DNA of 45,925 bases, taken from the NCBI RefSeq assembly GCF_001037465.1, contig NZ_LFCV01000034.1, positions 1-45,925 on the forward strand. Direction: 5' to 3'. A program made the position numbers and the translations under genes. Positions 1 through 45,925 of the stretch are shown here, in pieces (the first letter of the stretch is position 1; each line of letters begins with the position of its first letter). The DNA is from Xenorhabdus khoisanae. GTDB taxonomy: Bacteria; Pseudomonadota; Gammaproteobacteria; Enterobacterales; Enterobacteriaceae. The notes beneath the pieces are model-generated. The model was not told the DNA's origin. It saw only the letters and a list, made by a program, of their open reading frames with translations, and searched no databases.

Positions 1-16
1 AGGTAGAAAAAGGTTC

Positions 17-47
17 AAAAAAATCCCTCGATTAAATCGAGGGATTT
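17..47 (-). terminator. Rho-independent terminator downstream of mnmE
   Basis: A perfect 12-bp stem (arms 21-32 and 36-47) encloses a 3-base loop. On the - strand it is followed directly by a run of seven T. It lies about 40 bp past the mnmE stop codon and would end the rpmH-to-mnmE leftward transcription unit. Confidence 0.85.
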
Positions 48-87
48 GTGTAGAAGAGACAGGCTATTAGCGGGCTTTCTTGCAATA

Positions 88-1452
88 TCACTTCCCAATA
101 CAAAAACTGGAAAAAATCCGCCCTAACAAATCATCAGAAGTAAACTCACCGGTGATTTCGCTCAATGCTTGCTGTGCTAAACGCAATTCTTCTGCCAGCA
201 ATTCTCCTGAGCGGGCGAAAACCAACTGTTGATGGCCTTCCTGCAAATGTTCTGCTGCGGTATTCAATGCCTGCAAGTGGCGACGACGGGCAAGGAAACC
301 ACCCTCAGTATTGCTGTTAAAACCCATCGCTTCTTTCAAATGATCGCGCAGTAAATCAACACCTTCTCCGTCACGGGCAGAAAGACGAATTAATGAGTAG
401 CCACTGACTTCTGATACGCTCGTTGCTTCTCCCGTCATATCCGTCTTATTACGAATAACAGTCACTGGCAGGGATGCGGGTAGTCTGGTCATAAATTCAG
501 GCCAAATTTGTACAGGTTCAATGGCATCCGTTGTCGTACTGTCTACCATAAACAGTACCCGATCCGCCTGTTCGATTTCCTGCCAGGCGCGCTCAATACC
601 AATGCGTTCCACTTCATCACTCGCTTCGCGCAATCCGGCCGTATCAATCACATGCAGCGGCATGCCATCAATATGAATATGTTCACGCAAAACATCACGC
701 GTTGTACCCGCAATATCAGTCACAATCGCCGCTTCACGGCCTGCCAGTGCATTGAGCAGGCTGGATTTACCCGCATTCGGGCGACCTGCAATCACGACTT
801 TCATGCCTTCACGCAGCAAGCTACCCTGACGCGCCTGTGAACTAACGTTCTCCAGTTCAGCGATCACTTCATCCAACTTGGCCTCTATCTTGCCATCAGA
901 AAGAAAATCAATTTCTTCATCAGGAAAATCAATCGCCGCCTCAACGTAAATTCGCAAGTTAGTCAGCGCTTCCACCATTTGATGAACTTGGTTGGAAAAC
1001 GTTCCTTGCAGGGAATTCATCGCAGAACGAGCTGCCTGTTCAGAACTGGCGTCAATCAGATCCGCAATCGCCTCTGCCTGTGCCAGGTCGAGTTTGTCAT
1101 TCAGGAAAGCGCGTTCAGAAAACTCACCCGGATTGGCAATGCGCACACCCGAAATTGTCAAAATACGCTTTAACAGCAAATCAAGAATAACTGGCCCGCC
1201 ATGCCCCTGAAGCTCCAGCACGTCTTCCCCCGTAAAAGAGTTCGGGCCGGGGAAGTAAAGGGCAATGCCTTGATCAAGTACAGAATCATCTGCATCACGG
1301 AAGGGCAGGTAATCAGCATAACGAGGTTTTGGGAGTTTCCCCAATACCACTTGAGCGACTTCCGCCGCCTTGCGGCCAGAAATACGCAGGATGCCTACAC
1401 CGCCTCGTCCCGGAGGAGTGGCCTGAGCGACTATCGTGTCAGTGGTATTCAT
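88..1452 (-). CDS. mnmE: tRNA uridine-5-carboxymethylaminomethyl modification GTPase MnmE
   Basis: With MnmG, which lies outside this window, this GTPase forms the complex that adds the carboxymethylaminomethyl group to wobble uridine U34 of certain tRNAs. The 454 residues match the usual family length. The N-terminal tetrahydrofolate-binding domain begins [18 protein letters not shown]. The G domain shows the P-loop GRPNAGKS (about residue 223), the switch sequence [12 protein letters not shown], and NKTD (about residue 336). The C-terminal FCIGK motif with its functional Cys is intact at the very end. The gene is the last of the leftward rpmH-rnpA-yidD-yidC-mnmE cluster and is followed by a strong terminator. 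No abnormality was seen. Confidence 0.97.
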
Positions 1453-1494
1453 GAAATTCTCTCTTTTGAGCCAGGATTAGGAACGGAAATAATA

Positions 1495-1515
1495 AAGGCG
1501 GCCAATGACCGCCTT
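1495..1515 (-). terminator. Probable hairpin terminator after yidC
   Basis: A 7-bp GC-rich stem (AAGGCGG at 1495-1501, CCGCCTT at 1509-1515) has a 7-base loop and an imperfect T-rich tail on the - strand. It lies between yidC and mnmE and may give partial termination ahead of mnmE. Confidence 0.55.
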
Positions 1516-1522
1516 CTACTTA

Positions 1523-1554
1523 TTTTTTAACAGACTGGTTTTTTAACAGACTGG
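1523..1554. repeat. Tandem duplication of a 16-bp unit
   Basis: The unit ttttttaacagactgg occurs twice head to tail (1523-1538 and 1539-1554) in the short yidC-mnmE spacer. It abuts the hairpin terminator. It looks like a replication-slippage duplication. No function is visible. Confidence 0.9.
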
Positions 1555-1568
1555 TTTTTCTGAAAGGC

Positions 1569-3200
1569 CTATTTTTTATTCAGGTCTACTTTCTTTTCGC
1601 GGGTATGTAAACCGCGCTTTTCCAGACTGCGGAAAATAACCTGCTGCTGGATGATAGTCACCAGGTTACTGACGATGTAGTACAGCACCAGACCAGATGG
1701 GAACCACAGGAAGAAGACGGTGAACATAACCGGCATGTAAGTCATGATCTTCTGCTGCATCGGATCTGTCACAGTCGTTGGCGACAGTTTCTGGATAACA
1801 AACATGGTCACACCCATCAGCAATGGCAGGATGTAGTAAGGGTCTTGTGCAGACAAGTCCTTAATCCAGCCAATGAATGGCGCATGGCGCAGCTCAACAG
1901 ACCCCATCAACATGTAGTACAGCGCAAGGAAGATTGGCATCTGAATTACCAGAGGCAAACAGCCACCCAACGGGTTCACTTTCTCTGTTTTGTACAGCGC
2001 CATCATTTCCTGGCTCATGCGCTGACGGTCATCACCGAAACGCTCACGCATTGCCGTAATTTTCGGCTGTAACAGGCGCATTTTCGCCATTGAGGTGTAT
2101 TGCGCCTTGGTCAGCGGGTACATGATACCGCGCACGATAAAGGTAATCGCAATGATGGAGAAGCCCCAGTTACCGATATATTCATGCAGGAATTTCAGTA
2201 ACTTGAACAGCGGCTGGGAAATAAACCACAACCAACCGTAATCTACGGTCAAATCCAGATGTGGCGCAACCTCTGCCATTTTGTCCTGAATTTCAGGACC
2301 AACCCACAGGGTAGAAGAGATATTCTGCTGGCTGTTTGCCGCAATATTGACGTTTTCACCCTTGTACCCGATGATCGCCATTTTCTGGTTTTTCAGGTCA
2401 ATGGTGTAGAAATTGCTGGTTTTGCCTTCACCCGGAACCCAGGCAGTCGCAAAATATTGCTGGAGCATCGCGACCCAACCACCTTTTGTGGTTACAGCAA
2501 GCGCATTGCTTTCAATCTCATCGAATTTGTACTTTTCGTATTTGGCTTCATCAGAAGAATACGCAGCACCACGATAAGTATGCAGGGCAAAGTTGCTGCT
2601 GCCGGTATCACGGTGTTTTGGCAAATCAACGCTCTGTTTCAACTGACCAAAGAACGCCATTTGCAGCGGTTTATCAGTAACGTTATTGATGTTGTAATCA
2701 ACCGAAACTGCGTAATTACCGCGTTTTAAAATGAAAGTTTTGACATAAACAACGCCATCCGGCGCAGTGTAAGTCATCGGAATACGCAATTCATCCTGAC
2801 CATCAGCCAAAACGAAGCTATTCTGAGTGGTGTGATAAAGTGGACGTTCTGCCTGATTATCCGGGCCATTAAGACCAGTTAACCCACTTTGAGCCTGATA
2901 AGTGAACTCAGGAGTTGTTTCCAGCAGTTTGAACGATTTTGGGGAACCGAGGGTATCAGGATAGGCCAGCAAATCAGCCTCCTCGATATCACCGCCACGG
3001 GTATTAATGTGCAATGAAAGCACATCCGTTTTCACGGTGATCAGTTCACCTTGCCCACTGCTTGCTTCGCTACTCAGCGTATTTGTTTGCTGAGTGATCT
3101 GGGCCGTTGGTTGTGGGTTCTTATCATTCTCCCACGCTTGCCAGACCAGAAACGAAACAAACAGCAAAGCGATGAGAAGAAGATTGCGTTGCGAATCCAT
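1569..3200 (-). CDS. yidC: Membrane protein insertase YidC (Oxa1 family)
   Basis: YidC inserts and folds inner-membrane proteins, alone or with SecYEG. The 543 residues match the proteobacterial form. An N-terminal membrane anchor ([20 protein letters not shown]) is followed by a large periplasmic domain (about 60-340). The C-terminal five-helix insertase core contains the conserved hydrophilic-groove arginine in [14 protein letters not shown]. The C-terminal tail is basic ([10 protein letters not shown]), as expected for ribosome contact. It lies 2 bp after yidD in the cluster with rnpA and rpmH, the standard arrangement, which links ribosomal and membrane biogenesis. Confidence 0.97.
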
Positions 3201-3202
3201 CG

Positions 3203-3460
3203 TTAATGTTCTCTGTTATCGTTGTTTTTAGGTGGGACAGGATCATCACCACCTTTGTGTAAAGGGTGGCATTTTAATATGCGTTTCACTGTTAACCAAC
3301 TGCCTTTTATCATTCCAAACCTACGCAATGCCTCTATGCCATAATGAGAACAGGTAGGGTTGAAACGACAACGAGGCCCCAGTAGCGGACTGATCACTAA
3401 CTGGTACCCCCTGATTAAAGCAATCAGGAGGCGCGAGCCAAGCGACAGTGACGACGCCAT
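3203..3460 (-). CDS. yidD: Membrane protein insertion efficiency factor YidD
   Basis: This small protein of 85 residues is associated with the inner membrane and assists YidC-dependent insertion. It carries the family signature [20 protein letters not shown] with two conserved cysteines, and an amphipathic N-terminal helix. The start codon lies inside the 3' end of rnpA (37-bp overlap), as in other enterobacteria, and the stop lies 2 bp before yidC. This suggests translational coupling. Confidence 0.95.
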
Positions 3461-3783
3461 AATTTGCCCAAAGCCTCCGTTAGCTCACGGTTATCAAGCT
3501 CAGCGACCCCTTTCCTCACCAAAATCACAAAATCCATTGAAGGCAATTTATGCTGGTTTAAACGAAAACTTTCACGAGCCAATCGCTTAATACGATTACG
3601 CTCATGGGCGCGTTTTACATTTTTTTTGGCGATGGTCAGACCGATGCGGGGATGCCCCAGCTCATTCAGGCGTCCAAGGATAGTTATCTCTGCGGAGCTT
3701 GCCCGTTGTGGCTGCTGGAAAACATAAGTGAAATGCTCGGGAGTTAACAAACGTAACTCCCTCGGAAAAGCGAACTTAACCAC
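3424..3783 (-). CDS. rnpA: Ribonuclease P protein component
   Basis: This 119-residue protein is the subunit of RNase P that helps the catalytic RNA process 5' ends of tRNA precursors. The basic RNR signature [14 protein letters not shown] is clear. The GTG start (3783-3781) gives [18 protein letters not shown], which lines up with the known enterobacterial N terminus and is itself commonly GTG. It lies 18 bp after rpmH and overlaps yidD at its 3' end. Confidence 0.96.
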
Positions 3784-3801
3784 TTGGTATGGTAAGCTTT
3801 A

Positions 3802-3954
<153 letters not shown>

Positions 3955-4437
3955 CTAGCTTAAAATTTGTTACTGATTCAGCAAATGCGTTGGCGACCAG
4001 TGAGAATGAGTAGACACCGATGCCTCAATCGCAACATCAATATATAGAAAGAGGCAGGATTGTAATAAAATGTACTACCCTTAGTCAATCCAAGATGACG
4101 CGAGCCTGGTCGTTTTCCTGTCAGATTTTTACTTCAATCAGACATTCATCAAACATGACCAGACTTTTTGCTACCCGAAGTGCTTACCCCAAATCCTCAC
4201 CAGACATGGCCGGAAAAAAATCGTTGGTATAACACGCAGGGTGCAAGATTATACGGACTGTGTAATAAAGCGCAAGGATCATACACAGATCGTTGCGATT
4301 GAATTAGTGATCATCATGTTGTTTTCGCATCAAATTTTAAACGATAGATAAACGAAGTTTGCTATATGCCATGATTACACTACAGTATCTCTTACGGGCC
4401 TTTATATTCAGCAAGTACCAAAGCGTGGTGATCACCC

Positions 4438-4446
4438 TGTGGATAA
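4438..4446 (-). promoter_or_regulatory. DnaA box, perfect consensus
   Basis: The + strand reads tgtggataa, so the - strand is TTATCCACA, the strongest DnaA-binding 9-mer. Its place in the dnaA promoter region fits autoregulation by DnaA. Confidence 0.85.
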
Positions 4447-4459
4447 AAAGCGTCAAAGC

Positions 4460-4468
4460 TGTGTAAAA
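4460..4468 (-). promoter_or_regulatory. DnaA box, relaxed consensus
   Basis: The - strand reads TTTTACACA, which fits the relaxed consensus TTWTNCACA. It lies 13 bp from the perfect box and in the same orientation, about two helical turns centre to centre, which would allow cooperative binding. Confidence 0.65.
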
Positions 4469-4680
4469 GAATGAGGATCTATGTCGTCTTTTGCGTTATG
4501 ATCGTCGGCCACGATCCCAACCTCTCTAATATTATGCGGATCGTTGGGGAGCGATGATATTAAAAATCGCCACAAGGTACATGCTATCTTCCTCAGCATT
4601 GAGGAGTAATGCCTTGTGTCCAGTATAACGTATCTATTATTCCGGTTTCTTTTATTGGTCTCGTTTTAGGGGAGTTCGCC

Positions 4681-6069
4681 GTGTCACTTTCGCTTTGGCA
4701 GCAATGTCTTGCCCGATTGCAGGATGAGTTACCTGCCACAGAATTCAGTATGTGGATACGACCCCTTCAGGCAGAACTGAGTGATAACACTTTGGCTCTC
4801 TACGCCCCCAACCGTTTTGTGCTGGATTGGGTGAGAGAGAAATATATCAATAATATCAATGTGTTATTAAATGATTTCTGTGGTCCTGAAGTACCGTTGC
4901 TGCGTTTTGAAGTAGGAAATAAGCCTGTTTCACCTAACCAGTCTGCATCTCAGAAAATCATTGCCGATATGCCGGTAACTGCTGCGCCGTCCAGTATATC
5001 TGTACGTCCAAGCTGGGACACTGCAAAAGCCCAGCCAGAGTTATCCTATCGTTCCAATGTCAATCCTAAACACACATTTGATAACTTTGTTGAAGGTAAA
5101 TCTAACCAGCTCGCCAGAGCGGCTGCCAGACAAGTTGCTGATAATCCGGGAGGCGCATACAATCCTTTGTTCCTCTATGGCGGTACAGGCTTGGGTAAAA
5201 CCCACCTTCTGCATGCTGTCGGCAATAGCATCATGGCGCGCAAAGCCAATGCAAAAGTGGTATACATGCACTCTGAACGTTTTGTTCAGGACATGGTAAA
5301 AGCATTGCAAAACAATGCGATAGAAGAGTTTAAACGTTATTATCGCTCAGTGGATGCCCTGCTGATCGATGATATTCAGTTTTTTGCAAATAAAGAGCGA
5401 TCCCAAGAAGAATTCTTTCACACGTTCAATGCCCTGTTGGAAGGTAATCAACAGATTATTCTGACATCAGATCGCTATCCGAAAGAGATCAACGGCGTCG
5501 AAGATCGGTTAAAATCCCGCTTTGGTTGGGGATTGACCGTTGCCATAGAACCACCGGAGCTGGAAACTCGCGTCGCTATTCTGATGAAGAAAGCTGACGA
5601 GAATCAAATCCAGTTGCCGGGGGAAGTAGCTTTTTTCATTGCCAAACGCCTGCGATCCAATGTTCGTGAACTTGAAGGCGCTTTGAATCGAGTCATCGCC
5701 AATGCCAATTTTACCGGCCGTGCAATTACCATTGATTTTGTACGAGAAGCATTACGTGACTTATTGGCTCTACAGGAAAAGCTGGTAACCATTGATAATA
5801 TTCAGAAAACCGTAGCTGAATATTACAAAATCAAGGTTGCTGACCTGCTTTCCAAGCGCCGTTCACGCTCTGTTGCCCGTCCGAGACAGATGGCAATGGC
5901 GCTGGCAAAAGAGCTGACAAATCACAGCTTGCCTGAAATCGGGGATGCCTTTGGTGGACGTGACCATACAACCGTACTTCACGCTTGTCGTAAGATCGAG
6001 CAACTGCGTGAAGAGAGTCATGACATCAAAGAAGATTTTTCTAACTTAATCAGAACATTATCTTCATAG
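4681..6069 (+). CDS. dnaA: Chromosomal replication initiator protein DnaA
   Basis: DnaA is the AAA+ protein that melts oriC and loads the replicative helicase. From the GTG at 4681 the product is 462 residues and begins (V/M)[17 protein letters not shown], which matches enterobacterial DnaA. A good ribosome-binding site (aggggag) precedes it. Domain I (about 1-85) and a variable linker (about 85-130) come first. The ATPase domain then shows Walker [10 protein letters not shown] (about 167-175), Walker B LLIDDIQF and sensor I LTSDRYP. The C-terminal DNA-binding domain has the DnaA-box signature [14 protein letters not shown]. dnaN follows after 4 bp. Confidence 0.97.
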
Positions 6070-6073
6070 CGCT

Positions 6074-7174
6074 ATGAAATTCATCATTGAACGTGAGCAA
6101 TTACTCAAACCCTTGCAGCAGGTTAGCAGCCCCTTGGGCGGTCGCCCTACCCTGCCCATTTTAGGCAACTTATTATTGCAGGTCACTGAAGGCTCTCTGC
6201 TGCTGACAGGCACCGATTTAGAAATGGAAATGAAGGCACGGGTAACGCTTACCCAGCCTCATGAGCAGGGAGCAACGACCGTCCCTGCGCGTAAATTCTT
6301 TGATATCTGGCGCGGGTTGCCTGATGGTGCAGAGATCAGCGTAGAATTGGATGGCGATCGCATTCTCGTCCGTTCCGGGCGTAGCCGCTTTTCACTTTCT
6401 ACCCTGCCCGCTTCAGATTTTCCCAATCTTGATGACTGGCAGAGCGAAGTCGAATTTTCTCTGCCACAGGCCACACTGAAACGTCTGATTGAATCCACTC
6501 AATTTTCCATGGCGCATCAGGATGTCCGCTATTACTTGAACGGCATGCTGTTTGAAACCGAAGGGGAAGAGCTGCGTACCGTTGCAACAGATGGCCATCG
6601 TCTGGCGGTCTGTTCCATGAATATCGGGCAAAATTTGCCGTCCCATTCCGTCATAGTACCTCGTAAGGGTGTCATTGAATTGATGCGTCTGCTGGATGGC
6701 GGTGATAATCCACTGCAATTGCAGATTGGCAGCAATAACATCCGTGCCCATGTTGGTGATTTTATCTTCACTTCCAAATTGGTTGATGGCCGTTTTCCTG
6801 ACTACCGCCGCGTACTGCCAAAGAATCCAGATAAAACACTGGAAGCCAATTGCGACATGCTTAAACAAGCATTTTCACGGGCAGCGATTTTATCCAACGA
6901 AAAATTCCGTGGCGTCCGCATTTACTTAAGCGAAAACCAACTCAGAATTACAGCCAATAACCCTGAACAGGAAGAAGCAGAAGAGATCGTTGACGTCAGC
7001 TATCGAGGTACAGAAATGGAAATTGGCTTCAATGTCAGCTACGTACTGGATGTTCTGAACGCATTGAAATGCGAGCAGGTGAGCCTCCTGCTGACGGATG
7101 CCACATCCAGCGTGAAAATTGAGAACTCAGCCAGTCAGGCCGCGACTTATGTCGTGATGCCGATGCGCCTGTAA
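6074..7174 (+). CDS. dnaN: DNA polymerase III beta subunit (sliding clamp)
   Basis: The 366-residue clamp encircles DNA and tethers polymerase III and many repair proteins. The N terminus MKFIIEREQLLKPLQQVSSP and the C terminus YVVMPMRL are characteristic. The three-domain length is the family standard. It is in the dnaA-dnaN-recF-gyrB operon, 4 bp after dnaA, so translation is probably coupled. Confidence 0.97.
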   Translation: MKFIIEREQLLKPLQQVSSPLGGRPTLPILGNLLLQVTEGSLLLTGTDLEMEMKARVTLTQPHEQGATTVPARKFFDIWRGLPDGAEISVELDGDRILVRSGRSRFSLSTLPASDFPNLDDWQSEVEFSLPQATLKRLIESTQFSMAHQDVRYYLNGMLFETEGEELRTVATDGHRLAVCSMNIGQNLPSHSVIVPRKGVIELMRLLDGGDNPLQLQIGSNNIRAHVGDFIFTSKLVDGRFPDYRRVLPKNPDKTLEANCDMLKQAFSRAAILSNEKFRGVRIYLSENQLRITANNPEQEEAEEIVDVSYRGTEMEIGFNVSYVLDVLNALKCEQVSLLLTDATSSVKIENSASQAATYVVMPMRL

Positions 7175-7207
7175 AGAATGCACCTGTAACAGTATTAATT
7201 CATACTT

Positions 7208-8299
7208 ATGATTCTCTCGCGTTTGCTGATCCGCGATTTTCGTAATATCGCGAATGCTGACTTACCGTTGGCGACCGGTTTTAATTTTCTGGTTGGGCCA
7301 AACGGTAGTGGCAAAACAAGTATACTGGAAGCCATTTATACATTGGGACATGGTCGTGCCTTTCGCAGCATTCAGGCCGGAAGGGTGATCCGCCATGATT
7401 GCGAGGAATTTATTCTTCATGGGCGGCTTGATCAGCAACCCCATGAACGTTCCTTATCGGTCGGACTGAGCAAAAACCGCCAAGGCGACAGCAAAGTCCG
7501 CATCGATGGTAGTGACGGGCATAAAATCGCCGAATTGGCGAAAATATTACCCATGCAGCTTATCACACCAGAAGGTTTCACCTTACTAAATGGCGGCCCG
7601 AAATATCGTCGGGCTTTTATTGACTGGGGCTGCTTTCACAATGAGCCACGCTTTTTCACTGCCTGGGTCAACCTGAAAAGGCTGCTCAAACAGCGGAATG
7701 CGGCATTGCGACAAGTCACCCGCTATAACCAGATCCAACATTGGGATCGTGAACTCGCTCCGCTGGCGACAGAAATAAGTCACTGGCGAGCTGAATACAT
7801 TGCAGGAATTTCGGAGGATATCGAAAAAACCTGCCAACAATTTTTACCTGAATTCACCCTCAGTATCAGCTTCCAACAAGGCTGGGACAAAGAGAGTGAA
7901 TATGCAGAACTCCTCGCGCGGCAGTTTGAGCGCGACAAATCGCTAACCTACACCGCTTCCGGCCCCCATAAAGCTGATCTGCGGATCAGGGCGGACGGCA
8001 CACCGGTAGAAGATATGCTTTCCCGTGGTCAGTTGAAGTTACTGATGTGTGCGTTGAGGTTAGCACAGGGTGAATATTTCACCCGACAGAGCGGGCAAAA
8101 ATGCCTGTATCTGCTTGATGATTTTGCCTCAGAACTGGATGCCGGCCGTCGTCAGCTATTAGCCGAGCGTCTGAAATCTACGCAAGCCCAGGTGTTTGTC
8201 AGCGCAATCACAACCGGGCAAGTTACAGACATGATTGATGTAAATAGCAGGATGTTTCGCGTAGAACATGGCAAAATAGAGGTTCAACCACAGGATTAA
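7208..8299 (+). CDS. recF: DNA recombination/repair protein RecF
   Basis: RecF is an SMC-like ATPase that, with RecO and RecR, loads RecA at single-stranded gaps. The 363 residues are the usual length. The Walker A motif GPNGSGKTS is at about 29-37. The ABC signature LSRGQLKLL and Walker [13 protein letters not shown] lie toward the C terminus. It lies 33 bp after dnaN and 18 bp before gyrB. Confidence 0.96.
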
Positions 8300-10732
<2,433 letters not shown>

Positions 10733-10751
10733 TATTACTGCTTAAATCTCA

Positions 10752-10781
10752 TATCCCAGATAACGAAGGTTATCTGGGATA
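10752..10781 (+). terminator. Hairpin after gyrB (first of two)
   Basis: A perfect 13-bp stem (10752-10764 and 10769-10781) has a 4-base GAAG loop, 20 bp after the gyrB stop. There is no T-run directly after it, so it may stabilise the mRNA end, with termination at the next hairpin. Confidence 0.7.
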
Positions 10782-10816
10782 AAAAACTCATATCATTTGC
10801 TGACATGAGTTTTTTT
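10781..10816. terminator. Bidirectional terminator between gyrB and the convergent gene
   Basis: An 11-bp stem (10781-10791 and 10805-10815) has A-rich and T-rich outer ends, so a T-run follows the stem on either strand. It would stop gyrB transcripts rightward. It could also stop transcripts of the convergent 10815-11441 gene, whose stop codon touches the stem. Confidence 0.8.
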
Positions 10817-11441
10817 ATTTAGCCAATAACACATATGAAATAATCACATCAATCTTTTCAGGTTTTTCCAGCCACTTGTTAAAGACTTTACCCATCCCTT
10901 TTTGTTTATAAGCGTCATCACAACTTGCAAATGTCCCTATAGGGCCTAAACCATACGTTCCACCACCCTCGGCTTTAGGCTGGCATTTATGTAACTTAGT
11001 GAAATCATGATATAACCATTTAGGTTCTATGGTACTGAACTCAATGACAACACCTGGATTTTTATTAGTCAAATAACCTTTTGAATAATCAAAACGAGGC
11101 GCAATACCACAAAATGCGTTTTCCTCTGTAACACAAGGAAGCTTCCGGTATTTATTGGCATCAAATACCTTATATTCATTTGATCCCATTCCCCGATACC
11201 AATACATTGCGTCCTTTGCCTCTTTATTGGCTTTGGCTGCTTTTTTATTGATTAAAGTCACTTTATTCGGCGTGTTGGCCTCAACAACCAATGTTCCATT
11301 TTTATACAACGACATCACTTTCGTATCTTTTAAACCATTCTTTGTGATTAAATTTTCAATCGCTTTATCCGCCACACTAAAATGACTCACCCCTAACAAA
11401 AAAGGCATCAGAAAAAGATAATTTTTTTTATTCAGTTTCAT
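10815..11441 (-). CDS. Secreted protein, possible ADP-ribosyltransferase-like toxin
   Basis: I do not recognise this 208-residue protein with certainty. It has a clear Sec signal peptide (basic start, hydrophobic core to about residue 20, cleavage near SVA-DK). The mature part contains WYRGM with an Arg at about 83, VVIEFST at about 131-137, and GGGTYGLGP at about 159-167. This order of an Arg strand, then a strand ending in Ser-Thr, then a Gly-rich segment, is reminiscent of ADP-ribosyltransferase-fold toxin domains found at the ends of polymorphic toxins. No clear ExE motif was seen, so catalysis is doubtful. Four Cys in the mature part (about 103, 111, 153, 174) could form disulfides. The gene is AT-rich relative to gyrB, has no operon partner and is probably acquired. 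Confidence 0.6.
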   Translation of the reverse strand: MKLNKKNYLFLMPFLLGVSHFSVADKAIENLITKNGLKDTKVMSLYKNGTLVVEANTPNKVTLINKKAAKANKEAKDAMYWYRGMGSNEYKVFDANKYRKLPCVTEENAFCGIAPRFDYSKGYLTNKNPGVVIEFSTIEPKWLYHDFTKLHKCQPKAEGGGTYGLGPIGTFASCDDAYKQKGMGKVFNKWLEKPEKIDVIISYVLLAK

Positions 11442-11800
11442 AAAAAACCTCGTATTAAGAGATTAAAATCAGCAAAAACCTTATTTATACAAAACAACAA
11501 TAAAAATTTAATCCAACCGTAAAGATAAAACAAAAACAAATTAAGTCAGAGGTAATTAAAATAAATAATAAAAATCACTCACTATAAAAAATCAAACATA
11601 GAACATTTTCATGTCATCAATTAAATAATATTTAACTATTACAACAGTAATTTTATTGCTATGATATATTATCAGTGAATTTGCAAAGGATGAGAATTTA
11701 ACAAAAACAAACCTTATACCAATACATGGTCTTTTTCTTAGCCATGGGGGGTATAGGTTCAAAGGAACTTACTGAAAAGCCATATTAAGAGGTCTTTATT
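11442..11800. other. AT-rich divergent spacer
   Basis: This spacer of about 360 bp separates two divergent accessory genes and is strongly AT-rich. It must contain both promoters, and it holds the inverted repeat at 11710-11759. No further coding potential was recognised. The GNAT-like gene has a usable ribosome-binding site (aagagg) 8 bp before its ATG. Confidence 0.6.
11710..11759. repeat. Long imperfect inverted repeat upstream of the GNAT-like gene
   Basis: The arms at 11710-11729 and 11742-11759 pair imperfectly (aacc-tatacc and catgg match ccatg and ggtataggtt) around a 12-base pyrimidine-rich loop. It lies about 40 bp before the start codon, so in the mRNA it could fold as a leader hairpin. 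It could instead be a remnant of a small mobile element. No second copy was noticed in the window. Confidence 0.6.
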
Positions 11801-12529
11801 ATGTTTAAAAAAACTTATTCTTTTAATAAAGATATTGAAAAAATGCAGTCAAACTCTTTGACTCGTTCAAAAAATTTATCCGCCTCACTACCAGATAATC
11901 TATCTAGAATATTTATTAACATTCAAAATCAACCACTTATATATACAATTGCCAATCCCAGATTAAGAAAAGTCAATCCGCAAGAAGCCCAAAACATAGT
12001 CAAACAACTTTACTATTCAATCTACGAAGACGGCTGGCTTGACCATATCGAAAAACCCTCAAGATTATGGCGTAATATAGAGAGTAAAGAAGTAAAGACA
12101 GAAACAGACAGGTGGAATCTGAGATGTTGTGTAACTGCACATATACTACGTTTAATGAAAAAAGAATTCAATAAACAAGAAAGAAACCCTGAAAAATATA
12201 TTTATTTTTCTTGTGATATCCAGACAATACCTTTCGGAGTGATGAAGCTGAAATGTGAACCAAATGGTCTTGAAATATCCTACATTGTCACTCATCCTGG
12301 AGTAGAAAAATGTTCCTATTTCTTGATGGAAAAAGCAGTCAATCAATCATGCAAAATGGGTTTTAAAGGAAAATTAAAATTGATAACAGCAACCGATGAT
12401 CTATATGACGTTTATCATAAAATGGGATTCATTAACAATGGCGATTATATGACGTTAGATCCAGAAAAAAGCAATTTTTGGTTTTTATCTCCAATAAATG
12501 AAGAATACCACTTTAAAAGGTTCCCCTGA
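11801..12529 (+). CDS. GNAT-fold acyltransferase-like protein of unknown function
   Basis: The product has 242 residues. The C-terminal half (about 140-225) has the outline of a GNAT domain: a strand (GLEISYIVTHPGVEK), the helix-forming stretch FLMEKAVNQSCKMGFKGKL, then LKLITATDDLYDVYHKMGFI. The last matches the common 'A-x-FY-x-x-MGF' end of motif B. The acetyl-CoA pyrophosphate loop (Q/RxxGxG) is degenerate (HPGVEKCSY). The N-terminal 130 residues are unlike any family I know and have no signal peptide. The gene is AT-rich and alone on its strand, next to other toxin-like genes. It may be a host-directed or competitor-directed effector, but that is inference only. Confidence 0.6.
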   Translation: MFKKTYSFNKDIEKMQSNSLTRSKNLSASLPDNLSRIFINIQNQPLIYTIANPRLRKVNPQEAQNIVKQLYYSIYEDGWLDHIEKPSRLWRNIESKEVKTETDRWNLRCCVTAHILRLMKKEFNKQERNPEKYIYFSCDIQTIPFGVMKLKCEPNGLEISYIVTHPGVEKCSYFLMEKAVNQSCKMGFKGKLKLITATDDLYDVYHKMGFINNGDYMTLDPEKSNFWFLSPINEEYHFKRFP

Positions 12530-12565
12530 ATATTCAATACAAAAAAATTCAGGTAAAAATAATAA

Positions 12566-12598
12566 ATACCGCCAATCTTTTTATTGGATTGGCGGTAT
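12566..12598 (-). terminator. Terminator shared by the GNAT-like gene and asd
   Basis: A perfect 12-bp stem (12566-12577 and 12587-12598) has a 9-base loop. The - strand tail is T-rich (interrupted), so it fits best as the end of asd. It also lies just past the convergent GNAT-like gene. Confidence 0.7.
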
Positions 12599-12651
12599 GG
12601 TTCTAACGAATACAATAAACAGAAACTTCAATAAAAAAATTTAACCCTTTT

Positions 12652-13758
12652 CTACAACAAAATACGCAGCATACGGCGCAAAGGCTCTGCCGCTCCCCAC
12701 AGCAACTGATCACCGACGGTAAATGCAGACAGATATTCCGGCCCCATATTCAACTTACGCAGGCGTCCCACCGGCGTATTCAACGTACCGGTTACCGCTG
12801 CCGGCGTTAATTCACGCATTGTCAGTTCACGATCATTCGGGATCACCCGAACCCAGTCATTATGAGAAGCCAGCAACGTTTCAATTTCATGAATCGGAAT
12901 ATCTTTTTTCAATTTCAGGGTAAATGCCTGACTATGACAGCGCAATGCGCCAATACGAACACACAAACCATCAATCGGAATCACATGACTGCCCGTATTT
13001 AAAATCTTGTTGGTTTCCGTCTGGCCTTTCCACTCTTCACGACTCTGCCCATTTTCCAGTTGCTTATCAATCCAGGGAATCAGACTCCCCGCCAAAGGAA
13101 CGCCAAATTGGTCAGTCGGCAATGCACCACTGCGGGTAAAATCCGTTACACGTTTTTCAATATCCAAAATTGCGGAGGCAGGATTCTGTAATTCATCTGC
13201 AACCTGATTATGCAGCATTCCCATTTGTACCAGCAGTTCACGCATATGGCGAGCCCCACCGCCAGAAGCTGCCTGATAGCTTGATACCGATGCCCACTCA
13301 ATCAAATCATTGGCAAACAGGCCACCCAATGACATCAACATCAGGCTGACAGTACAGTTACCACCAACAAACGTTTTAATACCTTCATTCAGGCTGTTCT
13401 GAATATGTTGATGGTTAACAGGATCGAGAATAATGACTGCATCGTCATTCATGCGCAGTGCGGAAGCAGCATCAATCCAATATCCCTGCCAGCCGGTCGC
13501 TCTCAGTTTGGGATAAATTTCATTGGTATAATCCCCGCCCTGACAACTAATGATGATATCCAGCGCACTCAGTGCCTCGATATTAAAAGCATCCTGTAAG
13601 ACGCCTGATTTACCCGCAAATTCCGGTGCAGCCAGCCCATGTTGGGAAGTGGTAAAAAAAACCGGATCGATTTCGTCAAAATCCCGCTCTTCCATCATTC
13701 TCTGCATTAATACTGAGCCGACCATACCGCGCCAGCCGATAAAACCTACACTCTTCAT
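12652..13758 (-). CDS. asd: Aspartate-semialdehyde dehydrogenase
   Basis: This enzyme reduces aspartyl-4-phosphate to aspartate-4-semialdehyde with NADPH. It is the branch point for diaminopimelate/lysine, threonine and methionine. The start at 13758 gives [21 protein letters not shown] (first 20 residues diagnostic) and 368 residues, as in E. coli. An adjacent ATG one codon earlier is possible. The nucleotide-binding loop GWRGMVGS, the catalytic Cys in GGNCTVS and the catalytic His region ([14 protein letters not shown]) are present. This essential gene stands alone between AT-rich accessory genes, which suggests these inserted on both sides of it. Confidence 0.96.
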
Positions 13759-13851
13759 CATGTTTACCCTGTCTTGAAAGATGTTCGTCAGACACAACTG
13801 ACATCATTAAAACTGACAAAATATAACGAAAGGTGCAAGCATATTTATGCA

Positions 13852-14541
13852 CTATAACACCAACATTTCTGCATGGATGCGTTTGCCATTTTTAAACCAT
13901 ACAGAAGTGTGCCTTTCCATACGACTGGAACTACGATTACTTATCGGTTTGCCTGGCTCTTTAGGTTTCAAAAAAGGTTTTGGTGTAATAGGATCGACAG
14001 TCATTGTCCTTGAATAAGCTTCTTTTTCTGCCCTAAAGGCAGCTCTGGCATTTTGGTTCAGAGAAAGCTCTGAAAAATGAAGCTGACAAATATGACCTAT
14101 TCTGAATACTTCTTCATTACGTTGAATATCTTTATCATGCTCGTAACTCAGGGTTTGTGGATTAAAATAATTATGACGTACCTTAACCGCCCCAACATAA
14201 CCAATCACAATACTGTTTGAACACAATTTAGAAAACTCAGAAGCAAAAGATTCCTCAAAGCTGTAAGGAGAATCTCTATCCTTCTCGCAAGTTGCGGAAT
14301 TACATACCACCAGATGAATATACCTAAATCTGTCTAATATTATTCCTCCATTATTAACTAATTGATCATATAGTTCATTAGGTGTCATGTTTTCTACAGT
14401 CAGATTTTCACTCAGAACGGTTAAATATCCCATGAAATAATTTTCATCATATTCACCATGAGAACAAACTGATAAACGGAGATGACCACGATAAGTATCT
14501 TCGAATGTATAAAAACCACGAAAGACTTTAATATTCCTCAT
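13852..14541 (-). CDS. Putative caspase-like (clan CD) cysteine peptidase, unknown role
   Basis: The 229-residue product is not one I recognise by name. It shows a His-Gly after a hydrophobic strand (LRLSVCSHGE, His about 28) and, 52 residues later, a Cys ending a second hydrophobic strand (YIHLVVCNSA, Cys about 80). Next comes a Ser/Phe-rich helix and a strand (VIGYVGAV). This H-G ... C order and spacing is the signature of caspase-fold peptidases, including CHAT and toxin self-processing (C80-type) domains. The C-terminal third is basic and Pro-rich. The start at 14541 is chosen because aagga precedes it at suitable spacing; an ATG three codons upstream overlaps that site. There is no signal peptide. 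It is AT-rich and has no operon partner. Confidence 0.6.
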   Translation of the reverse strand: MRNIKVFRGFYTFEDTYRGHLRLSVCSHGEYDENYFMGYLTVLSENLTVENMTPNELYDQLVNNGGIILDRFRYIHLVVCNSATCEKDRDSPYSFEESFASEFSKLCSNSIVIGYVGAVKVRHNYFNPQTLSYEHDKDIQRNEEVFRIGHICQLHFSELSLNQNARAAFRAEKEAYSRTMTVDPITPKPFLKPKEPGKPISNRSSSRMERHTSVWFKNGKRIHAEMLVL

Positions 14542-15328
14542 GATAACCATTCCTTATATGCCACTCTTGTCTTTACCATTCCCATACTGATCAGTATGAA
14601 TACGATAGCAACCTGGTGGATTATTCATGCAATTAATTACCACTTATTAGTTAGAACGAAATATCGCAGAAAAACAAGCAAATAAATTGACTACATTAAG
14701 GATTGGATTCTGATTTAATGATCAGAATATCAAATGGATGGAAATAAAGAATCAAAGAAACCTACAGCAAAACTGTAGGCTTTGGATCAACTTTCTTTTC
14801 TTACCCTGAACAGCCTTAAAAAAGCGACCAAATCTTTTCTGGAAACTCGTCGTACTTACTGTTTGCGACAATTCGATAACGTAGGTGAATATCTGATCTC
14901 ATAAAACCCGCATATCGTTATAATATAACATTACGATAATCCGATTTCTTGTTGCTGACAACTCTCTTTTGCTGCTATTCACCGAATAGAACTAAAATGA
15001 AAAAAGCAAATACAGGCTAATAATTTAGTTTGTCACTATTTCTTATTCATATTGAGGCTCTTAGATTTTTTCACTATTAATTTTCACTTAATGAGAAAAT
15101 TAATTTATATTTGTTGGTCATTTTGATATTCATCATTTCATTTCGCCGTAAATCCATAAAACAGGCATGCTTATCGCCAAATTCCCATGATAAATATCAG
15201 GTAATCAGAGTAATCCAATTATTGCGATACGATTCAAAAAAGACCTTTTTTCCGCTATTAACTTATTCTGAAAACTGATTTAATTAAGCATTGCTTAATA
15301 ATCATTATCACCTTGAGACAGCATTCTG
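14542..15328. other. 0.79-kb stretch without a recognised gene
   Basis: This region is AT-rich. It contains a small hairpin at 14761-14779 (CCTACAG/CTGTAGG), which has a T-rich tail on the - strand and may be a weak leftward terminator. A stretch of 48 open codons without a start lies on the - strand (about 14898-14755); its translation is basic and was not recognised, so it could be a gene relic. The 3' part must carry the promoter of the yqiJ-like operon. No RNA gene was recognised. Confidence 0.5.
15283..15299. promoter_or_regulatory. Perfect palindrome just upstream of the yqiJ-like gene (operator candidate)
   Basis: ATTAAGCA and TGCTTAAT flank a single central base (17 bp in all), about 30 bp before the start codon at 15329. 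Its size and place suit a dimeric regulator site overlapping the promoter or leader. No cognate regulator gene lies nearby. Confidence 0.5.
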
Positions 15329-15955
15329 ATGGCGCTTTTTTTACAAAACTGCTTGGCTTTTCCCGTTGTTATTTTCAGTGGGCTATTATTCATTGTTTTG
15401 TTTTATTGGATATGTGCTGCTTTTGGTTTGCTTGATATTGATTTCCTGAGTGTGGATGTAGATAGCTTAGATGCTTCCTCACTGGCTGGCTGGTTAACAA
15501 AACTCGGCCTCACTGGAATTCCTGTCACCGTTATTATTACGCTCATTACTCTGATTGGCTGGCCACTCAGCTATTTCAGCATGCACTTAATGCTCCGTTT
15601 CATTGAAACTGATGTGCTCCGTTATTTACTTGGAACCGCCACTTTCTTTATCGTGAGTTTCATTGCCCTGTTATTGACGGCAATGCTCTTGCGCCCATTA
15701 CAACCGAAATTGTCCAGACTCAATCGTTCCAACAGTGTTGACAATCTGATTGGCAAAGTCGCCGAAGTCCGTTCCCCCATTGTGACTGAACAGCGTGGTG
15801 AAGCCCTGATGGATAATCACGGAGCCAGTTTAATCTTACAAGTACGAGCACCAGAAAGTGACGGTATTACTCGTGGAGATCGTGTCGTATTGATCAGTTA
15901 TGACGCTGCAACCCACAGTTACACCGTGGTGAGTGAAGATGAATTTAAGTTGTAA
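15329..15955 (+). CDS. yqiJ: YqiJ/NfeD-like membrane protein with C-terminal OB fold
   Basis: The 208 residues match E. coli YqiJ in size and layout. Membrane segments occur at about 8-32, 64-85 and 96-121. A C-terminal soluble domain (about 135-205) has the OB-fold pattern seen in NfeD-type partners of flotillins (DNLIGKVAEVRSPIVTEQRG ... GDRVVLISYDAATHSYTVV). Such proteins work with SPFH proteins in membrane microdomains. The flotillin gene follows after 35 bp, so the two probably form an operon. The start is supported by position of the first membrane segment; the ribosome-binding site (tgaga) is modest. Confidence 0.85.
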   Translation: MALFLQNCLAFPVVIFSGLLFIVLFYWICAAFGLLDIDFLSVDVDSLDASSLAGWLTKLGLTGIPVTVIITLITLIGWPLSYFSMHLMLRFIETDVLRYLLGTATFFIVSFIALLLTAMLLRPLQPKLSRLNRSNSVDNLIGKVAEVRSPIVTEQRGEALMDNHGASLILQVRAPESDGITRGDRVVLISYDAATHSYTVVSEDEFKL

Positions 15956-15990
15956 CGACTTACTAGCCCCAAAATAAAATGGAGAAATAC

Positions 15991-18195
15991 ATGTCAGATA
16001 TTGCCATGGCAGATTTCATGCCTTTCTTGATCATCGTTGCGACGATAATTGTCGTCATTCTGGGTTTCTTTGGGCTTTTCAAAGCGTTTTACATCAAAGT
16101 CCCGCAAGGAACCGCGCTGATCGTCAACGATATGTCCTCCCAGCCAAAAGTGCATTTTACCGGTGCGCTGGTTTATCCGATTATTTACAAAAAGGAGTTC
16201 ATGCGCATTTCTTTGCTGACTCTGGAAGTCGATCGCCGTGGTAAAGATGGCCTGATCTGTAAAGATAACCTGCGTGCTGACATTACCGTTGCATTCTACC
16301 TGCGTGTTAATGAAACCACCGAAGATGTACTGAAAGTGGCGAAATCCATTGGCGTAGAGCGCGCTTCTGACCATAACGCCGTCAATACCCTGTTCAGCGC
16401 CAAATTTTCAGAAGCACTGAAAACCGTGGGTAAACAATTCGAACTGTCAAAATTGTTCGAAGATCGCCAAAACTTCCGCGATCGCATTGTTGATGTCATT
16501 GGTAAAGATCTGAACGGCTATGCGCTGGAAGACGTCGCCATCGACTATCTGGAACAAACGCCGAAAAACTCTCTGGACCCGAACAATATTTTCGATGCGG
16601 AAGGCATTCGTAAAATTACTGAAATCACCGCCATCCACAATATTGAAACCAACCAGAAAGAACGCGATCAAGAACTGGCTATCCAAAAGAAAAATGTAGA
16701 AACCCGTGAAGCCAGCCTGGCACTGGAGCGCCAGCAAGCGGATGCAGAAGCCCGTCAGAAGCGTGAAATCGAAAGTATCCGCGCCCGTGAATCTGCTGAA
16801 ACTTTGCGTGTACAGGAAGAAGAGCGCTTGAAAGCAGAGCAGGCTCGTATTCAGACCCAACAAGAAATTGAAATCCGCGAAGAAAACCGTCTGCGTGAAG
16901 TCGAAGTGGCACAACAAAATCGCTCCCGTGCCGTCGCCATTGAGATGGAAAAAGTCATTCGTGCACAAGAATTGGAAATTGTTTCCCGTGAACGCGAAGT
17001 CGAACTCCAGCGCATTGATAAAGAAAAAGCACTGGAAGAAGAGCGCAAAAACATCTCTAACGTGATTCGTGAACGTGTTGCCGTAGAGAAAACCGTGGCG
17101 CAGGAAGAAGAACGCATCAAAGAAGTCCGCATGGTTTCTGAAGCCGACCGCCAGAAGCAGGTCACCATTATTCAAGCCCAGGCCAAAGCGGAACAAGAGC
17201 TGGTTCGTCAGGTGAAACAAGCCGAAGCGGATGAGAACAGTGCCAAGTATAAAGCATTGGAAATCAGTACGATGGCACAAGCAGAGCTGGAAGCTACCGC
17301 CAAGCAGTCAGAAGCGAAAAAACGTATGGCCGAAGGTATTGAAGCCGAAGAAGCCGCATTAGGTCTGGCCGAAGCACGAATTCGCCAAGCCAAAGCCGAA
17401 GCCGAAGAGAAAGAAGGTCTGGTACAGGCGAATGTGATTGCAGAAAAATTGCTGGCAGAAGCCCGTGGTACGCAGGAAAAAGGTCTGGCAGAAGCACGTG
17501 TTCTGGAAGCCCAGGCCAGCGCAGCCGAGAAACAAGGCCTTGCCGAAGCGAAAGTTCTGGAAGAGAAATTGACAGCACAGGCGCGTGGTGATGAACAACA
17601 AGCCAATGCTAAAGAAAAACTGGGTTTGGCGGATGCCAAAGTGCTGGAAGAAAAACTGGTGGCACAGGCTCGCGGTGAAGGCCAATTGGGTTCTGCACAA
17701 GCAGAAGTTATCCGTCAGCGTCTGAAAGCAGAAGCGGACGGCCTGACCGACAAATTCACGGCGATGGGTAATCTCAACGATACAGCTCGCGATCACGAAG
17801 AGTTCCGTATGCAGCTTGAGAAGAACTTCGAACAAGCGATAGCCTCCATTGCAGCCAACAAAGAGATTGCCAAAGAGCAAGCGGAAGTGTTGGCAGCGGC
17901 GCTCAGCAAAACCAACATTGATATCGTCGGTGGTGACGGCAGTTTCTTTAATACCTTCTCCAAAGCGCTCAGTGTGGGTAAAGCCATTAATGGCGTGGTA
18001 GACAAAAGCCCTCTGGTCAAAGAAGCCGTGCAGAAGTTACTGGCTGGAAAAGGTGAAAAAGAAATCAGCGAAAAAGAAGTGGGAGAACAAAAGCTAAACC
18101 TCGATTCACTCCTGCAAAACCCAGAAGTGCAGTCTTTGGTCAACATGTTTGGTGCAAATAAAAAACGCCATAACAAAGAAAGTACCGAAGAGTAA
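15991..18195 (+). CDS. yqiK: Flotillin (SPFH/band-7 protein, YqiK type), long form
   Basis: The 734-residue protein is anchored by one N-terminal membrane helix (about 9-30), followed by an SPFH domain (about 35-215) and then a very long Ala/Glu/Lys-rich coiled coil (about 220-600). The last part of the coil is built of degenerate repeats around LAEAKVLEEKL-AQARG. Flotillins scaffold ordered membrane domains as large oligomers. E. coli YqiK is shorter (about 550 residues), so this is an extended version. The start at 15991 has ggag 6 bp upstream; an in-frame ATG at 15979 lacks one. It lies between the NfeD-like gene and the giant ATPase gene, which suggests it scaffolds that ATPase at the membrane. 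Confidence 0.9.
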   Translation: MSDIAMADFMPFLIIVATIIVVILGFFGLFKAFYIKVPQGTALIVNDMSSQPKVHFTGALVYPIIYKKEFMRISLLTLEVDRRGKDGLICKDNLRADITVAFYLRVNETTEDVLKVAKSIGVERASDHNAVNTLFSAKFSEALKTVGKQFELSKLFEDRQNFRDRIVDVIGKDLNGYALEDVAIDYLEQTPKNSLDPNNIFDAEGIRKITEITAIHNIETNQKERDQELAIQKKNVETREASLALERQQADAEARQKREIESIRARESAETLRVQEEERLKAEQARIQTQQEIEIREENRLREVEVAQQNRSRAVAIEMEKVIRAQELEIVSREREVELQRIDKEKALEEERKNISNVIRERVAVEKTVAQEEERIKEVRMVSEADRQKQVTIIQAQAKAEQELVRQVKQAEADENSAKYKALEISTMAQAELEATAKQSEAKKRMAEGIEAEEAALGLAEARIRQAKAEAEEKEGLVQANVIAEKLLAEARGTQEKGLAEARVLEAQASAAEKQGLAEAKVLEEKLTAQARGDEQQANAKEKLGLADAKVLEEKLVAQARGEGQLGSAQAEVIRQRLKAEADGLTDKFTAMGNLNDTARDHEEFRMQLEKNFEQAIASIAANKEIAKEQAEVLAAALSKTNIDIVGGDGSFFNTFSKALSVGKAINGVVDKSPLVKEAVQKLLAGKGEKEISEKEVGEQKLNLDSLLQNPEVQSLVNMFGANKKRHNKESTEE

Positions 18196-18207
18196 AAAGC
18201 AACACTT

Positions 18208-18236
18208 ATCCGTCACGGTTGCCTGTGACGGATTTT
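18208..18236 (+). terminator. Intra-operon hairpin, possible attenuator
   Basis: A perfect 9-bp stem (ATCCGTCAC at 18208-18216, GTGACGGAT at 18225-18233) is followed by a short run of T. It lies in the 107-bp gap between the flotillin and ATPase genes. It could partly terminate transcription, so that flotillin is made in excess of the ATPase, or act as a processing site. Confidence 0.55.
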
Positions 18237-18302
18237 CCCTGCACTCCATTTTCCCTGTACTACGCACCATACTGAACCATATTGAAGGAAACGTGATACG
18301 CC

Positions 18303-21300
18303 ATGTCAGATAGCCAATTGAATAATCGTGAACAGGAATTACTGGATAATGCTGTCGCGGAAGGCGGAGCCTACGATATCTTACGCAGTCGTCTGTCTGA
18401 ACAAGGCCAGCAGCTACATGAAAAAGCTAGCCTGTTGAACAGCCGACGTCTGAAAGAGTTTGGCAAAAACCAGACTGATATTATCGGGCGTATCCGCATC
18501 CGTACAGAAAACAACTGCGTTGCCCGTGATATTGTCCGTGTCGGCAATTGGTTATTGTTTGGCTACAACGTATTCCTCGGCTTAAAAAAAGAGACGCGGG
18601 TTGAAGATGTTTTTTCCCTGTACAGGCTCAAGAAAGAAAATGACGAATATGATGTGGAATCCGTCGCGCTGACAGGCACGTTTCTCAACATCACCAGCTT
18701 TGTACAGGATTTCAACGAGCTTTACACTTACTACAAAAACACCCAGCTATTGGAACTGGTTGAGCGTGATGGCAAATTGCTCGCCAGCTTTCAGATTGGT
18801 GAACGAATTACCGACATTCGCGTGTTTCGCTGGGCAATCTCCAGCGACAAAACAGAAATAACCTACATTGATAACCGTGGTGAACGTGATATCGCTTTGC
18901 CTCCTGCCTATGATTTTGAATGGCAGAAAACCACGCGCGAAAACACCGTAAATGGCCGCTATCCACATATGAACATTCTGGATACCGTGTTTGTGGAAAC
19001 CATTGGCGGCGATCTGACCATTAAATGTGAAAACAACACCGAAGATGGATTGGGGATCTACCGGGAAGCGGTGCTGGATAAAACCCAATCACTGGATGAT
19101 GCCCAGATTGAATACGCCCAGACAGGCAGCCTGATCCTGTTGAAAATCCTGCCCTACCGTGAAGAATCCTGGCGTTATCTGGTCTATAACACGCTGACCC
19201 AAAGTGTGCAGCGCATTGATGCCATCGGTCTGGCCTGTATTCAGTTACCTGAAGATCACGGTATTATTTTCCCCGGCGGCTATTATCTGCAAAGCGGGGA
19301 ATACAAAACTTTCGATCAGCCGATGGATGGCATGCGTTTTCGTCGTGTCCGCCGATCCCCAAATGGCGAAGATGTCATGTATATCTTCTATGAACCTAAT
19401 TTAGGCCGTTTGGCTCTGTTCAATTACAACTTAATCGAACGCAAACTCCAAAACCCACTATTTGGTCACGGCTATGCCATGCTGGAAGATGGTCAGATGG
19501 TGCTGTTTGAAGGGCAATCAGAGGAACCAACCCGCATCCATCCGATGCAAATCTGGCAAACTCCGTTCTATTCTGACGAATACGCTGCTCGCCAACCTGC
19601 GAGAAACAGCTTTTTAGGCCGCATCGGTAATGCTGAACTGGTGCGCGGTATTTCCGATCTTTACCATATTGCTAAGGAAATTGAACAACAGCAAATTTCC
19701 TCCCTGCTCTACGAAAAACTCTGCCAGGATGCCCGCCGTTTGGTAGATATCTATTATTGGCTAAATGACGAACAAAGCCTGCATATCTCCGGGTTACTGA
19801 AAGAGATTGCCAATACCGGTGAGAAGGTACTGGATGAATACGAAAAAGTAGAAAGTATCCGTCGCCAGTCCATTCGGGCCATGAATGAGGCGACATCACA
19901 TCAGAAAGCGTTACTGACAGCGATGCTGCCTGAAAGCTGGACTGAAACTCAGCAATTTATTGAAGCCTTAAACAGTTTGAGCATCCAGCGTGGTCACTTG
20001 ATCACACTGCGCGACCATCGTTATATCGATCTGTCCCGCCTTGATGAAATGGAAGCGCAACTGGCTGATAACCAACAGCGTATTTCACTGGCGACTGCCG
20101 AATTTCTTGCCAGCGAGAAAGCACTACAGCCATTTACTCTGCAATTGCAAGAACTGGAAAAACAGGTTCAGGCCGCTGCCAATCGCGCCCAGCTTAACGA
20201 GCCACTGGCGGGCATGGAGAAAATGTCCACCGATCTGGATATGTTGTCAAACCTGATGGCTTCGTTGAAATTCGAGGACACAACCCAACAGACCCATATT
20301 ATTGAGTCGATTTCCGAAATTTATGCCCTGCTGAATCAGGCTCGTGCCAGACTGCAACAACGGCGTAAAGAACAGGGCGCGGTTGAGTCCGTCGCGCAGT
20401 TTGGTGCACAATTTAAATTATTCAGTCAGGGGATTACTAATGCCCTGACACTTTCTACCGATCCAGAACGCTGTGACGAACAGCTTTCCCGCCTATTGGT
20501 ACAACTGGAAGAGCTGGAAACCCAATTCAGTGATCACGATGAGTTCCTGAATGACATTCTGGATAAACGTGAAGAGTTGCTGGAAACCTTTGAAACCCAC
20601 AAGCAGTCATTGCTGGATGAACGTCAGCGTAAGACCCGGAACTTGCAGGTTGCGGCAGAACGTCTGCTGGATAGCGTTAGTCGCCGGACAGCAAAATTTT
20701 CGGCCCTTGATGAACTGAATGCCTTCTTTGCTTCCGATACCCTATCGCTGAAAACCCGCGAAATTATTGAACGTTTGCGTGAACTGAAAGACAGCGTAAA
20801 AGCAGACGATATCGATGCCAAATTCAAAGCTGCGCGAGATCAGGCGATCCGCAGCCTGCGGGATAAGACTGAAATCTATGAAGATGGCGGAAACGTTATC
20901 AAACTTGGTCCACGCCACCGTTTCAGCGTGAATACCCAAGAGCTGGATCTCACCATCCTGCCACGGGGCGATCATCTCTATCTGCACCTGACAGGCACAG
21001 ATTATCAGGAACCCATTGATAGCCCGGAACTTGAATCCCTGAAACCTTATTGGTCGATTACTCTCGAATCAGAATCCCCTCAGGTTTATCGCGCTGAGTA
21101 CCTTGCTTATTCACTGATTTATGCAGCGAGTAAAGAACATGATGACCTGACACTGGATGGCTTGAAATCCCTGTTAAGCAAGCCAGATATTCTGGAAAAA
21201 ACCGTTCGTGAATTCGCTGCACCCCGCTATAAAGAAGGCTATGAAAAAGGTATCCATGACCATGACGCAGTGGAAATCCTGCGTAAATTAATTCCGGTTG

Positions 21301-23252
21301 GGGAAAGTGCCGATCTTTTACGGTTCAACCCTCATGCCAGAGGGATTGCCGTGCTTTTTTGGGAACAAGTTCAACACGAAGAACAGCCTGCATTGTGGCC
21401 TGAACGTGCCCGTACCTGTACCAATATTTATCAGCTTTTCCGTAATGATGCTGGCTTACTGGATCTTCAGGCGGAAATCGAAGCAGAGATTAGCCTGTTC
21501 CTTGAACGCCATCCAATTAAGTGTGAACCTTACCAACAAACACAAGCAGCGGAATACCTGGGCCTGGCACTGAGCCGGACAAACGTGGAATTCAGTTTCA
21601 GCAAATATGCCCGTACATTATTGGAAGGACTGCAATCTGAACTGGAAAAAGCCCATATGTGGGGGGATTTCAGCCACTCCCAACAGAATCTCGGTCAACG
21701 TTTTACTCAACGCTGGATGCTGGTGGAAAATTGGCTGAATGGTCTCTGTTCCCTGCCAGAATTTTCCTCTCTGAAAGGATATATTTCAGAAGCCGTGGCG
21801 TTGGTTTTATTAGAAAAAACGCTGAATGCCCGTTTCAGTGAAGTAGATCTGCACTTTACTGTTACCGGCTTGATTGGTGAACACTCTTCCATCGTTAACC
21901 AAGCTCTGACTCTCAGCCTTGATGACTATTTCTGCCGGATGCGCAAACAGCGCAAAGTATTTATTCCGGCCTATCATCATTATCAGGAATTGCGTCAAGG
22001 TGTATTAAACCAACAGAGAAAAAATCTGCGACTCCATGAATTCAAGGCCCGCCCGCTCAGCTCATTTGTACGTAATAAACTGATCAACGATGTGTATCTG
22101 CCACTGATTGGCGATAACCTTGCCAAACAGATCGGGGCGATCGGGGAAGGTAAGCGAACGGATCTTATGGGGATGTTATTAATGATCTCCCCGCCCGGCT
22201 ACGGCAAAACAACGTTGATGGAATATATCGCCAATCGCCTTGGTTTGATCTTCATGAAAATCAACGCGCCTGCGTTAGGGCATGATGTTTTGTCGCTCGA
22301 TCCGGATCAGGCGCCAAACGCCACCGCCCGTCAGGAACTGGAAAAACTGAATCTGGCGCTGGAAATGGGCAATAACGTGATGCTGTATATCGATGATATC
22401 CAGCATACCAACCCTGAATTCTTACAGAAATTTATTTCCCTGTGTGACGGTACACGACGTATTGAAGGGGTCTGGAAAAACCAGACTAAGACCTACGATA
22501 TGCGAGGGAAAAAATTCTGCGTTGTTATGTCTGGTAACCCTTATACCGAATCTGGCGAATTGTTCAAAATCCCGGATATGCTGGCAAACCGTGCTGATAT
22601 CTACAACCTTGGTGAAGTGTTGGGTGGTATGGAAGAGGCATTTACGCTGAGTTATATCGAAAACAGCCTGACATCGAATCCGGTTCTGGCACCGCTGGCA
22701 TTACGTGATATGAACGATTTGTATCTGTTTATCGATAAAGCGATGGGCAAACCGTTCTCCAGCAATGGCCTGAGCTATCCCTACAGTGAAGCGGAAATCA
22801 CTGAAATTGTCGCGATCCTTGAACGCCTGCTGATGATGCGGGAAATCGTATTTAAAGTGAATCAGCAATACATTGCCAGTGCTGCGCAATCCGACAAATA
22901 CCGGACAGAACCACCGTTCAAGTTGCAGGGCAGTTACCGCAACATGAACAAACTCAGCGAAAAAGTTTCTGCTGTCATGAATGACGAAGAGATACGGCGC
23001 ATTATTCATGATCACTATTTAGGTGAAGCCCAATTGCTGACAAGTGGCGCCGAAGAGAACCTGCTCAAACTGGCAGAAATTCGCGGCACAATGACACAGG
23101 AAGAAGCGCAACGCTGGCAGCAAATCAAACGCGATTTTATGCGAAATAAAGCACTGGGTGGTGATAATGCCGATGTGGGTGACCGCGTTGTGGCACAACT
23201 TTCTGATTTGGTTGAAAGTGTTCAGGCTTTGGGAAGCTACCCGAAGCATTAA
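18303..23252 (+). CDS. Giant AAA+ protein of the 'DNA repair ATPase' (DUF3686-type) family
   Basis: The product has 1649 residues. The N-terminal third (about 1-470) is beta-rich with family-typical stretches such as GRIRIRTENNCVARDIVRVG; the family is known from databases as 'DNA repair ATPase' with little experimental basis. A long helical and coiled-coil section follows (about 500-900). The C terminus has one AAA+ module with Walker A SPPGYGKTT (about 1295-1303), Walker B NVMLYIDDIQ (about 1358-1367) and a possible sensor/arginine region (VVMSGNPYTESG). There is no membrane segment or signal. It follows the flotillin gene in the same direction. A remodelling ATPase recruited by the flotillin is inferred; a direct role in DNA repair is not shown by the sequence. 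Confidence 0.85.
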   Translation: MSDSQLNNREQELLDNAVAEGGAYDILRSRLSEQGQQLHEKASLLNSRRLKEFGKNQTDIIGRIRIRTENNCVARDIVRVGNWLLFGYNVFLGLKKETRVEDVFSLYRLKKENDEYDVESVALTGTFLNITSFVQDFNELYTYYKNTQLLELVERDGKLLASFQIGERITDIRVFRWAISSDKTEITYIDNRGERDIALPPAYDFEWQKTTRENTVNGRYPHMNILDTVFVETIGGDLTIKCENNTEDGLGIYREAVLDKTQSLDDAQIEYAQTGSLILLKILPYREESWRYLVYNTLTQSVQRIDAIGLACIQLPEDHGIIFPGGYYLQSGEYKTFDQPMDGMRFRRVRRSPNGEDVMYIFYEPNLGRLALFNYNLIERKLQNPLFGHGYAMLEDGQMVLFEGQSEEPTRIHPMQIWQTPFYSDEYAARQPARNSFLGRIGNAELVRGISDLYHIAKEIEQQQISSLLYEKLCQDARRLVDIYYWLNDEQSLHISGLLKEIANTGEKVLDEYEKVESIRRQSIRAMNEATSHQKALLTAMLPESWTETQQFIEALNSLSIQRGHLITLRDHRYIDLSRLDEMEAQLADNQQRISLATAEFLASEKALQPFTLQLQELEKQVQAAANRAQLNEPLAGMEKMSTDLDMLSNLMASLKFEDTTQQTHIIESISEIYALLNQARARLQQRRKEQGAVESVAQFGAQFKLFSQGITNALTLSTDPERCDEQLSRLLVQLEELETQFSDHDEFLNDILDKREELLETFETHKQSLLDERQRKTRNLQVAAERLLDSVSRRTAKFSALDELNAFFASDTLSLKTREIIERLRELKDSVKADDIDAKFKAARDQAIRSLRDKTEIYEDGGNVIKLGPRHRFSVNTQELDLTILPRGDHLYLHLTGTDYQEPIDSPELESLKPYWSITLESESPQVYRAEYLAYSLIYAASKEHDDLTLDGLKSLLSKPDILEKTVREFAAPRYKEGYEKGIHDHDAVEILRKLIPVGESADLLRFNPHARGIAVLFWEQVQHEEQPALWPERARTCTNIYQLFRNDAGLLDLQAEIEAEISLFLERHPIKCEPYQQTQAAEYLGLALSRTNVEFSFSKYARTLLEGLQSELEKAHMWGDFSHSQQNLGQRFTQRWMLVENWLNGLCSLPEFSSLKGYISEAVALVLLEKTLNARFSEVDLHFTVTGLIGEHSSIVNQALTLSLDDYFCRMRKQRKVFIPAYHHYQELRQGVLNQQRKNLRLHEFKARPLSSFVRNKLINDVYLPLIGDNLAKQIGAIGEGKRTDLMGMLLMISPPGYGKTTLMEYIANRLGLIFMKINAPALGHDVLSLDPDQAPNATARQELEKLNLALEMGNNVMLYIDDIQHTNPEFLQKFISLCDGTRRIEGVWKNQTKTYDMRGKKFCVVMSGNPYTESGELFKIPDMLANRADIYNLGEVLGGMEEAFTLSYIENSLTSNPVLAPLALRDMNDLYLFIDKAMGKPFSSNGLSYPYSEAEITEIVAILERLLMMREIVFKVNQQYIASAAQSDKYRTEPPFKLQGSYRNMNKLSEKVSAVMNDEEIRRIIHDHYLGEAQLLTSGAEENLLKLAEIRGTMTQEEAQRWQQIKRDFMRNKALGGDNADVGDRVVAQLSDLVESVQALGSYPKH

Positions 23253-23393
23253 AAGGAAACTCGCCGTGAATTTTTTAATGAGAGTGTTGCTCTCTATAAT
23301 ACTGGCATTCAAACCTTCCCTAATCTGATACTTGCCAGAATATTAGGTTATCAACCACGCACCATGCTTGATATCAGTGCCAGTGATAAATAA
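23253..23393 (+). pseudogene. C-terminal remnant of a LemA family gene
   Basis: Directly after the ATPase stop and in the same frame there are 46 codons. They include FFNESVALYNTGIQTFPNLI and then LARILGYQPR, which is the conserved C-terminal signature of LemA proteins (yNeaV-YNt-i-FPnn-iA---Gf-p). The rest of LemA (about 140 residues with its N-terminal membrane helix) is missing, so this is a deletion remnant. A GTG at 23266 opens a different, short frame and is not convincing. LemA proteins are membrane-linked helical proteins of unclear function. Confidence 0.75.
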
Positions 23394-23402
23394 GGAAATT
23401 TC

Positions 23403-23798
23403 ATGCTGACCATCCCTTTTGAACTATTTGGTTTTGCCGATATGATGGAAAAAGAACCCGGATACGTCATTGCCATATCAACCTTTGGCCTGTTTATTCC
23501 TTTCTTCATATTCGCTATATTGCAGAAAATTCCTCCATTAAGGACTTTCTCCAATATTATCCTGGGAACTCTTGGATTATCATTGTTTCCAAATTTAATC
23601 GCATTGATGTCTCTATTTGCTCTGAATATCAAAGGAATACATGCGTTCTTTATCTGTATAATTATTATGCTTGGCTGCTTTTTCTTTATCCTGTTTAATT
23701 ATCATCAGTTGGCAGATTATATTAATTCACCTTTACCTGGACATGATCCGGAAATAACCGATAGAAAACGGAGTAAAAAAAGTAGAAAAATAAATTAG
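23403..23798 (+). CDS. Small polytopic membrane protein of unknown function
   Basis: The 131-residue product has about three or four hydrophobic helices (about 20-42, 47-72, 76-102) and a basic, Lys/Arg-rich cytoplasmic tail (DRKRSKKSRKIN). I do not recognise a family. The ATG at 23403 follows aaggaaa at good spacing. It lies 9 bp after the LemA remnant and before a rhomboid gene on the same strand. It probably belonged to the same transcription unit as the flotillin/ATPase genes. Confidence 0.7.
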   Translation: MLTIPFELFGFADMMEKEPGYVIAISTFGLFIPFFIFAILQKIPPLRTFSNIILGTLGLSLFPNLIALMSLFALNIKGIHAFFICIIIMLGCFFFILFNYHQLADYINSPLPGHDPEITDRKRSKKSRKIN

Positions 23799-23901
23799 AT
23801 AGTCCTTCAGCAAGAGAGAACCGATAATTCTCATGTTCTCTGTTATGATAGGGAAAGAAAGTCTTAGTAAGCCGTTTCCAATTCTTAACAGGGAGGCAAT
23901 G

Positions 23902-24453
23902 ATGACAGTATGGTTTAAACAACGCTTAAATATCCTTATAGGAATAGCTTTAATACTGATCACCATTCAGTTAATTAATAGCTTCACGGGGTATGCCTTA
24001 AATCATTTCGGCCTTATTCCCCGCCATGTTCAAGGGCTAATTGGTATCCCTTTCTCTCCTTTCCTGCATGGCAGTTGGGAGCATCTGTTTAGTAACGTTC
24101 CCGTCTTATTAGTACTCAGTGCATTGCTGATGACTCACTCCATTCGTTATTATTTACTGGCCAGCCTGTTTATTATCTTGACGGAGGGAACTCTGCTCTG
24201 GTTATTTGGCCGTGCTGCCATACATATTGGTGCCAGCGGCTGGATTTTTGGTTTATGGGGATTATTACTGGCTAATGCTTATTTCCTGAGAAGGTTTAAG
24301 GATTTCTTCTTTGCGATTCTGGTGTTCATCTTCTATCAAGGAATTGCCTTCGGTTTGCTGCCGTGGCAACAAACCGAAGGACATATTTTTGGTACTCTCG
24401 CAGGGGTAGTTTTCTCTTGGCTTACTAAAAAATGGATCATTACACATCGCTAG
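23902..24453 (+). CDS. Rhomboid-family intramembrane serine protease
   Basis: The 183 residues contain about six membrane helices. Rhomboid hallmarks are present in order: HGSWEHLFSN in helix 2, the catalytic serine in GASG (HIGASGWIFGLWG), and the catalytic histidine in EGHIFGTLAG. The small size and lack of extra domains resemble the compact rhombosortase/GlpG-core types. The start at 23902 is chosen because gggagg lies 5 bp upstream; the adjacent ATG at 23899 is too close to it. The 103-bp gap before it has a 7-bp inverted repeat (23815-23821/23835-23841). Cleavage of a membrane substrate from the same locus is possible, but no substrate is evident. Confidence 0.88.
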   Translation: MTVWFKQRLNILIGIALILITIQLINSFTGYALNHFGLIPRHVQGLIGIPFSPFLHGSWEHLFSNVPVLLVLSALLMTHSIRYYLLASLFIILTEGTLLWLFGRAAIHIGASGWIFGLWGLLLANAYFLRRFKDFFFAILVFIFYQGIAFGLLPWQQTEGHIFGTLAGVVFSWLTKKWIITHR

Positions 24454-24916
24454 TTCAGAAAAACAAAAAATATGGCGGGAGAATTCATTTTAAAGACCGG
24501 ATTACAGCTATTGAGAGAGGAAGCTAACTTCTCTCCAAGAGCTATAGTCGGGAAACTTAGCCTATGTGTCGAATTGCCCAACGGTGACATCAGAACGTTT
24601 AGGATATGAGACTTATTTTGTTAAAAATATAGCGGCCTAAAATCAAATAAATCTACTTACGGTTTAATTAAAATTAGATCGGATTAGATTAACTTAAATT
24701 CAATTTATATTAAACCAACTTAAATTAAAAATATAAAGTGGAACATTCCAATATAAATTAATATTTATTAACATTTCTATCTAATAATTAATCTTTATGG
24801 TTATTGAACACTACGATAAATGAATGATAAAGTAAGTATAAGCACATGCAATGCTTTTCACTCAATGTACTTTATATCTATTCTCTATATCCATAAAATC
24901 TAAAAAGGAGTTTTAA
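24454..24916. other. 0.46-kb AT-rich spacer
   Basis: The first part holds a 45-codon open frame (24472-24609) without a ribosome-binding site and without recognisable similarity; I do not call it a gene. The remaining 300 bp is extremely AT-rich and includes the promoter region of the effector gene, whose ribosome-binding site (aaaggag) is strong. Nothing else was recognised. Confidence 0.5.
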
Positions 24917-25276
24917 ATGGTTTGGACTTATCATCAATACTCAGGTGACCTATATCATAACGACAGATTAGTTTATCGTGGCGGATATAGTGGGAAAGGG
25001 ATACATAAAAACAACCCTGCATCAGAATCAATACGCGGGAAAGGCCCTATTCCTAGAGGAAAATATACTATAGGGGGATATACAAGCAGCAAAGGACCAA
25101 TGACTATCATTCTGGAACCGTGTGATTGTAATAATATGTATGGAAGAGACCTTTTTAGAATTCATGGAGATAGTAGAGAAAATCCTGGGCAAGCATCAGA
25201 AGGTTGTATCATTGTAGGGCCTGATGCCAGAAGGGAAATAATCAGCTCTGTAGATAGAGAGTTAGTGGTGGAATAA
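24917..25276 (+). CDS. Tlde1-like L,D-transpeptidase effector (DUF2778 type)
   Basis: The 119-residue product is a compact domain with family features: GKGPIPRGKYTIG (about 41-53), a conserved His in FRIHGDS (about 83) and the Ser-Gly-Cys centre ASEGCII with the catalytic Cys at about 97. These match Tlde1, the type VI secretion effector of Salmonella that acts on peptidoglycan peptides as an L,D-transpeptidase/carboxypeptidase in the target periplasm. It has no signal peptide, as expected for a type VI cargo. A gene for an exported protein follows after 2 bp. No secretion genes are in the window, so it would be an orphan effector served by an apparatus encoded elsewhere. Confidence 0.82.
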   Translation: MVWTYHQYSGDLYHNDRLVYRGGYSGKGIHKNNPASESIRGKGPIPRGKYTIGGYTSSKGPMTIILEPCDCNNMYGRDLFRIHGDSRENPGQASEGCIIVGPDARREIISSVDRELVVE

Positions 25277-25278
25277 GT

Positions 25279-25662
25279 ATGAAAAAATTCATTTTACTTG
25301 CAATGTTATTTGTTCCTAGTATTGCATTATCTTCAGCGAAAGATTCAACAAAAGAAGCTTTAGATTACTGTGCAACAACCGAATCTTGGGCTGCTCAAAA
25401 AGTGATAGATGCAGCAGTCGAGAGAAATAAACAGCTTGATCGAATGAAAGCGACCTCTTCCCTAATTGAGAGAAATAAATTGGTAAAAGGGAAGAAACCA
25501 ATCACATTCGAAGACTGGGGTCAGTTATACACTCAAACAATAGAAGTCTCTATTCCATATATCGATAATCACAAAAAACCTGTTATTTTCATAGCCTCAT
25601 CAATCATATCAGCGGAAGAGTGTTCATTAACAGAACCCGCTTACTTTGATATAACTCACTAA
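25279..25662 (+). CDS. Probable periplasmic immunity protein for the Tlde1-like effector
   Basis: The 127-residue product has a textbook Sec signal peptide (MKKFILLAMLFVPSIALSSA, cleavage after about residue 20) and a small helical mature part with two Cys (about 31 and 115). Its start lies 2 bp after the effector stop, so the two are co-translated. The known Tlde1 immunity proteins are likewise small, periplasmic and encoded directly downstream. Sequence similarity itself was not recognised; the call rests on context and export signal. Confidence 0.72.
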   Translation: MKKFILLAMLFVPSIALSSAKDSTKEALDYCATTESWAAQKVIDAAVERNKQLDRMKATSSLIERNKLVKGKKPITFEDWGQLYTQTIEVSIPYIDNHKKPVIFIASSIISAEECSLTEPAYFDITH

Positions 25663-25695
25663 AAAGATTAATTTTATTCTCAAAATAGGATTAAT

Positions 25696-25740
25696 CAGGG
25701 GCTTTATCGCTTTTCAAAACGATAAAGCTTCCCCCTTTTT
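25696..25740 (+). terminator. Terminator after the effector-immunity pair
   Basis: A 9-bp stem (GCTTTATCG at 25701-25709, CGATAAAGC at 25720-25728) is extended by G/C-rich flanks and followed by cccccttttt on the + strand. Confidence 0.75.
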
Positions 25741-25935
25741 ACTCTCATGAGCAGTTGAAATCACATGCTAGGCCCATAGTTACGGTTGGGTTTATTTTTT
25801 GGCACTGGCCGTTCTAATTTCTACTGCCTTATCACCTGTTCTGCCTGCAAAAGTTCTCGAACTGCTGGAGCTGCATTGTCAATTCGGTCACACGATTGTT
25901 TAACTAATTGGCTTGTTTTGTCGGATATTAAAAAG
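25741..25935. other. Spacer with a possible gene fragment on the - strand
   Basis: On the - strand, about 36 codons (from about 25935 down to about 25829) are open and end in a stop. They encode SDKTSQLVKQSCDRIDNAAP followed by AVRELLQAEQVIRQ. This resembles the tail of a small phage-type lysis or lipoprotein-like product, but I cannot confirm it. It has no start of its own, overlaps the end of the monooxygenase gene in another frame, and may be a relic of a phage or other element. Confidence 0.35.
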
Positions 25936-27384
25936 TTACTTCCAGCGTAATGCCATATCATCTACTGGTTGCCCTATAACTTCTTTATCCTTTTTATAAT
26001 CGTGTGGAACATACCAATTTGGGCTGCGCCCCTGACGAGGAAGGCCAAATTCACCACGTTGTACATACCCCGATCGCAATGCACCAAAAATATGCTCATT
26101 GGACAATATTTCACCCGATTGAGCATGTGGGGTTACAACCGTGGCATGGCGGCGATCCATCTCGTTTAACAAGCGACAAATATATTCTGCTGATAGATCA
26201 ACTTTCAATGTCCAGGCATTATTGATATAACCAAACAAATAGGCGAAATTAGGGATATCCTGTATCAATGTCCCCTTATAGAGCATTAGGTTATTGCTTT
26301 GCTGTTGTTGTCCATCAACTAAAAGCTCAATTCCGCCCATCAATTGTAATTGCAGCCCTGTTGCTGTCACTATGATATCCGCAGGTAGTTCTTTACCAGA
26401 CTGCAATAAAATACCGTTTTCAGTTATACGTTCAATCTGGTCGGTAACGATAGACGCTTTGCCTTCTCTCAATACCTTAAATAGATTGCTGTCGGGAACA
26501 AAGCACAGCCGTTCATCCCATGGCATGTACTTTGGCGTAAGGTGTTTCATATCAAAATCAGGGCCGACCTTCCTGCGAGCTAACCCCAGCAAAAACGATT
26601 TCAACAGCTTGGGAAAATACCGACTTACTTTATATATCGAACTGAAAAAGAAGATATTACGACTTCTGCTTAACGCGTAAATCCAACGTGGTGGAATAAT
26701 GCCGTTGAAAAACTCCGCCATCTTATCTTTTTCCGGTATTGAAAAAATGTAGCTCGGAGAACGCTGAAGCATGGTGATATGTTCAGTGTCATTGGCCATG
26801 GCTGGAAGTAAAGTGACAGCAGTTGCGCCGCTCCCAATCACAACAACCCGCTTCCCTTTGTAATCTAATGTTTCAGGCCAATGTTGGGGGTGAATGACCG
26901 GACCTTTGAAATTTTCAAGACCGGGAAATTTGGGTAAATGAGGAGCATCATAGTTGTAGTAACCTGTCGCACCGACAAGAAAATGACAGGTAAATTGCCG
27001 AGTTTCCCCACTGGTTTCGTCAATCGCGGTAATAATCCATTGGCGAGTTTCATTTGACCAATTAGTTTGGGTGATCTTTAATCCAAACTGTATTTTCTTA
27101 TTAATTCCATACTCTTCCGCCGCTGAATGGAGATAGCGCCTGATTGAAGGTGCATCTGCAAAAATACTGGTTTCTGTCCAAGGACGAAATTTATAGCCAT
27201 AACTCATCATATCGGAATCTGTGCGAATACCTGGGTAGCGAAATAAATCCCAGGTTCCACCTATATTATGGCGACGCTCCAAGATCCCTACTTTCTTGTT
27301 AGGACATTCTCTTGCCAGATGACATGCCATACCAATGCCAGAAATTCCAGCTCCCATAATCAAAACATCATAATGGTTATTCAT
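25936..27384 (-). CDS. Flavin-containing monooxygenase, Baeyer-Villiger type
   Basis: The 482-residue protein has an N-terminal FAD-binding Rossmann motif (GAGISG, about 11-16), the typical GTWDLFRYPGIRTDSDMM stretch, the Baeyer-Villiger fingerprint FKGPVIHPQHWP (about 159-170) and a second, NADPH-binding Rossmann motif (GSGATA, about 184-189). Such enzymes insert oxygen next to ketones or oxidise hydrophobic substrates. The substrate is unknown. A strong ribosome-binding site (ggaggggg) precedes the ATG. It is a single gene, which fits either a detached secondary-metabolism enzyme or a detoxification enzyme; the host group is rich in natural-product chemistry. Confidence 0.88.
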   Translation of the reverse strand: MNNHYDVLIMGAGISGIGMACHLARECPNKKVGILERRHNIGGTWDLFRYPGIRTDSDMMSYGYKFRPWTETSIFADAPSIRRYLHSAAEEYGINKKIQFGLKITQTNWSNETRQWIITAIDETSGETRQFTCHFLVGATGYYNYDAPHLPKFPGLENFKGPVIHPQHWPETLDYKGKRVVVIGSGATAVTLLPAMANDTEHITMLQRSPSYIFSIPEKDKMAEFFNGIIPPRWIYALSRSRNIFFFSSIYKVSRYFPKLLKSFLLGLARRKVGPDFDMKHLTPKYMPWDERLCFVPDSNLFKVLREGKASIVTDQIERITENGILLQSGKELPADIIVTATGLQLQLMGGIELLVDGQQQQSNNLMLYKGTLIQDIPNFAYLFGYINNAWTLKVDLSAEYICRLLNEMDRRHATVVTPHAQSGEILSNEHIFGALRSGYVQRGEFGLPRQGRSPNWYVPHDYKKDKEVIGQPVDDMALRWK

Positions 27385-27501
27385 GTTACCCCCTCCTGCA
27401 AAAAGGCTTTCTAATCAGATAAGTAGCTTGCTGTTCAATATGTCATGTTATTTTTTATTTGCAGGGACAACCATTTGCATTTATATGGGGGGAGTATCAG
27501 G

Positions 27502-27657
27502 ATGTTAATGATCAGAGCAAAAGGCAAGGAACGTACTATCACACCTGTTCAAAATACATGGGATAGTTTTTTTCTCTTAGGTCAATCCGTGGCTGACGAT
27601 TTTTTATCTGAACGCCCTGATCAAGTAACCAGTCAAAGAGAATCATTTGATGATTAA
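27502..27657 (+). pseudogene. Truncated VapB-like antitoxin
   Basis: Fifty-one codons with a good ribosome-binding site (ggggggag) encode ITPVQNTWDSFFLLGQ, then SVADDFLSERPDQ, then RESFDD. This matches the toxin-neutralising C-terminal half of VapB antitoxins (ITPxxxTWDxxF ... DFMxxR ... ReSF). The AbrB-type DNA-binding half normally found upstream is absent; the open frame extends up to 27445 but does not encode it. No vapC toxin gene follows. It is either a relic or a small expressed anti-toxin peptide. Confidence 0.6.
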
Positions 27658-27670
27658 ATATCTACTAAGC

Positions 27671-27699
27671 AATTATGCACGGCTGATAGCCGTACATAA
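27671..27699. repeat. Short palindromic repeat, copy 1
   Basis: aattatgcacggctgatagc then cgtacataa. It forms a 7-8-bp hairpin (one mismatch) with a 3-base loop. A second copy with matching flanks lies at 34021-34052 in the same orientation. This copy is just beyond the 3' end of res. Confidence 0.75.
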
Positions 27700-27702
27700 A
27701 GA

Positions 27703-30700
27703 TTAAAAATGAGCACTGAACGTATCAAAGTTATCGACTTTGACAAATTTGGCAGCATTGGGTATCTCTTTGCCATCTTTGTCTTTGCTTAACGCATTGA
27801 AATGCTCAACGCCACACTTGATCTTAGCCTGTTCAGCCTCACGCAGATCATCTGAGAATATACTTGATTTCGTTTCAACCACGAAGTAAAGCTGCTCTCC
27901 CATTCCATCATCTTTGTCAATTAATACCGCCCAATCAGGATTGTAACTGCCCAGCGGGGTATCAATCTTGAACCAAGATGGCAGCTTGGAATAAATCTTC
28001 ACTTCTTCAGCGCGTTCTAGCTTTTCGGCGAAGTTAAACTCGGTATCTGAATCACAAATGATATAGTCATATATCGATTTTTCAGCTTTCACCATATCTT
28101 TGAGGTAGCCAGTCAGCTCTTCTTCCTGGAAAAGCTCTTGGGCATAGTATGTTTCTTCACCAAGACGGTGATATTTAACACCACCTACAATGACAATACG
28201 CATTTGTTTACGAATAACCTCACCAGCTAACTCGATAAAGCGCTGAGGGTTGTTTTTGAAGGCTTCCAACTTATCGCCCAAACCCAGCAGAATATCGATA
28301 ATTGTCTGACGGGTCAGATTGGTCTGATCGGTCAGATAAGTCACGATATCAGGCAACTGGAAGTTGCGATTGCGATAATACTGGATTTTGGTTTTCTCAT
28401 CGTAGGTTTCCAGTTCGGCTTCAGTAACCGCAACCTTAACTTTGGTGTACTGAAACTTGGCGCTGGCTACCACCACGTTCTCTCTAATTTCCTTGATACA
28501 GTTTTCAACCAGGTCGTTGATATTAAAGTTAACACGATAAGTTGTTTTGTATTTAATGCGCCCCCAAAGCGCCTTAAAGGCTTCACCAAGTACAACCTGC
28601 TTACCATTTGTATCTTCACACAAAGCGACAGAGCGCTTCTCTTCGTGTTTTTTCACGTTCAAGCCTTTTGTCAGTTTCTTCAACGTGGCAACGATGGCAT
28701 CAGTATGCTCAGTGACACTGGAAGGCAGACTCACCTCGTTGTTATTAATGGCAATTTTCAGCGCATCCTGAATCTTGCCTTTGGCATCGATATAACCTTG
28801 AAACATAAGGTGCCGGAAGATCTCTTCTGACTTCTTCGCCCCCAAGAAGGCTTTCTGATCCAGTCCGCCAGAAACAACAATGTTGGCAAATTGGTGAGAC
28901 TCAACCGCACCAAATTTAATGCCTTCTTCCGCTTCAATCTCTTTTTGCAGTTCAGAAACAAAGCCTTCATAAGATTCGTTTGCCATAACGGTCAGCGTAT
29001 TTACCTCAAAACCATAAGGCACGCGCTCACCCGATTGATCAACGGCTAAACGTAGGCCACGACCGATTTCCTGTCGTTTTTTAGTGATTGAATTGGTTTC
29101 ATTCAACGTACAGATCTGGAAAACATTCGGGTTGTCCCAGCCTTCTTTCAGTGCTGAGTGTGAAAAGATGAAGCGCAGCTTCTCGTCTATAGATAGAAGC
29201 TTTTCTTTGTCTTTCATGATCAGGTTATAGGCCGACTCATCGGCCGCAGTTTTTCCCCCTTCGCCTTTAGATGAAAGCTTCGAATCAGCAAACTGAGGTT
29301 TGCCAGAAGCATCTTTTTTCTTGTCCTGTGCAAAGTAGCCATCATGCACCGCTTGAATGAGTTCTCGCAACGCGGCTTCGTTGATGGTGTATTTATCTCC
29401 ATCATGATCCCAGATTATCGGGTATAACACGCGATATTTGGGCTTGCTAACCAGCCTGGCAAACTCTTCTTCAAACCACTTGGCAAACTTACCCTGAACA
29501 GGAACGCCATCTTTAGAGTAGCCGCGGTAGTTGGCAACCTTATCGATAAAGAACAGACTCAGCACCTTAATCCCTTTCTGGCTTAGAATTTTCGGGTGCT
29601 CGAGCCTGTCATAGCCCGTTGTTACCTTGTGATAGAATTTCAGCTCTTTTTCCAGATGCTCTTCGATAGTTTTGGCTATTTGAATGCGCTTAAAGGCCTC
29701 TGAATCCACTTCACCAATGGCTTGCCCAAGGCGCACAATTTCATCGCGACTGGTAAAATCAATATACTCATTACCTTCTTCGCAATAAATATCGTTAACA
29801 ATATAGCCTTCATAAACACTACGCCCACCCGAAAGTTCGAATAAGTCATTAATCTGACCATCTTTGATAGTTATTACCTTACGTGGTTGCAGCTTACCTG
29901 TGCGTGTTTGAGCGTCAATTTCAATCTTGGCAGAAATGGGGGACGTCTTATTATCAACACTCACTAGCTTGATGTAGGCTTGGTTGTGCCCGTCCTTAAC
30001 ATCCAGAGAAGCAACCTCAATTTGCTTAACCAGTTTACGTTCATAGGCATCGATAGCGTCAAGTTTATACAGCAGATGTGGCGCTTCCTTCAACGTGGCT
30101 GAATAACGGAATGTACACAGCGGTTTTAAGCTGCCAATCGCTTCTTTTCGGTTTGCCGTTGATACTACTGATTGTGGTTCATCAATGATTACCACAGGGC
30201 GAGTAACCTGAATAAATTCAATAGGCTTCATCCCGTTCAATCTGTCATCTGTACGGTGAATCAGATTCGCGGTAGTTTCCTTTGTCGGATCGGTGAATGA
30301 CTTACTGAACGCATCAATATTGATCACCATGATTTGGATGTAATCATTGGTAGCAAAGTTACGGATCTGTTCGCGCTTTGATGAGTCATAGACAAAATAG
30401 TCATACTGGATATTTTTGTACTGCTCACGGAAGTGCTGCTCAGTGATTTGCAGTGATTTATAGACACCTTCTTTAATCGCAATAGACGGCACCACGATGA
30501 TAAATTTTGTCAGTCCATGACGCTGATTTAGCTCAAAGATAGAACGCAGGTACACATAGGTTTTACCTGTACCAGTTTCCATCTCAATGCTGAAATCTAG
30601 ACTTGGCAGTTCTTGTTTGACGTTTTCAACCTGTGGCAAGCCATTCTTTAACTGGACATTACGTGTGTTGGCATAAATCTCATCAGGCAATAAAGCGAGA

Positions 30701-30876
30701 ATATTACCAACACCGATGTCGTTGTTCTTACCAAAGATATCTAGCTGCTGATTCGCCAGCATATTATCAGCTACAGTGAAATTGGATTGAAATGTTTCCT
30801 GCCCTTCAAACACACCTAAAACAGCCTCAACCGCATCTATTTGGTGTGATAAGTCCGATCTAAATTGAATCTTCAT
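27703..30876 (-). CDS. res: Type III restriction endonuclease subunit (Res)
   Basis: The 1057-residue protein couples ATP-driven movement along DNA to cleavage, together with Mod. Superfamily-2 helicase motifs are clear: Walker A ETGTGKT (about 100-106), Walker B as DEPQ (about 232-235) and the arginine-finger motif QEIGRGLRL. A C-terminal PD-(D/E)xK nuclease is visible as YNPDWAVLID (Asp about 981) and FVVETKSS (Glu about 1001, Lys about 1003). I chose the ATG at 30876 (MKIQFRSDLSHQ) because aaggtg lies 6 bp upstream; GTG 30885 and ATG 30882 are alternatives. It starts within 15 bp of the mod stop, so the two genes are coupled. No frame damage was seen. Confidence 0.95.
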   Translation of the reverse strand: MKIQFRSDLSHQIDAVEAVLGVFEGQETFQSNFTVADNMLANQQLDIFGKNNDIGVGNILALLPDEIYANTRNVQLKNGLPQVENVKQELPSLDFSIEMETGTGKTYVYLRSIFELNQRHGLTKFIIVVPSIAIKEGVYKSLQITEQHFREQYKNIQYDYFVYDSSKREQIRNFATNDYIQIMVINIDAFSKSFTDPTKETTANLIHRTDDRLNGMKPIEFIQVTRPVVIIDEPQSVVSTANRKEAIGSLKPLCTFRYSATLKEAPHLLYKLDAIDAYERKLVKQIEVASLDVKDGHNQAYIKLVSVDNKTSPISAKIEIDAQTRTGKLQPRKVITIKDGQINDLFELSGGRSVYEGYIVNDIYCEEGNEYIDFTSRDEIVRLGQAIGEVDSEAFKRIQIAKTIEEHLEKELKFYHKVTTGYDRLEHPKILSQKGIKVLSLFFIDKVANYRGYSKDGVPVQGKFAKWFEEEFARLVSKPKYRVLYPIIWDHDGDKYTINEAALRELIQAVHDGYFAQDKKKDASGKPQFADSKLSSKGEGGKTAADESAYNLIMKDKEKLLSIDEKLRFIFSHSALKEGWDNPNVFQICTLNETNSITKKRQEIGRGLRLAVDQSGERVPYGFEVNTLTVMANESYEGFVSELQKEIEAEEGIKFGAVESHQFANIVVSGGLDQKAFLGAKKSEEIFRHLMFQGYIDAKGKIQDALKIAINNNEVSLPSSVTEHTDAIVATLKKLTKGLNVKKHEEKRSVALCEDTNGKQVVLGEAFKALWGRIKYKTTYRVNFNINDLVENCIKEIRENVVVASAKFQYTKVKVAVTEAELETYDEKTKIQYYRNRNFQLPDIVTYLTDQTNLTRQTIIDILLGLGDKLEAFKNNPQRFIELAGEVIRKQMRIVIVGGVKYHRLGEETYYAQELFQEEELTGYLKDMVKAEKSIYDYIICDSDTEFNFAEKLERAEEVKIYSKLPSWFKIDTPLGSYNPDWAVLIDKDDGMGEQLYFVVETKSSIFSDDLREAEQAKIKCGVEHFNALSKDKDGKEIPNAAKFVKVDNFDTFSAHF

Positions 30877-30886
30877 TACCATCACC

Positions 30887-32806
30887 TTAAATGCTCTTCA
30901 CATCGTTGATACCATACTGCTTCAGGATCTGAATCGTATTGGCCTTCACTACGCTGTCGGCAAAGCCTTGGTCTTTAAAAACGACTTGAGTACTTTCTGG
31001 ATTGAATTTTTCTTTCAGTTTGACGATGCCCTCAACCACCTGTTCAGTGATACCATCGTCCAAGCAAACCATTAAGGCACCTGTGCCAACAACAAATACT
31101 CTTTTACCTTCTACAATTGCTTCTTCAACATGGGTGGTCAATTCAATACCGTATTTAAGTAGGATTTCATAAAGAATATCTTCTGAGCTTCTATTATCTT
31201 TTATGGAATTAGCTGCTTGTTGGATAACTGATTCTAGATCATCAAAATCAGCGTCCCAGCTGTTAATATTGGTGTCACTCAAAGTAAACGCTTTAAAGCC
31301 AGTATCCACATTAGAGTTTTCTAATGCTATTTTATCACCAGCTCTCCGGATTCTTTTCTTAGTGATATCGCTTATTTTCTTGTATTCGCTTATAGGTTTT
31401 ATAAGTAGCTCAGGTAATTGGATAGCAATAAATTTACGATTACCATTATCTTTTGAATTTCGAGCCATTATGGCATGAGCGAGGGTTCCCGAACCCGAGA
31501 AAAAATCCATGCAGATTTCATTTAAATTTGGAGGACAAGAATACACGACTAAATCTTCAATAAATTCAACAGGCTTTGGATTATCAAAATCTACGTCAGT
31601 CATGAGCGCTCTATATTTCTTTGTCGCGCCATCAGTCGAATAGTCAGTGCCAAACATAACTGATTTTGGTTTTACACGTTTGATAGTTCCTGATTGATCT
31701 AAGTAATCTTTTTCATATATATTGCGCTTATCGCTATCTCGAACTGTTCGACCAATTAAACTATCTAATCTCAGGCTAGCTGTACTTTTCCCCCACCTCC
31801 AACGACCATCTACATTGTTTGACTTTGCTGGAAGTACTATCTTAGAAAAGACTTCACTTTGTTCTAGACTCACATTTCCCGTCATGGGATCCACGTAGAA
31901 CGGATAATACATATTTGGTCTTTCTTCCCGCGTATCTGCTCCTCCACGTTTACGTAACTCAATAAGGCGATACCTTCCGTTTTCATCAGAGAATTTGTAA
32001 TCTTTAACTTTGCTATCTGTGAGGTCTAGCCCATATTCTTCAAACAAGTCTGATTTTTTGTACATCAGAAGTCTTTCATTTGCTGTCGCAATATTCTTTT
32101 TATCATTTCTGCCTTTTAAGTTATTTACGACACACACATCAGCTACGAAATTTGTCTCACCAAAAATCTCGTTCATGATGTTTCTTAGATTTGAGGACTC
32201 ATTGTCATCTATAGATACAAATATCACTCCATCTTCTTTAAGAAGGTTCCTTGCTAATTTCAAGCGAGGATACATCATAGACAACCAATTAGAATGGTAA
32301 CGTCCAGAAGCTTCTGTATTAGTACTTAATTTTTTACCATCAATACTTACTTGACCAGTTACTTCTAAGTAATTTTTTATATTATCTTGGAAATGATCAG
32401 TATAAACAAAATCCTTGCCCGTATTGTAAGGAGGATCGATATATATCATCTTAACTTTCTTGTGATAGGCCTTTTGCAACAATTTAAGCACTTCAAGGTT
32501 ATCACCTTCAATAAAAAGGTTCTCTGTGGTATCCCAATTCACACTTTCTTCTTTACAAGGGCGTAGCGTACCTGTTGATGGAGTTTGGGCAATTTGACGT
32601 GCGCGGGTTTTACCATGCCAAGTGAAGTTATAGCGCTCATCTGAATCATCAACGACTTCACCAAGCACAGCTTTTAAAGCGTCAAAGTCGATTTTTCCTT
32701 CAGAAAATACCTCAGGGAAAAGCTGTTTAAGTTGATCGATATTTTCTTGAGTGATATCCGCACTCTTGGATTCTGGGTAGTTCAGGGTGATTTTTTCAAT
32801 TGTCAT
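30887..32806 (-). CDS. mod: Type III DNA methyltransferase subunit (Mod), N6-adenine
   Basis: Mod recognises the DNA site and methylates adenine, and also directs Res. From ATG 32806 (MTIEKITLNYPESKSADI, the usual N terminus of this family) it has 639 residues; an in-frame ATG at 32845 adds 13. The order is that of a beta-class enzyme: catalytic motif IV DPPYNTG (about 124-130), then a central target-recognition region, then the AdoMet motif MDFFSGSGTLAHAIM late in the protein. The central region is where specificity lies and cannot be read by eye. No simple-sequence repeat of the kind that drives phase variation was seen in the gene. Confidence 0.95.
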   Translation of the reverse strand: MTIEKITLNYPESKSADITQENIDQLKQLFPEVFSEGKIDFDALKAVLGEVVDDSDERYNFTWHGKTRARQIAQTPSTGTLRPCKEESVNWDTTENLFIEGDNLEVLKLLQKAYHKKVKMIYIDPPYNTGKDFVYTDHFQDNIKNYLEVTGQVSIDGKKLSTNTEASGRYHSNWLSMMYPRLKLARNLLKEDGVIFVSIDDNESSNLRNIMNEIFGETNFVADVCVVNNLKGRNDKKNIATANERLLMYKKSDLFEEYGLDLTDSKVKDYKFSDENGRYRLIELRKRGGADTREERPNMYYPFYVDPMTGNVSLEQSEVFSKIVLPAKSNNVDGRWRWGKSTASLRLDSLIGRTVRDSDKRNIYEKDYLDQSGTIKRVKPKSVMFGTDYSTDGATKKYRALMTDVDFDNPKPVEFIEDLVVYSCPPNLNEICMDFFSGSGTLAHAIMARNSKDNGNRKFIAIQLPELLIKPISEYKKISDITKKRIRRAGDKIALENSNVDTGFKAFTLSDTNINSWDADFDDLESVIQQAANSIKDNRSSEDILYEILLKYGIELTTHVEEAIVEGKRVFVVGTGALMVCLDDGITEQVVEGIVKLKEKFNPESTQVVFKDQGFADSVVKANTIQILKQYGINDVKSI

Positions 32807-33062
32807 CAGAGGAATTCCATTTATTGCCAACTGAGCAAAACTCATGCCCGTGGCTCATATTCTTCGTTAAACTGTTAAATTGTTGCCTTAATCGCAGCAA
32901 GTTACTGTTTAAGCGTAGTAAAGAATTCCTGAGACATCATAATAAATACTGATGCTCTTATAACATAAACTGATATATGAAACTAAAACCACCGGACCGC
33001 CAACATTCCACTGAATTGAAAACAGCGCCTGTTGCAACACTACGGGCCATGCCCTGCGCACT

Positions 33063-33083
33063 AATAAAAAATCCGGTCAGCTT
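33063..33083. repeat. Direct repeat matching the glmS terminator, copy 1
   Basis: The 21 bases (aat, six A, tccggtcagctt) recur at 34538-34559 with one extra A. This copy overlaps the stop codon of the acetyltransferase toxin gene. The other copy is the first arm of the glmS terminator. The pair brackets the toxin-antitoxin genes and a transposase remnant. Confidence 0.85.
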
Positions 33084-33625
33084 CCACGTATAGATGCCAA
33101 TAAATCCTGAATTTTTAAAAACATGGGAGTTGTTCCATTGGATGCAGGAATTCCCAATTCAACAAATCCGAGAAGTGTGTAAAATGCAACGGCATCAGGA
33201 TCAGCATCCAAAAATATTCCCTTAATTGGCATCACATTATGAACTTTAATGGCATGCCCTAAAAATTCCCTCATTAAAACATGACCATATCCTTTCTTTT
33301 GATGTTTAACTGATACTCCCAGCATCACCAAACGAACAACAGAAAGGTCACTTGGCATTGAGCCGCTTAATACGCCACTGAGCCGAGATTTTGCCAGTGA
33401 ATAGCCAGTAAAACTACAGACTCCGAGTAATTCACCCGTTTTAGTGTCAATTAGGACTTTGGCAACACAATTTCCATTGGCGACGTTGCTCTTAAGACTA
33501 TTGCGAACATAACGATTAATAACATGATTGCCACAATCAAAAGCTTTTTGACCCGGGTATGTCATATCGCTCTGATAGTTCACACAAATGTATTCAACCA
33601 TGATTTCATTTAATCGCTTTTCCAT
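33077..33625 (-). CDS. TacT-type GNAT acetyltransferase toxin
   Basis: The 182-residue product has the GNAT core with the acetyl-CoA loop QKKGYG (in VRLVMLGVSVKHQKKGYG), the catalytic-type Tyr in AVAFYTLLGF, and the FDCGN motif near the N terminus that marks TacT/AtaT-type toxins, which acetylate aminoacyl-tRNA and stop translation. The gene follows and overlaps by 20 bp a DUF1778 antitoxin gene, the standard arrangement. A start at 33601 (174 residues, 4 bp after the antitoxin) is an alternative. Its last codons lie in the 21-bp direct repeat shared with the glmS terminator. Confidence 0.9.
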   Translation of the reverse strand: MEKRLNEIMVEYICVNYQSDMTYPGQKAFDCGNHVINRYVRNSLKSNVANGNCVAKVLIDTKTGELLGVCSFTGYSLAKSRLSGVLSGSMPSDLSVVRLVMLGVSVKHQKKGYGHVLMREFLGHAIKVHNVMPIKGIFLDADPDAVAFYTLLGFVELGIPASNGTTPMFLKIQDLLASIRGS

Positions 33626-33911
33626 CTTTGCTCTTTCTCATCAAAGCACATAAAGCAAGTGTTGGAGATGCGGGTTCAGCAATCAGTACATTCAAGGTAC
33701 GCCAGTTTTCTTCATCTAATTCACGACGTTTTTGGTTTTCCAGAACTTCCTCCGCCCGCTCAAAAGCCGCATTCAAGATAAAAGCACTTAAATCAACACC
33801 CGCAACCTGCGCGGCCTGACGTAAGATTTCTTTTAGTTCGGTGCTGGTTTTTAACTCTACACGGGCATTTTTAGCCGCCTTGAGCGTTTTTTCCACTGAT
33901 ACCGTTGCCAT
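33606..33911 (-). CDS. DUF1778 ribbon-helix-helix antitoxin (TacA type)
   Basis: The 101-residue product has an N-terminal ribbon-helix-helix segment (RVELKTSTELKEILRQAAQ, then VDLSAFILNAAFERA) and a C-terminal toxin-binding tail. It neutralises the acetyltransferase encoded immediately downstream and represses the operon by binding its promoter. The order antitoxin-toxin with overlapping frames supports the pair. Confidence 0.9.
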   Translation of the reverse strand: MATVSVEKTLKAAKNARVELKTSTELKEILRQAAQVAGVDLSAFILNAAFERAEEVLENQKRRELDEENWRTLNVLIAEPASPTLALCALMRKSKDGKAIK

Positions 33912-34020
33912 TCTAGGTCACTCCTGTTGTTTGATAATTACTATTTCTTACTCGTTTGTAGGAATAGTTTTTGTGTATATATTGTACTGATGGAAGATAG
34001 CATTTAGTGGAGCCAGATGC

Positions 34021-34052
34021 AATTATGTACGGCTGTAAGCCGTACGCATAAG
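34021..34052. repeat. Short palindromic repeat, copy 2
   Basis: GTACGGCT/AGCCGTAC form a perfect 8-bp hairpin with a 3-base loop. The core and flanks (aattatg..., ...ataagat) match copy 1 at 27671-27699 in the same orientation. The two copies bracket res, mod and the toxin-antitoxin pair. Confidence 0.75.
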
Positions 34053-34149
34053 ATGGAAGTTTAACAACTGAGTGGCACCTATTTGCTGGTTTAAACGCCG
34101 TCTGGTTGTCGGTGTCGAACTGTTTCAAATTTTTTAACGACATGTATTT

Positions 34150-34417
34150 AAAGTAAGAAAGGGACACAAGGGAATGAGTGTCCTCATTTTCAACGTTAAC
34201 ATTCACATATAACTGACCAGATCTGGAAATCGTGATGAAAATATTTTTTAACATGTTGAAGATAAAACGTTTTGAATGCCCGATAGTGACTCATATGGAA
34301 TAAAATGAGGATCGCCATCATTTCACTGAGCGAAAGGAAAACCTGCCGATGACGTTTGAGTTGCTCATCATTTTCAATTGCATTTGATGTCATTTTTTTT
34401 AAATTCTTAGTAAGCAT
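34150..34417 (-). pseudogene. Decayed IS982-family transposase fragment
   Basis: The - strand from 34417 encodes 73 codons including FLSLSEMMAILILFHMSHYR and then AFKTFYLQHVKKYFHHDF, the conserved N-terminal motif of IS982-type transposases. At about 34217 the frame shifts: the expected continuation PDLVSY and, further on, RTLIPLCPF are found in the neighbouring frame, broken by stops. The first 20-25 residues and the whole catalytic part are missing. Inverted terminal repeats were not seen. Confidence 0.7.
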
Positions 34418-34537
34418 TATTTCAAGTTTATCTAAATAGAACGACTATTCCCGCTAAAAACCATGATACTTATAAGTAGAATTTTCTTATCGTTAACAAC
34501 ATGAGATCGTCCGATTAAATGTTTTTATTCAGTTAAG

Positions 34538-34559
34538 AATAAAAAAATCCGGTCAGCTT
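34538..34559. repeat. Direct repeat within the glmS terminator, copy 2
   Basis: This copy (aat, seven A, tccggtcagctt) is the A-rich tail and first arm of the glmS terminator. See the copy at 33063-33083. The spacing of the two copies is 1475 bp. Confidence 0.85.
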
Positions 34560-34575
34560 ACGCATAACCGGATTT
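34541..34575 (-). terminator. Terminator of the glmUS transcript
   Basis: A 9-bp stem (34545-34553 and 34567-34575) with a 13-base loop is followed on the - strand by seven T. It is 48 bp after the glmS stop, in the zone that Tn7-type elements target, although no Tn7 end was seen. Confidence 0.85.
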
Positions 34576-34622
34576 AGAGAGTTTTAATCTTCTTTATGTT
34601 TCTATATTAAAACAGATGGGTT

Positions 34623-36452
34623 TTACTCCACCGTCACCGACTTCGCCAAGTTACGTGGCTGATCCACATCCGTGCCTTTGATCAATGCAACGTGGTAAGA
34701 CAACAATTGCAGTGGCACGGTATAGAAGATCGGTGCGATCAACTCTTCTACGTGTGGCAGGGAGATGATCTTCATGTTTTCGCTGTTAGTGAAACCTGCA
34801 TCCTGATCAGCGAAGACATACAACAAACCGCCACGGGCACGAACTTCTTCGATATTGGATTTCAGTTTTTCCAGCAGTTCGTTGTTTGGCGCAACGATAA
34901 TAACCGGCATATCCGCATCAATCAGTGCTAACGGGCCATGTTTCAGCTCACCGGCTGCGTAAGCTTCTGCGTGAATGTAAGAAATCTCTTTCAGTTTCAG
35001 CGCACCTTCAACCGCGATCGGATATTGATCGCCACGACCAAGGAACAGTGCATGATGTTTTTCAGAGAAGTCTTCCGCCAGTGATTCAATCAGCTTGTCT
35101 TTAGACAACATGCTTTCAATACGACTTGGCAACGCATGCAGAGCGTGGACAACATCTTGCTCCAGTGCTGCATCTGCACCTTTCAGGCGCCCCATATATG
35201 CTACCAGCATCAATAACACAGTTAACTGTGTGGTGAAGGCTTTGGTGGATGCTACGCCGATTTCTGCCCCGGCTTTGGTCATCAGGGCAAATTCTGATTC
35301 GCGTACCAGAGAGGAACCTGCCACGTTACAGATGGTCAGTGAAGTCAGGTAACCCAATTCTTTAGATAAACGCAATGCAGCCAGAGTATCCGCCGTTTCG
35401 CCAGATTGGGACAGGGTGATCAGCAGGCTTCTTTTACGGCGCGCCGGCTTGCGGTAGCGGAATTCAGAAGCGATTTCAACATCACATGGAATGCCCGCCA
35501 AAGATTCAAACCAGTAGCGCGAAACCATTCCTGCATTGTAAGAAGTACCGCAGGCAACAATTTGGATATGCTCAACTTGAGACAATAATTCCGCTGCGTT
35601 AGCGCCCAGTTCTGACAGATTTACCTGACCATTGCTCAAACGGCCTTCCAATGTGCTTTTGATCGCCATTGGCTGTTCGTAAATCTCTTTCTGCATGTAG
35701 TGACGGTATACACCTTTATCACCTGCATCGTACTGAACGTTGGATTCAATTTGCTCGCGCTCAACCGCTTCGCCCTGTACATCAAAGATACGAACGGTAC
35801 GGCGGGTGATTTCTGCAATGTCACCTTCTTCCAGATAGATAAAGCGACGAGTTACTGGCAGTAACGCCAGTTGGTCAGAGGCAAGGAAGTTTTCCCCCAT
35901 CCCCAAACCAATCACCAATGGGCTGCCAGAGCGTGCTGCTACCAGTACATCAGGATGACGGCTATCCATAATCACAGTGCCATAAGCGCCACGCAATTGT
36001 GGGATCACACGCTGAACCACTTCCAGCAATGAGCCGCCTTGTTGCTGTTCCCAATGAACAAGATGGGCGATAGTTTCTGTATCTGTATCAGAAGAGAAGA
36101 TGTAACCACGCGCTTTTAACTCTTCGCGCAGCTCTTCGTGGTTTTCAATAATGCCGTTATGCACAACCGCAATATGTTCAGAAAGATGAGGATGGGCATT
36201 GCGTTCGTTTGGTTCACCGTGAGTCGCCCAACGAGTATGAGCAATCCCTGTGCCACCAATGACTGGCTGTTTATCTGCTTCATCAGCCAACATTTGTACT
36301 TTACCCACTTCACGCAGGCGGGTCATACGGTTTTCACTGTCAACGACAGCTATACCCGCAGAGTCATAACCTCGGTACTCCAGGCGACGAAGACCTTCGA
36401 TCAGAATTTCTGCAATATCTCGTTGTGCTACTGCACCAACAATTCCACACAT
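34623..36452 (-). CDS. glmS: Glutamine-fructose-6-phosphate aminotransferase
   Basis: GlmS makes glucosamine-6-phosphate from fructose-6-phosphate and glutamine, the first step to UDP-GlcNAc for peptidoglycan and LPS. Its 609 residues equal E. coli GlmS. The N-terminal nucleophile is Cys1 after Met removal (MCGIVGAV), and two SIS sugar-isomerase domains follow ([14 protein letters not shown]; the C-terminal end is LAKSVTVE). It follows glmU by 125 bp. In relatives this leader is the target of small-RNA activation (GlmZ) after RNase cleavage of the glmUS mRNA; that control is inferred here. Confidence 0.97.
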
Positions 36453-36577
36453 TTTGTTTTATTCCTAAGAACAGGGCAAATAAAGCCCTTTTTATGTCGC
36501 CAGCCTGATTGTGTTTCGGCTATTGCCGTCCCCGAGCTTTGTAGAGATGGGGATTATTATTATGGATATATCTTTAT

Positions 36578-37993
36578 TTATTTTTTCTTAACAGGACGTT
36601 GCCAATTCTGAATATGGGTTTGCTTCACGCGGCTGATAACCAATTCGTTCTCAGCAACGTTTTTTGTTACTGTGGTTCCTGCACCAATAGTTGCGCCTTT
36701 CGCTACTGTAACAGGTGCAACAAGCTGGGTATCAGAACCAACAAATACATCATCGCCAATGATGGTTTTAAATTTATTGGCACCATCATAGTTGCAGGTA
36801 ATTGTTCCCGCTCCAATATTCACATTATTACCGATTTCAGAATCACCAAGGTAAGTCAGGTGACCCGCCTTGGAACCTTTGCCAAGAGAGGATTTTTTCA
36901 TTTCGACGAAATTGCCAACATGCGCTTTTTCCGCCAGTTTAGAACCGGGGCGTAAACGGGCAAAAGGCCCAACGGTGCACTCAGCAGCAAGTTCAGAATC
37001 TTCGATTACGGTATAAGGGCTAATTACCGTGCCATCACCAATAATGCAATTTTTCAGGATACAACCAGAACCGATATGAACATGATTTCCCAGTGTGACA
37101 TGGCCTTCAATAATCACATTGGTATCAATCACTACATCACGGCCGTGTTCCAATGTTCCACGCAAATCAAAACGAGCAGGATCTAATAACATGACACCCG
37201 CCAGCAATAATTTATCTGCCTGTTCAGACTGGTAAATACGCTCCAGTGCGGAAAGTTGAAGGCGATTATTGACCCCTTCCATTTCACTCAAACGGCTTGG
37301 GTGTACTGCCTTTATTTGGCGCCCTTCTTTATGTGCGATCGCAATAACATCGGTAAGGTAATATTCGCCCTGTGCGTTGTTGTTTTCCAACTTGGATAGC
37401 CAACGTTTCAAATCACCGCCATTTGCCACCAAAATACCGGTATTAATTTCGTTGATTTTACGCTGCTCTTCCGTCGCATCTTTCTGTTCGATAATGCCCG
37501 TTACGTCGCCATTTTCGCGGATGATCCGGCCATATCCGGTTGGGTTATCCAAAATAGCCGTTAATAAACCAATACCGCCTTCTGGCTTAACGTCGATCAG
37601 ACGCTCTAAGGTATCTTTGGCGATCAAAGGGACATCACCATAAAGGATCAGAATATCTTCATCATCCGAAAAATGTGGGGCGGCCTGCTGCATGGCATGA
37701 CCAGTACCAAGCTGTTCAGCTTGCAGTACCCAGTTTAAATTTTGGTTGGCAAGATTTTGGTTGGAGAGTGTTTGTTTCATCAGGTCACCACCATGTCCAT
37801 AAACCAGATGAACATTTTGCGTACCTAATTCCATTGCGATATCAATGACATGCTGAACCATTGGTTTACCAGCCAGCAAGTGCAGAACTTTAGGAAGATC
37901 AGAATACATGCGCGTTCCTTTACCTGCGGCAAGGATCACAACACTTTTTGCACTGATACTGTTTTCACTGGCACAGTTTTCACTAATAGACAT
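36578..37993 (-). CDS. glmU: Bifunctional GlcNAc-1-P uridyltransferase / GlcN-1-P acetyltransferase
   Basis: GlmU acetylates glucosamine-1-phosphate and then transfers UMP to give UDP-GlcNAc. The N-terminal nucleotidyltransferase domain has the [18 protein letters not shown] loop. The C-terminal half is a left-handed beta-helix of hexapeptide repeats with the catalytic stretch [20 protein letters not shown] in its first 20 residues. From ATG 37993 the protein has 471 residues, about 15 more than E. coli, because of an N-terminal extension in which SEN occurs twice ([16 protein letters not shown]). A TTG at 38014 is an unlikely start. It lies downstream of the atp operon terminator. Confidence 0.96.
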
Positions 37994-38072
37994 AAGAAAC
38001 CTAACAATTCCCAATTTTAAGTATGAAAGTAAACCTGTTTACGAAATAAATTGCTACATATTTCGCAATGCA

Positions 38073-38106
38073 AAAAAGCCAGTTAGCTTTCACTAACTGG
38101 CTTTTT
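38073..38106. terminator. Terminator of the atp operon
   Basis: A perfect 14-bp stem (38073-38086 and 38093-38106) has a 6-base loop and a run of six T on the - strand. It separates atpC from glmU. The + strand end is also T-rich, so it could work in both directions. Confidence 0.9.
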
Positions 38107-38117
38107 ATCTCACTGCC

Positions 38118-38176
38118 TATACCCTTAATCTTTCAAGTTGCAGCTCAGTTGGGCGCAATTCAAAATCTATCGGGTA
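38118..38176. repeat. Palindromic repeat-like element between atpC and its terminator
   Basis: The region opens tataccc, continues through tttcaagttgcagc, and ends with an inverted, imperfect match (aaaatctatcgggta). The words tataccc...caagttgcagc...gggta are typical of short repetitive palindromic elements I recall from Photorhabdus/Xenorhabdus genomes. Only this one copy was seen here, so the assignment rests on memory. Confidence 0.5.
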
Positions 38177-38180
38177 CTTA

Positions 38181-38603
38181 TTACATCATTTTTTTTGTCA
38201 ATTCGATAACGCGAAGTTTCGCGATCGCTTTCGACAATTCAGCAGATGCCTGAGCATAATCAACATCGCCGTGAGAATTACGGATATGTTCTTCCGCCTT
38301 GCGCTTGGCTTCAAGCACTTTAGCTTCGTCCAAATCCTTACCACGGATCGCTGTATCGGCCAGTACGATAACGCCGTTTGGCTGAACTTCAAGAATTCCA
38401 CCTGACAGGTAGATAAATTCTTCTTCACCAAACTGTTTAACAATACGTATCATGCCCGGTTTTATGGCAGTAAGCAGTGGTGTGTGCTGAGGATAGATCC
38501 CCAATTCACCTTCACTGCCTGTCACCTGAATTTTCTGTACCAGTCCTTCAAACATCTGTTTTTCAGCACTGACTACGTTCAGGGAGAACGTCATTGCAGC
38601 CAT
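38181..38603 (-). CDS. atpC: ATP synthase F1 epsilon subunit
   Basis: The 140-residue central-stalk subunit couples rotation to catalysis and can inhibit ATP hydrolysis. It has an N-terminal beta-sandwich ([18 protein letters not shown]) and C-terminal helices (about 90-138). It is the last gene of the atp operon, 21 bp after atpD. Confidence 0.96.
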
Positions 38604-38624
38604 ATCAACCTCCCGTCAGCCGTA

Positions 38625-40034
<1,410 letters not shown>

Positions 40035-40041
40035 CTAGCTG

Positions 40042-40905
40042 TTAAACCGCAGAAGCACCCGAAACGATTTCGGTGAGTTCCTGAGTGATGCTGGCCTGAC
40101 GAGCCTTGTTGTAAACCAACTGTAACTCTTTGATCAGGTTGCCACCGTTATCGGTCGCGGCTTTCATCGCTACCATTCGTGCGGCCTGTTCACTAGCCAG
40201 GTTTTCAACGACGCCCTGATAAACTTGCGATTCTATATAGCGGCGCAGCAGGGTATCCAACAGCGCCTTAGGATCAGGTTCATACAGATAATCCCAGGAC
40301 TTCTTCTTCAGTGTTTCATCGTCTCCGGCTGGCAGAGGCAATAACTGAGTGATCGTCGGAACCTGAGACATTGTATTCATGAACTTGTTTGTCACTATAT
40401 ACAGTTTATCCAGACGCCCTTCGTCATATGCTTGCATCATGACGTGGACTGGCCCGATCAATTCGGACAATGATGGGTTATCTCCCATCCCTGTTACTTG
40501 GGCAACAATGTTGCCTCCAACAGAAGAAAAGAAAGAAACCGCTTTCGATCCAACAAGCGCTAAGTCAACCTGAACGCTTTTATCAGACCAGTCTTTCATT
40601 TCTATCAGCAATTTTTTGAACAAGTTAATGTTCAAACCGCCACATAAACCACGGTCAGTCGAAACAACCACGTACCCAACACGCTTCACTTCGCGCTCTT
40701 CAAGGTATGGATGTTTGTACTCCAGATTACCTAACGCAAGGTGTCCAATCACACTGCGAATGGTTTCTGCATAAGGACGGCTGGCTGCCATGCGATCCTG
40801 CGTTTTACGCATTTTGGACGCGGCGACCATTTCCATCGCTTTAGTGATTTTTTGCGTGTTCTGCACACTGGCGATTTTGGTACGTATCTCTTTTGCGCCG
40901 GCCAT
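40042..40905 (-). CDS. atpG: ATP synthase F1 gamma subunit
   Basis: The 287-residue rotor shaft has the long N-terminal helix ([20 protein letters not shown], then [12 protein letters not shown]) and the matching C-terminal helix ([19 protein letters not shown]) that form its coiled coil. It is 34 bp upstream of atpD. Confidence 0.97.
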
Positions 40906-40978
40906 TTCTGCTTCTCCTCATTAACCAGACGGCCCATGTTTTTTATTCATCAACAGAATCAAACAGGGCCGAATAGTG

Positions 40979-42520
40979 TTACCAGGACTGAGTCGCCTTG
41001 AAGGATTCCAACAGAGCTTTCAGCTTAGCTTCAATCTCTCCGTTGTAATCACCAGACTGGTCAATCTCTTTCAGAAGATCAGCATGTTCACGGCTAGCAT
41101 ATGCCAACAGCGCAGCTTCGAAACTGACCACTTTCGCGATTTCGACATCTTCCAGATAGCCACGCTCAGCAGCAAACAGGGACAGAGCCTGCTGTGCAAT
41201 GGACATCGGCAGATACTGTTTTTGTTTCAACAGTTCAGTTACTTTCTGACCATGATCCAACTGCTTACGTGTTGCATCATCCAGATCAGAAGCAAACTGG
41301 GAGAACGCAGCCAGTTCACGGTACTGAGCCAGAGCGGTACGGATACCACCAGACAGTTTCTTGATGATCTTAGTCTGAGCAGCACCACCTACACGGGATA
41401 CGGAAATCCCCGGGTTAACCGCCGGACGGATACCTGCGTTGAACAGGGAAGATTCAAGGAAGATCTGACCATCAGTAATGGAGATAACGTTTGTTGGTAC
41501 GAACGCAGAAACGTCACCCGCCTGAGTTTCAATGATTGGCAGTGCAGTCAGAGAACCGGTTTGGCCTTTCACTTCGCCATTGGTGAATTTTTCAACATAT
41601 TCAGCGTTAACACGCGCTGCACGCTCCAACAGGCGGGAGTGCAGATAGAAAACGTCACCAGGGAATGCTTCACGTCCAGGTGGACGACGCAGCAACAAGG
41701 AAATCTGACGATATGCAACAGCCTGTTTAGACAGGTCATCGTAAACAATCAGTGCATCTTCACCGCGATCACGGAAGTATTCACCCATCGCACAACCAGA
41801 ATATGGTGCCAAATATTGCAGGGCCGCTGATTCTGAAGCGGACGCAACAACAACGATGGTGTTTTCCAGTGCACCGTGCTCTTCCAGTTTACGAACTACG
41901 TTAGCAATGGTAGAAGCTTTCTGAGCAATCGCAACATAGATACATTTGATACCAGAATTACGTTGGTTGATGATCGCATCGATAGCCAGAGCAGTTTTAC
42001 CCGTCTGACGGTCACCGATTACCAGCTCACGCTGGCCACGGCCGATTGGGATCATGGCATCAACAGATTTGTAACCTGTCTGGACAGGCTGGTCAACGGA
42101 TTGACGATCGATAACGCCCGGGGCAATCACTTCAACAGGTGAGAAGCCATCGTGCTCAACAGCGCCTTTACCGTCGATTGGCTCACCCAGTGTGTTAACA
42201 ACACGACCAAGCAGACCACGACCAACAGGTACTTCCAAAATACGGCCGGTACATTTGACTTTCATGCCTTCGGCTAAGTCAGAATACGGACCCATGACAA
42301 CCGCACCTACGGAGTCGCGCTCCAGGTTCAGTGCAATTGCGTAACGGTTGCCAGGCAGAGAGATCATTTCACCCTGCATGACATCGGCTAAACCGTGGAT
42401 ACGAATGATACCGTCGTTAACGGAAACAATCGTACCTTCATTGTGAGCCTCGCTCACGACATTGAACTGAGCAATACGCTGTTTGATCAGTTCGCTGATT
42501 TCGGTGGAATTCAGTTGCAT
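40979..42520 (-). CDS. atpA: ATP synthase F1 alpha subunit
   Basis: The 513-residue non-catalytic nucleotide-binding subunit has the P-loop GDRQTGKT (about 169-176), the arginine-finger region (VSRVGGAAQ), and a C-terminal helical domain. Its length matches E. coli AtpA. It lies 14 bp after atpH and 73 bp before atpG. Confidence 0.97.
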
Positions 42521-42534
42521 ATGCTCCAGTCCCC

Positions 42535-43068
42535 TTAAGACTGCAAGACGTCTGTTAAACGATCCAGACGGCCACGAATACTGCCATCGATCACCATGTC
42601 ACCTGCGCGAATAATCACACCGGCAATAACAGACTTGTCAATTTTGCAATTCAGCTTCACTTTGCGTGACAGACGTTTTTCCATCGCCGCAGAAATTTTA
42701 GCCTGCTGCTGCTCATTCAGTTCGGACGCAGAAATCACTTCAACATCGATGGTTGATTCAAGTGACGCACGCAATTGGATAAATTGCTGGAAGACTTCTG
42801 GCAATACCAGCAAGCGACCATTTTCTGCCATTACACGAATAAAGTTCTGAGCATGCGCATCAACCTGCTCACCACAAATGGTGATAAAGGTTTTGGCTAA
42901 CGTTTCCGGTGCCAATGAACCGGAAAGCAGCTCACCAACCTGCTCATTGCGAGTGACCTCGGCAGTGAACGCCAGCATGTTTTGCCAGTGTTCAAGAGAT
43001 TGGTGTTCTACAGCAAAGTCAAAAGCTGCTTTGGCGTAGGGGCGAGCTACCGTAGCAAATTCAGACAT
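42535..43068 (-). CDS. atpH: ATP synthase delta subunit (stator)
   Basis: The 177-residue protein links the b dimer to the top of F1. The N-terminal helical domain ([19 protein letters not shown]) and the C-terminal motif [19 protein letters not shown] are typical. It is 12 bp after atpF. Confidence 0.96.
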
Positions 43069-43080
43069 GCCCCTCCCTCC

Positions 43081-43551
43081 TTACAGTTCAGCGACCAGTT
43101 TATCAACGATGTCGCTGTTAGCAGCTTCATCCACGGAACGTTCGATGATTTTCTCGGCACCTGCGATAGCCAGCATCGCAACTTGTTTACGTAACTCTTC
43201 ACGAGCGCGCTTGCGTTCAGCTTCAATTTCAGCATGAGCTTGCGCGACAATTTTGTTACGTTCCAGCTCGGCTTCTACTTTAGCATCATCAATAATTTGG
43301 GCTTTTTGTTTATTAGCCTGCTCGATGATAACTTGTGCATCAGCTTTCGCTTTTTTCAGTTGGTCGGACGCATTGGCTTGCGCTAAGTCCAGGTTCTTTT
43401 TGGCACGCTCTGCTGAAGCCAAACCGTCAGCAATCTCTTTCTGACGTTTTTCAATGGCCGCCATGATTGGTGGCCATACATACTTCATGCAGAACAAAAC
43501 AAACAGGACAAACGCGATGGCCTGGCCGAGGATTGTTGCGTTAATATTCAC
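43081..43551 (-). CDS. atpF: ATP synthase F0 b subunit
   Basis: The 156 residues comprise one N-terminal membrane helix (about 5-26) and a long charged helix, rich in Ala, Lys and Glu, that dimerises as the peripheral stalk. The start [20 protein letters not shown] is the conserved one. Antisense open frames here follow from the repetitive helix composition and are not genes. Confidence 0.96.
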
Positions 43552-43606
43552 GGCACAATACCTCTATTTCAATTAATGAATTGGCGTAATTTGCAGTTCT
43601 GCTATT

Positions 43607-43881
<275 letters not shown>

Positions 43882-43902
43882 ACTATTATTGATTGATAAA
43901 AA

Positions 43903-45136
<1,234 letters not shown>

Positions 45137-45192
45137 GACTTTTGTTTTCTCCCTGAGGTACACCATCACATATCAGGTCTTGCTGAATGCTG

Positions 45193-45222
45193 TATAAAAC
45201 TGGCTTTGCTTAAGAGTGTCAA
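45193..45222 (-). promoter_or_regulatory. Candidate atp operon promoter, proximal
   Basis: On the - strand a perfect -35 (TTGACA, 45222-45217) and a -10 like TTTATA (45198-45193) are separated by 18 bp. It lies about 57 bp upstream of the atpI ATG. Confidence 0.6.
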
Positions 45223-45239
45223 GTGACAAAAACGTGCAA

Positions 45240-45267
45240 ATTATACGGGCCGCCAAAATGAATTCAA
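45240..45267 (-). promoter_or_regulatory. Candidate atp operon promoter, distal
   Basis: On the - strand TTGAAT (45267-45262) and a perfect TATAAT (45245-45240) are 16 bp apart. The consensus -10 suggests this is the main atp promoter. Confidence 0.7.
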
Positions 45268-45747
45268 TCCATAAGTAGCGAAAAAGTGAATAATTATTTA
45301 AATTTCTAACTTTGGTGCTAGATTGCTCACAAATACCATTTAATATTCTGCAACGATTAATGGGATAAATGCGAAATTAAACGTGATGCGTATCACACCA
45401 AACAAAATTCATCAATTATTTTTATCATTAAATATATGATAAAGATTTTTTATTTTTTCCACTTAAAATCAATCAATTAATATTATACCTATAAAATTTT
45501 ATCTGCTATATCGATAAAAAAGGTTAAATGTTTATTTTGCCCACTTTCCCTAAATTTTATTTATAAAGAAAATCGATAGCTGTCATCAGAAAGAAAAATC
45601 ATATCAATATAAAAATAACGTTGTTTTTCTGTGAACAACCAGTAAATAAAATTAAAACAATGGAAAGGAATAATTAGTAACGCTAGCAACATCTTAAATG
45701 TGGTTAGCATCACTAATTATTTATATTTTTATTGACAAATAACAAAG
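45268..45747. other. AT-rich rsmG-atpI spacer
   Basis: Beyond the promoters and the CRP-like site, this region is very AT-rich with no coding potential that I recognise. A long imperfect hairpin (45670-45720; outer 9-10 bp of each arm perfect, loop about 11 bases) lies 28 bp after the rsmG stop. It may mark the end of the mnmG-rsmG transcript, although it lacks a strong T-run. Confidence 0.55.
45382..45397. promoter_or_regulatory. CRP-like site upstream of the atp promoters
   Basis: The sequence cgtgatgcgtatcaca matches 9 of the 10 key bases of the CRP consensus (TGTGA-N6-TCACA). It lies about 120 bp upstream of the distal -35 element, far for a simple activator site, so its target is uncertain. 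Confidence 0.5.
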
Positions 45748-45925
45748 TTAGTTTGACTTAAGAATAACCAGATGACGCTGTTCATCCAACTCTGCAACTT
45801 GAAGAGAAATAGCTTTCTCAAGGACGATCCCTGCGGGCAATTGAGCCAACTCATCTTACGGTAACACACCTTTCAGAGCATAAAAACGCCCTTCAAGCGG
45901 CTTAGGGAGATGATGGCACCAAGAG
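45748..45925 (-). pseudogene. rsmG: 16S rRNA (guanine-527-N7) methyltransferase RsmG, 3' end, with in-frame stop
   Basis: Only the C-terminal part is in the window. Translation from the edge gives [20 protein letters not shown] then P, a TAA stop at 45858-45856, and then, still in frame, [20 protein letters not shown] and [15 protein letters not shown] to the normal stop at 45750-45748. The whole line matches E. coli RsmG ([20 protein letters not shown], EDEI..., ERHLVVIKANKI), so the stop replaces a codon (Glu in E. coli). The product would lose 35 residues plus that codon, including the last strands of the methyltransferase fold. RsmG loss gives low-level streptomycin resistance in other bacteria. 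A sequencing error is possible. Marked as a pseudogene because of the stop; the rest of the gene is not visible. Confidence 0.8.

What the first reader, a model, noticed from the sequence alone, without database searches (positions are those of the whole stretch)
15329..24453. Flotillin-NfeD-giant ATPase locus with membrane protein and rhomboid: candidate undescribed membrane system
Six codirectional units form a coherent set: a YqiJ/NfeD-like membrane protein, an extended 734-residue flotillin, a 1649-residue AAA+ protein of a family labelled 'DNA repair ATPase' without firm function, a LemA relic, a small basic-tailed membrane protein and a rhomboid protease. SPFH proteins commonly act as scaffolds for ATPases and proteases (HflKC-FtsH is the known example). 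The set suggests a microdomain that recruits a remodelling ATPase, perhaps for envelope stress or defence. The function is not known to me.
Basis: partly seen in the sequence, partly recalled or inferred. Interest (0 to 1): 0.72.

Follow-up and report, generated by a model that had tools for sequence, protein, structure and literature searches.

The report
Flotillin-linked giant ATPase stress operon
This is a real and old gene set in which a giant motor protein travels with a membrane scaffold protein, but it has already been described as an offshoot of the bacterial membrane-stress (phage-shock) response, so the locus is a known kind of system rather than a new one.

Summary
Observation confirmed: in a Xenorhabdus-like genome six codirectional units lie as stated, including a true LemA remnant. 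The core is NfeD-like protein + flotillin + DUF3686 ATPase. In an even draw of 398 Pseudomonadota genomes 8 carry the ATPase, and all 8 have both partners directly before it; so do 70 of 70 closer relatives with enough flank. But the set is not undescribed: Ravi et al. 2024 (PMC11237479) describe this operon, with PspA-less short forms, as a branch of the phage-shock system, and the experimentally studied P. aeruginosa bac operon is probably the same. Additions here: fold models suggest a WD40-like propeller plus a MoxR-like AAA+ domain; a rhomboid recurs in the operon; Xenorhabdus species lose the trio almost always together (whole in 8 of 30, remnants in 8 of 21 losers), while 7 losers keep the rhomboid under purifying selection. 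Best reading: a flotillin/NfeD scaffold that recruits a remodelling ATPase during inner-membrane stress, with PspA encoded elsewhere (30 of 30 genomes). 'DNA repair' is a label I found no support for beyond weak hints.

The parts
15329..15955 (+). NfeD-like / YqiJ-like inner-membrane protein, 208 aa (core member 1)
   Evidence: orthologue before the flotillin in 70 of 70 relatives and in the 7 other carriers of the even draw
15991..18195 (+). flotillin (SPFH/Band_7 + long coiled coil), 734 aa; alternative ATG at 15979 (core member 2)
   Evidence: upstream of the ATPase in 70 of 70 relatives
18303..23252 (+). DUF3686 AAA+ ATPase, 1649 aa (core member 3): residues ~57-421 beta-propeller by model, middle region with DUF7902 606-690 not modelled, C-terminal AAA+ region
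18414..19757 (+). DUF3686 region: WD40-like beta-propeller by model
22173..22613 (+). AAA+ nucleotide-binding core, residues 1291-1437 (ISPPGYGKT, LYIDDIQH, modelled strand pair 1387-1398, GNPYTE, LANRAD)
23262..23390 (+). LemA relic: C-terminal 43 codons of a lost lemA gene
23403..23798 (+). 131-aa membrane protein with basic tail; among the loci searched seen only in Xenorhabdus, at this site
23833..24453 (+). rhomboid intramembrane serine protease (accessory, separable); likely true start 23899 or 23902

Best explanation
The core trio is the PspA-less short form of the extended phage-shock (PSP/BAC) membrane-stress operon. Inferred mechanism: the flotillin and its NfeD-like partner assemble a multi-subunit ring or cage on the cytoplasmic face of the inner membrane and mark a stressed patch; the giant ATPase docks there through its propeller and coiled coil, and its MoxR-like AAA+ ring spends ATP to remodel what gathers there, most likely PspA polymers (made elsewhere in this genome) or damaged membrane-protein complexes, much as Vps4 turns over ESCRT-III. 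The rhomboid is an optional helper that may cut membrane clients and also has a role of its own. Shown here by computation: constant gene order, near-complete joint loss in Xenorhabdus, probable fold class, PspA in trans. Shown in published work on the probable P. aeruginosa counterpart: co-transcription, joint accumulation, up-regulation on phage infection. Inferred: cage, docking, substrate.
Against: 24 of the 70 relatives lack adjacent PspA/YjfI, as does this locus, so PspA need not be the substrate; PspA is present in all 30 Xenorhabdus whether or not the trio is, so it does not predict the trio. [quoted passage not shown] I did not see which genes were in each mutant). A pa3728 insertion mutant served as a neutral growth control. 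That PA3728/BacF is the DUF3686 protein is inferred (gene order in L027), not read from a P. aeruginosa locus. L133 keeps an open, shortened flotillin without the ATPase, L146 a nearly complete NfeD-like gene, and L111 an open flotillin beside broken NfeD-like and ATPase genes. The AAA+ model is of middling quality (pTM 0.70). I found no report of a physical interaction.
Confidence: 0.6

Rival explanations
1. Membrane-protein quality control without PspA: the flotillin/NfeD cage sorts damaged membrane proteins, the ATPase pulls or unfolds them and the rhomboid cuts them, a functional parallel to HflKC-FtsH.
For: In pQBR103 and L058 it sits elsewhere in the same operon. Intact LemA genes occur at the site in two Xenorhabdus genomes.
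Against: Rhomboid not found downstream in most loci (52 of 69); 7 of 21 Xenorhabdus genomes without the trio keep an open rhomboid, median dN/dS 0.159 among them, so it appears to work without the ATPase. No peptidase domain found in the ATPase.
Confidence: 0.2
2. A MoxR-type maturation chaperone: the ATPase ring, anchored at a flotillin patch, inserts cofactors into or activates a respiratory or metal enzyme complex, as NorQ does with NorD.
For: Nearest folds are NorQ and CbbQ. A Shewanella flotillin mutant (SO1377, next to the DUF1449 gene SO1376) has altered iron metabolism and peroxide sensitivity (title and passages).
Against: No VWA partner or dedicated enzyme was evident among the 25 largest neighbour clusters printed; VWA was not searched for by profile. 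The word ATPase does not occur in the main text of the SO1377 paper.
Confidence: 0.12
3. A DNA-repair ATPase, as the database name says.
For: Pfam and NCBI names; weak RuvB matches around the P-loop and RuvB first by Foldseek E-value. The SO1377 flotillin mutant shows increased spontaneous mutation (title), which its authors explain by leaking iron and radicals.
Confidence: 0.04
4. A dedicated anti-phage defence system.
For: Patchy distribution (9 of 30 Xenorhabdus; 8 of 398 Pseudomonadota); up in lytic-phage infection of P. aeruginosa; a type III restriction-modification pair starts 3.3 kb downstream.
Against: No PADLOC match for the five proteins scanned, none found in 50,697 phage records or by the pattern scan of viral contigs; the site next to asd is constant, with remnants in 8 of 21 losers, which looks like decay of an old resident set. 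Induction also fits membrane stress.
Confidence: 0.08

Closest known systems
Extended PSP operon with flotillin, YqiJ/YuaF and beta-propeller AAA+ (Ravi et al. 2024, PMC11237479)
   Same: Same three core proteins and architectures; the paper names shorter operons without PspA (passages)
   Different: This locus lacks YjfI, PspA and a phospholipase D-like gene; it has a LemA relic, a 131-aa membrane protein and a rhomboid. 'LemA' and 'rhomboid' have 0 occurrences in that paper's main text
bacABCDEF of P. aeruginosa (PMC2587700, PMC10948618)
   Same: bacA = YjfI family, bacB = PspA-like; short NfeD gene and flotillin paFlo3 at PA14_16160 and PA14_16180; PA3728 listed as ATPase; P. aeruginosa has a DUF3686 protein, 66% identical to this one. 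That bacF is this ATPase is inferred
   Different: It has bacA, bacB and a further gene bacE, which this locus lacks; I saw no LemA or rhomboid in the passages read
E. coli yqiJ-yqiK
   Same: NfeD-like (DUF1449) gene followed by flotillin; flotillins 29% identical
   Different: No ATPase follows; NfeD-like proteins only weakly alike
B. subtilis PspA-YdjGHI
   Same: SPFH protein needed to bring PspA to the membrane (abstract)
   Different: Other membrane partners; the abstract mentions no ATPase
MoxR AAA+ (NorQ, CbbQ)
   Different: Fused to a propeller and a long helical region; no VWA partner seen, though not searched by profile

Membership tests
PSP-type flotillin/YqiJ/AAA+ operon, short form (Ravi et al. 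2024) | flotillin with TM, Band_7 and coiled coil | tested here: met
   Band_7 over its cut-off, YqiK-like over 459 columns; TM and coiled coil read from the sequence only
PSP-type flotillin/YqiJ/AAA+ operon, short form (Ravi et al. 2024) | AAA+ ATPase fused to an N-terminal beta-propeller | tested here: met
PSP-type flotillin/YqiJ/AAA+ operon, short form (Ravi et al. 2024) | coiled coil in the ATPase | tested here: inconclusive
   judged from sequence and from helices at both ends of the models; residues 501-1189 were not modelled
PSP-type flotillin/YqiJ/AAA+ operon, short form (Ravi et al. 2024) | YqiJ/YuaF-like membrane protein | tested here: inconclusive
   right place and size in relatives, but Pfam YqiJ_N in only 1 of 26 orthologues and profile comparison probability 90.7
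Full PSP operon | PspA (and YjfI) in the same operon | tested here: not met
   not found here nor in 7 of 7 other Xenorhabdus loci with upstream flank; PspA encoded elsewhere
Full PSP operon | induction by membrane stress | not testable with these tools
   reported for the probable P. aeruginosa counterpart on phage infection, not for this locus
MoxR-clade AAA+ | AAA+ core with pre-sensor-1 hairpin and closest fold to MoxR proteins (features recalled) | tested here: inconclusive
   strand pair modelled at residues 1387-1398; MoxR rows lead by 1-2 Z; Foldseek E-values mix RuvB and MoxR; helix-2 insert not established
DNA-repair ATPase | DNA-binding or nuclease domain | tested here: not met
   none in Pfam or NCBIfam scans apart from RuvB P-loop matches below cut-off
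Rhomboid protease | rhomboid domain with catalytic Ser and His motifs | tested here: met
Known anti-phage defence system | match to a PADLOC model | tested here: not met
   five proteins scanned

The most novel reading that the evidence does not exclude
The propeller-MoxR ATPase is an obligate resident of a flotillin/NfeD cage and a bacterial analogue of Vps4: a dedicated energy-driven disassembly machine for membrane-stress polymers, able to act on PspA supplied in trans, with rhomboid and LemA proteins as lineage-specific adaptors. This would give one class of flotillin microdomains a motor of its own.
Probability: 0.3. Interest if true: 0.75.

Novelty: new member of a known kind. Interest (0 to 1): 0.42.

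Why it matters
Bacterial flotillins are widely called scaffolds, yet what they scaffold is mostly unknown. A giant ATPase that had its flotillin and NfeD-like partner in every locus examined with enough flank, in at least four phyla, is a ready-made candidate client for one flotillin class and gives PSP-type membrane repair a candidate motor. It also questions the name 'DNA repair ATPase', which many of the 120 relatives listed bear (6401 of the 7997 candidates scored there are relatives at E 1e-20 or better). The Xenorhabdus losses offer natural deletion strains for testing.

Tried and rejected
DNA-repair role: no DNA-binding domain found. Defence: no PADLOC, phage or viral-contig match. PDB by sequence: nothing for the propeller profile (E up to 1) or the flotillin profile (E up to 0.001), two chance hits for the NfeD-like profile; the AAA+ profile matched mainly P-loop stretches of Cdc48/p97, Rix7 and RuvB (best 60 of 67 shown). 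Promoter and terminator scan no better than shuffles. Neighbour clustering (top 25 clusters printed) was dominated by frame-shadow ORFs of GC-rich genomes and by low-complexity flotillin sequence; only the phospholipase D-like, small EF-hand/TerB-like and zinc-ribbon clusters were taken on. My phospholipase D and zinc-ribbon profiles were too loose (81 and 82 hits), so their counts are not used. The script missed the flotillin in L062 and L091 because of overlapping frames; both have it. The gene calling showed no ATPase or hid the flotillin in several GC-rich loci; the stop-to-stop search replaced it. The profiles were built from hits in the same loci. LemA as a general partner was rejected: 0 of 69 genome-contig loci, with a profile from four sequences. 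Families not listed by the structural aligner (Vps4 among them) are not thereby excluded. DUF3686: 0 papers in the held library.
Full report
What was checked. The window is contig 34 of a 4.66 Mb genome of a Xenorhabdus-like bacterium (the three best ATPase relatives are Xenorhabdus, 91-95% identical). It lies in the replication-origin region: yidC, dnaA and gyrB are encoded to the left. The flotillin has 734 residues from ATG 15991; the rhomboid most likely starts at 23899 or 23902 behind AGGGAGG (my reading), so it is shorter than the listed frame. The LemA relic is real: 43 codons just after the ATPase match the end of PF04011, and two related genomes carry intact lemA genes at that place.

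Is the association real? I tested it three ways. 70 of the 80 have at least 3.5 kb upstream: NfeD-like gene in 70 of 70, flotillin in 68 of 70 by script, and the two exceptions carry it on recheck. The other 10 were not judged. (2) Of 12 plasmid-collection hits seven were fetched: 7 of 7 have both by profile, from Pseudomonas, Deinococcus, Streptomyces, Hymenobacter, Proteus, Vibrio and Halomonas. Several of these records are chromosome-sized. (3) An even draw of 398 genomes from the window's phylum gave 8 with DUF3686, the window's genome included; the 7 others all have NfeD-like, flotillin and ATPase in that order. From the ATPase's side the association is close to obligate. The reverse is not true: E. 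coli yqiJ-yqiK stands without the ATPase.

What else comes with it. YjfI (DUF2170) and PspA lie upstream in 46 of the 70 loci. pQBR103 has the largest form seen here: YjfI, PspA, rhomboid, DUF2491, DUF350, DUF1190, glutathionylspermidine synthase-like, NfeD-like, SPFH, ATPase. A rhomboid follows the ATPase within 300 bp in 17 of 69 genome-contig loci with at least 2.5 kb downstream, and in 6 of 8 other Enterobacterales loci (7 of 8 within 6 kb). In pQBR103 and L058 the rhomboid sits upstream, inside the operon. Recurrence in different positions argues for a functional link. The GxSG motif was found in 35 of 36 rhomboids listed; the histidine pattern used there missed many Pseudomonas copies, so the histidine was not judged across the set. 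A phospholipase D-like protein also recurs downstream; Ravi et al. mention one.

Natural experiment in Xenorhabdus. DUF3686 occurs in 9 of 30 species genomes. In 8 of the 9 the set lies next to asd; in the ninth it lies at a contig end, away from asd. In the 21 genomes without DUF3686 an asd gene was found (in one, G210, itself broken) and 7.5-14.5 kb around it was read (20 genomes, one; in G208 one of two copies). Remnants of NfeD-like, flotillin or ATPase genes remain in 8 of 21 (L133, L134, L136, L138, L139, L142, L146, L148); 13 of 21 have none at E 1e-4. So the set looks old at this site and repeatedly lost. The trio is uninterrupted in 8 of 30; in the ninth carrier (L111) the NfeD-like and ATPase genes are both broken while the flotillin is open. 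Exceptions to joint loss: L133 keeps an open but shortened flotillin (616 codons stop to stop) with a broken NfeD-like gene and some 60 residues of ATPase; L146 keeps a nearly complete NfeD-like gene. The rhomboid behaves differently: 7 of 21 losers keep it open (L132, L134, L136, L145, L146, L148, L149), with median dN/dS 0.159 among them against 0.111 among seven ATPase-bearing genomes. It is therefore separable. PspA is present elsewhere in 30 of 30: available in trans, but no predictor of the trio.

What is already known. Ravi et al. 2024 (abstract and passages of sections 18-20 read; [quoted passage not shown] That is this locus. The words LemA, rhomboid, MoxR and NfeD have 0 occurrences in its main text. 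In P. aeruginosa the bac cluster (passages) is bacA (YjfI family), bacB (PspA-like), bacC, bacD, bacE, bacF; RT-PCR shows one operon, and in a bacA mutant the other five proteins rise 6.1- to 13.5-fold. PMC13086221 (passages) gives PA14_16160 as a short NfeD and PA14_16180 as flotillin PaFlo3. PA3728, numbered next to PA3729, is called an ATPase in PMC8190622 (passage) and P. aeruginosa has a DUF3686 protein, so bacF is probably the DUF3686 ATPase; I did not read that locus. One passage of PMC12041424 reports PA3728-PA3732 among 17 genes up in all phage-infected samples at both time points. Single passages in PMC4199492 and PMC10210962 list PA3728 among repeatedly altered or predictor genes in cystic-fibrosis isolates. 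[quoted passage not shown]

Mechanism. The best-supported account is a membrane-stress module: flotillin and NfeD-like protein as scaffold (for E. coli YbbK-YbbJ a cage of 26 heterodimers is cited in PMC13086221), the ATPase as remodelling motor, PspA as likely substrate or partner. The steps 'cage', 'docking' and 'substrate' are inferences. Rivals in falling order of my confidence: proteolytic quality control with the rhomboid, a MoxR-type maturation chaperone, defence, DNA repair.

Verdict. Observation confirmed; interpretation partly supported; the system is not new, and this locus is a PspA-less, rhomboid-bearing member of it. The rhomboid link, the Xenorhabdus loss pattern and the MoxR-like assignment are additions that I did not find in the passages I read.

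Noticed in passing
27703-32845 (-): Type III restriction-modification pair (Res with endonuclease domain, Mod methylase) 3.3 kb downstream of the rhomboid; matches PADLOC type III models.
   Followed up: partly
24917-25662 (+): Tlde1-domain protein (L,D-transpeptidase-like, recalled as a type VI effector fold) followed by a small secreted-looking protein, a possible effector-immunity pair just after the rhomboid.
   Followed up: no
5176-5256 (-): AsdA antisense RNA of dnaA (Rfam RF02674, 65.5 bits), the only Rfam match at gathering threshold in the window.
   Followed up: no
13852-14550 (-): 232-aa protein between asd and the NfeD-like gene, only a below-cut-off match to Peptidase_C80; whole, partial or not found in other Xenorhabdus genomes at the same site.
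   Followed up: partly
L111 (G221): In this Xenorhabdus genome the NfeD-like gene and the ATPase are both broken by frame changes while the flotillin is open: decay under way or sequencing error.
   Followed up: partly
L109:1-16001: Two lemA genes separated by a 249-codon frame lie between the ATPase and the 131-aa membrane protein in one Xenorhabdus genome.
   Followed up: no
L027:9533-9808: A 92-aa EF-hand/TerB-like protein between flotillin and ATPase; relatives upstream of the ATPase in 11 of 70 loci; Pfam scores below cut-off. Possibly bacE of P. aeruginosa (guess).
   Followed up: partly
L018, L019, L020: Three fetched records of the plasmid collection are 1.8-4.1 Mb long, probably chromosomes or chromids, so 'on plasmids' should not be read from those hits.
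   Followed up: no
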